Assembly (NCBI GenBank): GCA_030345135.1
Contig: CP128386.1
Span: 4,534,363 to 4,598,362 of the forward strand
Length of the DNA: 64,000 nt
Source: Chitinophagaceae bacterium DXS
GTDB taxonomy: Bacteria; Bacteroidota; Bacteroidia; Chitinophagales; Chitinophagaceae
Reading direction: 5' to 3'
Shown here: piece after piece, positions 1 through 64,000 of the stretch
How the letters are laid out: every line of letters starts with the position of its first letter
Position numbering within the stretch: the stretch's first letter is position 1
Made by a program: the position numbers and the translations under genes
Notes under the pieces: model-generated
What the model was told of the DNA's origin: nothing
Seen by the model: the letters and a program-made list of their open reading frames with translations, nothing else
The model's database searches: none

Positions 1-476
1 TGCAATTTTTCCCGTAGGGAATTAAGCTCAATAGAAATGATCGAATAGGGAATTTCATAGCCCGTTAGTGCTTTAACCAATGAAAGGGTTAATGTCCTAT
101 GGACAAGGAGAACATGAATTATTGACTTTTCTATTGAGCTATAAGCCCTACGGGCTATCGACACCAAGCGTACTGTCACCACCTTTTTGATGGTAATTAA
201 CCAAATTCCCTGGTGCCAATGACAGATTTTATAACAGTTGCAATTTTTCCCGTAGGGAATTAAGCTCAATAGAAATGATCGAATCGGGAACTTCATAGCC
301 CGTTAGTGCTTTAACCAATGAAAGGGTTAATGTCCTACGGACAAGGAGAACATGAATTATTGACTTTTCTATTGAGCTATAAGCCCTACGGGCTATCGAC
401 ACCAGATATACTGCCATTACCTTTTTGATTGTGGTTAACCAAATTCACTGGTCGGGATGACGATCCTGGCTTATCA
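1..476. repeat. Two tandem copies of a 238-bp structured repeat
   Basis: Two direct copies start at 1 and 239. Within copy 1, arms at 11-37 and 128-154 form an imperfect inverted repeat (23 of 27 positions pair) that begins with CCCGTAGGG and ends with CCCTACGGG. The equivalent arms in copy 2 are 249-275 and 366-392. Inside the loop are a TTAACC/GGTTAA hairpin (73-92) and a GTCC-TAT-GGAC hairpin (94-104). The copies differ at scattered bases and diverge more in their last ~70 bases. The tail of copy 2 (about 458-490) shares the word ATGACGATCCTGGCTT with the element at 60395-60656. No convincing protein is encoded; a 62-codon frame at 229-417 is only the repeat read through. It is probably a dispersed palindromic element or structured RNA of unknown role. 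Confidence 0.8.
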
Positions 477-577
477 ACAAGCAATCACAACATTCCGCTA
501 ATTTTGAATTTTTACTTTGCCTTATCCCTCACGCCTCAAGCCCGACACCTGATGCCTGACACCTGATACCTCACGCC

Positions 578-2023
578 TTACAGCTTCTCCCTCAACCTCA
601 ACCTGCTATTCTTCTTCCCGTATCCAAAATAAATGGCAAAGCCTATCGCAAGCCAAACGATCAATCTGATCCATGTATCAGCAGGAAGAGAAACCATCAT
701 TACGAGACAGGTGATAATACCCAGAATAGGTACCAACGGAACAAAGGGCGTTCTGAACGGACGATGAACGTCAGGCTGTTGCTTACGAAGTATAAGTACT
801 CCGGCACAAACCATAATAAAGGCCAACAGGGTGCCGATGCTTGTCATTTCACCAACGACACTTATCGGTACCAGTCCTGCAAACAGGCTGATAAAAATGC
901 AAAGCACAATATTTGATCTTGCAGGTGTTTGAAACTTAGGATGCAATTGAGAAAAGGTTTTGGGCAACAAACCATCGCGGCTCATGGAATAAAATACACG
1001 TGACTGGCCAAGAAGATCAACCAATATCACCGATGTGTAGCCGATAAGTATGGCCACAATCACAGCCTGGCTTAGCCATGCATACGGTGTTTTTTGTATA
1101 GCTACCGCAACAGGTGCGGCACTGTTTTTAAATTCTGTGTAGTTGGCCATTCCCGTCATAACATAGCCAAACAACACAAACAATATTGTACATATCAGCA
1201 ATGAACCGATGATGCCGATGGGCATGTTGCGTTTTGGGTTTTTAGTTTCCTGCGCCATGGTGGCAACAATATCAAATCCAATAAATACGAAGAAAACAAC
1301 ACCAGCGCCACGTAATACACCGCTCCAGCCAAATTCGCCAAATTTGCCGGTGTTTGCCGGTATGTAAGGATGATAGTTGGCCGGATCTATATAGTTCCAT
1401 CCTAAGGCAATAAACACCAATACAACGCCCACTTTAAGTGCAACAACAATGATATTAAATAACGCTGATCCCTTTGTGCCTCTGATAATTATTGCGGTGA
1501 TGAGCGCGATGATTAAAACTGCAGGCAGATTAATAATGCCATGAATAATTTCTCCATTGGCTAACGTAACACTTTCAAATGGAGATTGAACAAATTGTGC
1601 AGGCAAATGAATGTTGAATTTTGCGAGGAACTTAACCAGGTATTGCGACCAGCTGATGCCTACCGTGGCTGCGCCAACAGAGTATTCAAGTACCAGGTCC
1701 CAGCCAATGATCCAGGCAAACAGTTCGCCCAGTGTTGCATATGCATAAGTATAAGCACTTCCTGCAACAGGAACCATAGATGCAAATTCCGCATAACATA
1801 AGGCGCTGAATGCGCAACCAACTGCGGCAACAACAAATGACAGCGTTACCGCCGGCCCGGCATTGTTCGCCGCGGCAATGCCTGTTAATGAGAATAACCC
1901 GGCGCCAATAATTACACCTATACCAATAGCAACCAGGTTAATTGCTCCGAGGCTTCTTTTTAAAGTTAGTTTTCCTGTTTCTGCAGCTTCCTGCTGCAGC
2001 ATTTCCAATGACTTCTTCAACAT
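578..2023 (-). CDS. APC-superfamily amino-acid permease
   Basis: A 481-residue inner-membrane transporter with about 12 hydrophobic segments. The conserved first-helix motif GVIIGAGLF lies at about residues 36-44, followed by alternating hydrophobic helices typical of the cationic-amino-acid-transporter type branch of the APC superfamily (YfnA-like). Its likely role is proton-coupled amino-acid uptake; the substrate cannot be read from sequence. The N-terminus (MLKKSLEMLQ...) and the C-terminus rich in Arg/Lys are both predicted cytoplasmic. The start codon at 2023 follows a terminator-like hairpin by only about 18 bases, so the transcript leader may carry an attenuator. The upstream gene on the same strand is a VOC protein and no functional link is apparent. 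Confidence 0.9.
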   Translation of the reverse strand: MLKKSLEMLQQEAAETGKLTLKRSLGAINLVAIGIGVIIGAGLFSLTGIAAANNAGPAVTLSFVVAAVGCAFSALCYAEFASMVPVAGSAYTYAYATLGELFAWIIGWDLVLEYSVGAATVGISWSQYLVKFLAKFNIHLPAQFVQSPFESVTLANGEIIHGIINLPAVLIIALITAIIIRGTKGSALFNIIVVALKVGVVLVFIALGWNYIDPANYHPYIPANTGKFGEFGWSGVLRGAGVVFFVFIGFDIVATMAQETKNPKRNMPIGIIGSLLICTILFVLFGYVMTGMANYTEFKNSAAPVAVAIQKTPYAWLSQAVIVAILIGYTSVILVDLLGQSRVFYSMSRDGLLPKTFSQLHPKFQTPARSNIVLCIFISLFAGLVPISVVGEMTSIGTLLAFIMVCAGVLILRKQQPDVHRPFRTPFVPLVPILGIITCLVMMVSLPADTWIRLIVWLAIGFAIYFGYGKKNSRLRLREKL

Positions 2024-2041
2024 GCCAGATAATGTTCATAT

Positions 2042-2071
2042 AAAAAAAGCCTTTCATAATGAATGGCTTTT
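2042..2071 (-). terminator. Intrinsic terminator or attenuator before the permease start
   Basis: On the minus strand a stem AAAGCC...GGCTTT extends through an additional ATTCAT/ATGAA stem with one mismatch and is followed by seven U residues. It sits 87 bp after the VOC stop codon and 18 bp before the permease ATG. It may terminate the VOC transcript. However, a permease promoter cannot fit in the remaining 18 bp, so transcription of the permease probably reads through it, which makes attenuation possible. Confidence 0.6.
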
Positions 2072-2097
2072 AGAAATTAGTTGTTCGTTACAGGCGG

Positions 2098-2105
2098 CAA
2101 ACATA
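2098..2105 (-). promoter_or_regulatory. Candidate -7 promoter element TATGTTTG
   Basis: The minus strand reads TATGTTTG, which fits the Bacteroidota -7 consensus TAnnTTTG. It lies about 75 bp upstream of the permease ATG and upstream of the hairpin at 2042-2071. No clear -33 TTG was found at the usual spacing, so the call is tentative. Confidence 0.35.
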
Positions 2106-2157
2106 CGACAAAAAATGATAGTCTAGTTAATTGGTAGAGATTAAAAAGTTTTGTGTG

Positions 2158-2568
2158 TTATGGTTGCGGGGGCATGTCGCTTTCGTCCATATAAAAAATC
2201 TCCCACAAATGGCCGTCAGGGTCTTCAAATGAGCGGCTATACATCCAGCCATCATTTTGGGTGTCTTTTGGTGAAGTTCCACCTGCTTTAATAGCATTAT
2301 CAACTATATCGTCCACCTTGCTTTTGTTATCAACCGACAAAGCCATTATTGCCTCAATATTTTTTGAAGAATCACAGATTTCTTTTTTTGTAAAGGTTTT
2401 GAAAAAAGGTTCTGTCAGAAGCATTGCAAATATGTCTTCGCTAATGATCATGCACGTGGCATTTTTATTTGTGAATTGCGGGTTGAACATAAAGCCAAGG
2501 GCCGTAAAGAATTGAATCGATCTGTCCAGGTCTTTCACCGGGATGTTTACATAGATTTGTGTTGCCAT
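2158..2568 (-). CDS. VOC (glyoxalase/bleomycin-resistance-like) family protein
   Basis: A 136-residue single VOC-fold protein. It begins ATQIYVNIPVKDLDRSIQFF, the typical first beta-alpha unit, and ends with the family signature PDGHLWEIFYMD, where the Glu is a usual metal ligand. Two such beta-alpha-beta modules make one metal-binding site, and members range from dioxygenases to resistance proteins. The protein has no signal peptide, so it is cytoplasmic. It is encoded on the minus strand, divergent from the VOC-GNAT gene 155 bp away. The substrate is unknown; the assignment to the superfamily is firm and the function is not. Confidence 0.85.
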   Translation of the reverse strand: MATQIYVNIPVKDLDRSIQFFTALGFMFNPQFTNKNATCMIISEDIFAMLLTEPFFKTFTKKEICDSSKNIEAIMALSVDNKSKVDDIVDNAIKAGGTSPKDTQNDGWMYSRSFEDPDGHLWEIFYMDESDMPPQP

Positions 2569-2723
2569 AAGTGTTGTTTTTAGATTGATAAAGCAAATTT
2601 ACTTTCAGCAAAAATGAATGAAGCTGTGTTGATCCGACCATTTGACGGGTAGATTGCGACAACCATAAAAATATTCTCAGCAAGCATATAACCGATATTA
2701 TTTCCAGTGCTAAAACGCGTACT

Positions 2724-3551
2724 ATGAGAAATGGAGACGCTAATGCAGGACCGGTTCTCTCTCACGCCGAACCGGTGATGGCTGTAAGAGATGTGGAAGA
2801 AACCATTCAATACTGGCAGAAAGTGTTGGGTTTTCCCAATAAGTGGACCTGGGGAGACCCGCCTGATCATGGAGGCGTTTCCTGGCAAAAGGTGTTTGTG
2901 CAGTTTCATAAGGATGAGGAGCGGGCAGCAGCTTCAAAAGGCAATATTGTCTGGATCCGTGTGCAGCGAATTGCCTTACTTTATGCAATTCATCAGCAAA
3001 AGAATGCCGACATTATAGAACCACTTAAGGCTGCTTCTTACGGGTTTTCAAGGTATATTATCCGCGATATCAATGGTTACATGATCCATTTTGCAGGACC
3101 TTATGAAGAACGGGAAACGGGGCCAGCCAAACTTCCTGAAAACATACAAATTGTTGCCAGGGTGCCAACTGAAGAAGAGGCTCGCGCACTGTCTTCATCC
3201 ATTGGGTGGCGTTATTCATCGCCTTCAGGCAACGGTAATCCGGCACCGTTACCGGTGGTGTTTGCAGTAGTTGCAGAAAACTCAGATGATGGCACCGTTG
3301 TTGCATCAGCACTGTTATTAGGCGATCAGCGCAGCTTTTATTACATAAAAGATGTAATGGTTCATCCTGACTGGCAGGGCAGGCGTATTGGCACCGCATT
3401 AATGATTAAGATAAACAACTGGCTCGATAGAAATGCCACCAATCATTCACTGGTCGGATTATTCGCAAAAGAAACACTTGAACCATTTTATCAGCAGTTC
3501 GGTTTTAGCCAGGCGTTTGCTATGCTGAGGTATATTGAAAGGGAGGAATAA
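2724..3551 (+). CDS. VOC domain fused to a GNAT N-acetyltransferase
   Basis: A 275-residue two-domain cytoplasmic protein. Residues about 14-127 form a VOC/glyoxalase-like module (EPVMAVRDVEETIQYWQKVLGF at the start, then DINGYMIHFAGPYEE at the end). Residues about 140-272 form a GNAT acetyltransferase with the acetyl-CoA motif VHPDWQGRRIGTALM (about 213-227, Q/RxxGxG/A type). GNAT enzymes transfer acetyl from acetyl-CoA to an amine, and VOC modules often bind small molecules or metals, so the fusion could be a resistance or small-molecule-modifying enzyme. That is inference. The ATG at 2724 is the first in-frame start with a full VOC domain. It is divergent from another VOC gene, and the two may share the intervening promoter region. 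Confidence 0.8.
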   Translation: MRNGDANAGPVLSHAEPVMAVRDVEETIQYWQKVLGFPNKWTWGDPPDHGGVSWQKVFVQFHKDEERAAASKGNIVWIRVQRIALLYAIHQQKNADIIEPLKAASYGFSRYIIRDINGYMIHFAGPYEERETGPAKLPENIQIVARVPTEEEARALSSSIGWRYSSPSGNGNPAPLPVVFAVVAENSDDGTVVASALLLGDQRSFYYIKDVMVHPDWQGRRIGTALMIKINNWLDRNATNHSLVGLFAKETLEPFYQQFGFSQAFAMLRYIEREE

Positions 3552-3590
3552 TGCCGGAGTAGGTCAATGTGCATTTTAATACCAGTCATG

Positions 3591-3917
3591 CTTCTATACA
3601 ACTAGTGAATAGTCAATGGTCAATGGTGAAGGTCCGGGCTGGCTAAGTAAATGTAAAGTCGTTTAAGTGCAATTATTATCGCAGGCAAAATTCTTATTTG
3701 CTCTATATGCCTTCTATACAACTGGTGAATAGTGAATGGTCAATAGTGAAGGGTACAAACTCGTTGAGTAGGTACAGCCGGCTCTAGTCAACATTGGCCG
3801 GCGTGTAAGGCCTTATATTCCCTTACATGCCTTATATGGTTTAAAAAACTTCGCTTCGGTCAGCTTTTGGCTTTAAGCTTTAGGCTTTAGGCCAGTTGTT
3901 TATAGAGAAACGTTGGC
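3591..3917 (+). repeat. Dispersed long repeat, copy A (interrupted)
   Basis: Positions 3591-3711 and 3831-3917 match the two halves of a repeat that is continuous at 36098-36306 and present in reverse orientation at about 23715-23906. The first half starts CTTCTATACAACTAGTGAAT and contains GGCTAAGTAAATGTAAAGTC. The second half contains TTAAAAAACTTCGCTTCGG, then runs of CTTTAGG/CTTTAAG words and CGTTGGC. Copy A is interrupted by a ~119-bp segment that begins with a partial duplication of the repeat's own start (3711-3757). Confidence 0.8.
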
Positions 3918-3960
3918 ATGGCCGACACCTTGGTTATATGTTAATTGTAAAACCAATCAT

Positions 3961-4107
3961 ATGCGTTTGCCTGTAAATGTAACCTTGCTTGATTTCAGCA
4001 CAAACCCTGATTTGCCAAGGTATATTTTTTATATTGTCATATTTAGTTTGATCGCGGTGATTGCGATCAGGGCGATCAGGAAAAGAAACAGGAAAAACAA
4101 TGTGTAG
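3961..4107 (+). CDS. Possible small single-span membrane protein
   Basis: A 48-codon frame (MRLPVNVTLL...) with one hydrophobic segment, about residues 17-38 (RYIFYIVIFSLIAVIAI), followed by a strongly basic tail (RKRNRKNNV). That composition is what a positive-inside single-pass micropeptide would show. A longer frame in the same phase begins at 3913 inside the dispersed repeat, so the internal ATG is preferred. No clear ribosome-binding site and no recognised family. It may be a chance frame next to repeat DNA. Confidence 0.3.
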   Translation: MRLPVNVTLLDFSTNPDLPRYIFYIVIFSLIAVIAIRAIRKRNRKNNV

Positions 4108-4216
4108 GCTGGGCTTTTCTATTTAGCCTGTCGTATTTAACCCTCAAAAAGACGTCATCATACCCCTGCTTGTTTGAAATTGGTTGCAAACTTTGTTACA
4201 CAAAAAAATTATTGTC

Positions 4217-4654
4217 ATGGACTTTACAATCACCATCAATGCACCCAGGGAGAAAGTCTGGAACACGCTCTGGGATGATGCAACTTATCGCAAGTGGACA
4301 TCCGCATTTGCCGAAGGTTCCAGGGCCGAAACAGATTGGCAGGAAGGAAGTAAAATACTCTTTCTGGACGGAAAAGGAGAGGGTATGGTTTCTGTCGTTG
4401 CCGAAAGCAGGCCCAACGAATTTATGTCTATCAAGCATCTTGGAATTGTGAGTGGAGGTGTTGAAAGTATAGACAGCGACGAAGCCAAACAATGGGCCGG
4501 CGCACTCGAAAATTATACGCTCGTAAACGAGAATGGCAAAACTCAATTGCATGTTTCAATGAGTGGTGCTGAAATTCCTAAAGAGTTTGAAGACTATTTT
4601 AAAAATACCTGGCCAAAGGCGTTGGATAAGTTGAAAGAGCTGTCAGAGCAATAG
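4217..4654 (+). CDS. SRPBCC (START/Bet v1-like, AHSA1-type) protein
   Basis: A 145-residue cytoplasmic protein starting MDFTITINAPREKVWNTLWD, the first strand and helix of the SRPBCC fold. The middle carries the W-x-E-G-x-K and MSIKHLG strands usual in AHSA1/CalC-type members, and the protein ends in a long C-terminal helix (FKNTWPKALDKLKELSEQ). The fold encloses a hydrophobic pocket for small ligands; the ligand here is unknown. An in-frame ATG lies 33 bp upstream at 4184, but the family's N-terminal strand starts at 4217, so that start was chosen. It appears monocistronic, with repeat-rich DNA on both sides. Confidence 0.8.
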   Translation: MDFTITINAPREKVWNTLWDDATYRKWTSAFAEGSRAETDWQEGSKILFLDGKGEGMVSVVAESRPNEFMSIKHLGIVSGGVESIDSDEAKQWAGALENYTLVNENGKTQLHVSMSGAEIPKEFEDYFKNTWPKALDKLKELSEQ

Positions 4655-4669
4655 CACTCAAAGGCCAGT

Positions 4670-4850
4670 ACAAATACGAATTACGAAGTACGAAGTACGT
4701 TGGTTCGGAAAGGCTCACTGGTTTGAACACGCAGCTGTGCTTTAAGTACGAGGTACGTTGGTTGGGAAAGGTTCACTGATTTGAGCACCCGCTAGACTTT
4801 ATGAATGAATTATAAAATGCGAAGTACGTTGATTTGTATTACAAGGTTTG
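4670..4850. repeat. Short direct repeats with GTACGTTGGTT words
   Basis: The word GTACGTTGGTT followed by a similar ~25-bp tail occurs at 4695 and 4753, and a degenerate form occurs at 4816. Surrounding words such as ACGAAGTACGAAGTACG belong to the same GTACTTCGTA-type repeats seen at 5020-5050, 17920-18015 and 43190-43810. No gene is seen here. Confidence 0.6.
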
Positions 4851-4910
4851 ATATTAGAACTGTCTTAAATTAATTAAGTACTTCTTCGTTCGTACTTCAA
4901 AAACAAAAAA

Positions 4911-4935
4911 GGGGCCGGTTATTTAAACCAGCCCC
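4911..4935 (-). terminator. Intrinsic terminator of the susCD operon
   Basis: A stem of GGGGC(C)GGTT paired with AACC(A)GCCCC closes a short loop, with one internal mismatch. On the minus strand it is followed by TTTTTTGTTTTT. It lies 115 bp beyond the susD stop codon and is the natural end of the 9845-to-5051 transcript. Confidence 0.75.
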
Positions 4936-5050
4936 TCTTCGTATAATATAACCCAATTGCCAATTCTAAATTGATAGTTTTTGAAAACTGTTAAGAAAAA
5001 AGACGGTATACAAAATTAGGTACTTCGTACTTCTGACTTCGTACTTGCTG

Positions 5051-6628
5051 TTAGTATCCCGGATTTTGCTTGTCAATCCCACCTTCTCCCAGTTTCGGAT
5101 TATTATCAATTTCCTGTTGTGGTATCGGAAGCAACTCATCTCTTCCCTTTCTGAAATAAGGCAACGGATCTGTTGTGTAGTAGCCTTTTTTGCGCCATCT
5201 TATAATGTCTATGTTGCGAAGTTCTTCATCACCTAATTCCACGGTTCTTTCATGCATAATGGCTTTGGTAACCTGGTCCTTGGTTCCGGTTGGAAATTGA
5301 GCTGTGGGATAGTGTGGCATTTTCACTGTGGCCCTGTCTCTAACCTGGTTCAAATATGCTACGGCATTAGCGGTACCGCCTGTTTCGTTTTCACATTCAG
5401 CCAGCATCAGTAAAACTTCGGCATAACGAATGATACGCTGGTTATTGCCGGCGGGATGGAAAGATGCCTGGGCAAGGCTCTGTTTGTAGATCATCATAAA
5501 CTTGCGCCAGCTTACCTTCTTTGTAACTCCGTTTACAACCGAAGCATTACCGTTCTGCATGCCATCTGTTAAAACATCCTGATCATTATTGAATTTGTCG
5601 CCTGTTTCGTATACAGTCACTTTATAACGGGGGTCAGTTTTTGTTGCGCCTGTTGCGGTATTTTCAAATTCGTTCAGGAATCTGTTGGAAGGGATCAGGT
5701 TTCTCCATGCAACAGGGCAGTATTCCTGGTTGCGTACAGTTGCCTGTGCGTTGCCGGATCCGTCACCTGTATAACCCCAGTCAAAAGCATTGTCACCTTT
5801 ATCGAAATAAACAGCTTCCCAAATGGATTCAGGGTTGAACTCAGTTTCTTCAATAAAATTATCTTCATAGTTATCTACCAGGTGATACAGGCCCGAAGAA
5901 GTAACCTTTAACAAGGCTGTTTTAGCTGCGGCATAATCGCCTTTCTGCATATTCACTCTGCCAAGCATTGCATTCGCAGCACCGGAAGTAACTCTGCCAA
6001 GGTCTGAAGTACCGTAACTCGGGCTGAGTACCCCTGCAGCATCGTTAAGATCCTGGAGGATTTGTGTATAGATGGCATCTTCTGACACGCGTGACTGAAA
6101 CTGGTCGGGAGCAGATACAACCTGTGTGTACAAAGGAACAGGTCCCCACATGCTCACCAATTCAAAATAAGCCCATCCGCGGAAGAATTTTGCCTGGGCA
6201 ACACATTGATCGCGCACAGCATCATTATCTGTAACATTGGCTGCACTTCCTATCACAGCATTTGAACGGTGAATTACTGTAAACAATCCGTTCCATACAC
6301 TGTTCATTACGGAATTATCAGAAGTGGTTGCACCGTTTAATATTTGGGCACGTGGCACTTCCAGCTGACCGCCGCCAGATGATACATCATCGCTTCTGCA
6401 ATCATGCAGAAAGAACCATTCGCGTCCAACCAGGCCGCCACCATGAAAAACAGAATAGATGGCGTTGGTGCCTTTCTGCAATTCGTCTGCATTTTTAAAA
6501 TAGCTATCCAGTGTTATATAACTGGGATTGCTTTTATCTAATTGTTTATTACACGCTATAATTAAGGCGGTTGATATTAAACAGGCAATTACAGCGCTCC
6601 GGTAAAAAGTTGTTTTTTTCATGATCAA
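5051..6628 (-). CDS. SusD/RagB-family glycan-binding lipoprotein (glucuronoxylan-type locus)
   Basis: A 525-residue surface lipoprotein. The N-terminus has a hydrophobic signal and a lipobox LIIAC with Cys26 as the probable lipidated residue. The body shows the SusD family layout: helical TPR-like segments (GWAYFELVSMWGPVPLYTQVV) and the C-terminal RagB signature (INTVRxR-like YLNQVRDRA, HERTVELGDEELRNIDIIRWRKKGYY, ending LLPIPQQEIDNNPKLGEGG). SusD proteins cap the SusC porin and bind oligosaccharides. It follows susC with a 31-bp gap in one operon. The neighbouring xylan enzymes suggest a glucuronoxylan-derived ligand, which is inference. Confidence 0.9.
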   Translation of the reverse strand: MIMKKTTFYRSAVIACLISTALIIACNKQLDKSNPSYITLDSYFKNADELQKGTNAIYSVFHGGGLVGREWFFLHDCRSDDVSSGGGQLEVPRAQILNGATTSDNSVMNSVWNGLFTVIHRSNAVIGSAANVTDNDAVRDQCVAQAKFFRGWAYFELVSMWGPVPLYTQVVSAPDQFQSRVSEDAIYTQILQDLNDAAGVLSPSYGTSDLGRVTSGAANAMLGRVNMQKGDYAAAKTALLKVTSSGLYHLVDNYEDNFIEETEFNPESIWEAVYFDKGDNAFDWGYTGDGSGNAQATVRNQEYCPVAWRNLIPSNRFLNEFENTATGATKTDPRYKVTVYETGDKFNNDQDVLTDGMQNGNASVVNGVTKKVSWRKFMMIYKQSLAQASFHPAGNNQRIIRYAEVLLMLAECENETGGTANAVAYLNQVRDRATVKMPHYPTAQFPTGTKDQVTKAIMHERTVELGDEELRNIDIIRWRKKGYYTTDPLPYFRKGRDELLPIPQQEIDNNPKLGEGGIDKQNPGY

Positions 6629-6659
6629 TTTTTTTGCATTTCAAAAATGAATACCTGTT

Positions 6660-9600
6660 TTAAAATCCTACCTGTAAACCGATTTGGAAAGATCTGGCCG
6701 CCGGATATTGACCATAGTCAATACCGTTGGTAAGTGTTGTGTTTTTAGAACCGATTTCAGGATCCCAACCTTTATAACTTGTAAAGGTCAGCAGGTTTTG
6801 AGATGCCACATAAACTCTGAAACTTGCCACTGTGCCTTTCGTAATATTGCGCAGTGTAGAAGCCGGAATGTTGTAACCCAGTATAATATTTTTGAGCCTC
6901 AAATAAGAACCATCTTCAATCCATCTGCTGGAAACACGCACGTTCTGATTGGGGTCTCCACTAATCGCTCTCGGAATATTTGTGTTGGTGTGTGATGAGG
7001 TCCATGCATCAAGCACTTCAACTCCCGCGCCAAACAAACGGGCCATACCTTCGCGCAGTACACGTGTACCATCATATATTTTGTTGCCGGAAACACCCTG
7101 AAAAAAGAGAGACAGATCAAAGTTATTATAGGTTGCACTATAGTTCAAAGCGTAAGAGAATTTTGGTATATAGCTGCCGAGGAATGTGCGGTCATCAGCA
7201 GTAATTTTTCCATCATTATTCAGGTCCTTGAACTTAAGGTCACCGGCTGAGGTTGATTTTGTAGGATCGGTGCCAGATATCTGTGTCGGGCTCTTGCTTA
7301 CTTCATCCTGGCTTTGGAAAATGCCATCAACAACATATCCGTAGAATGATTGAATCGGCTGTCCCGCAACAGTTCTTGTGATGTTGCCATTACCAAAGTC
7401 AGCATCAGCACCCGCGTCAATAGTTGCATTCGGCGTGTTCAGATTTAAGATCTTGTTTTTGATAAAGCCGATATTACCGCTTAAGGTCCAGGTAAATTTG
7501 CCTGACGTTTTATTGTACGCAGCCTGAATATCAACACCTGAATTTTCCATGGCTGCTGCGTTCAGTTGAGAACCAGCGCCGCCAAATCCAAAACTGGAAG
7601 GTGTTGGAATGGTAAGTATCAGGTTGTCTGTTTTTCTTTTGTACCACTCAGCAGTAATAGTCACTTTATTTCTCCATAAACCGAGGTCAATGCCCAGGTT
7701 AAGCTGTTTTGTTTTTTCCCACTCAAGACTGCTGCTTGCTAACTGGTTGTAGTAAGAAGCGTTACCGGTGCTAAGTGTATTGCCGAAAGGATAGGTGGCT
7801 CCGTTAGCCTGTACAACAGCCTGCCAGGGATATTCGTTTGCAAGAATAGAGTTTTGCAGTGCAGGGAAAATACCAATGGCATTTAAGCCGGTAATGCCCC
7901 AGCCCCCTCTTAATTTTAACTCTGAAATTGTTGGGATCTGCTTCATGAAACCTTCCTGGTCAACTCTCCAGCCTGCAGAAAACGATGGGAAATTCTGGTA
8001 CTTCTTTCCCGGTGCCCACACTGATAAACCATCCCGGCGTATAGCGCCACTCAGCAGGTATTTGCCTGCGAATTCATAATTGATTCTTCCGATCAAAGAT
8101 GTAATAAGTGTTGCTGTTCTTGTTGAAAATGCTGTCACATTTGTTGCGCCTGTAAGTGTTTCTACATCGTTACTGCTTTGGTTGCCTGTTTGATTTTCGC
8201 CAAAGTTTTTACCATCCTGGTTTTCGAATACGGCGATAGCGTTAACATGGTGTTTGCCAAATGTTTTATCAAATGTCAACTGTTCAGTATACAATAGTGT
8301 GGTTCTGTTAGCGCGTTGATCGGTGATAGTAGCAACGGTAGCATTCCTTCCTTTATCATTGAAGATAGGGCTGAACTGATGCTGATATTGGCTTGCATAG
8401 TCTGCTCCAAAAGTTGATCTGAAATTCAACCATGGTGTAAAGTTTACCTGCACATAAGCGCTACCCAGTAGCTTAAGGGTCTGACGGTTAGCATCGCCTA
8501 ACAACAACGCGTCTTCAACCGGATTGGTAGGATCTGCACCATCTACACTGTTTTCAGCATTGCGGTAACCTCCCAAAGTAGTTGGATCACGTACCGGTAA
8601 ATAGGGGAGCGATCTTACAACGTTTGCGATCCTTGTTCTGTTACCGCCAGTGTTATCATATCTCTGTTTGGAATAAGAAAGCAAAAGATTTTCACCAACG
8701 GTGAACACCTTGCTGATGTTGTGATCTGCATTAACTCTGAAATTACCGCGCTGGTAATTTACACCCTGTGCAATACCATCTTGTTTAAAATAACCACCCG
8801 ACATATAATATCTGGATCTGTCATTACCCCCACCTACAGAAAGGTTGCTTTGCGTGATCATTCCATTCTTGAAATACTCATCCTGCCAGTTGGTATTTGT
8901 CTGCGCGTAAGTCTGCGTGGTACCTTCATATATAGGCGAATTAAAGTTTGCATCCTGTAATCTTGGAGGCTTAGCAATGCCCGCCGCGCCATTCAGTGCG
9001 CGCTCATATTGCAGGTATTGATTGGTATTTAATAAGTCAACTTTTTTCCATGGACTTTGAACACCAATATAACTGTCCAAATACACATGCGCCTTACCAT
9101 CTCTGGATCCTTTTTTTGTAGTGATGATGATAACGCCGTTGGTAGCGCGTGAACCATAGATAGCCGCGGCACTCGCATCTTTCAATACTTCTACGGATTG
9201 GACATCTTTACTGTCAAAGTTGGCAAGATTACCTGTAGGTATACCATCAACTACATATAAGGGATCGGATGCGTAGCTGATTGAACTGATCCCGCGGATC
9301 CTCACAATGGGATCAGTGCCCGGTGCTCCGTTGTTGGTAACGGTAACACCTGCAACACGTCCCTGTAACGCACCCTGTACACTTGCTACAGGTAATTCAT
9401 TGATGGTTTTACCTGTAACTGAAGCTACCGAACCGGTTAATGAACTTTTCTTTTGCGTACCATAACCAATTACAATAACCTGTTCCAGCGATTGAGTCTC
9501 AGGCCTGAGGCTTATATCATACTGTTCACCGCTGCCAACTTTTATTTCGTTCACAGTATAGCCAACATAGGTGAAAGTAAGTATGTTGCCTGAGTTTGCG

Positions 9601-9845
9601 GTGATGCTGTAGCTGCCATCGTTTCCCGTAACAGTACCTTTTGTTGTGTTTTTTATACCAACGGAAACGCCTGACATTGGTTTGCCATTTTCGTCTGTTA
9701 CAACACCTCTGACACTCCTGGATTGCGCATAGGCTTTAGGGATGAAAAAAATGCAAAATGCAGATAGGAAAAAAAGATAAAAGATGCGCTTCTGGATATT
9801 TAATAGCGGCTGCATCTTTGAAAAGACTTCTGACAATGATTTCAT
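6660..9845 (-). CDS. SusC/RagA-family TonB-dependent transporter (glucuronoxylan-type locus)
   Basis: A 1,061-residue outer-membrane transporter. A signal peptide ends near AYA40/Q41. Residues about 45-115 are a CarboxypepD_reg-like domain (VRGVVTDENGKPMSGVSV), followed by a TonB-box-like stretch (EQVIVIGYGTQKKSS), the plug (NELPVASVQGALQGRVAGV, VRIRGISSI, YVVDGIP, VEVLKDASAAAIYGSRATNG) and the beta-barrel, which ends in QIGLQVGF with the expected terminal Phe. It imports oligosaccharides using TonB energy together with the adjacent SusD. A second in-frame Met at residue 11 is an alternative start. LacI-type operators at 10305 and 10404 lie in the divergent region upstream. Confidence 0.93.
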   Translation of the reverse strand: MKSLSEVFSKMQPLLNIQKRIFYLFFLSAFCIFFIPKAYAQSRSVRGVVTDENGKPMSGVSVGIKNTTKGTVTGNDGSYSITANSGNILTFTYVGYTVNEIKVGSGEQYDISLRPETQSLEQVIVIGYGTQKKSSLTGSVASVTGKTINELPVASVQGALQGRVAGVTVTNNGAPGTDPIVRIRGISSISYASDPLYVVDGIPTGNLANFDSKDVQSVEVLKDASAAAIYGSRATNGVIIITTKKGSRDGKAHVYLDSYIGVQSPWKKVDLLNTNQYLQYERALNGAAGIAKPPRLQDANFNSPIYEGTTQTYAQTNTNWQDEYFKNGMITQSNLSVGGGNDRSRYYMSGGYFKQDGIAQGVNYQRGNFRVNADHNISKVFTVGENLLLSYSKQRYDNTGGNRTRIANVVRSLPYLPVRDPTTLGGYRNAENSVDGADPTNPVEDALLLGDANRQTLKLLGSAYVQVNFTPWLNFRSTFGADYASQYQHQFSPIFNDKGRNATVATITDQRANRTTLLYTEQLTFDKTFGKHHVNAIAVFENQDGKNFGENQTGNQSSNDVETLTGATNVTAFSTRTATLITSLIGRINYEFAGKYLLSGAIRRDGLSVWAPGKKYQNFPSFSAGWRVDQEGFMKQIPTISELKLRGGWGITGLNAIGIFPALQNSILANEYPWQAVVQANGATYPFGNTLSTGNASYYNQLASSSLEWEKTKQLNLGIDLGLWRNKVTITAEWYKRKTDNLILTIPTPSSFGFGGAGSQLNAAAMENSGVDIQAAYNKTSGKFTWTLSGNIGFIKNKILNLNTPNATIDAGADADFGNGNITRTVAGQPIQSFYGYVVDGIFQSQDEVSKSPTQISGTDPTKSTSAGDLKFKDLNNDGKITADDRTFLGSYIPKFSYALNYSATYNNFDLSLFFQGVSGNKIYDGTRVLREGMARLFGAGVEVLDAWTSSHTNTNIPRAISGDPNQNVRVSSRWIEDGSYLRLKNIILGYNIPASTLRNITKGTVASFRVYVASQNLLTFTSYKGWDPEIGSKNTTLTNGIDYGQYPAARSFQIGLQVGF

Positions 9846-10304
9846 ATAGCAGTAATTATAGTTGAAGCAATATGGCTGTTGAAGCCACGTTTCTGGAGCA
9901 GAAGGTTTGGCAAACAGTTTTAGCTTGAGTTCATAAATAGTTTTTTAATTGTTTTCAAAAGGCAGCATACGTGCTGAAGATCTGTTCAATCTTACGGTCA
10001 TACTTGTTCAGAAAGTAACATCTCCATTGTCTGAGCATCATTATTTAATTCAGCAGTCATAGAATCAAACAATGATTTTTTTTAGACGGTCTGTAATGCA
10101 AGTCAACATCTGTTTACTGAAATAGAAGCAAGGCACGTCCAGTCCGGCTTATAGCGCTATAAGCCAGTTGCAGTACAACTGTTTCAGATAAAAGAATTGG
10201 CATTTGTTTCCGGAGTAAGCAATTGTTGATATTGGCATTTTTCAATCGTTTTACTCTCCGGCAGTTAGCATTATCAAAATAAAAGTAAGTATGTTTTAAA
10301 TATA

Positions 10305-10320
10305 TTGCAACCGATTGCAA
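10305..10320. promoter_or_regulatory. LacI-family operator-like site O1
   Basis: TTGCAACCGATTGCAA is a near-perfect palindrome centred on CG, the usual centre of LacI-family operators. The identical 16-mer, on the other strand, recurs at 14989-15004 in front of the lacI gene. O1 lies between susC and the VCBS/ASPIC gene. Confidence 0.7.
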
Positions 10321-10403
10321 AACTTTTAAGCTTTATTAAATGTCTGTATAAAAAAGGCCTTGATATTATGCACTATTTGCACGGAATAAACCTATTTTTA
10401 AAC

Positions 10404-10419
10404 CAGTAACCGATTGCAC
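10404..10419. promoter_or_regulatory. LacI-family operator-like site O2
   Basis: CAGTAACCGATTGCAC keeps the core AACCGATTGCA of O1 with degenerate outer bases. It lies 99 bp from O1, a spacing compatible with cooperative binding, and 134 bp upstream of the ATG at 10553. Confidence 0.55.
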
Positions 10420-10552
10420 AATTTTATTAGTGTTGCCCCTGTTTTGTAAATCATAGCGCCGGTGGATCAAACAAATTGAACAATGCGATGAAGTCATAAT
10501 TGGTCTATATTGTTTAACAAACCGGTATAAATAATCTGCAACGTTCTTCCTT

Positions 10553-13500
10553 ATGATGAAACAACTAACTGCGTTAATCCTTGCTTGTGGTATTATAATG
10601 GCATCATGCAAATCGCCTGGTAAAGAGAAACTGTTTACAAAACTTTCCTCCGGACAAACGGGAATTCATTTTAGTAATGACATTGATGAATCATTGTTTA
10701 AGAAACAGGCGCTGAATGAGTTTGCCTATATGGGCGGAGGCGTTGGGATCGGGGATTTTAATAATGATGGGTTGAAAGATATTTTTTTCTGCGGCAACCA
10801 GGTAAGCAGCAGGCTGTACGTTAATAAAGGAGAAAACAAGTTTGACGATATTACGGAAAAGGCCGGCGTTTTCACTACTGCCTGGTGTACCGGCGTGAGT
10901 ATTGTAGATATTAATGGTGATGGTTATGATGATATTTATGTTTGCAACTATGGTAAAGGGCTAACATCGGCCGCTGCTAATCAATTGTTCATTAATCAGC
11001 ACGATCTTACATTTAAAGAAGAAGCGGCTTCATACGGACTCGCTGACAGCAGTTACTCTACGCAAGCCGCATTTTTTGATTTTGACCTGGATGGAGACCT
11101 GGACATGTACCTGTTGAACTATCGCTTTAACGGGCCTAATGCAAATACAATTTTCCCGAAAGATCTTTCAGGCCATTCTCCTGCAAATGACAAGTTATAC
11201 AGGAACGATGGAAAGATAAACGGCGCCGCTCATCCGGTTTTTACAGATGTAAGTATGCAGGCCGGTATAAAAGAAGATGGTTACGGACTGGGGGTTTCTG
11301 TAAGCGACTTTAATAATGACGGCTGGCCGGATATTTATGTATCAAATGATTTTTTATCGAATGATGTGTTTTGGTTGAATAACAGGAATGGTACGTTCTC
11401 CAATAGGCTGGACGCCGCTACCAAACATCAGAGTTATTCAAGTATGGGATGCGATGCGGCAGATATTAACAATGACGCCCTGGTAGATTTTGCAACGCTG
11501 GATATGATGCCGGAAGATAACAAGCGTAAGAAGTTAACGTACTCCTTTATGAATTATGAACGTTATGAAACAGAACGTTCACTGGGGTATTCGCCGGAGT
11601 TTATGCGCAACATGTTACAACTGAATAATGGCAACTGGAACATGCATGATACAGCAATTCCTTTTTTTAGCGAAATAGGGCAAATGGCGGGCATTTCAGA
11701 GACAGACTGGAGCTGGAGTGTGCTGCTGGCTGATTTTGACAATGACGGTTGGAAGGATGCTCATATTACAAACGGTATTGGCAGGGACTTTATTAATTCC
11801 GATTTCATTCAGTTTACAACAACAGTGGGTGTGAATACAATTGATCCCGAAAAACAGCGCCAGTTGATGAATGAGGAAATAAAATCACTTGATCATGTTA
11901 ATCTTCCCAATTATCTCTATATCAATAATCACAACTATAGTTTCCGCAATGCGTCTCATGAGGCAGGCATTGACCAGCCTTCATTGTCTACCGGCTGCGC
12001 TTATGCTGACCTTGATAACGACGGTGATCTTGATCTTGTAGTGAATAATATTAACGGAGAAGCCTTTGTGTTTAACAACAATTCCATGCAAACCAAAGAA
12101 GGCCGGCACCACTATCTGGGTTTTAATCTTGTAGGAGAGAGTGCCAATCGCGAAGCAATTGGCACTAAGATATATGTGTACAAGGATGGCAAGGCGCAAT
12201 TGCAGGAACAGGAACCGGTAAGGGGATATTTGTCAACTGTCGACAGGAAGTTGATCTTTGGTTTGGGAGATGCATTGTCGGCGGATTCAGTTGTGATATC
12301 CTGGCCCGGAAGCAAACGGTCGGTGGTGAAAAATGTTCGCGCAGATTCAGTATATCGTATCGAAGTAATGGATGCAGTTGCCGCACCACCACAGGTAAAC
12401 GAACATCATCCCTTTCTGTTCAGCAACGTAACAGATAGTACCGGTCTTATATACAAGCATATGGATGTTACTTATAATGATTATGCAGTTCAGCGATTAC
12501 TGCCACAAAAGTTTTCACAACTGGGGCCGTTCATTGCAGTTGGTGATGTAAATAATGATAGCCTGCCCGATGTATTTGCCGGAGGCGGATTTAACTTTTC
12601 CGGAAAGCTGTTTACGCAGCAAAAAAATGGCTCTTTTCTAGGAAAAGACCTGGTAAGTGGAGTGAAGATGCAGGAGGATATGGATTGTGTTTTCTTAGAC
12701 GTGGACAATGATGGTGATAATGATTTGCTGATAAGCAGCGGAGACACAAGATACAGCGACACATCATCCTGGTATAAACCGCGTTTATATATAAATGATG
12801 GTAAGGGAAATTTTTCTCTTGCTGCGAACGCTTTGCCAGAAGCCGTTCGAACGATAGCAGGTTGTGTTGCCGCCGGCGATTATGATAACGATGGAGATAT
12901 GGATTTGTTTATTGGCGGCAGAGTTTCTAAGCGCTATCCACTTTCACCCAAAAGTTTTATTCTTCAAAATAATAAAGGAATTTTTACTGATGTGACTGCA
13001 ACTGTTTGTCCTGCACTGAAAGAACCCGGTATGATTACAGCAGCGAAATGGGCCGATTATGATGGAGATGGAAAGACAGATCTTGTAGTGGCGGGAGAGT
13101 GGATGCCTGTCCGGTTCTTCAAAAATAACGGATCTGCCTTGACGGAAGCAACTGGAACTACCGGTCTTACTCAAATGAACGGCATGTGGAGGAGTCTTGC
13201 TGCTGTAGATATTGATAAAGACGGAGATCTGGATTTTGTTGCAGGCAACCTGGGGCTTAACTGCAAATACCGCGTTGTAGCTGGCGAGCCAATGAAACTG
13301 CTTGCCAAAGACATAGATGGCAACGGAAGCATTGACCCGGTGATGTTCTATTATTTAAAAAATGACAATGGGAAAAAAGAGCTGTTTCCTGCCATTAATC
13401 GCGATCAGTTTGCTGACCAGGTGCCCGCAATTAAAAAAATGTTCCTGAAACATAAAGATTATACTAAAGCCGATGAGGATAAAGTATTCAAAAATAAAGA

Positions 13501-13900
13501 AGGGTTATTGGAGTTTACTTGTGATGAAACTGCCAGCTGCTGGCTGGAAAACAAGGGTAATGGTAAGTTTGTAAAGCATCTCCTGCCTGCAGAGGCGCAG
13601 TTTGCGCCTGTAAATGCAATTATTTGTGATGATCTGGATGGCGATGGCGTCAATGACTTATTGCTTGCCGGTAATGAATATCAAACGGAAGTAATGACCG
13701 GCAGATACGACGCTTCTTATGGCTGCTTTTTGAAAGGGACTGATAAGGGGACATTTGCTTACACTTCACCGGCTACTAACGGCTTCCGGGTTGACGGAGA
13801 TGTGAAGGATATGAAAATCATCAGATCAGGAAATAACAAATTGATCCTCGTGGCCATAAACAATAGCTATATGAAAGTATTCAGGGTGAACCCAAAATAG
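10553..13900 (+). CDS. VCBS/FG-GAP repeat lipoprotein with ASPIC/UnbV domain (CRTAC1-like)
   Basis: A 1,115-residue predicted surface lipoprotein: a signal followed by lipobox IMASC with Cys19. Many FG-GAP/VCBS blades carry calcium-loop motifs of the D-x-[DN]-x-D-G type (GDFNNDGLKD, DINGDGYDD, DFDLDGDLD, DFDNDGWKD, DLDNDGDLD, DVDNDGDND, DIDKDGDLD). Residues about 530-595 form an ASPIC/UnbV module (IGTKIYVYKDG... EPVRGYLSTVDRKLIFGLG). FG-GAP blades build beta-propellers that bind ligands or proteins. The role in glycan use is not established. The gene is divergent from susC across two operator sites, so it is probably co-regulated with the xylan-type locus. A paralog with the same architecture lies at 36494-39775 in the fructan-type locus. 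MMK allows either of two adjacent starts. Confidence 0.88.
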   Translation: MMKQLTALILACGIIMASCKSPGKEKLFTKLSSGQTGIHFSNDIDESLFKKQALNEFAYMGGGVGIGDFNNDGLKDIFFCGNQVSSRLYVNKGENKFDDITEKAGVFTTAWCTGVSIVDINGDGYDDIYVCNYGKGLTSAAANQLFINQHDLTFKEEAASYGLADSSYSTQAAFFDFDLDGDLDMYLLNYRFNGPNANTIFPKDLSGHSPANDKLYRNDGKINGAAHPVFTDVSMQAGIKEDGYGLGVSVSDFNNDGWPDIYVSNDFLSNDVFWLNNRNGTFSNRLDAATKHQSYSSMGCDAADINNDALVDFATLDMMPEDNKRKKLTYSFMNYERYETERSLGYSPEFMRNMLQLNNGNWNMHDTAIPFFSEIGQMAGISETDWSWSVLLADFDNDGWKDAHITNGIGRDFINSDFIQFTTTVGVNTIDPEKQRQLMNEEIKSLDHVNLPNYLYINNHNYSFRNASHEAGIDQPSLSTGCAYADLDNDGDLDLVVNNINGEAFVFNNNSMQTKEGRHHYLGFNLVGESANREAIGTKIYVYKDGKAQLQEQEPVRGYLSTVDRKLIFGLGDALSADSVVISWPGSKRSVVKNVRADSVYRIEVMDAVAAPPQVNEHHPFLFSNVTDSTGLIYKHMDVTYNDYAVQRLLPQKFSQLGPFIAVGDVNNDSLPDVFAGGGFNFSGKLFTQQKNGSFLGKDLVSGVKMQEDMDCVFLDVDNDGDNDLLISSGDTRYSDTSSWYKPRLYINDGKGNFSLAANALPEAVRTIAGCVAAGDYDNDGDMDLFIGGRVSKRYPLSPKSFILQNNKGIFTDVTATVCPALKEPGMITAAKWADYDGDGKTDLVVAGEWMPVRFFKNNGSALTEATGTTGLTQMNGMWRSLAAVDIDKDGDLDFVAGNLGLNCKYRVVAGEPMKLLAKDIDGNGSIDPVMFYYLKNDNGKKELFPAINRDQFADQVPAIKKMFLKHKDYTKADEDKVFKNKEGLLEFTCDETASCWLENKGNGKFVKHLLPAEAQFAPVNAIICDDLDGDGVNDLLLAGNEYQTEVMTGRYDASYGCFLKGTDKGTFAYTSPATNGFRVDGDVKDMKIIRSGNNKLILVAINNSYMKVFRVNPK

Positions 13901-13920
13901 CCATGAGATAATATGTTGCG

Positions 13921-14946
13921 TTAAGACTTTTTTCTAAGTGAAGATTCTCTTATCAATACTTCAGACTTAAGAATGATCTTATTTGTTATCAGGATGTTGG
14001 TTAATCCGGCTAAATGATTGATCATATATGTAGCGGCCATTTCTCCCATTTGAAATGCCGGGTAGTTCACCGTTGTAATATTTGGTTCTATCAGCCTTGA
14101 TACGGGATCATTGTTAAATCCGGCAATCGCAATGTCTTTCGGTATTTTAAGTCCGTTTTGTTTAAATACCCGTATACAACAGGCCGCGCTCATATCATTG
14201 GCAGCAAATAAACCGTCAGGTAGCTTTTTCATTGAAAGGATCTTCGCTGCTACTTCGGTTGATGCCTGTTCAGAAAGATCACAACTAAAAACGAGGTCGT
14301 CCGAAAAGTTGATACCAGCATCCATTAAAGCATGCTTGTAGCCGCTAAACCGTTCATTGTAAACGTTGCGTTTTAAATTGGCTGTTACGTGTGCAATTCG
14401 TTTGCAACCTTGTTCTATCAAGTGTTTGGTAATATCATAACCGTTCCGGTAATTATCGATCACAATGCTTACCTGTTCTGTGCTTTCCGGAACGCGGTCA
14501 AAGAAAATTACCGGAATATTTTTTTCTGCAAACTTGCTGAAATGATTTACAGTGTCTGTGTCATATGCTAAGGAAACGAGCAGACCATCAACCCGGTTGT
14601 CAAACATGGTCTGTGCGTTAATGATTTCTTTTGAGCCGGATTCGTTCGACTGGCTGATGATGATGTTATATCCTGCAGCGCTGGCAACTTTTTCCATAGC
14701 TGCGATAGCGGTGGAAACAAAATGGCTGTTCAATCGCGGTATGATTACGCCAATTGTATTCGTTTTGCGCTTTCGCAAATTGCTGGCAAAAAAATTGGAA
14801 CGATAACCCATTTGCCGGGCTTTCTCCACCACCCGTTTACGTGTATTGCCGTTAATGCCTGAATGATCCTTAAGAGCACGGCTTACAGTAGCAGCAGAAA
14901 TATTGAGTTCTTTCGCAATGTCGTAAATGGTAATATCCTTGTTCAT
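13921..14946 (-). CDS. LacI-family transcriptional regulator of the xylan-type locus
   Basis: A 341-residue repressor/activator. Residues about 4-50 form the LacI helix-turn-helix (ITIYDIAKELNISAATVSRAL, then hinge KARQMGYRSNFFASNLRK). Residues about 62-335 form the periplasmic-binding-protein-like effector domain (NTIGVIIPRLNSHFVSTA, FDNRVDGLLVSLA, GLFAANDMSAACCIRVFKQNG, IAGFNNDPVSRLIEPNITTV). The gene is convergent with the VCBS/ASPIC gene and divergent from GH115. Operator-like sites at 14989 and 15138 lie in its own promoter region, so autoregulation and control of the hydrolase genes is likely. The effector is probably a xylan-derived sugar, which is inference. Confidence 0.92.
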   Translation of the reverse strand: MNKDITIYDIAKELNISAATVSRALKDHSGINGNTRKRVVEKARQMGYRSNFFASNLRKRKTNTIGVIIPRLNSHFVSTAIAAMEKVASAAGYNIIISQSNESGSKEIINAQTMFDNRVDGLLVSLAYDTDTVNHFSKFAEKNIPVIFFDRVPESTEQVSIVIDNYRNGYDITKHLIEQGCKRIAHVTANLKRNVYNERFSGYKHALMDAGINFSDDLVFSCDLSEQASTEVAAKILSMKKLPDGLFAANDMSAACCIRVFKQNGLKIPKDIAIAGFNNDPVSRLIEPNITTVNYPAFQMGEMAATYMINHLAGLTNILITNKIILKSEVLIRESSLRKKS

Positions 14947-14988
14947 AGTTGGCAGGCATCCATTATTTTAAAATTCCATGAAAAAGTT

Positions 14989-15004
14989 TTGCAATCGGTT
15001 GCAA
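14989..15004. promoter_or_regulatory. LacI-family operator-like site O3
   Basis: TTGCAATCGGTTGCAA is the exact reverse complement of site O1 (10305-10320). It lies 43 bp upstream of the lacI start codon on the minus strand, a position suited to autoregulation. Confidence 0.7.
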
Positions 15005-15137
15005 TGTTCGGATTCTTGTTTACATTAGTAATGAAAATCAGAATGCTTGCTGCCTGGTTAGTTGGCTTTTTCGGAGGAGCCAGTAGTGAAATTAAAATAA
15101 AAATAATTAACTGTAAAGAGAAAAATCGTTTTAGCTA

Positions 15138-15153
15138 TTGTAACCGATTACGA
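15138..15153. promoter_or_regulatory. LacI-family operator-like site O4
   Basis: TTGTAACCGATTACGA keeps the AACCGATT core and outer symmetry. It lies between divergent lacI and the GH115 gene, about 130 bp before the preferred GH115 start, with O3 about 150 bp away. Confidence 0.6.
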
Positions 15154-15206
15154 TTTTGAAACAAGGAATGGATGAGTTATTTACCCGGTTAGTTTTATTT
15201 TAATGG

Positions 15207-15248
15207 CTGATAGCTGAATGCTGATAGCTGAATGCTGATAGCTGAATG
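15207..15248. repeat. Three perfect tandem copies of a 14-bp unit
   Basis: CTGATAGCTGAATG occurs three times without a mismatch and ends 37 bp before the preferred GH115 ATG at 15285. A related AGCTATC triplet run occurs at 55717-55737. This may affect the mRNA leader length by slippage. Confidence 0.85.
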
Positions 15249-15284
15249 TTACGTATCAAATGCCTGTCGTCTAAAAACACCAAA

Positions 15285-17855
15285 ATGAATTGCTTGCTAA
15301 AATATGGTTTCATCTTTTTGATACAACTTTTTTGTAGCGGAAATCTACCGGCGCAGCAGTTTGTTTCGGACAAGCCCGGCGCAGACTTCGTTGATATTTG
15401 CTCGAAGGCCGGTGCTGCTACTATATACGTTGACGACAACGACTTTGCCGTAGTAAAAAAAGCTTCTGTGCTTTTGCAACAGGATATTGAATCTGTAACC
15501 GGAATAAGACCTGATATTAAAGGAAATATTTTACCTGCAAAGACTGGTATTATAATCGGATCAATTGAAAGATCTTCCCTGATCAGGCAACTGGTACAGC
15601 GTAAAAAAATAGATGTAGCAAATATCAAAGGCCACTGGGAGGCATACCAGGTGCAAATGGTTCAGCATCCGTTTGCCGGTATGCAGCAGGCATTGGTGAT
15701 TACAGGAAATAACAGGAGGGGAGTGGCTTATGGCATATTTGAGCTGTCAAAACAAATAGGTGTATCTCCATGGTATTGGTGGGCTGATGTGCCCGCAAAG
15801 AAAAGGGAAGCAATCTATATCAAGAAAAACCTGTTTATATCCGATGAGCCGAAAGTAAAATACCGGGGCATTTTTATTAATGATGAAGCGCCGGCATTAA
15901 GCGGCTGGACCAAAGAAAAATTTGGGGGCTTTAATCATCTGTTTTACGAGAAGGTCTTTGAATTGATATTGCGTTTGAAAGGAAATTATTTGTGGCCCGC
16001 GATGTGGGGAAATGCTTTTTACGATGATGATTTGTTGAATATTAAGGCTGCTGATGATTATGGCGTTGTCATCGGCACTTCGCATCATGAACCGCTGATG
16101 CGTGCGCACGTTGAATGGAAGAGATACGGTACAGGCCCATGGAACTATGATAGCAATGAGGTTAAACTAAAAAAGTTTTGGGAAGAAGGAATGCATCGTG
16201 CAACCAATGAGAAAATTGTAAGCATAGGTATGCGAGGTGATGGTGATGAACCAATGACAAGAGAAACAGCAACAGCTTTGCTGGAAAGAATTGTAGCAGA
16301 TCAGCGTAAGATTATCACCGATGTTACACACAAACCCGCTTCCGAAACACCACAGTCATGGGCGCTGTATAAAGAGGTGCAGGACTATTATGATAAGGGT
16401 ATGCGGGTTCCCGATGATGTTACGTTATTGCTGTGCGATGATAATTGGGGCAATATCCGCAGACTTCCAAAGCCCGGAGATAAACCAAGAAAAGGTGGCT
16501 ACGGTATTTATTATCATTTTGATTATGTTGGCGATCCAAGAAATTATAAATGGCTCAATACAAACAATATTTCCAGAACATGGGAGCAAATGAACCTTGC
16601 CTGGGAATATAACGCAAGACAGATCTGGATCGTAAATGTGGGTGATATTAAGCCAATGGAGTATCCCATCTCTTTCTTTCTTGATCAGGCGTGGGATCCG
16701 GAAAAGATGACGATAGATAAGCTTACGACGTATTCAGAACAATGGGCCGCTGAACAATTTGGAAGTACTTACGCAAAAGATATCGGTGACATACTTACAA
16801 AATACTCAAGCTACAATGCACGGCGTAAGCCGGAATTGCTGGATGCGGAAACGTATAGTATTGAACATTACGACGAAGCAGACCGGGTTACCCATGACTG
16901 GCTGATGTTGCTTAAAAAAACTGAGGAAATCAACTCGAAACTTCCTGCAGTTTGTAAAGACGCTTATTTTCAACTGGTGCTTCATCCTGTAAAGGCTTGC
17001 GCAAATCTTCAGCAGCTATATACTGCAGTCGCCAGGAATAAATATTTTGCGGCCAGGCAAAATGCTATTGCCAATGTTTATGCGGATAAGGCAAAAGCGT
17101 TTTATAAAAATGATTCCATGCTCACAATCCAATACCACGCCATTGCCAATGGTAAATGGAATCACATGATGGATCAGACACATATTGGTTATACATACTG
17201 GCAGCAACCTCCCAATAATAGCATACCTGCTGTAACATATGTATCAACGGGGGCCAGCTTGCCGCAAAATTCAGTTTCTGTCTCTGCTTCCCAGGTAGCC
17301 AAAAACACGCAGCCGGCAAACAGTAAACAAAATGTTTTTTATGAGAATGATGGGTATGTATCTATGCTGGCAGGCAATTATACCAAAGCTATAAATGGAA
17401 CGGATGCGCAATGGAAAGTGATTCCGGGCATTGGAAGAGAAGGTGATGGGATAACAACTTTTCCTGTTACGATGGCGCCAAAAGACCGTGAACTGTCACT
17501 GCGATTTGAATTTACCTGTAATGACAGCGGCGCAGTGAAAATCTATGCATTTTTCTCACCTACGTTGAATTTCCTAAACGGAGGTGGACTCAGGTACTCA
17601 ATTGCAATAGATGATGAACAACCGCAGAGTATTGCCATTAATAAGGATGACGATGATAAGCCGACGTGGGAGAAATGGGTGGCGAACAATATTATTATAA
17701 AAACTACAGAACATCATTTATTGAAACCGGGAAAGCATACGATCCATTACAGCGTGCTGGATCCGGGAATTGTGCTGCAGAAAATAGTGATTGATTTTGG
17801 TGGAGTAAAACAAAGTTATCTCGGTCCGCCGGAGACATTGATGAATGGAGAATAG
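15285..17855 (+). CDS. GH115 alpha-glucuronidase (xylan debranching)
   Basis: An 856-residue exported enzyme. The start MNCLLKYGFIFLIQLFCSG gives a clean signal peptide ending near PAQ; an in-frame ATG 39 bp upstream at 15246 lies inside the 14-bp repeats and is less likely. Family hallmarks include YRGIFINDEAPALSGW (about 196-211), FELILRLKGNYLWPAMWGNAF, GTSHHEPLMRAHVEW, and GMRGDGDEPM. The C-terminal ~150 residues form a beta-sandwich-like appendage. GH115 enzymes remove 4-O-methyl-glucuronic acid from xylan, including from internal xylose residues. The length is normal for the family. It heads a same-strand run of xylan enzymes and lies downstream of operator O4. Confidence 0.92.
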   Translation: MNCLLKYGFIFLIQLFCSGNLPAQQFVSDKPGADFVDICSKAGAATIYVDDNDFAVVKKASVLLQQDIESVTGIRPDIKGNILPAKTGIIIGSIERSSLIRQLVQRKKIDVANIKGHWEAYQVQMVQHPFAGMQQALVITGNNRRGVAYGIFELSKQIGVSPWYWWADVPAKKREAIYIKKNLFISDEPKVKYRGIFINDEAPALSGWTKEKFGGFNHLFYEKVFELILRLKGNYLWPAMWGNAFYDDDLLNIKAADDYGVVIGTSHHEPLMRAHVEWKRYGTGPWNYDSNEVKLKKFWEEGMHRATNEKIVSIGMRGDGDEPMTRETATALLERIVADQRKIITDVTHKPASETPQSWALYKEVQDYYDKGMRVPDDVTLLLCDDNWGNIRRLPKPGDKPRKGGYGIYYHFDYVGDPRNYKWLNTNNISRTWEQMNLAWEYNARQIWIVNVGDIKPMEYPISFFLDQAWDPEKMTIDKLTTYSEQWAAEQFGSTYAKDIGDILTKYSSYNARRKPELLDAETYSIEHYDEADRVTHDWLMLLKKTEEINSKLPAVCKDAYFQLVLHPVKACANLQQLYTAVARNKYFAARQNAIANVYADKAKAFYKNDSMLTIQYHAIANGKWNHMMDQTHIGYTYWQQPPNNSIPAVTYVSTGASLPQNSVSVSASQVAKNTQPANSKQNVFYENDGYVSMLAGNYTKAINGTDAQWKVIPGIGREGDGITTFPVTMAPKDRELSLRFEFTCNDSGAVKIYAFFSPTLNFLNGGGLRYSIAIDDEQPQSIAINKDDDDKPTWEKWVANNIIIKTTEHHLLKPGKHTIHYSVLDPGIVLQKIVIDFGGVKQSYLGPPETLMNGE

Positions 17856-18053
17856 CGACAGTTGCCAACAATTAAAATCAATGATTTTTGGATGCTGAAA
17901 TACTATACATTCTCAATATTGAGTACTTCGTAACTGTACTTAAAAACCGGCATAAATGTCTGTTAAAAGACAACATAGCATGTTCAATATGGAGTACTTC
18001 GTAACTCGTACCTAAAATAAATTCTTTACAAAACAAACAGAAAAACTTTTCAC

Positions 18054-19139
18054 ATGGCAATAATTAACCGCGCTCTGCCCATATTTGCCGCAGCGATTAT
18101 TACAGGATGTGCGAATAACAAAAGTCCTGTAAATATGCAGGACAGCGCCAAAAGTAGCACAGAAAAAAAGAGAGAACCAATTTCTCAGCCACTGGTATCA
18201 CACATATATACAGCAGATCCGTCTGCTCACGTATTTAACGGGTGCATTTATGTCTATCCCTCTCATGATACTGCAACGGGGACGCCGGAAAACGATAACG
18301 GTGATCATTTCAATATGATGGACTACCATATTCTATCGATGGATTCAATCGGCGGTAAAGTAACGGACCACGGCATTGCGTTACACATAAAAGACATCCC
18401 ATGGGCAGGACGGCAGTTGTGGGCACCTGATGCAGCTTTTGCAAACAATACGTATTATCTCTACTTCCCTGTAAAAGATAAGAAGGATGTGTTCCACATA
18501 GGTGTGGCTACAAGCAATAAACCGGAAGGTCCTTTTGTGGCAGAGAAAGAGCCGGTCAAAGGAAGTTACAGTATTGATCCGTGCGTGTTTAAAGATGATG
18601 ATGGCAGCTATTATATGTATTTCGGCGGCATTTGGGGCGGACAACTTCAACGCTGGAATGACAATAAATATGATTCAGCAGCAGGCCTGAGAAAAGGTGA
18701 TGAGCTGGCTGTTTTGCCGCGTGTAGCTAAGTTGTCAAAAGACATGAAGCATTTGGACGGCAATGTAAAGGAGATAAAGATCGTTGATAAGAACGGCAAT
18801 CTTTTTAAAGAAAAAGACAATGACAAACGCTTCTTTGAAGCATCATGGCTACATAAGTACAAAGGGAAATATTACTTCTCCTACTCAACCGGCGATACAC
18901 ATTTTATTTGCTATGCCACAGGAGACAGTCCTTACGGACCTTTTACCTACCAGGGTGTTATTCTAAAGCCTGTGGAGGGTTGGACAAACCACCATTCCAT
19001 TATCGAGTTTAAGGGCAAATGGTACCTGTTCTATCACGATGTGCAGTTAAGTGGCAAAACGCATTTGCGGAATGTAAAAGTCACCGAGCTGAAATACAAT
19101 GATGATGGTTCGATTCAAACTATTGATGCATATAAATAA
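18054..19139 (+). CDS. GH43 family lipoprotein (beta-xylosidase/arabinofuranosidase type)
   Basis: A 361-residue enzyme with an N-terminal signal and lipobox IITGC (Cys19), so it is probably membrane anchored. The five-bladed GH43 propeller is evident from LVSHIYTADPSAHVFNG (Asp55 as the probable base), SIDPCVFKDDDGSYYMYFGG (Asp near 174 as pKa modulator) and FFEASWLHKYKGKYY (Glu near 262 as general acid). No extra carbohydrate-binding module is present. It would release xylose or arabinose from xylo-oligosaccharides; which one cannot be decided by eye. It follows GH115 after ~200 bp that contain two GTACTTCGTAACT words (17929 and 17994). Confidence 0.9.
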   Translation: MAIINRALPIFAAAIITGCANNKSPVNMQDSAKSSTEKKREPISQPLVSHIYTADPSAHVFNGCIYVYPSHDTATGTPENDNGDHFNMMDYHILSMDSIGGKVTDHGIALHIKDIPWAGRQLWAPDAAFANNTYYLYFPVKDKKDVFHIGVATSNKPEGPFVAEKEPVKGSYSIDPCVFKDDDGSYYMYFGGIWGGQLQRWNDNKYDSAAGLRKGDELAVLPRVAKLSKDMKHLDGNVKEIKIVDKNGNLFKEKDNDKRFFEASWLHKYKGKYYFSYSTGDTHFICYATGDSPYGPFTYQGVILKPVEGWTNHHSIIEFKGKWYLFYHDVQLSGKTHLRNVKVTELKYNDDGSIQTIDAYK

Positions 19140-19166
19140 CATTTAGTAAAACACATTGCCAAATTC

Positions 19167-19967
19167 ATGACTACTAAGATCATAACGCTTATTGTATTAG
19201 TTTGTGCATACTCATTTGTGTATGCGCAAAAAGGAAATGTATGGAATTTAAAAAAATGCGCCGTTGTATTGACTTATGATGATGCATTGAATGAAGACAT
19301 TGATAACGTGGCACCTGCACTTGATTCATTGGGATTGAAAGGGACGTTTTATTTGTCCAACTATACAGGCACGTTAGATACACGTATGGATGCGTGGAAA
19401 AAAATAGGCGCAAATGGTCACGAGCTGGGCAATCATACTTATTACCATCCTTGTCTTGGGAACCTGCCAGGCCGTGGATTTGTAACTGCTGAAAAGGATC
19501 TGAGCCGTTATGCGATCCAGCGCATTGATGAAGAGATTCACATGATGAATACTTTGCTTAAGGCATTCGACGGAAAAGACAAAAGAAGTTTTGCCTATCC
19601 ATGCGGAGACGTAAAAATCGGAGACTCCGCCTATCTCGATCCTTTGCGGAAAGAATTTACCGGTGCCCGTGGCACACAACCAGAAATGCCGCAAATACAG
19701 CATGTGGACCTGTACAACATTGGCTGTTATGGAATAAACGGGCAAACAGGAGCGGAGTTAATTGCGTTGGTTAAAAAAGCGGTGGATGCCGGTAGTTTGC
19801 TCGTGTTTCTGTTTCATGGAGTTGGCGGTGGTCACTCACTCAATGTGTCATTAGAAGCGCACAGCCAGCTTTTACATTTTCTCAAACAACATGAAAAAGA
19901 GATCTGGATAGCGCCTATGACGGAAGTAGCATCCTACATCCGCCAATATCAATCACAAACAAAATAA
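19167..19967 (+). CDS. NodB-type polysaccharide deacetylase (CE4-like), exported
   Basis: A 266-residue protein with a signal peptide (MTTKIITLIVLVCAYSFVYA, cleavage after A20). The NodB fold is shown by CAVVLTYDDALNED (Asp38-Asp39; catalytic base and metal ligand) and GHELGNHTYYHP (His90 and His94 as metal ligands), then RSFAYPCGD and LVFLFHGVGGGHS near the C-terminus. CE4 enzymes remove acetyl groups from xylan, chitin or peptidoglycan. Between GH43 and CE15, acetylxylan is the likeliest target, which is inference from context. It sits 27 bp after GH43 and 5 bp before CE15, which indicates one operon. Confidence 0.87.
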   Translation: MTTKIITLIVLVCAYSFVYAQKGNVWNLKKCAVVLTYDDALNEDIDNVAPALDSLGLKGTFYLSNYTGTLDTRMDAWKKIGANGHELGNHTYYHPCLGNLPGRGFVTAEKDLSRYAIQRIDEEIHMMNTLLKAFDGKDKRSFAYPCGDVKIGDSAYLDPLRKEFTGARGTQPEMPQIQHVDLYNIGCYGINGQTGAELIALVKKAVDAGSLLVFLFHGVGGGHSLNVSLEAHSQLLHFLKQHEKEIWIAPMTEVASYIRQYQSQTK

Positions 19968-19972
19968 ACAGC

Positions 19973-21355
19973 ATGAAAAAAGTTGCAGGCTTTTTTCTTT
20001 TTCAATGCATGACCCTGTGTACGTTGCATGCACAAAACAATGTTGCGGATAGTCTGAAGCGCGACAGCATCTGGCGCGCCAATATGAAAGCGATTCAACA
20101 GGAGTCGCAGGCCGATCATAAAAAAATGCTTGAATTGTTGCATATCGATTCATTGAGGCCCGGCCCTTCCGGTGATCCAGAAGCGCCAAATGCGGCTAAT
20201 GTTGATGAGTCAAAAGCAACTACATATACATCGCTGCCTGATCCTCTTGTGCTAAAGAATGGTGAAAAAGTGACCGATGCTAAAACATGGTGGGAGAAAC
20301 GCAGACCAGAAATTGTGGAAGATTTTGATCGCGAGGTGTATGGCCGTGTTCCGCAGGAGGTCCCCAAAGTTACTTGGGAAGTAAAAAGCGTGACTAGCGA
20401 GGCCGTTGGGGATATTCCTGTTGTTACAAAAAAATTGGTTGGTCATGTAGACAACAGTGCCTATCCATCGATTAATGTTGATATAGACCTGACATTAACA
20501 ACGCCTGCAAATGTGACGACGCCGGTGCCTGTAATCGTTGAGTTTGGATTTATATTTCCTCCCGGCTTCAGAATGCCTGCATCTCCACCGGGTGCGCCAA
20601 AAGAACTTTCGTGGCAGCAGCAGGTGCTTGCAAAAGGATACGGTTATGCAATCCTTATTCCGACCAGTTTTCAGGCTGATAACGGTGCTGGCTTGACGAA
20701 AGGAATTATCGGTCTGGTCAACAAAGGACAATCACGTAAGCCCGATGACTGGGGAACATTACGCGCCTGGGCCTGGGGAGCCAGCAGGGCGATCGACTAC
20801 TTTGAAACAGACAAGGCTGTTGATGCTAAAAGAATTGCTATCGAAGGATTGTCCCGCTACGGTAAGGCTGCCATCGTTGCCATGGCCTATGAACCGCGCA
20901 TTGCGATAGGTTTTATCGGTTCATCAGGAGCAGGTGGAGCAAAGATCCTGCGCAGGACATTTGGCGAGCAGGTGGAAAACCTGGCGAGTTCAGCCGAGTA
21001 TCACTGGTTTGCAGGGAATTTTATTAAATATGCCGGTCCGCTGACGCCCAATGATCTTCCTGTTGATGCGCATGAGCTGGTTGCTTTGTGTGCACCACGT
21101 CCCATATTTATAAGTGTTGGCTCGCCTAAAGTTGAGGGAAACTGGATTGATGGCAAAGGCCTTTTTCTTGGTGGATTGTATGCAGGTCCGGTTTATAAAT
21201 TACTCGGTAAAAAGGATCTCGGTACTGATACAATGCCTCCTATTGAAACCGGTTTGACAGACGGTGATATTGCATTCCGCCAACATGCCGGCGGCCATAC
21301 AACGGGGCCTAACTGGCCGACATTTTTGAGTTTTGCGGAGAGGTATTGGAAGTGA
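19973..21355 (+). CDS. CE15 glucuronoyl methylesterase
   Basis: A 460-residue exported esterase (signal MKKVAGFFLFQCMTLCTLHA). The alpha/beta-hydrolase core includes DDWGTLRAWAWGASRAIDY (about 258-276) and the nucleophile elbow GLSRYGKAA with Ser294. The histidine is in FRQHAGGHT (about 436-443). At the position where fungal enzymes have Glu in QESGAGG, this protein reads SSGAGG (Ser317). An alternative acid, Glu388 in PKVEGNWID, could complete the triad, as described for bacterial CE15 enzymes. CE15 cleaves the ester between lignin alcohols and glucuronic acid on xylan, which complements the GH115 enzyme in the same operon. Confidence 0.9.
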   Translation: MKKVAGFFLFQCMTLCTLHAQNNVADSLKRDSIWRANMKAIQQESQADHKKMLELLHIDSLRPGPSGDPEAPNAANVDESKATTYTSLPDPLVLKNGEKVTDAKTWWEKRRPEIVEDFDREVYGRVPQEVPKVTWEVKSVTSEAVGDIPVVTKKLVGHVDNSAYPSINVDIDLTLTTPANVTTPVPVIVEFGFIFPPGFRMPASPPGAPKELSWQQQVLAKGYGYAILIPTSFQADNGAGLTKGIIGLVNKGQSRKPDDWGTLRAWAWGASRAIDYFETDKAVDAKRIAIEGLSRYGKAAIVAMAYEPRIAIGFIGSSGAGGAKILRRTFGEQVENLASSAEYHWFAGNFIKYAGPLTPNDLPVDAHELVALCAPRPIFISVGSPKVEGNWIDGKGLFLGGLYAGPVYKLLGKKDLGTDTMPPIETGLTDGDIAFRQHAGGHTTGPNWPTFLSFAERYWK

Positions 21356-21803
21356 GGGGTGAGGAATTGAAAATTGAAAGTGGAAAATTGAAAATGAACA
21401 AGGGCGACAGGTAGAAGGTTTCAGGTATGAGGTCTAAGATATTAGGAACGTGGAATAAGCTACCAGGAATGAAACGCGACTTGAACTGCAAGCCATGAGG
21501 CCTGAGTGTGCAAGTCCTGATACTCCATCAACTTTGCGTGTGAAGTAAAGAAAAAAGAGGGAAAAGATAACAACAAGACAAACGATATTTTTCTTCCGGC
21601 AATAGAAGGGGATTAATGATTGCAACCTTTGGGAAAAACTGTGTAGAATATGTACGTGTAAGCCGGATCAGTGCTGCACTTTGGAGAGGCGTGGGCCGGC
21701 AAAACGGCCGGAGGCATCGTGTTTGCCTTGAGTTTTTGGTTCTTTTGGGTTAAGCCAAAAGAACAAGCAAAGAGAACGGCTGTTTCGATGCCGGGTTTTA
21801 TCT
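21356..21803. other. Intergenic region with inverted repeat and AT-rich repeat words
   Basis: The region before GH10 holds GAATTGAAAATTGAAAG-type words (21363-21396) that recur at 41583-41776. It also holds a perfect stem GTTCTTTTGG (21739-21748) / CCAAAAGAAC (21755-21764) with a 6-base loop. No run of U follows on either strand, so the stem is more likely a dispersed repeat than a terminator. No gene is seen. Confidence 0.6.
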
Positions 21804-21819
21804 CATGTATCGGTTGCGA
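21804..21819. promoter_or_regulatory. LacI-family operator-like site O5 before GH10
   Basis: CATGTATCGGTTGCGA matches 10 of 16 positions of O3, including the continuous block ATCGGTTGC. It lies 38 bp upstream of the GH10 start codon, where a bound LacI protein would interfere with transcription. Confidence 0.5.
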
Positions 21820-21857
21820 ATAACTATTGCAATGCTACTAAACATCAAACTTGTTAT

Positions 21858-22946
21858 ATGAAACAAATAACAATTCTGCTAACACTTTTACAATGTGCAT
21901 TTGCACTTCATGCGCAAGATATATCAAAGCATATTGATAGTACAAAAGGATTGAAAGACTATTATAAGAACTACTTTTCAATTGGAGTAGCAGTGTCTCC
22001 GGCAGCGCTAAAGCGTGATGATGAAGTAGCGTTGATATTGAAAAACTTCAACAGCATCACGCCTGAAAATGCCATGAAGATGGGACCGATCCATCCCAGG
22101 CCAAATGAATATAATTGGAAAGATGCAGACTCTATTGTTGCTTTCGCACAGCGTCATAATCTAAAAGTACGCGGCCACAACTTGTGCTGGCATGAGCAAA
22201 CTCCATCGTGGTTCTTTACAGATTCTTCTGGCAAATTGGTCAGCAAGGAGGTATTGTTACAGCGGTTAAAGGAACATATTACAACTGTAGTCAATCGCTA
22301 TAAAGGAAAGATCTATGCGTGGGACGTGGTGAATGAGGCCGTTGATGATGATGCTTCAAAGTTTATCCGCAACAGCCTGTTTCAACAGATCTGCGGAGAT
22401 GAATACATTGCGAAGGCCTTCGAATATGCACATGCCGCAGATCCTGATGCCATATTGTTCTATAATGACTACAACACAGAACGTCGTGAAAAAGCAGATC
22501 GTGTATATAAGCTGTTGAAGCAACTGAAAGATAACGGAGTGCCCATACATGCAGTAGGATTACAGGCGCATTGGAGCATCTTTGAACCTTCCCGCGAAGA
22601 TCTTGAGTATGCCATACAAAGATTTTCTTCACTTGGATTGCAATTGCAGTTTACAGAGTTGGATATGTCGGTGTACAAATGGGAAAAGAACCGGAGGAGT
22701 AAGCTGCCATCTGATGATGATGCTTATACTGCGGAAAAAGAGCAACAACAAGCTGCTCAATATAAAATGGTATTCGATACTTTTCGCAAGTACAGACAGT
22801 TTATTACGGGAGTAACATTCTGGAATATATCTGACAAACATACATGGCTGGATACTTATCCTGTACCCGGACGGAAAAATTATCCGCTGCTTTTTGATGT
22901 AAATCTGCAACCCAAAAAAGCTTACTACAAGGTTGTGAATTTTTAA
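21858..22946 (+). CDS. GH10 endo-1,4-beta-xylanase
   Basis: A 362-residue exported enzyme (signal MKQITILLTLLQCAFALHAQ). It is a single GH10 TIM barrel with the hallmark strands FNSITPENAMKMG, VRGHNLCWHEQTPSWF, YAWDVVNEAVDDD (acid/base Glu160) and LQFTELDMSV (nucleophile Glu267), closing with ITGVTFWNISDKHTWLD. It cleaves internal beta-1,4 bonds in the xylan backbone. No binding module is attached. It is separated from CE15 by 502 bp and has its own operator-like site at 21804, so it probably forms a separate transcription unit in the same regulon. Confidence 0.95.
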   Translation: MKQITILLTLLQCAFALHAQDISKHIDSTKGLKDYYKNYFSIGVAVSPAALKRDDEVALILKNFNSITPENAMKMGPIHPRPNEYNWKDADSIVAFAQRHNLKVRGHNLCWHEQTPSWFFTDSSGKLVSKEVLLQRLKEHITTVVNRYKGKIYAWDVVNEAVDDDASKFIRNSLFQQICGDEYIAKAFEYAHAADPDAILFYNDYNTERREKADRVYKLLKQLKDNGVPIHAVGLQAHWSIFEPSREDLEYAIQRFSSLGLQLQFTELDMSVYKWEKNRRSKLPSDDDAYTAEKEQQQAAQYKMVFDTFRKYRQFITGVTFWNISDKHTWLDTYPVPGRKNYPLLFDVNLQPKKAYYKVVNF

Positions 22947-23170
22947 AGAACCTAAAAGATAGTTAGCAGGGAATTAATATTGCAATTACGTTCCCTGGTG
23001 GATTGTTTTAAAATCTATTAACAAGCGTATTAGAATTCGTCGCTATAAAATAAACAAAATATCATCTTCTGTTAAGAAAAATGAAAGCCACAAAGCTTTA
23101 ACACTTATGCTTTAAACGTCTTTTTCTAAAATGTATCTGTAGTTCTTTCTTTATACAAAACACAATAATT

Positions 23171-23668
23171 ATGAAAAAGATCGTCATTGCAACATTTGCA
23201 GTTGTATTGTTTTCAGCAAGTGCAAAAGCTTCCGGAAAAAGTCACAAATTATTTGTCCCTTCAGTAATAGAATCGTCTTTTGATATCAATTTTCCTGGCG
23301 CGTCGAATCCTGCGTGGAGCCTGGATGAACAATTTATGAAAGCCACTTTCATCCAGAATAGCGTTACCGAAAATGCCTATTTCTCTTCAGATGGTGATTT
23401 AGTCGCGACAACAAAAGCAGCTTCATTTTCTGAGTTACCTGAAAAAGCGCAGCAACGCATCAACGCTAAATACAAGGATTATAAAGTTGAAGAAACTATA
23501 CAGTTTGTCGATAACGATCCCGAAACAGAATCAAACATTTATTCAATACCCGATACGGAGATCAATTATTTTGTATCACTAACAAATGGAAAGGAAAATG
23601 TGATCCTTGACGTAAATAAAAATGGAGATGTCGCTTTTTATGAACAAAGACCTGAAATCAAACACTAG
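23171..23668 (+). CDS. Small exported PepSY-like (putative BLIP-like) protein
   Basis: A 165-residue protein with a clear signal peptide (MKKIVIATFAVVLFSASAKA). The rest consists of alternating beta strands with the pattern FPGASNPAWSLDEQFMKATF and FSSDGDLVATTKAASFSELPEKAQQRINAKYKDYKVEETIQF, which resembles the PepSY-like/beta-lactamase-inhibitor-like periplasmic family common in Bacteroidota. Its function is unknown. It stands alone after GH10 and before a dispersed repeat and is probably not part of the xylan operon. Confidence 0.7.
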   Translation: MKKIVIATFAVVLFSASAKASGKSHKLFVPSVIESSFDINFPGASNPAWSLDEQFMKATFIQNSVTENAYFSSDGDLVATTKAASFSELPEKAQQRINAKYKDYKVEETIQFVDNDPETESNIYSIPDTEINYFVSLTNGKENVILDVNKNGDVAFYEQRPEIKH

Positions 23669-23714
23669 AGCGGATATATTAAACCATATAAGGCATATAA
23701 GCGATCATTGGCGA

Positions 23715-23906
23715 TAAAGCTTAAAGCCCAAAGCCTAAAGCTCAAAGCTGACGGGAGCGAAGTTTTTTAAACCATTTAAGAAATAAAAGAGCAAATACGA
23801 GTTTTTGCCCAGGATAATAGTAGCACTTAAACGACAATATATTTACTTAGCCAGCCCGGACCTTCACCATTGACCATTCACTATTCACTATTTGCATAGA
23901 AGGTAT
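23715..23906 (-). repeat. Dispersed long repeat, copy B (reverse orientation)
   Basis: The complement matches parts of copies A (3591-3917) and C (36098-36306): AAGCTTAAAGCCCAAAGCCTAA, GAAGTTTTTTAAACCAT, GCACTTAAACGAC, TTACTTAGCCAGCCCGGACC and TTCACCATTGACCATTCACT appear in the expected reversed order. Its outer end abuts the broken sensor fragment at 23925-24092. Confidence 0.75.
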
Positions 23907-23924
23907 ATAAGAAAATAGTAGAAA

Positions 23925-24092
23925 TGAAATATTGCCTTTGTGATCCTGGAACATGCATGTAACTGAGTTATTAGAGAGGCCGTGTTCTATCCCCGGATAA
24001 GAGATCGGAGTCGCTGAAAAGGCGCGAAGTGTAAATGCATGCAGCAGGCAAATAATGCTATTAGCCGGCGGAAGTGTTTTTCTGGGATACAC
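23925..24092 (-). pseudogene. Truncated N-terminus of a Reg_prop-type hybrid two-component sensor
   Basis: A minus-strand frame from 24092 reads a hydrophobic leader and then YPGIEHGLSNNSVTCMFQDH followed by KGN. This is the highly characteristic first propeller repeat of HTCS sensors, which normally continues with I-W-F-G-T-Y-D-G-L. Here it runs directly into the dispersed repeat (reading ISFLLFSYIPSM...) and stops at 23847. Less than 10 percent of such a sensor, usually about 1,300-1,400 residues, remains. It looks like a decayed regulator whose remainder was lost or replaced by repeat DNA. The adjacent intact regulator (24520-27315) has a different sensor type, so this is not a piece of it. 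Confidence 0.75.
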
Positions 24093-24519
24093 AATCAGTT
24101 AGCGGTTTAATAAAATAAGCCAGGTGGGTGGCCTGGCCTTTATGCAAACGAATGCATCAGATACTAAATATACAATTTTTGAAAAACAGAAGACTACGAA
24201 CCAGGTGGTAAAAAGAACGGCGGCAAGAAAAAAGCAGTCTGCGGCAAGTAGGAGAATTGTTACCTGGTTTTGAATAGATCAATGTCGTATTATTGAAAAG
24301 GAGTTGTTTTTTACCACAGAGGACATGGAGTTTTTTCACAGAGTGCACTGTTTAGGAAATTTCTTAAAACCTGGTATAACCCCTCAGTTAAACATAGTGC
24401 TTGTACCGAACAATGCGACTGTTGCATCTTTCACTATTTACGATCTGCTCATGCAATATGTAATTGTCCCACCAAATTGTACGCTGTTGCATCTTTCACT
24501 ATTGACCATTCACCATTCA
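24093..24519. other. Intergenic DNA with repeat words
   Basis: AT-rich DNA containing ACCACAGAGGACATGGAG and CACAGAG words (about 24312-24345) and a partial copy of the TGAATAGTCAATGG repeat word in reverse (24499-24530). A short GGTGGGTGGCCTGGCC stretch lies near 24124. No gene is supported. Confidence 0.5.
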
Positions 24520-27315
24520 CTATTTCGTCACATTATTCTTCTCCCTAAACTCACTGGGTGTCACATTAAACTTCGATTTAAATACTGTTGAAAAATAAGC
24601 AAGCGATGAAAAGCCAACCTTGTAGGCAATTTCCGATATGGTAAACTCTTCTTGCTGTAGCAGGTATTTGGCTTTTTGCATGCGTTTGTTAAGCACATAT
24701 TCATTAGCGTTTACATTGAGCAGCGCTTTAACTTTCCGGTACAATTGCATACGTGATAACCCCATGTGTTTGCAGATCTCTTCAACACTAAAGTTTTCAT
24801 TGGCAATGTTGCTTTCAATCAGTGCATTGAATTCTGCGATAAATTTTTTATCTATTTTATTAAGTGTTTGGATTTTTAATTCGGAAGGAATTTCGCCGGA
24901 ATAGTGCTCCCGTAGAATTGAACGGTTCTTTAAAAGGCTCCTGATATTTTCCTCCAGAAATTTCTGATTGAAAGGTTTTGTGATGTATGAGTCTGCGAGA
25001 TGCCGCATGCCCTCAATCTGCGCTTCTACTGAAGTTTTTGCAGTCAGCAGTATTACAGGAATATGTGAGGTGCGGATATCGGATTTAAGTACATTGGTTA
25101 ATTCAAAGCCGTCTCTGCCGGGGATCATTACATCGCAAATAATCAGATCCGGAACGGCATCAAATGCCTGTTGCAAAGCATCGGTTCCATTGTCCGCTTC
25201 CAGTATCTCATAATATTTACCCAGCCGGTTCTTCAGGTAGTTTTTTAAATCCTTATAGTCTTCGATAATAAGGATGGAATACTCATTAGGAACCGCAGTG
25301 TCTGGCGTTTCTTCCGTGGTCGGCTGCGGCAATAATTCAGAAGTATAGATCTTTTCATCTTCATGCAAAACGATGTTGGCAATTTCCTTATTGATGATCT
25401 CGCTTTTTTCAAGATGGCTATCTCCTAAAGGAAGCGTAATAATGAACTTTGTTCCTTTCCATTTTTCACTCTGAACTTCTATGGTGCCTTTATGCAGCAG
25501 TATGAGTTCTTTTGAAAGGGCAAGCCCGAGGCCGGAACCTTTATAGTTCTCATATTCGCCCTGGTAGAATAATTCAAACGCATGTTGAATCCCTGTTTCA
25601 CTCATGCCCACGCCATTGTCTTCAACAGTTATGCGTACATTCTTTCCTTCCTCATCTTTGGATATAGAGACATATATATAACCGTTGTCGTTGGTAAATT
25701 TAAATGCGTTAGACAGCAGGTTGAACAGAACTTTGTCAAGCATTGTTTCATCAAACCAAACATTCAGGCAGGGGATATTTGTTACAAAACGCAGATCAAT
25801 ATTTCTTTTTTTTGCAAACTCCTTGTAGGCTTCGATAATCTGATTCAGGAATAAAACGATATCATTTTCGGAGAACCGTAATTTCAGTTTATCAATCTCA
25901 ATCTTTCTAAAGTCCATCAACTGATTTATAAGGCGCAGTAACATGATCGTGTTCTTATGCATCAGTAAAAGACTGCGTCCGGCATTTCGATATACTGTTT
26001 CATTTTGCAACAGTTCTTCTAACGGACCAAGGATTAATGTAAGCGGTGTTCTTAATTCATGCGAGATCTTCGTAAAGAATTTTATTTTAGCATCGTTGGC
26101 TTCATTTGCCTTTTTACTTAGTTCTATCAACTGGTTACGCTGATTAATGATCTCTTCATTTTGTATGGCAAGTCGCTTGTTAATTTTCTTATTTTCCAAA
26201 AGATAATAGAATAATATCGATCCAAAAATCAGGGCCAGGGCCAAAGAAACCGAAATAGCATAAATAATGTTCGATTGATTTTGCGTAATGATCTCTTCTT
26301 CCTGTATCTTCTTTTGCCTTCGGTCAATATCGCTTTGCTGTGCCAGTATTTTCTCATTTTGCATTTTCACAATACGTACATTCGAAGAATCGATAACTGT
26401 ACTGGCAAGTGGATTTTCCTTTCTGTATGTTTTGTTTTCAAGAATATTTACGGCAGTTAAAATTGCTTCCTCGCCGCCGCTGGGATACAATATCGTAGCT
26501 TTTAATGCGCCTTTTTCAACAAGGTCAATGCCGCCGTTTATTCCCGGAAGTCCGTCGACACCGATAATCGAAATCTTTTTATCAAGTCCTTTTGATTCAC
26601 TCACCCTATAGGCTGAAAGCGCCAGCCGGTCGTTCTGACAAAATATTAATTGAATGTCGGGATTGGTTTGCAGGAATTGCATAAGGTTGTCGCCAGATGG
26701 GTTTTCATCGCCGGGAAAGTATATCCTGGCTTTGTAATTTATTCCGGGATACTTCTTAATAAAATCAACAAAGCCATTGTGTCTGTCAATATCCGCCGAT
26801 GAACCCGGTATGTCTGATACTTCCAGCACGTTGCCCTTTCCTTTTAAAATAGAATTTGCAAAAGCTCCGGCGCTTAAGCCTACGTCATAATTTCGCGCAC
26901 CCACATAAGCTGTATACTTATCAGATGATGTTCGCCTGTCCACAATTATCACCCGTATTCCCCTGGCGAAAGCCTTTTCTACAATAGGGGTGATGGGTTC
27001 AGCTTTGTTGGGAGATACAATTAGCAGGTTAATATTTTCATCTATCAGTTCCTGTATCTGTTCAATTTGTTTTTCCGTGCTTCCATTAGCATCTTTAAAT
27101 ATAAAGTTGATCTCCGGGTGAAATGAGAGCTCTCGTTGCATCCCCTCCAGCATGGTTTGCCTCCATTTGTTTACCATTGTACATTGAGAGAAACCAACGA
27201 GATACTTCTTTTGATCTGATTTGCTGTTGCAGGCCAGTATAAAAATGCCCAGGGTTGTGAAAAAGATCTTTTTTTGAAGCAAGATTAAATTCAAAATGGA
27301 CATGAAAACTTTCAT
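24520..27315 (-). CDS. Hybrid two-component regulator with periplasmic sugar-binding sensor (BT1754-like)
   Basis: A 931-residue single-protein signalling system. The N-terminus has a hydrophobic signal with a lipobox-like FILAC. Residues about 35-305 are a periplasmic-binding-protein domain (VGFSQCTMVNKWRQTM, IIVDRRTSSDKYTAYVGARN, IIGVDGLPGINGG). A transmembrane helix spans about 350-370 and leads into a coiled linker. Next come HisKA (KISHELRTPLTLIL, His near 419), HATPase (NLLSNAFKFTNDNG, DNGVGM, GSGLGLALSK), a REC domain (ILIIEDYKDLKN, phospho-Asp in LIICDVMIPGRDG, near 727) and a C-terminal AraC helix-turn-helix (about 826-931). Members with this sensor, such as BT1754 of B. thetaiotaomicron, sense fructose and switch on fructan loci, which fits the genes that follow. 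It is divergent from the HAD/MFS/PfkB genes. Confidence 0.93.
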   Translation of the reverse strand: MKVFMSILNLILLQKKIFFTTLGIFILACNSKSDQKKYLVGFSQCTMVNKWRQTMLEGMQRELSFHPEINFIFKDANGSTEKQIEQIQELIDENINLLIVSPNKAEPITPIVEKAFARGIRVIIVDRRTSSDKYTAYVGARNYDVGLSAGAFANSILKGKGNVLEVSDIPGSSADIDRHNGFVDFIKKYPGINYKARIYFPGDENPSGDNLMQFLQTNPDIQLIFCQNDRLALSAYRVSESKGLDKKISIIGVDGLPGINGGIDLVEKGALKATILYPSGGEEAILTAVNILENKTYRKENPLASTVIDSSNVRIVKMQNEKILAQQSDIDRRQKKIQEEEIITQNQSNIIYAISVSLALALIFGSILFYYLLENKKINKRLAIQNEEIINQRNQLIELSKKANEANDAKIKFFTKISHELRTPLTLILGPLEELLQNETVYRNAGRSLLLMHKNTIMLLRLINQLMDFRKIEIDKLKLRFSENDIVLFLNQIIEAYKEFAKKRNIDLRFVTNIPCLNVWFDETMLDKVLFNLLSNAFKFTNDNGYIYVSISKDEEGKNVRITVEDNGVGMSETGIQHAFELFYQGEYENYKGSGLGLALSKELILLHKGTIEVQSEKWKGTKFIITLPLGDSHLEKSEIINKEIANIVLHEDEKIYTSELLPQPTTEETPDTAVPNEYSILIIEDYKDLKNYLKNRLGKYYEILEADNGTDALQQAFDAVPDLIICDVMIPGRDGFELTNVLKSDIRTSHIPVILLTAKTSVEAQIEGMRHLADSYITKPFNQKFLEENIRSLLKNRSILREHYSGEIPSELKIQTLNKIDKKFIAEFNALIESNIANENFSVEEICKHMGLSRMQLYRKVKALLNVNANEYVLNKRMQKAKYLLQQEEFTISEIAYKVGFSSLAYFSTVFKSKFNVTPSEFREKNNVTK

Positions 27316-27580
27316 CAGGCAATCTTCGTTTAAATTAAAACTTGATTAAAATTATCGTTGTGTTTTTATGAAAATTTCAGGTTGTGGCTAACAAGCCTGT
27401 TGGTGTGGAGTATGACAAGCAATGGCAATAAAATCCGTTACATCTTAATATCGGCTCCAGGAAAATTCCGGGCAAGCATTCAAAAGATTCCAGCCTAAGT
27501 AATTTAAGCTTTTTATTTTGTTTCATGAAAAGTAAACCGGGTAATGCGTTTTTATAAAATAATTACTTTAAGTTGTTTAC

Positions 27581-28381
27581 ATGAAATATCGCGCAATATT
27601 TATTGACGTTGACGGAACGCTTTTAACAGATAAGCTGGAAATATCCCGTGCCACGAGGGAAGCAATAGGATGGATTCATCGGATGGGTGTGTTGGTTGTT
27701 ATCGTTACCGCAAGATCGCCCGGTGCATCTTTATTTCTGTATGATGAACTGGGCATTTCCAATAATCCTATAGTTTGTTTTAATGGTGCCTTAATCGTTC
27801 GTGAGAATACAATATTGCATGATCAGCAGGTCGAAACGTCAGACCTGAAAAATATCGTTCATTTGTTGAATGACTTTGACATAAACATAAGCGTCTATAA
27901 GCATCACGACTGGTTTGCGGAGAAAATAGACAAATGGATTGAACAGGAAAGTGCAATCACGCATTCCGTCATCAACAGAATTGATTTTGCCGAACTTCTT
28001 GAAAATGAGTTTTGCGCAAACAAGCTGCTTTGCATGGGAGAACCGGAAGAGATTGATCGTGCTGAAAAATATTTAAAGCATTCGGGCTTTGAACATCTTA
28101 ATATTCATAAGTCTAAAACTACGTACCTGGAGATTACGAATCTCAATGCGTCAAAAAAGCAAGGTGTCCAAAAATTGTTGGATGTTTATGAGTTTAATCC
28201 GCAACAAATAATCGCAATCGGTGACAATTTCAATGATATAGATATGCTTCAATTCTCCGGGACAAGTGTAGTGATGGGAAATGCGCCGGAAGAAGTAAAG
28301 CAGGTAGCTACGTTTGTGACTGACACAAATAATAATGATGGTATAGCAAAGGCATTAGAACGGCTCTTCGGTGATAAGTAA
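27581..28381 (+). CDS. Cof-type HAD-superfamily phosphatase
   Basis: A 266-residue cytoplasmic hydrolase. Motif I is FIDVDGTLLTD (residues about 7-17, nucleophile Asp), motif II Thr is in VVIVTARSPG, a type-IIB cap lies at about 85-190, and the C-terminal GDNFNDIDML (motif IV metal-binding Asp residues) gives the Cof/HAD-IIB pattern. Such enzymes dephosphorylate sugar phosphates or nucleotides. Placed before the sugar porter and kinase and divergent from the regulator, it may act on fructose or hexose phosphates; that is inference. Confidence 0.9.
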   Translation: MKYRAIFIDVDGTLLTDKLEISRATREAIGWIHRMGVLVVIVTARSPGASLFLYDELGISNNPIVCFNGALIVRENTILHDQQVETSDLKNIVHLLNDFDINISVYKHHDWFAEKIDKWIEQESAITHSVINRIDFAELLENEFCANKLLCMGEPEEIDRAEKYLKHSGFEHLNIHKSKTTYLEITNLNASKKQGVQKLLDVYEFNPQQIIAIGDNFNDIDMLQFSGTSVVMGNAPEEVKQVATFVTDTNNNDGIAKALERLFGDK

Positions 28382-28679
28382 CCGGAAAATTAATAATGGA
28401 TCAATTCCAAGAAGCTTATATATGCCGCTGATGTGCGAGTAATGATTCGCTCCCTTTAAAGCAGTTTTCGAGTCAGGTATTTTGAAAAAATATTAAAACT
28501 CCCCGTTACAATTTTGTAAATCATTCGAGTTCGGTGATGGCTTTTTCAACTTTAAAATTCTGATTTTCAAAGCACTATTTTTTTCTTACTCACTTTTACA
28601 ATTTTTAAAAGATTTGATACAATAACTAAAAGAATTTTTTTTCTGGCGGGCTACTTTGTAAGCACTAACGCTCTTGCTT

Positions 28680-30017
28680 ATGAATAAGAAAAAAGTTCTT
28701 TTGTGGAGTATTGTTGTTGCGTTGGGTGGCTTTCTTTTTGGATTTGATACTGCGGTAATTTCCGGCGCGGAAGAATCTATTCAGCAATACTGGCATCTCT
28801 CAGCCTTTGAACATGGCTTCACTGTATCGATTGCATTGATCGGCACAATTATAGGAGCGCTAACTGGCAGCATCCCGTCTGACAGGCTGGGCAGAAAAAA
28901 GACACTCGTCTTTATTGCCATTACCTATCTCATTGCTTCAGTAGGTTCGGCAATATCCACTAACTGGTATGCATTCCTTGTGTTCAGATTTATTGGTGGC
29001 CTGGGGGTTGGTGCTTCATCAGTTACGGCGCCGGTATATATATCAGAAATATCACCGCCGGCATACAGAGGCCGGTTGGTAATGATGTTTCAGTTTAACG
29101 TGGTCTTCGGGATTCTTATCTCATATTTCTCGAATTATTTAATTGGGCAGTTAGTTGGTGGAGAATCATCCTGGCGGTTAATGCTGGGGATTCAGGCCGT
29201 ACCCTCTTTTCTTTTTTTAGTCCTGCTGCGTTTTGTTCCCGAAACACCGAGATGGCTTATCCTGAAAAAAAATAAGCTGGATGCAGCGAGAGCTGTTCTT
29301 AAGATTATCAATGCCGATGAATATGAAAGCGAGTTACAGGCTATAGTTGAGAATAATAAGGAGGAACATGCAACTACATCTTCTGATTCACTGCTGTCAA
29401 AAAAATACCGCTTTCCGGTTTTTCTGGCGGTTTGTTTTGCCATGTTTAACCAGGTGTCCGGCATCAATGCCATTATTTATTATGCACCGAGAATTTTTGA
29501 GATGACCGGTTTGGGCAGGCAATCTTCTTTGTTGTCCACGGCTGGTATAGGAATCGTCAACTTCACCTTTACACTTATCGCCATCAACTTCATTGATAAA
29601 ATAGGAAGACGAACATTAATGCTGATTGGTTCTCTTGGGTTGATTGTAACGCTTGGTATGGTGTCACTCACATTTTACAGGCAGGATTTTAGCGGCTTCG
29701 GGATCATCGTATACCTGATGGTCTACATCGCCTTTTTTGCCTTTTCTCAAGGTGCGGTAATATGGGTGTTTATATCAGAAATATTTCCAAATAATGTAAG
29801 AGCAAAAGGGCAGACATTGGGCAGCTTTACCCATTGGTTTATGGCTGCTGTTATCGCTTTCTCCTTTCCAGTTCTTGCAGAAAAATTAGGAGGGGGAAAT
29901 ACCTTTCTTTTCTTCAGTGTTATGATGGTTTTGCAATTGCTTTTTGTATGGAAGATCATGCCTGAAACAAAAGGTAAATCGCTCGAGCAGATTGAAAGGA
30001 CATTGGTGTTGCATTGA
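28680..30017 (+). CDS. MFS sugar porter (XylE/GLUT-like)
   Basis: A 445-residue inner-membrane proton:sugar symporter with 12 hydrophobic helices. Sugar-porter signatures are GFLFGFDTAVISGAE (helix 1), SDRLGRKKTL (loop 2-3), RFIGGLGVGASSVTAPVYISEISP (helix 4-5), VPETPRWL (loop 6), FNQVSGINAIIYYAPRIFE (helix 7) and MPETKGKSLEQIE (C-terminal). The ATG at 28680 is preferred over an in-frame TTG at 28674. In the locus it would import the monosaccharide released from fructan, as the MFS gene BT1758 is thought to do in B. thetaiotaomicron. PfkB follows 85 bp downstream. Confidence 0.93.
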   Translation: MNKKKVLLWSIVVALGGFLFGFDTAVISGAEESIQQYWHLSAFEHGFTVSIALIGTIIGALTGSIPSDRLGRKKTLVFIAITYLIASVGSAISTNWYAFLVFRFIGGLGVGASSVTAPVYISEISPPAYRGRLVMMFQFNVVFGILISYFSNYLIGQLVGGESSWRLMLGIQAVPSFLFLVLLRFVPETPRWLILKKNKLDAARAVLKIINADEYESELQAIVENNKEEHATTSSDSLLSKKYRFPVFLAVCFAMFNQVSGINAIIYYAPRIFEMTGLGRQSSLLSTAGIGIVNFTFTLIAINFIDKIGRRTLMLIGSLGLIVTLGMVSLTFYRQDFSGFGIIVYLMVYIAFFAFSQGAVIWVFISEIFPNNVRAKGQTLGSFTHWFMAAVIAFSFPVLAEKLGGGNTFLFFSVMMVLQLLFVWKIMPETKGKSLEQIERTLVLH

Positions 30018-30102
30018 TAAGATAGAGGTTATTTGGAGCGACAATTGAAATTTCAATATCCCGTGTCTGGTATTCGGATTGTGATTGAATAAACGTTCGT
30101 GT

Positions 30103-30999
30103 ATGTCCGGCAATACTTACCAGGTAATATGCTTTGGTGAAATTCTTTGGAATGTTCTGCCTCAAAGGGCTGTGCCGTGCGGAGCGCCAATGAATGTTGC
30201 TTATCATTTGAATAAGCTTGGTAAAAGCCCTGCGCTGATTACTCGTGTAGGCTTTGATGATAAAGGTAAAGAGCTGATCAATTTGTTATCTGGCTGCGGT
30301 ATTTCAACAGATTTTTTCCAGGTAGATTATCATACCCAAACAGGTGTTGTGCATACACGAATAAAGAAGGACGATGAAATGGTGTACGATATAGTAAAGC
30401 CTGCAGCCTGGGATTACATTCAATGGGAAGATGACTTTGAATCCCTGCTTCAAAATGCGTCCTACTTCGTATTCGGAAGTCTTGTTGCAAGAAATGCGCA
30501 GTCAAAAAATATCCTTTTTCAGTGTATGGAAATAGCCAAAATAAAAGTGTTTGATATTAATATCCGGTCGCCATTTTTTCATCAGCAGCTAATAGAAGAG
30601 CTTTTGGGAAAAACTGATGTTCTTAAAATGAACATCGCAGAGCTGCATCTCGTTTCAGGCTGGTACAACGATTATAAAAATGATCTGGAAAGGGTCAAGT
30701 CATTGAGAGAACGATTTAATATAAAGAGCATCATCGTTACCAAAGGGAATGATGGTGCATTATTCAATTTGGATGAAACATTTTATAGTCACCCAGGCTA
30801 TACAGTTAAAGTTGCCGGTACATCAGGTAGTGGAGATGCATTTCTCGCCGCAATTATTTCGAAGCTTATTGACCGGGCACCACCTGTGGAAGCGCTTGAT
30901 TTTGCAAGCAGGTTAGGCGCTTATGTGGCATCCAGGAAAGAAGCTTGTCCGGATTACACACTAAGTGTTCTTGACCGGATACATATTCTGCAGAATTAA
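30103..30999 (+). CDS. PfkB-family carbohydrate kinase, probable fructokinase
   Basis: A 298-residue ribokinase-like kinase. The N-terminus CFGEILWNVLPQRAVPCGAPMNVAYHLNKLGKSPALITRVG has the PfkB substrate-binding layout (GGAPxNVA type). The C-terminal PfkB signature is VKVAGTSGSGDAFLAAIISKL, with the catalytic base Asp in GSGDAF. The ATG at 30103 is preferred to an in-frame TTG at 30085. It would phosphorylate imported fructose; the substrate is inferred from the GH32 enzyme and sensor type in the same locus. SusC starts 26 bp downstream, consistent with an operon. Confidence 0.9.
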   Translation: MSGNTYQVICFGEILWNVLPQRAVPCGAPMNVAYHLNKLGKSPALITRVGFDDKGKELINLLSGCGISTDFFQVDYHTQTGVVHTRIKKDDEMVYDIVKPAAWDYIQWEDDFESLLQNASYFVFGSLVARNAQSKNILFQCMEIAKIKVFDINIRSPFFHQQLIEELLGKTDVLKMNIAELHLVSGWYNDYKNDLERVKSLRERFNIKSIIVTKGNDGALFNLDETFYSHPGYTVKVAGTSGSGDAFLAAIISKLIDRAPPVEALDFASRLGAYVASRKEACPDYTLSVLDRIHILQN

Positions 31000-31025
31000 A
31001 ACATTAACGATTAAACCAAAAAATT

Positions 31026-34000
31026 ATGAGAATATTCCTGACAATTTTTATAACATTCCTTGTTGCAGCAAGCTTTGCACAGCAAAAAAAAGTAACAGGT
31101 GTGGTGACCAGTAAAACGGCCAATACACCGTTGTCGGGCGTGGCCATTCAATCAAAAGTGGCCCATGCCTTTACTGATAGCAGTGGCAGGTTTTCTATTC
31201 TGGCCAATGAAGGTGACGAGCTCATGTTCACTTATGTAGGCATGAAAGCGCAGTCCGTAAAAGTATCCGGTTCATCTCCTTTATCTGTGCAGCTTGAAGA
31301 CATAAATGCCGATCTTGTACAGGTTGTAGTTACAGGTTATAAGGCCGAAAGAAAGGTGGACCTAACAGGTGCTGTGTCAGTTGTAAACCTCAATACAGTA
31401 AAAAATTCACCTACAACAAGTCCTATGCTAGCCCTGCAGGGACAAGTGCCTGGTCTGTATGTTCAAACAGACGGATCACCCACAGGGGGCAATGGTAATC
31501 CGCCGACCATTCTTGTGCGTGGCGTAAACACGCTCGGCAATACCAATCCGTTGTATATTATAGATGGCGTGCCTACTACACGTTACGAGGATTTTGCCAA
31601 TTTAAATACCAATGCCATTTCTTCCATACAGGTCTTAAAAGATGCATCGGCTTCATCTATCTACGGTTCAAGAGCATCCAATGGTGTAATTATCGTAACA
31701 ACAAAGGCTAACGGTACCGGCGATAAGATGCACATTACATTAAACACCAGTTACACAAGGCAATCTGAAAAACCGTGGCAGGAAAAAGTACTGAGCTCCT
31801 ACGACAGAGGAGCGGCACTATGGCGTGCTGCGGTTAACGACAGCACGGATCCCAATGGATTAGTAAACCAGATATACCGTTACGAGTGGAATGGAGACTA
31901 TACAAATCCTGTGTTGAGCAAAGTGTTGATAGCACCATTTGTTGGTGCAACAAATAACAATCAACCTAACTACGATCCCTTTGTGGGACCTTATTCTGCG
32001 ACAGATAGTCTTATGCCTGTAGCAAGCACCAACTGGCAGGATGCGCTGTTTAAACCAGCAAACGTGGTATCTACAGATCTGGCAATATCTTCAGGCAATG
32101 CGCGGAGTGGCTTCCTGATGGATGTGGGTTTTTACAACAACGACGGGCTTATCGAATTCACGAAATACCGACGGTATAACGCGAGGATTAATGCGCATAC
32201 GTCGGCGTTCAATGATAGATTGAAGATCGGGGAAAACTTCCAGGTATCGAGAACGTCACAAGTGAATTCAACAACAGATGTTGGCGGCGCAGCTACACCC
32301 GGGCTGGCTCTCACGTTAGCGCCAACAATTCCTTTGTATAAAACAGATGGTACTTATGGTGGCCCGAGAGGTGCGGGTTATTCTGATAGGAACAATCCTG
32401 TCGATATGCAATATCTGAACAGGTTTAACGATAGAAATCAGTTGATAACATTAGGTAACGTTTATCTTGATCTTGAAATTATAAAACATCTTGTTTTTCA
32501 CACCAGCTTTGGTTTTGAGTACTCAGATATATTGGCTAAAAACGCCGCGCTGATAGGTGATGAGGGCCCGGTAAGATCTTTTAATAGTTATGGTATCCAG
32601 GAAACAAAGGAATTTAGTTTCACCTGGACCAACACACTTAACTATAATCTGGAGTTTGGAAAAAGCAGGTTGAATTTGTTGGTGGGAACCGAAGCCATAA
32701 AAGATGACTATTCAACTTATGGTGCAAACACAACCAACTTTGCATTGCAGGAACAAAGTTATCTGCAGCTAAGCGCAGGCGTGGGTGCACAAACAAATAA
32801 TGGTTCTGCAACAGGTTATAGATTGCTTTCTCAATTTGGAAAAGTGTTCTATGGGTACGAGGATAAATATCTTGCTTCATTTACCATCAGGCGCGATGGA
32901 TCTTCCCGTTTTGGAACCAATAATCCTTATGGTGTATTTCCTGCATTTACATTGGGTTGGAGAATTAATAATGAAGATTTCTTTAATGCTAAAAAGCTCG
33001 TGTCAAATCTTAAACTACGTGCAGGTATAGGTACGGTGGGTAACCAGGAAATTGGTAATCTTTCATCATTCACCATACTGCAAGCCAACTATGGTACAGC
33101 CAGCCCGGCTTTTCCGCAATGGTTGAATACAGGTAGCGCTTATGATTTGTTTGGTGTAAACACCGGATCTCTTCCTTCAGGATTTGTGCAGGTGCAAAGG
33201 GGTAACCCTAACCTGAAATGGGAATCGACAACTGAAACAAATGTGGGTGTGGACTTTGGTTTCCTTAATGAAACAATTACCGGTTCATTCGATTATTTCA
33301 GCAGAAAGACCAGTGATATATTGATTCAGCCACCTGTAGCCGCTGCACTCGGTGAAGGGCAACAACAATATGTAAATGGCGCCAACGTGAGCAATAAAGG
33401 ATGGGAAGCAGTGCTCAGCTATAATCACAGAACTTCCGGTGGTTTTAGTTATACTATAACAGGTAATGCAAGCCATTGGGCTGATAAGGTTACCAGTATT
33501 CCGGATAATGTACGACCTGCGTATCCTGGTGATGCAAATCACTCAATCGTAGGACATTCACGTTTCTCCATTTTTGGCTACAAGACAGCAGGTCTCTTCC
33601 AGACTTCAAAGGAGGCGCAGGATGCACCCACACAACCCGGAGTGCTGGATGGTGCGCTTAAAGGAGCCGGACGAATACGATATGAAGATCTTGCAGGAGT
33701 TGATGCCAACGGCAACTTAACCGGACCTGACGGAAAGATAGACGCCAATGACCAGACATGGTTGGGCACAACATTGCCCAAGGTTGAGTTTGGTCTGCGG
33801 TTAGATCTCAGCTATAAGAGTTTTGATCTGTCTGTATTCGGATCAGGTGTGGCAGGTAAGACCAGCTTTGACCCTACCAAGTTTTTTAATTCGTTTGCTA
33901 ACGTGAGGAACAATTTTGGACCGGGCACCTTAAGTGCATGGAATCCGCAAAACACAGGCTCAAGCATTCCTGCATTAAGTGTTTTAAACCACAATGGTGA

Positions 34001-34253
34001 AGACAGAACTTCCGATTTCTATTATGTGAACTCATCTTATTTTAAACTTCGCAATGTTACGCTAGGATATAATTTCTCCAGAGGTATCGCCAATAGTATA
34101 AAGATGGAGTCCCTGAGGATATACATAGCAGGTCAGAACCTGTTTGCCATCAAGTCTAAAGACTTTACATCAAAGGATCCTGAAAGGGCCACAACCTTCG
34201 ATACATGGCCGGTGCCAACCTCATTTACATTTGGATTGAACGCAAACTTTTAA
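31026..34253 (+). CDS. SusC/RagA-family TonB-dependent transporter (fructan-type locus)
   Basis: A 1,075-residue outer-membrane transporter. The signal MRIFLTIFITFLVAASFA is cleaved before QQKK. A CarboxypepD_reg-like domain (VTGVVTSKTANTPLSGVAI) is followed by the plug (VVVTGYKAERKVDLTGAVSVV, ILVRGVNTLGNTNPLYIIDGVP, IQVLKDASASSIYGSRASNG) and a beta-barrel that ends in SFTFGLNANF. It is expected to import fructo-oligosaccharides with the SusD encoded 16 bp downstream. Substrate assignment rests on the adjacent GH32, kinase and regulator. Confidence 0.93.
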   Translation: MRIFLTIFITFLVAASFAQQKKVTGVVTSKTANTPLSGVAIQSKVAHAFTDSSGRFSILANEGDELMFTYVGMKAQSVKVSGSSPLSVQLEDINADLVQVVVTGYKAERKVDLTGAVSVVNLNTVKNSPTTSPMLALQGQVPGLYVQTDGSPTGGNGNPPTILVRGVNTLGNTNPLYIIDGVPTTRYEDFANLNTNAISSIQVLKDASASSIYGSRASNGVIIVTTKANGTGDKMHITLNTSYTRQSEKPWQEKVLSSYDRGAALWRAAVNDSTDPNGLVNQIYRYEWNGDYTNPVLSKVLIAPFVGATNNNQPNYDPFVGPYSATDSLMPVASTNWQDALFKPANVVSTDLAISSGNARSGFLMDVGFYNNDGLIEFTKYRRYNARINAHTSAFNDRLKIGENFQVSRTSQVNSTTDVGGAATPGLALTLAPTIPLYKTDGTYGGPRGAGYSDRNNPVDMQYLNRFNDRNQLITLGNVYLDLEIIKHLVFHTSFGFEYSDILAKNAALIGDEGPVRSFNSYGIQETKEFSFTWTNTLNYNLEFGKSRLNLLVGTEAIKDDYSTYGANTTNFALQEQSYLQLSAGVGAQTNNGSATGYRLLSQFGKVFYGYEDKYLASFTIRRDGSSRFGTNNPYGVFPAFTLGWRINNEDFFNAKKLVSNLKLRAGIGTVGNQEIGNLSSFTILQANYGTASPAFPQWLNTGSAYDLFGVNTGSLPSGFVQVQRGNPNLKWESTTETNVGVDFGFLNETITGSFDYFSRKTSDILIQPPVAAALGEGQQQYVNGANVSNKGWEAVLSYNHRTSGGFSYTITGNASHWADKVTSIPDNVRPAYPGDANHSIVGHSRFSIFGYKTAGLFQTSKEAQDAPTQPGVLDGALKGAGRIRYEDLAGVDANGNLTGPDGKIDANDQTWLGTTLPKVEFGLRLDLSYKSFDLSVFGSGVAGKTSFDPTKFFNSFANVRNNFGPGTLSAWNPQNTGSSIPALSVLNHNGEDRTSDFYYVNSSYFKLRNVTLGYNFSRGIANSIKMESLRIYIAGQNLFAIKSKDFTSKDPERATTFDTWPVPTSFTFGLNANF

Positions 34254-34269
34254 TTCAAAAAAATCAGTT

Positions 34270-36027
34270 ATGAAATATAATAGCATAAAAATTTTTCTGG
34301 TTGCGATGTTGCTCTTTTCGATGAGTTGTAAGAAATTTTTGGATTACAAACCGCAGGGAGCATTGTCTGCATCAGATTTAACCACGCCAACTGCTGCAGA
34401 TGGATTGGCTACGGCAGCCTATGCCGGAATAGCCAATGACTGGTGGGATGCGCCTGTTACAAGCATGTGGGAATACAGTAGTATTCGCTCTGATGATGCT
34501 TATAAAGGTGGCGGTGATATCAGTGATCAGCAGCAAATGGATAAATACGAACAGTTTTATTTAGTGAATGCATCTAACAATGGTGCCGGTGATTTTGGTT
34601 TTCCCGGTACATGGATCAGAGCTTATGCTGCCATCAGCAGAATGAACAATGCATTGAGAGCATTGAATAATCTTACCGATGCAGCGTTTCCAAAAAGAAC
34701 AGTGCGCATTGGAGAAATGCATTTTCTGCGAGGACATATGTTTTTCTTGTTGAAAGTGATGTTCAGGAATATTCCATGGTTTGATGAAACGTTTTCTAAT
34801 GACCAGATCCTGAAGGTCTCCAACAACATGTCAAACGATTCGCTTTGGGAACATATTGCTGCTGACTTTCAGACCGCCATTAACGATCTGCCTTTGACGC
34901 AGCCAGGCGAGCCGGGACGTGCAAACCAGCTATCAGCAAAAGCATACCTGGCTAAAGTCAGGCTGTACCAGGCTTACACACAGGATGACAACTACAATGT
35001 GACAGGCATAGATCAGGCAAAAATGCAACAGGTAATAACATTAACCAATGATGTTATTAGCTCGGGCATCTATTCACTGAATAGTGATTTTGCTTTTAAT
35101 TTTTTAGATGGTCATGATAATAGTCCCGAATCAGTTTTCGCAATTCAGTATTCCATTAACGATGGAACGGCTATCGGTGGACGATTAAGTATGTCGACAA
35201 GCCTCAACTATTTTGCCGGTGCGCCCCAGTATGGATGTTGTGCATTTCATGTGCCGTCGCAGAACCTGGTGAACGCATTCAGGACAGATGCAAATGGACT
35301 TCCCATGTTCGATCATTTTAACGATGTTGCTTTGACTGATGCTGATCTAACGACCAATGGCGTTCGGATGGATCCGAGAGTGGACCATACAATCGGCATT
35401 CAGGGGCATCCATTCAAATACAACGCCGCAATACCATATGATCATAGTTGGGAACGATTGGCTGGTGTATATGGTGGATTCGGTACAATGAAGGAATTAC
35501 AACTGGCTTCCTGCCCGTGTTTCAAAAAGCTTGGCCCATTCTATGGCACATCTGTGAACATGGATGTGATACGTTATGACGACGTGTTGTTGATGAATGC
35601 AGAAGCGCAGATTCAATCAGCCGGCGGTAATCTGAATACTGCATTGGCAGAGATAAATCTGGTAAGGGCAAGAGCTGCGCAAAGCACAAACCTGGTGAAG
35701 AAGAGTGATGGAACTTTCCCCTCCAACTATAAAATTGATGTATATAAGCCTGGTGTAAATATTCCTGCGTGGGATAAGGCTACTGCATTTAAGGCCTTGC
35801 AGTGGGAACGGAGAATGGAGTTTGCGATGGAAAGCCCAAGGTTCTTTGATCTCGTGCGCTGGGGAATTGCCGCGGAAACGCTCAATGCATTCTTTGCGAT
35901 TGAAAAAACAAGACACTCATTTTTAAGCAGTGCGCATTTTACAAAGAACATGCATGAGTATTTCCCAATACCACAGGAACAAATAACATTCACAAACGGC
36001 CTGTATAAACAAAATAAGGGATACTAG
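34270..36027 (+). CDS. SusD/RagB-family glycan-binding lipoprotein (fructan-type locus)
   Basis: A 585-residue surface lipoprotein with lipobox SMSC (Cys20), followed by KKFLDYKPQGALSASD, a typical mature start. The family body includes MHFLRGHMFFLLKVMFRNIPWFDET and the C-terminal signature LVRARAAQ... LQWERRMEFAMESPRFFDLVRWG... EYFPIPQEQITFTNGLYKQN. It is longer than the xylan-locus SusD. It pairs with the SusC 16 bp upstream. A dispersed repeat follows its stop codon. Confidence 0.92.
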   Translation: MKYNSIKIFLVAMLLFSMSCKKFLDYKPQGALSASDLTTPTAADGLATAAYAGIANDWWDAPVTSMWEYSSIRSDDAYKGGGDISDQQQMDKYEQFYLVNASNNGAGDFGFPGTWIRAYAAISRMNNALRALNNLTDAAFPKRTVRIGEMHFLRGHMFFLLKVMFRNIPWFDETFSNDQILKVSNNMSNDSLWEHIAADFQTAINDLPLTQPGEPGRANQLSAKAYLAKVRLYQAYTQDDNYNVTGIDQAKMQQVITLTNDVISSGIYSLNSDFAFNFLDGHDNSPESVFAIQYSINDGTAIGGRLSMSTSLNYFAGAPQYGCCAFHVPSQNLVNAFRTDANGLPMFDHFNDVALTDADLTTNGVRMDPRVDHTIGIQGHPFKYNAAIPYDHSWERLAGVYGGFGTMKELQLASCPCFKKLGPFYGTSVNMDVIRYDDVLLMNAEAQIQSAGGNLNTALAEINLVRARAAQSTNLVKKSDGTFPSNYKIDVYKPGVNIPAWDKATAFKALQWERRMEFAMESPRFFDLVRWGIAAETLNAFFAIEKTRHSFLSSAHFTKNMHEYFPIPQEQITFTNGLYKQNKGY

Positions 36028-36097
36028 GAATAATTAAACCATATAAGGCATATAAGGGATATAAGTTTAGTGAAACAGCTTGCATGTTCTTATATGC

Positions 36098-36390
36098 CTT
36101 CTATACAACTGGTGAATAGTCAATAGTCAATGGTGAAAGTCCGGTCTGGCTAAGTAAATGTAAAGTCATTTAAGTGCAATTATTATCGCAGGCAAAATTC
36201 TTATGTGCTCTTATATGCCTTATATGGTTTAAAAAACTTCGCTTCGGTCAGTTTTAGGCTTTAGGCTTTAAGCTTTATCAGTTGTTTACAAAGAAACGTT
36301 GGCGCCGCCACCTCCTTACCTATATGGTTCAAAAAATTTCGCTCCGGTCAGCTTTATGCTTTATGCTTTGAGCTTTGGGCTTTAAGCTGA
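36098..36390 (+). repeat. Dispersed long repeat, copy C (continuous) plus a partial copy
   Basis: Positions 36098-36306 form the uninterrupted version of the repeat seen broken at 3591-3917 and reversed at 23715-23906. A further degenerate half copy of its TTCGCTTCGGTCAG...GGCTTTAAGC part lies at about 36319-36388. The block separates SusD from the VCBS/ASPIC gene. Confidence 0.8.
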
Positions 36391-36493
36391 AAAAAATACT
36401 ATGTTTCAAGAAAAAGTTCCTCCTGGCATCAAATTTTTTTGTAAATTTTTAGACGTTTGATTATTGATATGCTGAATATTTAAAGTTTTAAGT

Positions 36494-39400
36494 ATGCCTG
36501 TCCGGAAACTAAATATTTATATCCTGCTAATGTCAATCCTGCTTGCTTCCTGCCATAGTTCAGACAAACTGTTTACAAGTTTATCCTCATCCAAAACAAA
36601 TATTGAATTTGCCAACAACCTTCAGGATAAAAGTTTTTTCGGTATCCTCAATTACATCTACTACTATAACGGAGGGGGTGTAGCTGTTGGAGATATAAAT
36701 AATGATGGTTTGCCGGATATCTATTTTACTGCGAACAGCAAAGGCAACAACAAGCTATACCTGAATAAAGGCGATTTTGTTTTTGAAGATATTACAGAAA
36801 AAGCAGGAGTTGCAGGCACTGCAGATTGGTGCACCGGTGTTACCATGGCTGATGTGAATGGTGACGGTTTTCTGGATATTTATGTTTGTGCAGTCGCTAC
36901 AATACATGGCTTCAAAGGTCGCAATCAATTATTTGTCAATAACGGAAAAGGTGGCTTTACAGAAGCAGCAACAGAATATGGGCTTGATTTTTCAGGCACA
37001 TCAACCCAGGCTGTTTTTTTTGATTATGATCATGATGGAGATCTGGATTGTTATTTGCTCAATCAGTCGGAACATCCAAATCAGAATATCGTTGATACAA
37101 GTAGCCGGCGAAAGGTTGATGCTATTGCAGGTGACAGGTTATACCGGAACGATCTGGTAAATGGAAAAAGAAAATTTACGGATGTTTCAGCACAGGCTGG
37201 GATTTATCAAAGTAATTTGGGTTACGGACTTGGTATTGCCGTTGCCGACTTTAATAATGATGGCTGGGATGATATTTACGTTGGTAACGACTTTCATGAA
37301 AACGATTATTACTATGTCAACAACGGAGACGGGACTTTTTCCGAAAGTGGGGCAAAACACTTCAGGCATTACAGTAGATACAGTATGGGTAATGATGCGG
37401 CTGATTACAATAACGACGGACAAATAGATATTTTCACAGCCGATATGCTTCCATCTGATGAAAAAGTTCTAAAGACTTATGGAAACGGTGAACATTTGGA
37501 TATCTACAACCAAAAGATCACGCACAATGGTTATCAAAATCAGTATTCAAAAAATTGCCTTCAAAGAAATAACGGAGATGGTGTAAGCTTCAGCGACGTT
37601 GGACTAATAAATGGCGTTTCAGCGACAGATTGGAGTTGGAGTGCTTTGTTCGCGGATTTTGACAATGATGGGAAGAAGGATCTGTTTATTTCGAGTGGTA
37701 TTGTAAAGCGGCCCCTTGATCTGGATTTTATCATGTTTATGTCCAACACAAATCCGCGTGATGTCAACAGCAATGAAAAGTATGCAGAGCTTATTCAGAA
37801 AATGCCCGACGGTGCATCTCATCCATATTTGTACAAAGGCGACGGTAACTACAAGTTTAATGATGTAAGTGAAAATTGGGGAACTGGTAACATGAGCGGT
37901 TATTTTAACGGAGCAGCTTATGCGGATTTAAATAACGATGGGAGAGAAGATCTTGTAATTAATTGCATAAATGCGCCAGCCGTTATTCTAAAGAATAATT
38001 CTATTCCTGAAAGTTATTTGTCAATAGTATTTAAAGGCGGTGGCATGAATACTTCGGGCATTGGTGCTAAGGCTTATGTTTTTGCAAATGGAAAAATGCA
38101 GTATCAGCAACTGATGCTCACAAGGGGCTTCATGTCATCCTCTGAGCCAAAGCTTCATTTTGGTCTTGACAGCGCTTCTAAAATAGATAGCTTATTGATT
38201 GTGTGGCCCGATCAAAAGTATCAAATACTTAAAGATGTTGGGGTGAACAGACAATTGTCAGTGAAGCAAAGTGACGCTACGCAGCAATTTAGCTACCACA
38301 CTTTTTTTCCTGGATCGCTACAGTCATTTGAAGATATAACAAAGCCGGTAAATGTTAACTGGAAGCATATTGAAGATAATTTTACTGATTTTAATACGCA
38401 ATATCTAATCCCGCACATGCAGTCTACCAGAGGGCCAAAGCTGGCTGTAGCCGATGTTAACAAGGATGGCCTGGATGATTTTTTTGTGTGCGGGGCAAAA
38501 GGACAGCCCGGTTGTTTGATGATCCAGGCGAAGGATGGAAAATTTATCAATACAGATTCAGCGCTTTTTGCTAAAAACAAAGCCAGCGAAGATGTTGATG
38601 CCGTTTTTTTTGATGCCAACAATGATGGCTTTCCCGATCTGTATGTTGTGACAGGTGGTAATGAATATGAAGATGGCAATGCTAACCTGGCCGATCATCT
38701 CTACTACAATGATTTGCATGGCGGTTTTACAGAAGCTGTGAATGCACTGCCTCCTATACTTTCCAATAAATCGTGTATTGCTGTTGCAGATGTAAATAAG
38801 GATGGAAAACCGGATGTTTTTATAGGAGGGCTGGCCGATGCAAAGAAATATGGATACGCGCAGTCGTCTTATTTGCTAATGAATGATGTTAAGGCTCCCG
38901 GAACTTTTAAGAAGGCAGATGAATCGATGCTGGCTTTAAAAGATATCGGGATAGTGACCTGCGCAACATTTACAGACATAAACAATGATGGATGGCCCGA
39001 TTTGATAGTTAGTGGGGAATGGATGCCAATGAAAATATTTATCAACAACAAGGGCGTTTTCAAAGCAGCGGATATTCCTCAATCCACCGGCTTGTGGCAG
39101 TCGGTGTTTGCCACGGATATAAATAGTGACGGATTTACGGATATACTTGCAGGTAACTGGGGGCATAATTCAAAACTATACGCCGGAAAGGCAGGACCGT
39201 TAAAACTGTATGTAAAAGATTTTGATCAGAATGGTTCTGTAGATCAGGTTATGACTTACAATATAGCAGGGCGGGAATATCCGTTCCTGGCAAAAGATCA
39301 GTTGGAACTGGATATGCCTGTGCTCAAGAAAAGACATTTATTATATGGGGAAGTGGCTGGCAAGTCTGCGCAGTTTATGTTGGGTGATATGATGGATGAT

Positions 39401-39775
39401 GCAAAAGAATTAACCGCCGAAACGCTTGGCTCGGCCTGCTTTCTTAATGATGGTAAAGGCAATTTCAGGAAGACAGATCTTCCGGAAGAATTGCAACTGG
39501 CACCGCTTTTTGCTTTCGCCCGCGTTGATAGTAGCGCATGGTTTACAGCTGGTAATTTTTACGGTGTGTTACCATATGAAGGGCGGTATGATGCTATGTT
39601 GCCTGCAGTTTTTTCTTATGACAAAGTGCATCAGCAGTATGATGTAATATCGGTTTTCCCGGCCATCAGCGGTGAAGTGCGCGATGCTAAATGGTTGAAG
39701 TACGGAAATGAGAAATTACTGGTTGTTGCGAGAAATAATGATTCGTTGATTTTTCTTCGGCCTTTAAAGAAATAA
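36494..39775 (+). CDS. VCBS/FG-GAP repeat lipoprotein with ASPIC/UnbV domain (CRTAC1-like), paralog 2
   Basis: A 1,093-residue predicted surface lipoprotein with lipobox LLASC (Cys20). It shares the architecture of the protein at 10553-13900: a start reading DKLFTSLSSSKTNIEFANNL (compare EKLFTKLSSGQTGIHFSNDI), serial calcium-loop motifs (GDINNDGLPD, DVNGDGFLD, DYDHDGDLD, DFNNDGWDD, DFDNDGKKD, DVNKDGLDD, DINNDGWPD), a central ASPIC/UnbV module (about 520-585; IGAKAYVFANG... LTRGFMSSSEPKLHFGL) and a C-terminal set of blades. It lies 466 bp after SusD, probably with its own promoter, and before GH32. Its biochemical role is not known. Confidence 0.88.
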   Translation: MPVRKLNIYILLMSILLASCHSSDKLFTSLSSSKTNIEFANNLQDKSFFGILNYIYYYNGGGVAVGDINNDGLPDIYFTANSKGNNKLYLNKGDFVFEDITEKAGVAGTADWCTGVTMADVNGDGFLDIYVCAVATIHGFKGRNQLFVNNGKGGFTEAATEYGLDFSGTSTQAVFFDYDHDGDLDCYLLNQSEHPNQNIVDTSSRRKVDAIAGDRLYRNDLVNGKRKFTDVSAQAGIYQSNLGYGLGIAVADFNNDGWDDIYVGNDFHENDYYYVNNGDGTFSESGAKHFRHYSRYSMGNDAADYNNDGQIDIFTADMLPSDEKVLKTYGNGEHLDIYNQKITHNGYQNQYSKNCLQRNNGDGVSFSDVGLINGVSATDWSWSALFADFDNDGKKDLFISSGIVKRPLDLDFIMFMSNTNPRDVNSNEKYAELIQKMPDGASHPYLYKGDGNYKFNDVSENWGTGNMSGYFNGAAYADLNNDGREDLVINCINAPAVILKNNSIPESYLSIVFKGGGMNTSGIGAKAYVFANGKMQYQQLMLTRGFMSSSEPKLHFGLDSASKIDSLLIVWPDQKYQILKDVGVNRQLSVKQSDATQQFSYHTFFPGSLQSFEDITKPVNVNWKHIEDNFTDFNTQYLIPHMQSTRGPKLAVADVNKDGLDDFFVCGAKGQPGCLMIQAKDGKFINTDSALFAKNKASEDVDAVFFDANNDGFPDLYVVTGGNEYEDGNANLADHLYYNDLHGGFTEAVNALPPILSNKSCIAVADVNKDGKPDVFIGGLADAKKYGYAQSSYLLMNDVKAPGTFKKADESMLALKDIGIVTCATFTDINNDGWPDLIVSGEWMPMKIFINNKGVFKAADIPQSTGLWQSVFATDINSDGFTDILAGNWGHNSKLYAGKAGPLKLYVKDFDQNGSVDQVMTYNIAGREYPFLAKDQLELDMPVLKKRHLLYGEVAGKSAQFMLGDMMDDAKELTAETLGSACFLNDGKGNFRKTDLPEELQLAPLFAFARVDSSAWFTAGNFYGVLPYEGRYDAMLPAVFSYDKVHQQYDVISVFPAISGEVRDAKWLKYGNEKLLVVARNNDSLIFLRPLKK

Positions 39776-40064
39776 GATTTTCGCTGACTTGTAGTGCTGT
39801 TTACTTAATGTAAATGCCTACTGCCCTGTGGCTGATTTCAATTCGTTGCCGTCTGCTTCAGCTGACGGATAGTAGTCATTCGTTTTTCCTGGCTTTAGCC
39901 CAAAAAACTGGAATGTGTAGCTAAAGCCATAATCAGAAATGCTCATTTTCGTAAGTTAAAGCACAACGTCATTTAGTTAAGAAAATTCATAGCTCCAGTG
40001 GAGCCTCCTGTTTGCTGAACGAACTTAAAATATTATTTAATTCTATTAACCAATATACCATCAT
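39776..40064. other. Intergenic region before GH32
   Basis: The 289-bp gap is AT-rich and holds a small CTCCAGTGGAG stem near 39993. No obvious operator matching the AACCGATT family and no gene were found. Confidence 0.4.
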
Positions 40065-41588
40065 ATGAATAAGCTATTATCAAGCATAATACTCTGCCTT
40101 TTAGCTTCAACACTATTGGCACAAAGCGACCCGCAGGAAACTCCTCAATGGCGGCCGGTATATCATTTTACACCCGAAAAAAATTGGACAAATGATCCCA
40201 ATGGCCTGATATACTTAAACGGCATATACCATTTGTATAATCAACAAAATCCTTTTGAAAACAAATGGGGGCATATGAGCTGGGGGCATGCTACCAGCCA
40301 GGACCTTATTCATTGGACGCATCATCCAATAGCCATTCCGGAGAAAATAGATAAGGATACAACCTGGATATTTTCCGGTTGTGCTGTTTGGGATAAAAAC
40401 AATACAAGCGGTTTTTGCAATAACGGAGGTTGCATTGTTGCCGTGTATACTGCTGATCAACCTAATTTGAAGAAGGAGTCGCAATTCATTGCTTATAGTA
40501 ATGATAGGGGAATGACATACACCAATTATGAAAGGAATCCTGTGATCGATTTGCAAAAAAGAGATTTTCGCGATCCAAATGTAATATGGCTTGCAAAAGA
40601 AAATAAATGGCTAATGACGGTCGCGTTGCCGCACGAACATAAAGTGCGATTTTACAATTCATCGAACCTGAAAGACTGGATGTTGCAGGGCGAATTTGGA
40701 GAAGAGGGAGATACACGAAGAATATGGGAATGTCCTTCTTTAACGCCGCTGCCCGTTGATGGGAATACTGCTAACACAAAATGGTTGCTGATGGTATCTT
40801 CCGGCAACCAGGATGCACAGACCGGAATGCAATATTTTATTGGTGATTTTGATGGAAGAAACTTTACAAACAACTATGCCGCCGATAATAAAATGTTTGT
40901 GGATGACGGAAGTATCTATTATGCTGCCATACCCTGGAACAACCTTCCGGATGATAAAAAGATTATGATCGGTTGGCTCGTTCCGACAAAAACAGAAACA
41001 TATCCATGGCGTGGCCAGATGTCGATTCCGCGCGATTTGATGTTGAAGACAACAAAAAACGGTGTGCGTTTATTTCAACCACCCTCAGCAGTTGTAAAAA
41101 CTGTGGTAGAAAAATTGCCAGCAGCCAAAACAATGGCAAAGAAAAATCTTGTCATTGATAATAAGGAAATGGTGCTGAATACAGAAAGCACGTTTAATGC
41201 AAATGTAAATTGGATTGAGGCCGATTTTGCAATTGGCTCAGCCACCGATTTTGGATTTAAGCTCGCACAACAAAAAGATAACAACGGAAAGGTTGTTGAC
41301 GAGACAATAGTTAACTATAATACTAAGACAAGCGAGTTGAGTATAAGTCACAGTTTCAATGGCAGTGTTACTGAGCCCGTGTATACAACCACGGTTAATC
41401 CAATGGGGGATACGTTGAAATTAGAAGTGTTGTTGGATAAATCTTCACTGGAAGTGTTTGCAAACAAGGGAGAAAAGGTGATTACAACGCTCATATTTCC
41501 TGATAAAAATGCAACACAATTTTCAGCCTTCGCAAAAGATGGAAAGGTTACGGTGGAATCTTTGAAAGTATGGGATTTAGGTAATTGA
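40065..41588 (+). CDS. GH32 fructanase (levanase/inulinase/invertase type), exported
   Basis: A 507-residue enzyme with a signal peptide (MNKLLSSIILCLLASTLLAQ). The GH32 propeller triad is intact: WTNDPNGL (nucleophile Asp44), FRDPNV (Asp170, transition-state stabiliser) and WECPSL (acid/base Glu222). The C-terminal ~150 residues form the GH32 beta-sandwich (VLLDKSSLEVFANKGEKVITTLIFP). It hydrolyses beta-fructosidic bonds in levan, inulin or sucrose; endo or exo mode cannot be read by eye. It ends the fructan-type locus and is convergent with a LacI gene. Its stop codon lies inside an inverted repeat. Confidence 0.95.
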   Translation: MNKLLSSIILCLLASTLLAQSDPQETPQWRPVYHFTPEKNWTNDPNGLIYLNGIYHLYNQQNPFENKWGHMSWGHATSQDLIHWTHHPIAIPEKIDKDTTWIFSGCAVWDKNNTSGFCNNGGCIVAVYTADQPNLKKESQFIAYSNDRGMTYTNYERNPVIDLQKRDFRDPNVIWLAKENKWLMTVALPHEHKVRFYNSSNLKDWMLQGEFGEEGDTRRIWECPSLTPLPVDGNTANTKWLLMVSSGNQDAQTGMQYFIGDFDGRNFTNNYAADNKMFVDDGSIYYAAIPWNNLPDDKKIMIGWLVPTKTETYPWRGQMSIPRDLMLKTTKNGVRLFQPPSAVVKTVVEKLPAAKTMAKKNLVIDNKEMVLNTESTFNANVNWIEADFAIGSATDFGFKLAQQKDNNGKVVDETIVNYNTKTSELSISHSFNGSVTEPVYTTTVNPMGDTLKLEVLLDKSSLEVFANKGEKVITTLIFPDKNATQFSAFAKDGKVTVESLKVWDLGN

Positions 41589-41776
41589 CAGTTGAAAATT
41601 GATAATTGAAAATGGAGGAGAGGTATATCATTTCGATGATATTTCTCTGTGCAACTCTGAGTTTTCTCCTGTATTCCTCTGTGTAATTGTCCTTATTTTT
41701 TAGCGAACCACGTTACAGTGATCACAGGAACCTACGTTTTGTTTCATTTTCAATTATCAACTTTCAATTTTCAATT
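41583..41776. repeat. Inverted repeat spanning the GH32-lacI convergent gap
   Basis: Arms 41583-41614 and 41745-41776 are complementary at 29 of 32 positions and consist of TTGAAAATT/AATTTTCAA words. The left arm overlaps the GH32 TGA. The same word family occurs at 21363-21396. The spacer carries CTCTGTGTAA and similar words. It could act as a bidirectional 3' end, but the stem is AT-rich and the loop is 130 bases. Confidence 0.65.
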
Positions 41777-41793
41777 AAATGAACTATTTAAGC

Positions 41794-42960
41794 TTATTTT
41801 TTTCTTACAGATGACTGTCTCTCTATTAAATTTGTTTTTAGCGATTTTGTAACCGGCTTAAAACCGTCAATTCCTTTTTTTATATTATCGAGAAGAAGGC
41901 GCATGGCTGTCCTTCCTATATCAGCCACCGGCTGTTCCACCGTTGTTAGCGCGGGATCGATCACGGCAGAGATAGGGTCATTGCTGAATCCCACCACACC
42001 AAGCTTCTCCGGAATTTTAATACCCATGTTTTTCGCGACAAGCATTAATTGAATAGCCGCCGGATCATTCACACAGAAAACAGCATCAGGTCTGTTCTTC
42101 AGGTTCAATAACTTTTCAGCACAGGCATGTGCCGCATCTTTAGAAAGGTCGCAATGTGTTATCAGTTCATCTTTTATTTTCAGTTTGTGTTTTTTTAGTG
42201 CATCCTTATAGCCATTTAACCTGTTGTGGCTAATGCGAAGGATGGATGGACCTCCAATATGTGCAATGTTTTTATAGCCGTTCTTTATCAGGTGTTCAAC
42301 GGCCATAAAGGCACCATTGTAATCATCTACAAGCACACGCGGCGTATTCATTTCTTCACATACCCTGTTAAAAAACACAACTGGAATTCCATGGCGTTCA
42401 AATGTTCTGAAGTGCTCAAAGTTTTTGGTGTCTTTGGTCATTGAAATTAAAACGCCTTCCACGCGGTTGGAAAGTAAAACCTGCGCATTTGCAACTTCTG
42501 TTTTGAACGTTTCTTGTGATTGACAAATAATAACATTATAACCAGCCTTTGCCGCGACTTCCTGCGCGCCCATTATAATCGTTGGAAAAAAATAGGTAAG
42601 AAATTCCGGTACAATAATACCAATCGTATTGCTCTTGCTTTTTACAAGACTTTGTGCAAGTTGGTTGGGCTGGTAATCCAGTTGTCTTGCTTTCTTCAAT
42701 ACAGCTTCCCTTGTTTGCGGATTTATATCGCTGTGTTCCCGCAGTGCCCTGGATACCGTTGATTTTGAAATATTCAAAGCCTTAGCAATGTCAACAATTG
42801 TCGCCATATGCTTTTTGCCTGTTTCCGCAACAACTTTTTTATCTGCATCCGGCAAAGTGAAATACGTTTTGCAATCTTTACAATAATAGCGTTGCTTGCC
42901 TCTTAAAATACCTGCCCTCGTTATAGCATGTACCTGGTTACATTTAACACAACGGATCAT
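41794..42960 (-). CDS. LacI-family regulator with an N-terminal zinc-ribbon domain
   Basis: A 388-residue regulator. Residues 1-~38 contain two CxxC pairs (Cys4/Cys7 and Cys27/Cys30) in a layout C-x2-C...G-x3-G-K-Q-R-Y-Y-C-K-x-C-x-x-x-F that closely resembles the zinc ribbon of IS1-type InsA proteins. A normal LacI helix-turn-helix follows at about 53-75 (ATIVDIAKALNISKSTVSRALR), then the effector domain (about 110-385; NTIGIIVPEFLTYFFPTI, GVVGFSNDPISAVIDPALTTVEQ). Without the ribbon the protein would start at Met52 (42807). The coherent cysteine pattern in frame argues that the longer form is real. It lies between the fructan-type and third glycan loci; its target is not evident. Confidence 0.88.
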   Translation of the reverse strand: MIRCVKCNQVHAITRAGILRGKQRYYCKDCKTYFTLPDADKKVVAETGKKHMATIVDIAKALNISKSTVSRALREHSDINPQTREAVLKKARQLDYQPNQLAQSLVKSKSNTIGIIVPEFLTYFFPTIIMGAQEVAAKAGYNVIICQSQETFKTEVANAQVLLSNRVEGVLISMTKDTKNFEHFRTFERHGIPVVFFNRVCEEMNTPRVLVDDYNGAFMAVEHLIKNGYKNIAHIGGPSILRISHNRLNGYKDALKKHKLKIKDELITHCDLSKDAAHACAEKLLNLKNRPDAVFCVNDPAAIQLMLVAKNMGIKIPEKLGVVGFSNDPISAVIDPALTTVEQPVADIGRTAMRLLLDNIKKGIDGFKPVTKSLKTNLIERQSSVRKK

Positions 42961-43018
42961 CTCTTTAAATCATTTATTTTTTTTCATTGGGTATAAGCAT
43001 CTGCCTTCACAACATAGC

Positions 43019-43188
43019 AATTTATTGACAACTTAACATCTTAATGTCATTTTCCAGATCTCTTTTACATCGCACCTCTAACATCCTGCTTAACCGCCGC
43101 ATGTCGCACCTAACATATTTCATACTTAAAGGCATTTCGTGACGCGTACATCGTACACCGTACATCTAACATCTTACATGGCCGCGCC
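43019..43188. other. AT-rich leader with TAACATCTTA-type words
   Basis: Part of the ~940-bp gap between the zinc-ribbon LacI gene and the third SusC gene. It contains degenerate ACATCTAACATC and CGTACATCGTACACC words that lead into the repeat block at 43189. No gene or hairpin of note is seen. Confidence 0.4.
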
Positions 43189-43810
43189 TGTTTCACCTAA
43201 CATACTTCGTACCTCGTACTTCGTACTTTTTTGCATTCTTTGATGAGTACACTCTGCATCGTACACCATAAATCTAACTTCACCTTGCATACCCGCCGCC
43301 TGTTTCACCTAACGTACTTCGTACCCGTCCGAACGCACATTCGGCGCGGGCGGGCTTCGTAATTCGTACTTCATTACATTCCTTGATGAGTACATTCTAC
43401 CTCGTACACCGTACCCGCCCGAACGTGCCGTCGGTACGGGCTGGCATCTGACATCGTACATCTAACATCTGACATCTGACATCGTACCTCGCATACCATC
43501 AGCCTGTTTCACCTAACGTACTTCGTACCCGTCCGAACGCACATTCGGCGCGGGCGGGCTTCGTAATTCGTACTTCATTACATTCCTTGATGAGTACACT
43601 CTACATCGTACACCGTACCCGCCCGAACGTGTCGTCGGTACGGGCTGGCATCTAACATCGTACATCGTATACCATCAGCCTGTTTCACCTAACGTACTTC
43701 GTACTTCGTAATTCGTACTTGCTGTGCCTTCCAACATCCATCCACCTACATTCACCAAACACGCTACATCGTACCCGCCCGAACGTGCCGTCGGTACGGG
43801 CAGGCATCTA
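43189..43810. repeat. Direct-repeat block with GC-rich hairpins before the third susC
   Basis: The word TGTTTCACCTAAC(G/A)TACTTCGTAC begins units at 43189, 43301, 43505 and 43681. Units 2 and 3 are nearly identical over about 170 bp. Each contains two GC-rich stem-loops built from CCCG(T/C)CCGAACG and CG(C/T)(G/A)CGGGCGGG/TACGGGC words; unit 4 has one. Between them are runs of GTACTTCGTAATTCGTACTT. The rest of the window has lower GC, so these hairpins stand out. It is noncoding in all frames. Confidence 0.8.
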
Positions 43811-43958
43811 ACATCTTCCTCCGCCTATCGGTATCGTTTGCGAAATCGTTCCCGGTAGATTTCGTTATCAGTGTATAGCTTTCGTTTTTTAAACTTCTCT
43901 ATCATTGCAATCAGTTTTACGATCATGCTTTCTGAAACTAACTAAAGATAACTTGCAT

Positions 43959-46900
43959 ATGAAGAAATTGTCTCTCACACTCAAAACCGTTTATGGTTTT
44001 GCCGCAACATTCCTTCTGATGTTGCTACTGGTTTCAACAGTCATTCATGCACAAAACCTTCCGGCGGTAACGGGCAAGGTTCTGGATGAAAACAATAAGC
44101 CCCTTGCAGGAGCGTCGGTTACCATAAAAGGATCATCCAAAAGCACAGTAACAAATAACGCTGGTGAATTTACGTTGAAAGATGTTAAACCCGGCACAAC
44201 TGTCAGTATTTCCTTCCAGGGATATGAAAATGCAGACCTTGCGATTAGAGATCAAACCAACTACACCATAGCGTTGAAGCTGGATGTAAAACAGCTAAGT
44301 GATGTTGTTGTGGTTGGTTATGGAACCCAACGTAAAGCTGCATCAACAGGTTCTATTGCTTCTGTAAAAGCAGCAGATATAACGCAAACGCCTGTGATAA
44401 ATGTGGCGCAGGGCCTTGCGGCAAGAGTTGCGGGTGTGCAGATAACACAGAATAATGCTGCTCCCGGCGGCAACATCAGCGTGCGTATCCGCGGTACAAA
44501 CTCAATCAATGGTTCTTCCGAGCCGTTATATATTGTTGACGGAATTCAGATCTCCAACGGAGGAAGCGTCACAGATGTAAGTCCGTTATCTACTATCAAT
44601 CCAAACGATATTGAATCAGTTGAAGTGTTGAAAGATGCCTCTGCTACGGCCATCTACGGTGCAAGAGGCGCAAACGGCGTGGTGCTTATCAGTACGAAAA
44701 GAGGTAAGAACGGAGCCACCAGGGTTCAGCTTGAGACATATCAGGGTGTCCAGAATATTACAAAAAAACTGGACATGATGAATGCTTCGCAGTTCGCTCA
44801 ATTGGAGAATGACGTATATAATACCGCAGTTTACGATAATCCTTCATCACTGGGTGCAGGAACCGACTGGCAGGACTATACTTACCGTAAAGCAAACATG
44901 CAAAATTACCAGGCAGCAGTAAGCGGCGGTTCTGATAAAACAGTGTTTTCATTATCCGGCAACTATTTCAACCAGGATGGGATCATCATTAAATCAAATT
45001 TTAACCGCTACTCATTAAGAGCTACACTCGACCATACCATCAGTAAACATTTCAAAGTAGGAACAAGTATTCTTACAAGCTATACAACCAACAATAACAT
45101 CCCAACCGGCATTAACTCAATTGACGGTCCGGTGGTTACACAAGGCATAGTGGGTGCTACGTTAGGTGCTCCCCCAACTTTAGTACCTTATAAAGAGGAT
45201 GGCAGTATTTATCCTTTTGCAGATCAGTTCAACGGTCGTTACCGAGAGGTTGCCAATCCGATTGGTCTGGCAGAAATATTAAATCGAAACACCATAAAGC
45301 GCACACTTGCGAACGTGTACGTTGAAGCAAAAATAATTGACGGTTTGAGCTATCGCGGATCTTTCAATGCGGATATTTCCGGTACATTAAACGATTATTA
45401 TTCTCCTTTGTATATACTGGGTAAGGCAGAAGTAAGCGTTAACTCAGGTTCAGCTCAAAAAGGAAATGTGAACACAACTGCATGGCTGCATGAAAGTGTT
45501 CTTACTTACAACCGCAATTTTGGCGATCATTCTTTAAAGTTTACGGGTGTGTATGCTACACAGGCAAATATGTACAACGCCAATAGCATAAGCGCAGGCG
45601 GCTTTCCGAATGATGCAACGCTGAATGAGGCTGTACAACTTGCGATAAACCGCACGGTAAGCAGCAATCGTAGTAAAGATGTGTTAAACTCTTACATGGG
45701 ACGTATTAACTACGGCTACGCAAACAAATATTTTGTAGATATTACTGCGCGTTATGATGGTGCATCTAAATTTGGAGAGAATCATAAATGGGGTTTCTTT
45801 CCTGCAGTAGCAGCTGCATGGAGAATTATTGAAGAGCCATTCATGAAGAACAACAGGATCTTCAGCGATCTTAAACTTCGCGGAAGCTACGGATCGACAG
45901 GTAACGCAGGCGCTATCGCTCCATACCAATCACTCGCGCTTGAAGGTTCAGGAAGCAATTACCAGTTTAACCATATTTATACAGTTGGTATCAGTCCAAC
46001 AGGCATTCCCAATAAAGATCTCCGTTGGGAAAGATCATTGCAGGCAAATGTTGGTTTAGATATCGGGTTCTTTAATAACAGATTGAACCTGGTTGTAGAT
46101 TATTACAATAAAGAAACTAAAGATCTGCTCTTCGTCAAGAACCTGCCGTTATCCTCAGGGTATTCTTCTGTGACGGGTAACTTTGCAAGCATCCGGAACA
46201 AAGGTTTCGAAGTAGCTGCTGATGCAAGAATACTTACCGGCAAGTTTAAGTGGAACGTTAATGCAAATCTTTCCTTTAACAGAAACGAGTTATTGGGGCT
46301 TGAAGGCGGCGTGAATGAATTTGTATTGAATCCCTACAGTGTGTTAAGAGTGGGCCAGCCGCTGGGTGTCTTTAAGACGTATGTGTTTAATGGAATTTAC
46401 CAGGCCGGTGAAGCAGTATTGCCTGGAAGTGGTAGCAGAACCGGTGGTGTTAAAGTTGCAGATCTGAACAATGATAAACAGATCACCAGCGATGACCAAC
46501 GAATTACAGGTAATGCTAATCCTTCTTATATTTTTGGATTCTCATCCAATTTCAGTTACAAGAATTTTGATTTAAGCTTTTTCTTCTCAGGCGTCCAGGG
46601 CAACAATATCTTTAACCTGAGCCGTTACACTTTCGAGAATGCGCTTGGTGGAAGGAACGTTGTTGAAGGTATGGTAAACAGATGGTCGCCAACCAATCCA
46701 AGCGACGAATATGCATCCGGGTTCCAGGGCGGAAGAATTCCTGTATCAGACCGCTTTGTTGAAGATGGATCATACATACGTATGAAGAATATTACGCTCG
46801 GTTATAAATTTCCAGCCATTAAAGGTATTTCAAGTGCAAGGATCTATGTGAGCGGTAATAACCTGTTTACGATTACAAAGTATTCGGGCTACGATCCTGA

Positions 46901-47000
46901 AGTAAACTCCTTCGGCGGATCAAATACATTAATCGGCATTGATAACCTGGTATACCCAATGGCAAGATCATTCCTTGTTGGCGTCCAGGTTGGATTTTAA
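43959..47000 (+). CDS. SusC/RagA-family TonB-dependent transporter (third locus)
   Basis: A 1,013-residue outer-membrane transporter starting MKKLSLTLKTVYGF at 43959; an upstream in-frame TTG at 43905 is less likely because the signal peptide (ending HAQ near residue 32) begins here. The CarboxypepD_reg-like domain (VTGKVLDENNKPLAGASVTIKG) is followed by the plug (VVVGYGTQRKAASTGSIASV, VRIRGTNSINGSSEPLYIVDGI, VEVLKDASATAIYGARGANG) and the barrel ending in FLVGVQVGF. It pairs with the SusD 50 bp downstream. The ligand is unknown; downstream esterases and a GH2 enzyme suggest an acetylated glycan. Confidence 0.93.
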   Translation: MKKLSLTLKTVYGFAATFLLMLLLVSTVIHAQNLPAVTGKVLDENNKPLAGASVTIKGSSKSTVTNNAGEFTLKDVKPGTTVSISFQGYENADLAIRDQTNYTIALKLDVKQLSDVVVVGYGTQRKAASTGSIASVKAADITQTPVINVAQGLAARVAGVQITQNNAAPGGNISVRIRGTNSINGSSEPLYIVDGIQISNGGSVTDVSPLSTINPNDIESVEVLKDASATAIYGARGANGVVLISTKRGKNGATRVQLETYQGVQNITKKLDMMNASQFAQLENDVYNTAVYDNPSSLGAGTDWQDYTYRKANMQNYQAAVSGGSDKTVFSLSGNYFNQDGIIIKSNFNRYSLRATLDHTISKHFKVGTSILTSYTTNNNIPTGINSIDGPVVTQGIVGATLGAPPTLVPYKEDGSIYPFADQFNGRYREVANPIGLAEILNRNTIKRTLANVYVEAKIIDGLSYRGSFNADISGTLNDYYSPLYILGKAEVSVNSGSAQKGNVNTTAWLHESVLTYNRNFGDHSLKFTGVYATQANMYNANSISAGGFPNDATLNEAVQLAINRTVSSNRSKDVLNSYMGRINYGYANKYFVDITARYDGASKFGENHKWGFFPAVAAAWRIIEEPFMKNNRIFSDLKLRGSYGSTGNAGAIAPYQSLALEGSGSNYQFNHIYTVGISPTGIPNKDLRWERSLQANVGLDIGFFNNRLNLVVDYYNKETKDLLFVKNLPLSSGYSSVTGNFASIRNKGFEVAADARILTGKFKWNVNANLSFNRNELLGLEGGVNEFVLNPYSVLRVGQPLGVFKTYVFNGIYQAGEAVLPGSGSRTGGVKVADLNNDKQITSDDQRITGNANPSYIFGFSSNFSYKNFDLSFFFSGVQGNNIFNLSRYTFENALGGRNVVEGMVNRWSPTNPSDEYASGFQGGRIPVSDRFVEDGSYIRMKNITLGYKFPAIKGISSARIYVSGNNLFTITKYSGYDPEVNSFGGSNTLIGIDNLVYPMARSFLVGVQVGF

Positions 47001-47050
47001 GTACTCAGGAAAAAAGAAAAAGTATTAAGCGGTTCTTTAAATGAAGTAAT

Positions 47051-48541
47051 ATGAAAGCAATAAAAAACTTACAATATATTTTAGGCGGCGTTTGGGCCCT
47101 GGTGATAACAGCATCTTGCAACAAGCTGGATGAAAAGCCTTACTCATCTATTTTTACGGAGAGCTTTTACAAAACAGCCTCTGATGCGGAAGCTGCGCTA
47201 ACGGCCGCGTACGGTCCGTTAACGGGTTTGTATTTTACCGCTGCTACCTGTGTGCCTGATTTTAGTGCTGATCAGATCTATCCAAGACCCGTGGTTGGAA
47301 GAGATACTTACACGTTATTTAGCTATGACCAGAACTATACCACGCAAAAAAGCTTTAGCAGGCAGAATGAATCTGCTCAGCAAATCTGGGAATCTTGTTA
47401 CTCAGGTATAGAGAAAGCCAATTGGGTGTTATATAAAGTGCCTTCAACAAATATGGATGAAGCGAGGCGCGACGTTATTTTGGGAGAAGCTTTTTACCTG
47501 CGCGCATTTTACATGTGGATGCTCACAAAGAATTTTCGTGATATAGTAATTAAAACTTCACCAAGCATCAGTATTGATTCAGCCATTATTGGTAAAAGTC
47601 CGCAGGCAGATGTTTTCAAGCAGATCTTTGCAGACCTGGATCAGGCTGTAAATAAATTGCCCGACTATGCACCAGGCATTCAAAAAGGACGTCCGTCGAA
47701 ACAGGTGGCCCAGGCATTGTATGCAAAGGCGGCGTTGTATGCAGAGAACTGGACCCTGGCGCTTGAAAAAGCAAAAGATGTTTTAAATGCCAATAAATAT
47801 GCTTTGATGCAGAATGTGAAAGATGTTTTTGACGTTTCAAAAGAAGATGTGGCAAGATTAGAAAATATGTGGGCGTTTGAATGTGAAAGTACTTCTCCGG
47901 GTTTTGGAACACAGATTATCAGTCTGTACGGACCGCGTAATAGTGATGGACCGCAATTCTCAGCTACTTCTTTTGGTTCTGCGTTTGTATACCAGTCATT
48001 CTTCAATTCATTTGATCCTTCGGATAAAAGAAGACAGTTGCTTGATACCAACTATATCAATAAACAGGGGCAGACAGTCGCACAAAAAGACATTACACCA
48101 ATTACAACGCAGGGCGTACTGTTGAAGAAATACATGGATCCTGTGGCACCGAGCAATGCAGTTAATATTCCGATCCTGCGCCTGGCGGATGTGTATTTGA
48201 TTGCAGCTGAAGCCGAAGCAAGACAAAATGGTGCTACTACAAATGCTTATGGTTATATAAAAGTTGTACGGGACAGGGCTGGTTTGCCTGACCTTACACC
48301 TGGTCTCAGCAAAGAACAATTTGTTGATGCCGTATTGCAGGAACGGAGCTGGGAATTTTTTGGTGAAGGCGACAGGTGGTATGACCTCACAAGAACAAAC
48401 ACGTTTATTAAAGTAACAACGGCGGCGGTGAACAATGTGTTCCCTGTAAGAAATCCACAGTCACGCAACCGTTATTTCCCAATTCCGTTGGATGAAATAA
48501 ATGCCAATCCAAAACTTGAACAAAATCCTGACTGGAAATAA
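47051..48541 (+). CDS. SusD/RagB-family glycan-binding lipoprotein (third locus)
   Basis: A 496-residue lipoprotein with lipobox ITASC (Cys23), then NKLDEKPYSSIFTESFYKTASDAEAALTAAYGPLTG. Family signatures: GEAFYLRAFYMWMLTKNFRDI, YGYIKVVRDRAGLPDLTPGLSKEQFVDAVLQERSWEFFGEGDRWYDLTRTN and the ending RYFPIPLDEINANPKLEQNPDWK. It follows SusC in the same operon and is 7 bp from the downstream esterase start. Confidence 0.92.
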   Translation: MKAIKNLQYILGGVWALVITASCNKLDEKPYSSIFTESFYKTASDAEAALTAAYGPLTGLYFTAATCVPDFSADQIYPRPVVGRDTYTLFSYDQNYTTQKSFSRQNESAQQIWESCYSGIEKANWVLYKVPSTNMDEARRDVILGEAFYLRAFYMWMLTKNFRDIVIKTSPSISIDSAIIGKSPQADVFKQIFADLDQAVNKLPDYAPGIQKGRPSKQVAQALYAKAALYAENWTLALEKAKDVLNANKYALMQNVKDVFDVSKEDVARLENMWAFECESTSPGFGTQIISLYGPRNSDGPQFSATSFGSAFVYQSFFNSFDPSDKRRQLLDTNYINKQGQTVAQKDITPITTQGVLLKKYMDPVAPSNAVNIPILRLADVYLIAAEAEARQNGATTNAYGYIKVVRDRAGLPDLTPGLSKEQFVDAVLQERSWEFFGEGDRWYDLTRTNTFIKVTTAAVNNVFPVRNPQSRNRYFPIPLDEINANPKLEQNPDWK

Positions 48542-48548
48542 GCGATCG

Positions 48549-49364
48549 ATGAAAGTAGTTGTGTATCTTATCTGTATTGTAATGTGTAATTGCGCAATGG
48601 GACAGGCAGGTGCATTGTTCCTGGTAGCTGGTCAAAGTAATGCGGTAGGGCAGGGCGATAGCCTGCAGTCTGCGCAATGTGATGCCGGAAGCGCTTATGA
48701 ATATAGTTTTATAACGAATGCACTTAGGGAGCTAAAAGATCCGGTAGGTATTGCGGAATTACATTTCGAGAAAGCACATACAGGCAGTGCGTGGCCGGCT
48801 TTTGCAAAGGCATTTCATCAACTGTCAGGAAAAAAAGTAATTATTATTCAGGCAGCACGTGGTGGTAGTTCGTGTCATATTAAAGCCGAAATGAATAACT
48901 ATGGCACCTGGGATACGCAAGGCCATCTTCCGTTGTTTGACAGCGCCATCATAAAAGCAAAGGCTGCTGCACACAATACCAACATGCCTGTTGCCGGCAT
49001 TATCTGGAGCCAGGGTGAAAGAGATGCCAATGCAATTAACGCGGGACAGCTTACAATTACTGAATATAAAAATGCACTTGAAAGTGTGATTAAAAGATTC
49101 AGAAATGAGCTCGGAGAGAAGATTCCATTTTACATTATACAGACTGGCCACTATGTCAATCATCCGGTTAATGGTTTTGATGAGGTTCGTAAAAGCCAGG
49201 AAGAAGTGGCTGGAACTATGAAACATGTTTTTATTGTTTACAGCGATACAAATACGTTCAGGCAGAAGCAGTGGATGAAAGATGAGATACATTATAATCA
49301 AACTGCACTAAACGATATAGGAAAGGAGATTGCTAATAAAGTGTTTTTAACGAACAAGAAGTAA
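48549..49364 (+). CDS. SASA/SGNH-type carbohydrate acetylesterase, exported (small)
   Basis: A 271-residue enzyme starting MKVVVYLICIVMCNCAMGQ, a signal peptide. An in-frame ATG at 48501 lies inside susD and would add 16 residues, so 48549 is chosen. SGNH blocks: FLVAGQSNAVGQGDS (Ser30 nucleophile), IIIQAARGGSSCH (oxyanion Gly), IIWSQGERDA (block with Glu) and DEIHYNQTALNDIG (His248). The family (sialate O-acetylesterase SASA/CE6-like) removes O-acetyl groups from glycans. It overlaps no neighbour but is only 7 bp after susD and 1 bp before GH2, so these are co-transcribed. Confidence 0.85.
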   Translation: MKVVVYLICIVMCNCAMGQAGALFLVAGQSNAVGQGDSLQSAQCDAGSAYEYSFITNALRELKDPVGIAELHFEKAHTGSAWPAFAKAFHQLSGKKVIIIQAARGGSSCHIKAEMNNYGTWDTQGHLPLFDSAIIKAKAAAHNTNMPVAGIIWSQGERDANAINAGQLTITEYKNALESVIKRFRNELGEKIPFYIIQTGHYVNHPVNGFDEVRKSQEEVAGTMKHVFIVYSDTNTFRQKQWMKDEIHYNQTALNDIGKEIANKVFLTNKK

Positions 49365-49365
49365 G

Positions 49366-51351
49366 ATGAAACTAAGATTGATTCTGGTATTATGTTTTTT
49401 GCCTGCGATTGCGTTTACGCAGGGACGGAAAAGTAGTGAACTAAATGGCCAATGGACGTTTGCTATGGATCCCCTGAAAGTAGGTGAACAGCGAAAATGG
49501 TTTGAGAATGTTTTTCCGTCAGATAAATTTGACAAGGTTAAGGTTCCCCACTGTTTTTCTGTTGATCCGCGTTATATGTTCTACACGGGTACTGCCTGGT
49601 ATTTTAAAAGATTTGCCGCTGCACCTGTTGATAACGGCCATGTATTTGTGAAGTTTGATGCCGTGTTTTATAAATCTAAAATATGGTTGAATGGAAACCT
49701 GATTGGCGAGCATGAAGGTGGATATACGCCATTTGAGTTTGATATTACGCAATATTTAAAACCGGAAAATGTATTGTCCGTGCAGGTGAGCAATGCATGG
49801 GATACAACTACGATACCTGGCGCAAAAACTGCTATGAATTATTCGGGCGATAACCAGGCCCAGGTTTTTCCCTGGATTAATTATGGAGGTTTGACGAGAG
49901 CGGTGCATTTGATAACCCGTCCCGACGTGTATGTAAGTAATGCAAAAGTTGTTGCTGAGCCAGATCTGAAAAAAGGAGATGCTTCCGTTCGTATTACAGC
50001 ATTGGTTAAGAATAGTGCTTCTACTGCGCAGAAGGTAACGGTGAATGCCTTTGTGTTTAATAATGGTAAACAGAGCAGTATCAAATTTAAGCCTGCTACA
50101 GTTAGCGTGGAAGCAAGCGGAGCGAATAAGGTAGAAATAATTGCACACATGCCAGCGAATGAGGTAAAACTATGGAACCAGGACGAACCTAATCTATATG
50201 CGGCCCATATTGTAGCCGGTGGCGATACCTTGAATGTGAATTTTGGCATCCGCAAATTTGAAGTGTCTGGCACTAAACTTTTATTAAATGGGGAACCAAT
50301 AAAAATGGGTGGTTGTAACAGGCCTCTCGATTACCCTGGCTATGGTTCAATGGATCCGCAGGAAGTACTTGACAAAGATCTTGCCCTGATAAAAGGCGGC
50401 ACCATGGAGCTTTCCCGTATCAATCATTATCCTGTATCTGAATATTTGTTGGATTGGGCAGATAGAAGTGGCTTGCTGATAATTGAAGAAGCGGGCAACT
50501 GGCAAATGACGCCAAAACAAATGAGTGATACCATGATGCGTCGCAAGTTTCAATCGCAAATGCAGGAAATGGTTGAACGTGACTGGAACCACCCAAGTGT
50601 TGTGGCTTATAGTGTAGGTAATGAATTTCAATCCCAGGCAGAAGAAGGCAAGGCTTGGGTACGCGATATGAGCAGTTTTGTAAAATCACTTGATAATTCG
50701 CGTTTGATCACGTTTGCGAGTATGATTGTATTCCGCGACTGGATTAAGAAGCCTGAAGATGAAGCTTCCCAATATGTAGATTTTGTGAGTGCCAACATAT
50801 ACACTGATCATCTTAAACATGTACAACATATACATGAATTGTACCCAAACAAGCCGGTGTATATAAGTGAGTTTGGCCTTCGGGCAGACGAAGGTAAAAC
50901 CGAGGAAGAGCGCGTGCAACATTTGAAAAAAGCGATGGCAGATTTCAGGCAATGTGATTATGTAGTGGGCGCATCAGTGTGGACTTTCAATGATTATTTC
51001 AGCCGCTTCCCCGGCACAGGTGCCAATGGATACAGGGCATGGGGCCTCGTGTCTCCGGAAAGGGAAAAACGAGGTATGTACATCGCATGGCAGGAAGAGT
51101 TTGCACCCGCTACACTTGAGCTGCTGAATAAGCAAAACGGCAAGGCTGTTATCAATGTAACTGCCAGGAAGGATTTTCCAAGCTATACGATCAAAGGATA
51201 CCGCATCAGGTATAACGACAGGGAAATTGCTTTAAATACGTTGCACCCGGGTGAGAGTCAGCAGATTGATGTCGACTTGCCTGCCGGCGAAGTTGAAGTG
51301 GAACTTGTGAAGCCTGGTGGCTTTGTGATACTTAAAAAACTATTGAAATAA
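49366..51351 (+). CDS. GH2 glycoside hydrolase (beta-glucuronidase/beta-galactosidase type)
   Basis: A 661-residue exported enzyme (signal MKLRLILVLCFLPAIAFTQ). The GH2 sugar-binding domain is at about 25-180 (LNGQWTFAMDP, VKVPHCFSVDPR, VFYKSKIWLNGNLIGEHEGGYTPFEFDIT), the immunoglobulin-like domain at about 180-300, and the TIM barrel at about 300-600 with acid/base Glu420 in SVGNEFQSQ and nucleophile Glu502 in YISEFGLRADEG. The loop reads GGCNRPLDYPG in place of the common GVNRH. The C-terminal ~70 residues form a beta-sandwich. Whether it acts on glucuronides, galactosides or mannosides cannot be decided from motifs alone. Confidence 0.88.
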   Translation: MKLRLILVLCFLPAIAFTQGRKSSELNGQWTFAMDPLKVGEQRKWFENVFPSDKFDKVKVPHCFSVDPRYMFYTGTAWYFKRFAAAPVDNGHVFVKFDAVFYKSKIWLNGNLIGEHEGGYTPFEFDITQYLKPENVLSVQVSNAWDTTTIPGAKTAMNYSGDNQAQVFPWINYGGLTRAVHLITRPDVYVSNAKVVAEPDLKKGDASVRITALVKNSASTAQKVTVNAFVFNNGKQSSIKFKPATVSVEASGANKVEIIAHMPANEVKLWNQDEPNLYAAHIVAGGDTLNVNFGIRKFEVSGTKLLLNGEPIKMGGCNRPLDYPGYGSMDPQEVLDKDLALIKGGTMELSRINHYPVSEYLLDWADRSGLLIIEEAGNWQMTPKQMSDTMMRRKFQSQMQEMVERDWNHPSVVAYSVGNEFQSQAEEGKAWVRDMSSFVKSLDNSRLITFASMIVFRDWIKKPEDEASQYVDFVSANIYTDHLKHVQHIHELYPNKPVYISEFGLRADEGKTEEERVQHLKKAMADFRQCDYVVGASVWTFNDYFSRFPGTGANGYRAWGLVSPEREKRGMYIAWQEEFAPATLELLNKQNGKAVINVTARKDFPSYTIKGYRIRYNDREIALNTLHPGESQQIDVDLPAGEVEVELVKPGGFVILKKLLK

Positions 51352-51366
51352 AGTTCTTATAAAACA

Positions 51367-53379
51367 ATGGTTTCATTCAAAACGATATCTTCCGGTTGTT
51401 GCTTTTTGCTTTGTCTTTTTACATTGACGATTTCTAATAATGTTAATGCACAACCGGTACAATTGCCGCATTTCTTCAGCAGTAATATGGTATTGCAGCG
51501 GCAGAAGCCGATTGTGATCTGGGGCACAGCGCGTGCAAACTATGTGTTTCAAATAGCGTTTGCAGGAAAGAATAGTAAGGTTGTTACAGGTAAAGACGGA
51601 AAATGGCAGGCTGTATTCCCTGCAATGCCAGCCGGTGGTCCTTATGATTTGGTCATTAACGCAGATTCTTCTTATACATTGCGTAACATAATGATCGGAG
51701 ATGTTTGGCTGTGCTCAGGGCAAAGCAATATGGAATGGATCATGCTGAAAACATTCAATGCGCCATACGAATTGCAGCATGCCGGTTATCCTGCAATTCG
51801 CTTCATCACCGTTCCAAAAAATGTGAGCGCTGTTCCAAAAGATGATATTGATAGGGCTGAGTGGAAAATATCAACTCCTGCAACTGCTTACGAGTGCTCG
51901 GCGGTGGCTTTCTTTTTTGCAAAGCGGCTTTATGAGAAGTATAAAGTGCCAATTGGTATTATTCACTCTTCCTGGGGAGGCACACCAATAGAGGCCTGGA
52001 CAGGGTTTGATTCAATTGCCTCACAGCCCGGTTTTAAGGAAAAGGCTGCTGTTGTATCAAAGCAAAATGCTGAAGGTAAAACGGTACAAGCGCTGCAGGC
52101 GTTATACGCTGATAGCTTAAAACAATATCAATCGGCTTTGCAGATGTTGGATAGAGGTTATGTTGAAAAATGGTACGGTGCAGGTTTAAATCCATCAAAC
52201 TGGGGAAAGATCAGTCTGCCTGCTCTTTTTACAGACACACTAACAAGCTATAAAGGGAGCATTTGGTTACGGAGATCCTTTTATGTTCCTCCGATGCTCG
52301 CAGGAAAGGATCTGATACTTAATCTGGAAACATTGAATGAACGGGATATAACATGGTTCAATGGCATTGTTGCCGGCTCAACTTCCTGGGCTCCGGGCAG
52401 AAGGACTTATCGCATACCAAAAGCTTTTGTTCATGAGGGAGAAAACAATATAGCTATCCGTTTAGAGAATTTTGAAAAGATCAGCGGCTTCCAAAGTAAA
52501 AATGCTGCAGATCTCAGAATAGAACCCCTGGTTGCTTCAGATCGATCAATTGTAATTCCGCTTGCCGGCGAGTGGAGGTATGCAACCGGTCTAAGTCTTG
52601 ATAAATATCCACACCAGGTAACGGCCCCGCCTTTGTCTTATCAATTAGCTGCATTGTATAATGCCATGATTGCTCCTTTTAAAGACCTTGGGCTGAAGGG
52701 CTTTACGTGGTACCAGGGAGAAGCGAATGCCGGACGTGCATTTCAATACAGGAAATTATTGCCGTTGATGATCAATAATTGGAGGCAGCAATTCAACCAG
52801 GGAGATCTTCCTTTCCTGTATGTACAGTTGGCTGGCTTTGGAAAACTGACCGGGGATCCTGTTGAAAGTGAATGGGCTGAATTGAGAGAAGCGCAGGAGA
52901 AGACTTTGTCGTTGGCTAATACGGGTATGGCCGTTACTGTGGATGCCGGTAATCCTTACGATGTTCATCCGACAGATAAACAAACTGTAGGCAAGCGCCT
53001 CGCTGCAGCCGCTGAAAAGATGGCATATGGTGACACTGCATTGCAGATCTCGCCGCTATATCAATCTTGCCGGATTCAGAATGATACAATCTACATAAAG
53101 GTGAATAACGTTAGAAATGGGTTGATTGCAAGAGGTGCGATGGCAAAAGGTTTTTCTATTGCTGGGAGTGATCATCGCTTTGTATGGGCTGATGCAGTTA
53201 TTCGCAATAATGAAATAGTTGTGTGGAATAAGTCAGTATCAAATCCATTAGCTGTGCGGTATGCATGGACAGGAAGCCCTGTAGAAAGCAATGGTGCAAA
53301 TATTTACAATAAAGAGGGTTTTCCGCTGTCTCCTTTCAGAACAGATGACTGGAAAGGTATTACGGAAGACAGAAAATAA
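51367..53379 (+). CDS. Large sialate O-acetylesterase-like (SASA) esterase, exported
   Basis: A 670-residue enzyme with a signal peptide ending near NVNAQ. The N-terminal FSSNMVLQRQKPIVIWGTA and GDVWLCSGQSNMEW (Ser120) are the family's opening motifs. Other SGNH elements are PIGIIHSSWGGTPIEAWTG, GFTWYQGEANAGRAFQYR and YDVHPTDKQTVGKRLA (His near 534). A galactose-binding-like beta-sandwich is inserted at about 255-410 (LRRSFYVPPMLAGKDLILNLETLNERDITWFNG). It removes acetyl groups from sialic acid or other sugars; with a GH2 enzyme and a second esterase the target is probably an acetylated plant or microbial glycan, which is inference. It starts 15 bp after GH2. Confidence 0.9.
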   Translation: MVSFKTISSGCCFLLCLFTLTISNNVNAQPVQLPHFFSSNMVLQRQKPIVIWGTARANYVFQIAFAGKNSKVVTGKDGKWQAVFPAMPAGGPYDLVINADSSYTLRNIMIGDVWLCSGQSNMEWIMLKTFNAPYELQHAGYPAIRFITVPKNVSAVPKDDIDRAEWKISTPATAYECSAVAFFFAKRLYEKYKVPIGIIHSSWGGTPIEAWTGFDSIASQPGFKEKAAVVSKQNAEGKTVQALQALYADSLKQYQSALQMLDRGYVEKWYGAGLNPSNWGKISLPALFTDTLTSYKGSIWLRRSFYVPPMLAGKDLILNLETLNERDITWFNGIVAGSTSWAPGRRTYRIPKAFVHEGENNIAIRLENFEKISGFQSKNAADLRIEPLVASDRSIVIPLAGEWRYATGLSLDKYPHQVTAPPLSYQLAALYNAMIAPFKDLGLKGFTWYQGEANAGRAFQYRKLLPLMINNWRQQFNQGDLPFLYVQLAGFGKLTGDPVESEWAELREAQEKTLSLANTGMAVTVDAGNPYDVHPTDKQTVGKRLAAAAEKMAYGDTALQISPLYQSCRIQNDTIYIKVNNVRNGLIARGAMAKGFSIAGSDHRFVWADAVIRNNEIVVWNKSVSNPLAVRYAWTGSPVESNGANIYNKEGFPLSPFRTDDWKGITEDRK

Positions 53380-53423
53380 GATCTGTAAACGAATCGGTTT
53401 TATAATACGTCAAAACATCAAGA

Positions 53424-55709
53424 ATGATACAATCAGAAAGCAGGGATAGCCGCTCTTTTCCCGTCGTAAAAATACATGCGGACCTGGTTATAACGGGAGG
53501 AGGCTTGTCGGGCGTTTGTTGCGCTATCACTGCTGCCAGGCAGGGGTTGAAAGTTGTACTGGCGCAGGATAGAAGTGTGTTGGGTGGCAATTCAAGCAGT
53601 GAGGTGAGGCTTTGGGTACTGGGTGCAACTTCTCATATGGGCAATAATAATCGCTGGGCACGAGAAGGCGGTGTGATTGACGAAATATTGGTAGAGAATA
53701 TGTACTGCAATCCCGAAGGTAATCCCATAATTATGGATATGATCTTGCTCGATAAAGTGGTGAGCGAACCCAATATTGAATTACTGTTGAATACATCCGT
53801 TTATGATGTGGTGAAGAAAGATGCTGATACCATTGAATTTGTAAAAGCTTATTGCAGCCAGAGCCAGACTTCTTTTGAGTTACATGCGCCACTGTTTTGT
53901 GATGCTTCTGGTGATGGTGTTGTAGGATTCTTGTCCGGCGCAGCATTCAGGATGGGAGCGGAGAGCAAAAATGAATTTGGAGAGCAGTTTGCACCAACGG
54001 AGGAGTATGGAGAATTGCTGGGTCACTCTTTGTATTTCTATTCAAAGGATACAGGTGTGCCGGTTAAGTTTGTGCCTCCGTCATTTGCATTGAACGATAT
54101 CACAAAGATCCCCCGCTTCAAAAGTTTTAATTCGCAGGAGTTCGGTTGTAAACTTTGGTGGATTGAATATGGCGGCAGACTGGATACAGTACATGATACG
54201 GAAAAGATAAAATGGGAGCTCTGGAAGATTGTTTATGGTGTTTGGAATTATATTAAAAACTCCGGCAATTTTCCCGAAGCTGAAACCCTTACGCTGGAAT
54301 GGGTGGGCATGATTCCCGGGAAAAGAGAAAGCCGGCGGTTTATAGGCGACTATCTTCTACGTCAGCAGGATATTGTTGAGCAACGGACCCACCCTGACGC
54401 AGTTGCTTTTGGTGGCTGGAGCATCGACCTCCACCCTTCTGACGGGGTTTATTCCAGTGCTCCCGGATGCAATCAGTGGCACAGCAAAGGCATTTACCAG
54501 ATCCCTTATCGCAGCCTGTATTCAAAAAATATCAAAAACCTTTTTCTTGCAGGTCGCATCATTAGTGTGTCGCATGTTGCATTTGGTTCTTCACGCGTTA
54601 TGGCCACCAGCGCTTACGTAGCACAGGCGTCAGCAATGGCTGCAGTGTTGTGCAAAAAATACAATTGCAAGCCTGCTGATTTACTTCCAAAAGAGAAAAT
54701 GATTGAATTACAGCGCTCACTCGCCCGCATTGGCCAGTTCATTCCGGGTGCTGATGTGATTGATGAAAAGGATCTTGTTCAGCAGGCTACAATCATAGCT
54801 AGCAGCGAGCTGCAATTAAAAGAGCTGGAAGAAGATATTGAAAGAGTTTCGTTAGATCTTTCAGTAGCGCAAATGATTCCTGTTGAAAAAGGACAAATTC
54901 CTGAAGTATATTTTCATGCCTATGCTGCGGAGCAGGCAATATTGCACGCTGAGATCAGGGCTTCATCACGTATTAATAGTTTTACACCCGATACTTGCCT
55001 GGCAAAATTTGAATTGCCGGTTCAGCCTGGTAAAAATTGCCTGCGGCTTAAAACGGATATTGAAGTGAGTGCGTCACAATATGTTTTTGTTACTATACAT
55101 AAATGTCCCTCCGTTAGCGTGTCAAGGTCTGAAAAACGCATTACAGGCATATTGAGTGTATTTAATACGGTTAATCCCGCTGTCTCCAACTATGGCAAAC
55201 AGGAAGCTCCGGATGAGATTGGTATGGATAGCTTTGAATTCTGGTGTCCGCAGCGCAGACCTGCCGGTCATAACCTGGCACTGAAATTTGAGCATCCATT
55301 GAATGTGTTTAAAGCCGGGAATATTCGCAATGGTATTGCGCGCCCGGTGAGTGCGCCAAATGCATGGGTGGCTGACTTTTCGGATAAATCACCCACATTA
55401 ACCATTACGTGGGAAAGCCCAAAACACTTAAAAAAGATACTCTTAAGTTTCGATTCGGATTTTGATCATCCGATGGAATCGGTGTTAATGTCTCATCCGG
55501 AAAATGTAATGCCTTTCTGTGTGCGTAATTATGCCATTTATGATGACAGGGATAATTTGTTGTTTGAAAAAAAAGGCAACTATCAAACGAGAAATGAAAT
55601 TGTGCTTGATGAAGCGATAACAACAAACAAGTTAGTCATTCGTGTTGAACATCCGTCAGAGTATTCACCTGCGGCTGTGTTTGAGGTGAGGTGCTATGAG
55701 GAGCTGTGA
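53424..55709 (+). CDS. FAD-dependent oxidoreductase (FAD_oxidored family), probably cytoplasmic
   Basis: A 761-residue protein with no signal peptide. The Rossmann FAD-binding motif is DLVITGGGLSGVCCAITAARQG (Gly25-Gly26-Gly27), followed by the flavoprotein stretch VLGGNSSSEVRLWVLGATSHMG (about 56-77), FCDASGDGVVGFLSGA, and a late FAD contact LFLAGRIISVSHVAFGSSRVMATSAYVAQAS (about 375-405). The C-terminal ~300 residues are beta-rich and may be a substrate-binding domain. Such enzymes occur in Bacteroidota glycan loci but their substrates are mostly unknown. It may oxidise a sugar released by the GH2 enzyme. It begins 44 bp after the esterase. Confidence 0.83.
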   Translation: MIQSESRDSRSFPVVKIHADLVITGGGLSGVCCAITAARQGLKVVLAQDRSVLGGNSSSEVRLWVLGATSHMGNNNRWAREGGVIDEILVENMYCNPEGNPIIMDMILLDKVVSEPNIELLLNTSVYDVVKKDADTIEFVKAYCSQSQTSFELHAPLFCDASGDGVVGFLSGAAFRMGAESKNEFGEQFAPTEEYGELLGHSLYFYSKDTGVPVKFVPPSFALNDITKIPRFKSFNSQEFGCKLWWIEYGGRLDTVHDTEKIKWELWKIVYGVWNYIKNSGNFPEAETLTLEWVGMIPGKRESRRFIGDYLLRQQDIVEQRTHPDAVAFGGWSIDLHPSDGVYSSAPGCNQWHSKGIYQIPYRSLYSKNIKNLFLAGRIISVSHVAFGSSRVMATSAYVAQASAMAAVLCKKYNCKPADLLPKEKMIELQRSLARIGQFIPGADVIDEKDLVQQATIIASSELQLKELEEDIERVSLDLSVAQMIPVEKGQIPEVYFHAYAAEQAILHAEIRASSRINSFTPDTCLAKFELPVQPGKNCLRLKTDIEVSASQYVFVTIHKCPSVSVSRSEKRITGILSVFNTVNPAVSNYGKQEAPDEIGMDSFEFWCPQRRPAGHNLALKFEHPLNVFKAGNIRNGIARPVSAPNAWVADFSDKSPTLTITWESPKHLKKILLSFDSDFDHPMESVLMSHPENVMPFCVRNYAIYDDRDNLLFEKKGNYQTRNEIVLDEAITTNKLVIRVEHPSEYSPAAVFEVRCYEEL

Positions 55710-55898
55710 GCTGTCAGCTATCAGCTATCAGCTATCAGGTGTCACGTATCAGTTTTGATGCATGAGGTATGAGAAGGCATGAGGGGTAAGTGTTCGGTCA
55801 ATCTGAACAACAAATATATCTATTGTAGTACTGTTTAAAATTGAGTCTTTAGTTTTAGGCTTTAAGCTTTACGCTTTGAGCTTTCAAAAAATGTGCGT

Positions 55899-58475
55899 AT
55901 GAAAAAAGTTTTGTTATTAATAGTATTGCTGGGTTACACCGTAGGCTTGTTCGCGAAAGAAGATGTTATAGAACTTGTAAACAAAAGCATTCGGATTTCA
56001 TGGGTGAAAAAAAGTGAAGGATGGCGGATTAAAAGTTTTGAATACAATGTCGGAGGACAGTGGCAATCCGTTGGTCGTCCGTCAGGCGAATACAGTTTGC
56101 TGTATGCAGCTCAGAAACCGGCTCAACAACCTGACACTATTTTCAAAACCATTACTGGTAATCCATGGCCGGATACGTTATATAAATACCAAATCAATAA
56201 TTGGAAACAGGCTACTTCTCCTGTGTCTCTCAATACTGCTGGAGATGCTTATCATTATTTTCCTTCCGCAGCAACTAAGCAAGGGAATATTGTTCAGTTC
56301 ACACAAGAGACACCACTGGGAATTATCAAGACAGAGTGGAAGCTCGATGATGAGCATAACGGAGATGTATTGGTGAAGCAGGAAATGACCTGTAAGAAAG
56401 ATGGTTATTTTTCGCTGGCAAGCCCATCGCTTGTTACTGTAGATGAACAAGATATTTCCTGGGCAACCGTTCCTGGGTATTTTCAGGGAAATGAAGTACA
56501 GAAGAATGTGATACTGGGTTATGGGTACGGGCAGGGTATTCCGGCTTTGCCTGTTGTGTATCGTGAACGTTGTGCCAGTTCCTTTTGCCCTATCATAACT
56601 ACCAGAGAACAAGTTTCTTTTGCTGTTATTCCCAATCCTGGTCTAGGGCGTGATCCATGGGCGTATGATAAAAGTACACATGAAGATTGGTTCCTGGGAA
56701 TCTCTCATAAAAACCGGCGTTCGCAATTTTCCCCAACGATGTATTACCCTGTTTTAGGTGAGCCTTCGTCCCTGCAAAAGCAAGGAAATAAAATACAATA
56801 CGGTTTTCGTTACAGTATTCAGAATGGGGGATGGTACAAGCTTTTAACACACGCGGTCAATGATGTGTATGGCTTTAATAAAACGCTTGCACTCCGGAAA
56901 AATAAGCAGGCGCTGGTAAACAGGATTGAAAAAATGCACGATTATCTCGTTGATAGAAAAACATCTTTATGGAGCGTTGAGGATTATAAAGGCTTAAAGA
57001 TAGGAGGGCAGGCTTATTTCGGAGGCGTGGTAGGTTCTAATCGTGATGCCATGAAAAATTCGGATTATGGTGCGATGTGGATGCTGGCAAACCTGAGTGG
57101 CGACCAGTTCCTCAAAGACAGTGTGCTGCCTTTTGCTTTGAACTTTAAACTGGCACAGCAACAAACGGATGATGGCTTCTTTAAAGGTGCCGCAATAGGG
57201 CAATACTATCTTGCAAAAAGAAAAACCTTTACAGAGGAGTGGGGTGAGTTCGTGGAGCCCGTTAGCCTGACATACTACATAATGCTCGATATTGGTAATA
57301 TCCTTCTGTTTGATCCCAATAACGCTGCATTAAAAGAACGCCTGGCGCTTGGTGCAGATCTGTTAATGAAATGGCAGAAGCCCGGTGGCGATTGGGAAGT
57401 TGCTTATGATAAGCATACGCAACAACCTTTGTTCACAGATATAAAAGACCTCCGGCCAACATTTTATGGGTTGATGGTTGCTTACCGCATTCTGAAGGAT
57501 GAAAAATATTTATCAGCTGCTAAAAAAGGTGCAGACTGGTTTATTAAGAATGCGGTGGAAAAAGGAAATTTTATTGGTGTTTGTGGTGATGCGCGTTATG
57601 CGCCGGACTTCGCGACAGGGCAATCCGCACAGGCATTGCTGGACTTATATGATCTCACCAATGACAAAAAATACCAGGATGCTGCTATCCAAACTGCAAG
57701 AATGTATCTGACTTCAATTTATGCGCAACCTGTTGCCAGCAGCAAAATAAAGCAGGTGAATGGTGTTGAACGGGAGGACTGGCAAATTTCGCAATCAGGA
57801 TTAAGTTTTGAACATGGCGGCATCTTAGGTTCAGCCAATCACGCCGGGCCGATTATGCTTTGTAGCCACGCAGGTATGTTTGTCCGTATGTTTCAACTCA
57901 CGGGAGAATTGTTGTTTATAGAAACTGCACGTGCGGCCGCTATAGGAAGAGATGCCTTTGTTGACAGCAAAACCAGCGTAGCTTCCTATTATTGGAACAC
58001 GATGAATAAAGGCGCAGGTCCCTACCCGCATCATGCCTGGTGGCAAATTGGCTGGATCACCGATTACCTGATGGCAGAGGTGCAAATGCGTTCTAATAAC
58101 CAGGTTGTTTTTCCAAGAGGTTTTGTAACGCCTAAAGTGGGTCCGCATGAATCTTATGGGTTTGCCCCGGGCAAAATATTTGGTGAGTCAGCCAATTTAA
58201 TCATCCGCGAGGGATTGGTAACATGCGACAATCCGAATGTTGAATATATCCTGGCTCAAAGCGTTGATAAAAAGAAATTGTTCATCATCTTACTTAATGA
58301 CATAAATGAACCGGCCAGTGCAAACCTTAAGATCAACATTCAACAAGCCGGCACCGTTAGTCAAACCCGAAAAAATACAATAACAGAACTTTCGACGGGA
58401 AAAAGCGGGGGGTTAACAGATTCGTTTAAAACGGAAATAAAAGGTTACGGGCTGCGGGTTTATGTAATTGAATAA
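55899..58475 (+). CDS. Exported protein with (alpha/alpha)6-toroid-like glycosidase fold, unrecognised family
   Basis: An 858-residue protein starting MKKVLLLIVLLGYTVGLFA, a signal peptide; an in-frame GTG lies 6 bp upstream at 55893. Residues about 20-330 are beta-rich (supersandwich-like). Residues about 360-660 contain helical-hairpin repeats like those of six-hairpin glycosidases and lyases (SDYGAMWMLANLSGD, LGADLLMKWQKPGGDW, LRPTFYGLMVAYRILKDEKYLSAAKKGADWFIKNAV, GQSAQALLDLYDLTNDKKYQDAAIQTAR). A C-terminal beta domain follows. Acidic residues on the toroid face (TEEWGEFVEP, GGDWEVAYDKH) could be catalytic. I do not recognise the family and assign no substrate. Genomic context between the oxidoreductase and a symporter suggests a degradative role. 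Confidence 0.7.
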   Translation: MKKVLLLIVLLGYTVGLFAKEDVIELVNKSIRISWVKKSEGWRIKSFEYNVGGQWQSVGRPSGEYSLLYAAQKPAQQPDTIFKTITGNPWPDTLYKYQINNWKQATSPVSLNTAGDAYHYFPSAATKQGNIVQFTQETPLGIIKTEWKLDDEHNGDVLVKQEMTCKKDGYFSLASPSLVTVDEQDISWATVPGYFQGNEVQKNVILGYGYGQGIPALPVVYRERCASSFCPIITTREQVSFAVIPNPGLGRDPWAYDKSTHEDWFLGISHKNRRSQFSPTMYYPVLGEPSSLQKQGNKIQYGFRYSIQNGGWYKLLTHAVNDVYGFNKTLALRKNKQALVNRIEKMHDYLVDRKTSLWSVEDYKGLKIGGQAYFGGVVGSNRDAMKNSDYGAMWMLANLSGDQFLKDSVLPFALNFKLAQQQTDDGFFKGAAIGQYYLAKRKTFTEEWGEFVEPVSLTYYIMLDIGNILLFDPNNAALKERLALGADLLMKWQKPGGDWEVAYDKHTQQPLFTDIKDLRPTFYGLMVAYRILKDEKYLSAAKKGADWFIKNAVEKGNFIGVCGDARYAPDFATGQSAQALLDLYDLTNDKKYQDAAIQTARMYLTSIYAQPVASSKIKQVNGVEREDWQISQSGLSFEHGGILGSANHAGPIMLCSHAGMFVRMFQLTGELLFIETARAAAIGRDAFVDSKTSVASYYWNTMNKGAGPYPHHAWWQIGWITDYLMAEVQMRSNNQVVFPRGFVTPKVGPHESYGFAPGKIFGESANLIIREGLVTCDNPNVEYILAQSVDKKKLFIILLNDINEPASANLKINIQQAGTVSQTRKNTITELSTGKSGGLTDSFKTEIKGYGLRVYVIE

Positions 58476-58548
58476 AATTAACCTGTTACAGTAATCGCCT
58501 TTCAGAAAAACAGAATAATTATCTTTCGAGTAAAACTAAAACAGCTAT

Positions 58549-60237
58549 ATGGGGCAACTTGATTTTATTGTGATGGCGGTGTTCGCTTTGCTGATATTGG
58601 GCATAGGCATGATGTTTACAAGAATGGGAAGCAAGAACTCTTCCGCTTTTTTTGAAGCAGGAGGATCTACTCCCTGGATGATCAACAGCATTTCGTTGTT
58701 CATCAGTTATTTTTCGGCTGGAACTTTTGTCGTATGGGGTTCTATCGCCTATAAAAGCGGTTTTGTTGCTAATGGCATACAATTAACGATGGTTATTGGC
58801 GGGCTTATAGTAGCCATGTTCATAGCAGCAAAATGGAAACGTACAGGAGCAGTTACTGCAGCCGATTATATCGGAAAACGTCTTGGCACTAAAACACAAC
58901 AGTTTTATACGTTTCTTATTATGCTGCATGGATTGTTTACCACTGCTTCGGTGTTATATCCTGTTGGTAAAATGGTAAGTGTTGCTACGCCTTTGTCGCT
59001 AAATACGTGCATTCTGATTATTGGTGGTATCATCATATTATACACTTCTGCCGGGGGGTTATGGGCAGTGTTGGTTACAGACGTCGTGCAGTTTGTTATA
59101 CTTACTGCTGCAGTTCTTATAATCATTCCCATTGCATTTAAAGAAGCCGGGGGCGCCAATCATTTTGTGCAGCAGTCGCCGGATGGATTTTTTAAATTCT
59201 TTAATGAAGAATATTCTTTTGGTTTCTTTCTGGCCTTTCTGGCTTATCAAACGGTCTATATCGGAGGTAACTGGGCCTATGTACAACGATACACCAGTGT
59301 TTCCAGTGAAAAGAATTCACGTAAAGTGGCTTACCTGTTTTCTATACTGTATTTGATAAGCCCATTTATCTGGATGCTTCCTCCGATGTTGTATCGCGTG
59401 ATTAATCCTTCACTTACCGGCTTACAACCGGAAGGAGCATACATGATGTTGTGTCAGCGCATTTTGCCTGCCGGGCTGATAGGTTTGGTTTTGTCCGGCA
59501 TGATCTCAGCCAGCGCCAGCAAAGCCAATACTACTATTAATATGATGGCTATTGTGTTCGCTCATGATGTATTTAAAAAGCTGATTAGTCCGAATGCGAG
59601 CGAGAGGACGTTGATAAAAATGGCGCGCGTATTTACGGTATTGTTTGGCGCCATTACAATTGGTATTGCCATGCTGGTGCCAATGATTGGCGGCATTGTT
59701 GAAATGGTGCTCAGTACTGCTTCAATTGCAGGCGGCGCACTATTCGCGCCAATTATCTGGACGCTTTATTCAAAAAGACAAACGGCAACATCAGTTGTGA
59801 GCGCTTCGTTATGCGGCCTGGTGATCAGCCTGGCTTTAAAGTTGTTTGGTCCGGAGCTTATTGGACATAAGCTCAACCGTGTATGGGAGACTTCGTTGGG
59901 AGTGGGCATACCTGTATTTGTGTTGTTGTGCTGGGAATTGTATTATGTAGCTAAAGGAAGCATTGCTGTTCATCGCTTTGTGCCTGCGGCAGAAAAGTCA
60001 CGCGATGTAATTCATCAGAATAATGCCGATGCCCATGAGCAGAACGTTTTTGGTGTTAAAATAATCGCAGGTGCAGTTGCTGTCGTTGGCGCAGGTGTGG
60101 CATTATTGGGTATAATCGCAGATAACGGAACTGTTGCGCTCGTTGTCGGCATATTTATATTATTTACCTCATTGCCTATCTGGCGGGCAGCTTACAAGCC
60201 TGTTCGACAAAGCGTAAGAGATACCGGGTCTTTATAG
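58549..60237 (+). CDS. Sodium:solute symporter family (SSS) transporter
   Basis: A 562-residue inner-membrane transporter with about 13-14 hydrophobic helices. SSS features are FFEAGGSTPWMINSISLFISYFSAGTFVVWG (helices 1-2 with the sodium-site region), AADYIGKRLGTKTQQFYTF, IIILYTSAGGLWAVLVTDVVQFVIL (helix 5-6 region) and GLIGLVLSGMISASASKANTTINMMAIVFAHDVFKKL (helix 8-9 region). It imports a sugar, sugar acid or related solute driven by sodium. As the last gene of the third locus it is the likely inner-membrane importer for the final product. The ATG at 58549 is preceded by a 73-bp gap. Confidence 0.9.
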   Translation: MGQLDFIVMAVFALLILGIGMMFTRMGSKNSSAFFEAGGSTPWMINSISLFISYFSAGTFVVWGSIAYKSGFVANGIQLTMVIGGLIVAMFIAAKWKRTGAVTAADYIGKRLGTKTQQFYTFLIMLHGLFTTASVLYPVGKMVSVATPLSLNTCILIIGGIIILYTSAGGLWAVLVTDVVQFVILTAAVLIIIPIAFKEAGGANHFVQQSPDGFFKFFNEEYSFGFFLAFLAYQTVYIGGNWAYVQRYTSVSSEKNSRKVAYLFSILYLISPFIWMLPPMLYRVINPSLTGLQPEGAYMMLCQRILPAGLIGLVLSGMISASASKANTTINMMAIVFAHDVFKKLISPNASERTLIKMARVFTVLFGAITIGIAMLVPMIGGIVEMVLSTASIAGGALFAPIIWTLYSKRQTATSVVSASLCGLVISLALKLFGPELIGHKLNRVWETSLGVGIPVFVLLCWELYYVAKGSIAVHRFVPAAEKSRDVIHQNNADAHEQNVFGVKIIAGAVAVVGAGVALLGIIADNGTVALVVGIFILFTSLPIWRAAYKPVRQSVRDTGSL

Positions 60238-60394
60238 TAATGTTTCGTTTTTGAATTGTTTGATCAATATCATTATTGTTCGACTAACCTGTGAAACAGT
60301 ATTTTAATTAATAACGGAGAAGGTAGTCAATCTAATTTTATTAAGAAGATTAAGCTCAATTTATACAAACGTATATAAATTTCTATAATAATTT

Positions 60395-60656
60395 CATCCC
60401 GAAGGGCAATGTCATTAAGTTAAGCACAGACATCTTCAACTTTGGGAGATATCTCCTATCGTCGATATGACGATCCTGGCTTGTCTGAAAAAATAATCAC
60501 AACAGCATCAATACCAAGTACAGAATAATGAGCAAGTCTGCAACCTCAACGTCACCTCGACGACAGGAGAGGTCTCCCGAATATAAAACTGATGGTGGTA
60601 TTTTATAAGCGTTTGATATGAAAACTCTTAACTTAATGACATTGCCCTTCGGGATG
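60395..60656. repeat. 262-bp element with perfect 30-bp terminal inverted repeats and an inner inverted repeat
   Basis: The termini 60395-60424 and 60627-60656 are perfect inverted repeats, opening CATCCCGAAGGGCAATGTCA. Inside, 60444-60472 and 60550-60578 form a second inverted repeat matching at 24 of 29 positions (GGGAGA..TCTCCT.TCGTCGA..TGACG). Between the inner arms is GATCCTGGCTT, part of a 16-bp word also found at 458-473. The nested symmetry and small size fit a MITE-like or REP-like element. No transposase frame and no clear target-site duplication are visible. Confidence 0.85.
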
Positions 60657-60887
60657 GGGTAATCAGCGCTCAAATGTTCCTCTGTATATGTTATTTCTCA
60701 GTCACGTCTGTTCACAAAAATCTACATGCCAGAATAGGCTATTTTTTCTCTTTGCAACTCCTGGTTTGAAACATCGGATACTCCTCCCTTTATTTAGATG
60801 CAGCTTAAACTCATCTGGTACTATGACTTAAGAAGGGCTTACACTTAGTTTGTTCAAATTTTAGTCGGACAATAATGGATCAATATT
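60657..60887. other. Intergenic DNA downstream of the nested inverted-repeat element
   Basis: AT-rich sequence between the element and the terminator of the beta-helix gene. No coding frame of interest and no regulatory motif were seen. Confidence 0.4.
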
Positions 60888-60934
60888 AAAAAAAGAAAAG
60901 CCGCACCATTATTTGATGCGACCTTCTTTTTTAT
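60888..60934 (-). terminator. Intrinsic terminator after the beta-helix/FN3 gene
   Basis: A stem built on CGCA/TGCG is extended with mismatches into flanking AAAAGAAAAG / CTTCTTTTTT tracts. On the minus strand the hairpin is followed by a long U-rich run. It lies 30 bp beyond the FN3 stop codon. Because both flanks are U-rich when read outward it may work in both directions. Confidence 0.6.
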
Positions 60935-60964
60935 TTAATATCTGCCATTACAAAACATTCCTTG

Positions 60965-61285
60965 TTATTGAGGTATTGCCCTTATTGCAGCAGATAACGG
61001 ACTTTCCCCAATTGCATTCAAGGCACTGATAACGTAATAGTAAGTTGTTCCGTTAACCTTATTTCCGTCAACGTACGATAATGTGCTACCGTTTGTAGTT
61101 TTGATAAGATTATACTTGCCAGGAGCAGTTCCGCGGTAGATCTTATAGCCTGTGATAGTTCCACCCGTTGTAGCAGGAGCAGACCATGACAAGGAAACTG
61201 TGTTGCTTGATGTAGCAGCGCTGAAATTAAGCGGAGCGGACGGCGCTGTGTTTGCTACAGTTGTTGAAGATGCAGGGGCCTGGAT
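60965..61285 (-). pseudogene. FN3-domain tail cut off from the beta-helix gene by an in-frame stop
   Basis: In the same frame as 61286-62473, translation beyond the TAA at 61286-61288 continues IQAPASSTTVANTAPSAPLN and a full fibronectin type III domain (VSLSWSAPATTGG, ITGYKIYRGTAPGKYNLIKT, YYYVISALNAIGESPLSAAI), ending at 60965. The paralog at 63236-64000 reads straight from the same beta-helix end into its FN3 domain. There is no ATG with a signal peptide in this part, so it is not an independent secreted protein. It is either a lost domain, a readthrough extension or a sequencing error at one codon. Confidence 0.8.
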
Positions 61286-62473
61286 TTACTGGCCATCTGT
61301 ACCGCCGTAGTAAACGTTTTTCGCATAGTCTACAGTTTTCTTTTCCCAGCTTGCAACATCATAAGTGAAGTTCGTTACTGTACCGGGTATTGCAGCCAGA
61401 GCTCCGTTGGTGGTACCATTGATCACATACATCGCAATTTTTCCTTTAACGCTTGTTGTCTGTTTAACACTTACGTTTTCCATGAACAGCTTTTTGGCTC
61501 CAAGATTATATCCCCTGTCGTACCTGTTGTCAACGATAATCCCGTAGGATTTAGAGGATAATGCTACATCCTGAAGGGCAACATTGCTTACGTGTACTTC
61601 TCCACAAGAGAAGATATTTAAACCTGCGGCGGTACTCTTGTTTACAGTAAGATTCTGGAATGTACCTGTTGTCGCATCCTGGATGGTAATGCCGCTCATT
61701 TGTGCTTCTTTGTTGGCTGTACCAGCGTTGATAACACGTACGCCATCCACTAAACAGTTCTGAGCGTTTGTTACCTGGAAGCCATCCCAGCCTGTGTTTT
61801 CTGCAGAAACATTCTGTACGGTAAGACCGATGATCGGGCTATTTTTATAACCATTCTGATAATCAGAAGTATTACCAATATAAAAGCCTTCATCAGTACA
61901 GTTTTTTACAGACACATTCTTCAAAGAAACGTTTCTGATAACGGCATTGGGATAGTAGGTGTTCGGATCGGTAGCTATCGCATCATTCTTAAGCATTACA
62001 CCTATGGCAGCGCCATCAATGTGTATGTTTTCGAGCGCAATATCAGAGCAATAATAGGCTTTGATACCAATTGCTGTAGGCTTACCGGTGATGTTGATAT
62101 CAACAAGTTTAATGTATTTACCCACGATATCAAATGAAGCGCGGTCGAAACCTCCGATGATAACACCCGGGGCAGCGGTAATAACAACTGGTTTTTCAGC
62201 GGTACCGTTCACCTTGTATAAAGTAACACGTACAACATTTTTTGGAACTACCAGCGTGTCACCTGGCAGGTACTTGATTGTACTGGCGTCTGTGATGTAT
62301 ACAGATGTGCCGCTGATTGGAAGATTGATTCTTTTGTTGGTAGTTATGGACTCGGCTGCAAGTCTTTGTGACTGAGATTCGGTTGCTGTTGCAGGAGCAA
62401 CAACGTCGTTCTGTTTTGAACAACTTAAGAGCATAGCGCTGGCTATAAGCGCAGCTACTGCGATTTTAATCAT
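61286..62473 (-). CDS. Right-handed beta-helix lipoprotein, copy 1 (truncated before FN3)
   Basis: A 395-residue protein with lipobox MLLSC (Cys18). Residues about 70-370 are short repeating beta-strand coils (IKLVDINITGKPTAIGIKAYYCSDIALENIHIDGAAIGVMLKND, LVDGVRVINAG, FQNLTVNKSTAAGLNIFSCGEVHVSNVAL) typical of parallel beta-helix/pectate-lyase-like folds that bind or cleave acidic glycans. The frame ends GGTDGQ at a TAA, while the paralog continues into FN3. Nucleotides 61302-61485 and 61560-61726 are identical to the paralog. Catalytic residues cannot be assigned; a lyase, an epimerase or only a binding protein are all possible. Confidence 0.85.
   Translation of the reverse strand: MIKIAVAALIASAMLLSCSKQNDVVAPATATESQSQRLAAESITTNKRINLPISGTSVYITDASTIKYLPGDTLVVPKNVVRVTLYKVNGTAEKPVVITAAPGVIIGGFDRASFDIVGKYIKLVDINITGKPTAIGIKAYYCSDIALENIHIDGAAIGVMLKNDAIATDPNTYYPNAVIRNVSLKNVSVKNCTDEGFYIGNTSDYQNGYKNSPIIGLTVQNVSAENTGWDGFQVTNAQNCLVDGVRVINAGTANKEAQMSGITIQDATTGTFQNLTVNKSTAAGLNIFSCGEVHVSNVALQDVALSSKSYGIIVDNRYDRGYNLGAKKLFMENVSVKQTTSVKGKIAMYVINGTTNGALAAIPGTVTNFTYDVASWEKKTVDYAKNVYYGGTDGQ
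61302..61726. repeat. Identity islands shared with the paralog at 63576-64000
   Basis: At a constant offset of 2,274 bp, 61302-61485 (184 bp) and 61560-61726 (167 bp, to the window end) are identical to 63576-63759 and 63834-64000. The 74 bp in between (61486-61559) differ at about 14 positions, mostly synonymous. The FN3 parts on the other side are clearly diverged. This mosaic is the signature of gene conversion rather than a simple recent duplication. Confidence 0.85.
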
Positions 62474-62565
62474 GGATATTGGCTTTAAAATAATTGGATT
62501 TTGTTCAGGGCTTCTGTAGAATATTCCGGTGCACCTTGTGTATTCTTTTTCTCCCTTTGACGATG

Positions 62566-62573
62566 CAAAGTTA
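62566..62573 (-). promoter_or_regulatory. Candidate -7 promoter element TAACTTTG for the beta-helix gene
   Basis: The minus strand reads TAACTTTG, an exact fit to TAnnTTTG, 93 bp upstream of the ATG at 62473. A -33 TTG at the standard spacing was not found (one lies closer, at 62584-62586). Confidence 0.4.
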
Positions 62574-62594
62574 ATACGGGGATCAATTGTTTTT

Positions 62595-63174
62595 TGTTAA
62601 TGGAGGTACTTATGAAGACATTTAATCGTTTTCTAATTGAGTATCATTGCAGGCTGAAATGCCCGTCAGTACAGCGTGTCAGCGAATCTTAACACAGTGT
62701 AATAATATGATATGTGTAAAATGTGTTAGATAAAATAATTGCCAAATGTTTAAAAGTATAGTCTCGGTGTACACTTGCATATTGGGGTAGAAATAATAAA
62801 AAACGGGTTGATATAAATCAAACCAAAAATAAAAGTCTTCGTGACTTTTTTTAAGCCCGGCGACATTAATGATTTTAATTTTATTGATGTAGATAAAGTT
62901 TTTTTAAGCAGCGAACGGCTGAGTGTTAAAATTGTCAGCTAAACAATTTTTTAATGCGCTGCATACGGGTTTGGCACGATGAAATTTTGCGACATATCGA
63001 GGCCTAATTGATAGGTGCAGTTTCCACTTCCAATATCAATAATATATGGGTACTAGTGTTGTTTTTATTTCCATCCCTGATCTGTCGCATTGTTTGCAAA
63101 GCGCTTGTGCATGCAAAAGATAAGATTGTTGTCAAGGAACCTGTAGACATTAGGAAAGAACCTGCTGGAAAGCA
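62595..63174. other. AT-rich gap between the two beta-helix genes
   Basis: Most of the 762-bp region between the paralogs is AT-rich with no recognised gene. A 61-codon plus-strand frame at 63008-63193 has a hydrophobic stretch but overlaps the terminator palindrome and is not supported. Confidence 0.5.
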
Positions 63175-63204
63175 AAGAAGCTGTATCATATGATACAGCT
63201 TCTT
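63175..63204 (-). terminator. Perfect 30-bp palindrome, probable terminator of copy 2
   Basis: Every base of 63175-63204 pairs with its mirror (AAGAAGCTGTATCAT and its complement). It lies 31 bp beyond the stop of the copy-2 gene. On the minus strand CTTCTTTGCTTT follows, a modest U-rich tail. A terminator is the simplest reading; a dimeric protein-binding site is the alternative. Confidence 0.6.
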
Positions 63205-63235
63205 ACTTCTTAAAAAATCACACTATTAAATCCTG

Positions 63236-64000
63236 TTAGGGGGTTACTTTTACTGCTGCTGATAACGGTCCTTCACCTATGCTGTTAAGTGCACTGATTG
63301 CGTAGTAGTAGGTTGTTCCCGGTACTTTATTGCCATCTGCATAGGAGAATGTACCTCCCGAAGCTGTTCTAATGAGGTTGTATTTTCCGGCAACAGTTCC
63401 ACGGTAAATTTTATAACCTGTAATGGCGCCACCACCTGTGTTTGATGGTGCTGCCCATGTTAAATTTACAGTAGTGCCCGCCGCTGCTGCTGCAACGTTT
63501 ACGGGAACTGATGGTAATGCCAGCGCCTGTTCTGTGCCTGTTGAAGAGGATGTAGTTGTAGGGATGCCATCTGTGCCGCCGTAGTAAACGTTTTTCGCAT
63601 AGTCTACAGTTTTCTTTTCCCAGCTTGCAACATCATAAGTGAAGTTCGTTACTGTACCGGGTATTGCAGCCAGAGCTCCGTTGGTGGTACCATTGATCAC
63701 ATACATCGCAATTTTTCCTTTAACGCTTGTTGTCTGTTTAACACTTACGTTTTCCATGATCAACTTTTTCGCGCCAAGGTTAAATCCTCTGTCATATCTG
63801 TTGTCAACGATAATACCGTAAGATAGAGAGGACAATGCTACATCCTGAAGGGCAACATTGCTTACGTGTACTTCTCCACAAGAGAAGATATTTAAACCTG
63901 CGGCGGTACTCTTGTTTACAGTAAGATTCTGGAATGTACCTGTTGTCGCATCCTGGATGGTAATGCCGCTCATTTGTGCTTCTTTGTTGGCTGTACCAGC
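63236..64000 (-). CDS. Right-handed beta-helix plus FN3 protein, copy 2 (5' part beyond the window)
   Basis: The last 254 codons of a gene that continues beyond position 64000. It reads beta-helix coils nearly identical to copy 1, then GGTDGIPTTTSSSTGTEQAL, a Ser/Thr-rich linker, and a complete fibronectin type III domain (VNLTWAAPSNTGGG, ITGYKIYRGTVAGKYNLIRTA, YYYAISALNSIGEGPLSAAV). It shows the intact domain order that copy 1 lost through a stop codon. Presumably it is also an exported lipoprotein, but its N-terminus is not visible. Confidence 0.85.
   Translation of the reverse strand, partial: AGTANKEAQMSGITIQDATTGTFQNLTVNKSTAAGLNIFSCGEVHVSNVALQDVALSSLSYGIIVDNRYDRGFNLGAKKLIMENVSVKQTTSVKGKIAMYVINGTTNGALAAIPGTVTNFTYDVASWEKKTVDYAKNVYYGGTDGIPTTTSSSTGTEQALALPSVPVNVAAAAAGTTVNLTWAAPSNTGGGAITGYKIYRGTVAGKYNLIRTASGGTFSYADGNKVPGTTYYYAISALNSIGEGPLSAAVKVTP

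Follow-up and report, generated by a model that had tools for sequence, protein, structure and literature searches.

A variant SusC/SusD polysaccharide-utilisation locus from a Chitinophagaceae bacterium with a putative new toroid protein family and a flavin oxidoreductase

Within a 64,000-nucleotide stretch of contig CP128386.1 from Chitinophagaceae bacterium DXS (the window), we interpret one region as a variant locus for glycan utilisation that includes a redox step and a predicted new family of toroid proteins. The two products on which this reading turns are referred to as TOR (the 858-residue toroid protein) and FADox (the PF12831 FAD oxidoreductase). The gene content of the region, a SusC and SusD pair with co-directional genes for carbohydrate-active enzymes, is that of a complete SusC/SusD polysaccharide-utilisation locus (Table 1), and the locus almost certainly works as one unit.

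Gene content and extent of the locus

A single same-strand run of genes (43905-60237, + strand), with intergenic gaps of 1-189 bases, encodes in order SusC, SusD, a SASA esterase, a GH2 protein, a SIAE-like esterase, FADox, TOR, and a sodium:solute symporter, and a LacI gene lies upstream and divergent from SusC. The original prediction had described the five genes at 48549-58475; all five ORFs are intact at these positions, and Pfam backs the names given to the two esterases, GH2, and the oxidoreductase. That interval was rejected as the whole locus, since SusC and SusD directly upstream and the symporter directly downstream belong to it. The grouping of the genes is not a product of chance, because genes of these kinds surround TOR in other genera as well. 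A promoter scan returned fewer sites than were found in shuffled sequences (32 versus 42.1) and a terminator scan returned more (25 versus 15.6); both were left out of the argument. A description of the locus was absent from the titles and abstract openings found in literature searches, which is the sole basis for calling it unpublished.

Table 1. Features of the locus and its candidate regulator (positions in the window)
Feature	Position	Strand	Basis
LacI-family regulator	41794..42960	-	Pfam LacI and Peripla_BP_3
SusC-type TonB-dependent transporter	43905..47000	+	Pfam Plug, CarbopepD_reg_2
SusD-type glycan-binding lipoprotein	47051..48541	+	Pfam SusD_RagB, 130.4 bits
Secreted SASA/SGNH carbohydrate esterase, 271 aa	48549..49364	+	Pfam SASA, 88.9 bits
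Secreted GH2 exo-beta-glycosidase, 661 aa	49366..51351	+	Pfam GH2 domains, TIM barrel 95.5 bits
Secreted SIAE-like SASA/SGNH esterase, 670 aa	51367..53379	+	Pfam SASA, 64.7 bits, two stretches
FADox, PF12831 FAD oxidoreductase, 761 aa, C-terminal beta-rich region	53424..55709	+	Pfam FAD_oxidored, 305.5 bits (cut-off 27)
TOR, 858 aa, apparent signal peptide	55899..58475	+	Model and family alignments
Sodium:solute symporter (SSF)	58549..60237	+	Pfam SSF, 136.9 bits

The divergent LacI protein shares 68% identity with the LacI of one other TOR locus (L081) and 55-59% with five others compared, and the second LacI of the window (at 13921) shares at most 41% with those proteins. As a LacI-cluster gene is also present in 47 of 80 TOR loci, the divergent protein probably regulates the locus; the assignment is not certain because a GH32 gene (40065-41588) adjoins it on its other side.

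Both esterases combine a SASA domain above cut-off with the GQSN and D-x-x-H type motifs that are catalytic in SGNH esterases (GQSN at 28 and DEIH at 245 in the first, which has a hydrophobic N-terminus; GQSN at 118 and DVHP at 532 in the SIAE-like protein). The mechanically called ORF of the first esterase starts at 48501, within SusD. From the SASA domains we infer that the glycan is acetylated. The two esterase clusters of the window are not part of the conserved core, as the SASA cluster occurs in 14 and the SIAE cluster in 4 of the 80 TOR directons. The GH2 protein has its domains above cut-off and both the acid/base and the nucleophile Glu (GNE at 418 and SEFG at 501), and its closest PDB chains are 6ncy, a beta-glucuronidase, 6d8k, and 7vqm, a beta-galacturonidase. 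In GH2 beta-glucuronidases an N-x-K motif contacts the uronate carboxylate; at this position the window protein has R-A-W versus N-R-K in the aligned 6d8k and 6ncy. Its relatives have R-P-W there in the other 26 of 27 pattern-matched rows of a 65-row alignment, the remaining 38 rows being unmatched by the pattern, and the corresponding columns of that alignment read R-P-W-G at 90% or more. A typical beta-glucuronidase was rejected as an assignment since N-x-K is replaced; the NCBIfam beta-glucuronidase model scored 228.3 bits, below its cut-off of 544.

A conserved association with flavin enzymes

The scan yielded 223 TOR-encoding stretches, and neighbourhoods were counted on 80 kept loci, some of them cut by contig ends. 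Neighbouring genes were ORFs of 120 aa or more picked out by a simple script and grouped into clusters with BLAST and Louvain, and a directon was defined as genes on the same strand with gaps of at most 400 bases. The TOR directon was found to contain a FADox-cluster gene in 71 of the 80 loci, SusD in 68, SusC in 67, the symporter in 66 (in 53 loci as the immediate neighbour of TOR), and GH2 in 53. As a background rate, the genome of the window, the only one used for this purpose, has three PF12831 genes (E ≤ 1e-20) in 7.29 Mb, or about 0.01 per 22.5 kb. The frequencies of FADox and the symporter in TOR directons indicate that the module is selected. In more remote loci the core is less tightly kept: among 13 regions of approximately 20 kb, several of which end beside TOR paralogues and one of which (L118) repeats a kept locus (L061), eight had a FADox-cluster gene, seven the symporter, and four GH2.

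The N-terminus of FADox begins almost directly at the FAD-binding motif and no signal peptide is visible by eye, so this enzyme more likely works in the cytosol, on a product that has been imported. A crude hydropathy window, which separates the proteins weakly, gave 1.91 for FADox, and five secreted proteins encoded in the locus scored 2.2-3.2. The fold of the FADox model is nearest to FAD monooxygenases, FrdA, and geranylgeranyl reductases; because the model has a pLDDT of 71 and many low-confidence segments, these matches are a hint of class only. The FADox cluster mixes a cytosolic type (71 members) with an apparently secreted type (39 members), as split by a rough pattern that misclassed at least a few. 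The original prediction proposed an oxidative step in glycan degradation, and its redox component stands with the recurrence of FADox beside TOR. The oxidative direction is a proposal, and action on the polymer is less likely than action on an imported product.

In related loci the redox component may extend further. Of the 80 TOR directons, 33 encode a protein, designated c7, that carries a flavinylation motif of the ApbE type. A second, apparently secreted FAD oxidoreductase (FADox2) nearly always accompanies c7 there, and ApbE and a flavoprotein are encoded close by; c7 was not found in the genome of the window at E ≤ 0.001. The likeness to flavinylated extracytosolic electron-transfer systems (ApbE substrates) concerns the c7 of related loci only. 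All 36 c7 sequences carry D-x-x-[A/S/T]-G-A-T. The ApbE substrate motif given in PMC12052999 is D-x-x-[S/T]-G-A-[S/T], and 14 of the 36 fit this strict form, whereas 22 differ from it by an Ala in the fourth place. Seven c7 proteins encoded outside TOR loci comprised six with the strict motif and one without the motif. No match to an FMN-binding Pfam model was found among 22 scanned c7 sequences, and an alignment with the FMN4 domain of PDB 8p2b (positions 122-164) has an E-value of 0.58, with unrelated chains ranking above it (E 0.045-0.12). An N-terminal domain is common to FADox2 and large toroids; the pattern for it caught 31 of 37 FADox2 proteins longer than 590 aa and five of nine large toroids, and the profile comparison of the domain rests on these pattern-caught proteins. 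In the main text of the flavinylation papers PMC8238504, PMC12052999, and PMC10979944, the words polysaccharide and sugar are absent, as is glycan in the two searched for that word.

Predicted fold and family of TOR

The AlphaFold model of TOR (pLDDT 90.2, pTM 0.91) comprises an N-terminal beta-sandwich (residues ~23-310), an (alpha/alpha)6 toroid (~335-735), and a C-terminal beta region (~755-858), and the six-hairpin core that the original prediction read from the sequence corresponds to this predicted toroid. The protein had been placed in no family, and profile searches and structure prediction gave no clear match to a characterised one: TOR falls below every Pfam and NCBIfam cut-off, and no named family places it. 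The scores for GH88 (PF07470) and GH127 (PF07944) were 24.1 against a cut-off of 26.6 and 20.8 against 24.9, respectively, and GH88 again remained below cut-off, at 25.6 bits, when TOR was scored in a search of its own genome. NCBIfam gave no match to TOR at E ≤ 0.05 and scattered weak matches among 53 TOR sequences, for example to oxidosqualene cyclase in five and pectate lyase in two. Weak GH88 and GH127 matches (E ≤ 0.001) occurred in 35 and 29 of the 53, respectively. These local matches lie around residues 490-607, so that while a six-hairpin core is common to TOR, GH88/GH105, and GH127, the alignment covers the toroid only in part. Searches of PDB sequences at E ≤ 1 gave 11 weak matches each for the TOR protein and the TOR profile (best E 0.035 and 0.013) and none for two far TOR paralogues, and tblastn found no match to TOR in plasmids.

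Structural comparison of the model with Foldseek gave PL27 as the best match with a loose overlap (TM 0.34), closely followed by many toroid glycosidases and phosphorylases. This poor overall superposition, and the fact that a shared fold shows no function, speak against the pathway proposed below. Among the 50 chains listed by VIA, only PL27 (5no8; 494 residues, Z 16.9, rmsd 7.8) and PL26 (5xqj; 438 residues, Z 16.5, rmsd 26.4) align over more than 400 residues. Over the toroid alone, cellobiose 2-epimerases and AGE-type enzymes ranked best among the 50 chains listed (Z ~18-19, ~330-345 residues).

The PL27 enzyme BACCELL_00875 (PDB 5nok/5no8) is an L-rhamnose-alpha-1,4-D-glucuronate lyase, with architecture and activity as described in PMC8377490. 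PL27 enzymes release rhamnose by beta-elimination, and PL27, like PL26, is a glycan lyase working from chain ends. TOR shares with PL27 a beta-sandwich and an (alpha/alpha)6 domain, which superpose loosely, but is longer and has the C-terminal beta region. At the level of sequence, chains 5nok and 5no8 were absent from the PDB matches of both the TOR protein and its profile at E ≤ 1. For PL26, the relevant Pfam family is PF21345, which we take to be that of the exo-rhamnogalacturonan lyase (PDB 5xqj; PcRGLX). The PcRGLX profile did not match TOR at E ≤ 0.05, hhalign of TOR with three PL26 proteins (loci L104-L106) gave a probability of 0.1%, and PF21345 was not found in the genome of the window at E ≤ 0.001. 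Plain membership of TOR in PL27 or PL26 was rejected, as there is no sequence relation.

TOR belongs to a superfamily with four or more subfamilies. In an alignment of 29 chosen sequences from four subfamilies, 11 of them TOR, residues Glu638, Arg684, Tyr697, His712, and Asp722 are invariant in all 29. In the model, Glu638, Arg684, and Tyr697 lie between toroid helices, His712 starts the last helix, and Asp722 is inside it. Glu638, Tyr697, His712, and Arg684 are the putative active-site residues, and the invariant residues would line the pocket. Of the acidic residues between helices, Glu638 alone is shared by all sequences of the four subfamilies, which makes a hydrolase with two carboxylates not obvious.

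Candidate activities and a proposed pathway

TOR probably cleaves a glycan, an assignment made with moderate confidence. As the best overall explanation, to which we give about even chances, we propose a pathway for which we infer localisation, substrate, and the direction and order of the reactions. SusC and SusD would bring an O-acetylated oligosaccharide into the periplasm, where the two SGNH esterases would strip its acetyl groups and GH2 would take off a beta-linked end sugar. TOR, exo-acting and with its pocket where the toroid opens, would then cut a linkage beyond the reach of the neighbouring enzymes. The symporter, a probable importer of the released sugar, would carry the TOR product inward, and cytosolic FADox would oxidise a carbon-oxygen or carbon-carbon bond of this product; whether FADox acts on the imported sugar we consider evenly balanced.

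As regards TOR, this pathway accommodates two chemistries. In the first, which we regard as a tentative option, TOR would represent a new family of inverting glycoside hydrolases that falls within the broad GH65/GH94/GH95/GH116 fold group; Glu638 and another carboxylate, such as Asp517, would serve as acid and base, and FADox would have a side function. The toroid glycosidases and phosphorylases following PL27 and the recurrent weak GH88 and GH127 matches are in its favour, as is the alignment of Asp517 with a Glu that is commonest in the P959 and P941 subfamilies; yet most P1100 sequences have a gap at position 517, no second extra-helical carboxylate is invariant across the four subfamilies, and no hydrolase family exceeds its cut-off for the TOR of the window. 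Slightly less likely, and doubtful on balance, is an exo-lyase or dehydratase that performs elimination on a uronate in the manner of PL27 or GH154, with Tyr697 and His712 as base and acid and an arginine neutralising the carboxylate. The PL27 and PL26 superpositions and the presence of Tyr, His, Arg, and Glu among the invariant residues point this way. So does the precedent of GH154, an enzyme of polysaccharide-utilisation loci that was initially classed as a hydrolase and is reported in PMC12269599 as a uronate dehydratase, although the constructs described there have ~400 and ~645 residues versus the 858 of TOR. GH154 8OI4 is absent from the TOR matches to PDB sequences at E ≤ 1 and from the best 50 fold matches listed, the latter of which excludes nothing. 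Against elimination stand the missing sequence relation to PL27 and PL26, an adjacent GH2 without the uronate motif, and the neighbourhood itself. A uronate lyase usually needs a GH88/GH105 partner, and none was recognised beside TOR among a chosen subset of neighbours scanned with Pfam. The GH88 matches elsewhere in the genome are weak (best 31.8 bits), and no conclusion on unsaturated-uronyl hydrolases there was drawn from them.

Readings outside the proposed pathway are less probable. TOR could be an epimerase, an isomerase, or a binding protein that uses the same scaffold with no glycosidic cleavage, which we think unlikely: cellobiose 2-epimerases and AGE-type enzymes give the best superpositions for the toroid by itself, but those chains of ~390-410 residues cover nothing beyond the toroid, and their ranking carries little weight because the toroid Z values are close together. 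Less likely still is an ordinary locus, with FADox a mere bystander and TOR belonging to a known family but too diverged for the profiles to catch. Clear fold relations to known toroids and the recurring weak GH88 and GH127 matches would fit this, whereas the frequency of FADox in TOR directons, set against three copies in the whole genome, argues otherwise. Returning to a role for FADox, a more ambitious and equally improbable proposal makes TOR and its paralogues the cleaving half of a redox-dependent glycan pathway. A flavin enzyme would generate a keto or unsaturated sugar, from which the toroid would eliminate by means of Tyr, His, and Glu; in many relatives the secreted redox enzyme would pass electrons to covalently flavinylated c7, so that Bacteroidota would possess a flavin chain outside the cytoplasm devoted to glycans. 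The keto-glycoside pathway is the general background to this combination of keto-sugar and elimination. As the window has only the cytosolic flavin enzyme, the redox step there would follow import.

The TOR family is well conserved and has three or more distantly related sister subfamilies. No curated name was found for it, and assigning TOR would settle how 80 or more loci of soil and plant-associated Bacteroidota are annotated. The tie between TOR and flavin enzymes suggests that these organisms regularly include redox chemistry in their use of glycans, beyond hydrolysis and lyase cleavage. With the pairing of c7 and an oxidoreductase, the relatives offer a case in which a role of protein flavinylation in polysaccharide degradation can be tested directly.

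Organization of the locus

Inspection of the reading frames in the window (4534363–4598362 of a single-contig genome of 7.29 Mb) revealed that the five genes of the original prediction, encoding two esterases, a GH2 enzyme, an FAD oxidoreductase (FADox), and an 858-residue toroid protein (TOR), are all intact at the coordinates proposed and are part of a longer same-strand run from SusC through a sodium:solute symporter. All genes of the run except TOR encode clear Pfam domains. The divergent LacI is 68% identical to the LacI of L081, a TOR locus of a related genome, and the second LacI of the window is at best 41% identical to LacI proteins of TOR loci. A 26-base element occurs four times between LacI and SusC (one copy with one mismatch), partly within a 204-base tandem repeat (1.9 copies); a single additional copy was found elsewhere in the genome, and shuffles of the window contained no such element. 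Two proteins of about 1100 residues in the window belong to one BLAST cluster, and a SusC/SusD pair adjoins each.

Features of the window and of related loci
Feature	Coordinates	Remarks
Protein of about 1100 residues	10553–13900	FG-GAP and ASPIC/UnbV domains
Glucuronoxylan-type locus	15246–22946	GH115, GH43, polysaccharide deacetylase, glucuronoyl-esterase-like, GH10
Hybrid two-component regulator	24520–27315	sugar-binding domain; precedes apparent fructan locus
Apparent fructan locus	27581–41588	HAD hydrolase, sugar transporter, PfkB kinase, SusC-cluster, SusD, GH32
Protein of about 1100 residues	36494–39775	
LacI	41794–42960	divergent, upstream of run
26-base element	43187–43704	LacI–SusC intergenic
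SusC	start 43905	same-strand run
SusD	start 47051	same run; 50 bases after SusC
SASA esterase	start 48549	same run; 7 bases after SusD
GH2	start 49366	same run; 1 base after SASA esterase
SIAE-like esterase	start 51367	same run; 15 bases after GH2
FADox	start 53424	same run; 44 bases after SIAE-like esterase
TOR	start 55899	same run; 189 bases after FADox
Sodium:solute symporter	58549–60237	same run; 73 bases after TOR
1100-residue toroid (related genome)	L093:12544–15867	with its relatives, N-terminal domain common to apparently secreted FAD oxidoreductases
c7 (related genome)	L128:8974–10080	example

Both esterases retain their SGNH motifs and the GH2 enzyme both catalytic glutamates, with a beta-glucuronidase and a beta-galacturonidase as its closest structures in a PDB comparison. 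In GH2 beta-glucuronidases the uronate is recognized through an N-x-K motif. This position is R-A-W in the window enzyme and R-P-W in the consensus of its relatives, which speaks against a typical beta-glucuronidase. Secretion signals are apparent by eye in both esterases, GH2, and TOR, whereas FADox has none by eye, its FAD-binding motif lying almost at the start; a crude hydropathy window, which separates weakly, gave 1.91 for FADox versus 2.2 to 3.2 for five apparently secreted proteins of the run. A FADox model of moderate quality groups with FAD monooxygenases, fumarate-reductase flavoproteins, and geranylgeranyl reductases.

Family and fold of the toroid protein

TOR had been described as having a six-hairpin, glycosidase-like core that could not be placed in a family, and profile searches agree with this, as no Pfam family passed the cut-off and no NCBIfam model matched. 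Weak Pfam matches recur among 53 orthologues (GH88 in 35, GH127 in 29, C5-epimerase in 9), and the best match of the TOR profile to PDB sequences was only E 0.013. The AlphaFold model (pLDDT 90.2, pTM 0.91) contains the anticipated core, with a beta-sandwich followed by toroid helical hairpins and a C-terminal beta region. Foldseek ranked PL27 first (E 6.8e-10, TM 0.34), with toroid glycosidases and phosphorylases, among others, close behind. In the structure comparison PL27 aligned over 494 residues (rmsd 7.8) and PL26 over 438 (rmsd 26.4); among the best 50 VIA matches only these two exceeded 400 aligned residues, and single toroids scored Z of about 16–19. TOR thus combines a known architecture with an unfamiliar family.

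Longer proteins, of about 940–970 and 1100–1160 residues and often within the same loci, are related to TOR at a distance, with an hhalign E of 7.6e-59 across 725 columns; the one 1100-residue toroid scanned had no Pfam match. Eight polar residues are invariant in 29 chosen sequences from four subfamilies: S172, S291, E638, R684, Y697, H712, D722, and S732. In the TOR model E638, R684, and Y697 fall between helices of the toroid; H712 is at the start of the last helix, which also contains D722. Judged from sequence, the invariant Tyr, His, and Arg would be compatible with a lyase or dehydratase; E638 paired with another acid of lower conservation, for example D517 (aligned with Glu in two other subfamilies), would be compatible with a hydrolase.

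Conservation of the neighborhood

Searching one genome per species (84,980 species) yielded 231 pattern stretches, of which 223 encode a TOR relative, although one TOR gene may hold more than one stretch. TOR is uncommon among the sampled genomes of the family (12 of 147) and phylum (4 of 395), with its own genome counted in both. The best 80 loci of the 223 encoding stretches, used for all neighborhood counts, include Chitinophaga, Spirosoma, Dyadobacter, Runella, Larkinella, Chryseolinea, and others, with Chitinophaga closest among named genomes (70% identity in locus L019). The TOR directon was defined as the continuous series of genes on the strand of TOR in which no gap exceeds 400 bases, and directon counts are lower bounds, as some contigs are cut. 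A FADox-cluster gene shares the directon in 71 of the 80 loci, SusD in 68, SusC in 67, the symporter in 66 (direct neighbor of TOR in 53), GH2 in 53, and the SASA and SIAE esterase clusters in 14 and 4. Because only three PF12831 genes were found in TOR's own genome (E up to 1e-20), the one genome counted, its association with FADox is not due to chance. The core comprises SusC, SusD, TOR, the symporter, GH2, and FADox, with the esterases as accessories. Thirteen further regions of about 20 kb, twelve of them Chitinophagaceae regions or additions to the set and one (L118) repeating L061, speak against a strict core: 8 contain FADox, 7 the symporter, and 4 GH2, their place being taken by second or third toroid, GDSL, GH3, and GH97 genes, beside which several of the regions end.

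Redox partners and possible function

In relatives, a protein with no meaningful Pfam match, c7, is encoded in 33 of the 80 directons and 35 of the 80 loci. All 36 members carry D-x-x-[A/S/T]-G-A-T, similar to the ApbE target motif D-x-x-[S/T]-G-A-[S/T] (PMC12052999); the fit is strict in 14, and the other 22 carry Ala at position four of the motif. A gene for ApbE lies within 23 of the 80 directons (264.6 bits to Pfam for the member in locus L034). In 34 of 35 loci c7 is accompanied by a second FAD oxidoreductase, a shorter protein that has an N-terminal extension and, apparently, an export signal. The N-terminal domain of this oxidoreductase is related to that of the 1100-residue toroids (hhalign 99.6%, E 6.5e-25, 149 columns; 31 versus 5 sequences), linking the redox enzymes to the toroids.

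The c7 profile matched in 7 of 395 phylum genomes. In seven c7 loci that were examined and lack a TOR gene (L128–L134), a FADox-type gene adjoins c7 in six and is one gene away, with ApbE between, in the seventh, and Pfam confirmed PF12831 in all three loci scanned. The motif is strict in six of these seven and absent in one. The conserved pair here is the PF12831-type oxidoreductase and c7, and neighbors include sulfatases, an alpha-L-fucosidase, and a CstA-type carrier, the sulfatases or fucosidase lying near some pairs. The words polysaccharide and sugar are absent from the main text of three flavinylation papers, and glycan from the two that were searched for it.

One novel reading, of low probability, is that the flavin enzyme would produce a keto or unsaturated sugar that TOR would cleave by elimination, with c7 as putative flavin carrier in relatives. 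The fact bearing most on this reading is the Ala in most c7 motifs, balanced by the strict motif in c7 outside TOR loci. A search of the window's genome (E up to 0.001) found no c7, so the c7 part concerns relatives and not the window.

Partners in divergent TOR loci (GH97, GH3 with PA14, GDSL esterases, GH43, galactokinase, sulfatase, GH16 with a golvesin-type domain, and GH31-like, GH28-like, and GH9-like proteins) do not agree on a single glycan; our guess at the substrate is a saccharide of plant or algal origin, often acylated, that contains galactose or glucose. The window locus is a variant SusC/D locus organized around a flavin oxidoreductase and a toroid family that has no name, in which a putative redox step is likely part of locus function and, in the window, probably cytosolic.
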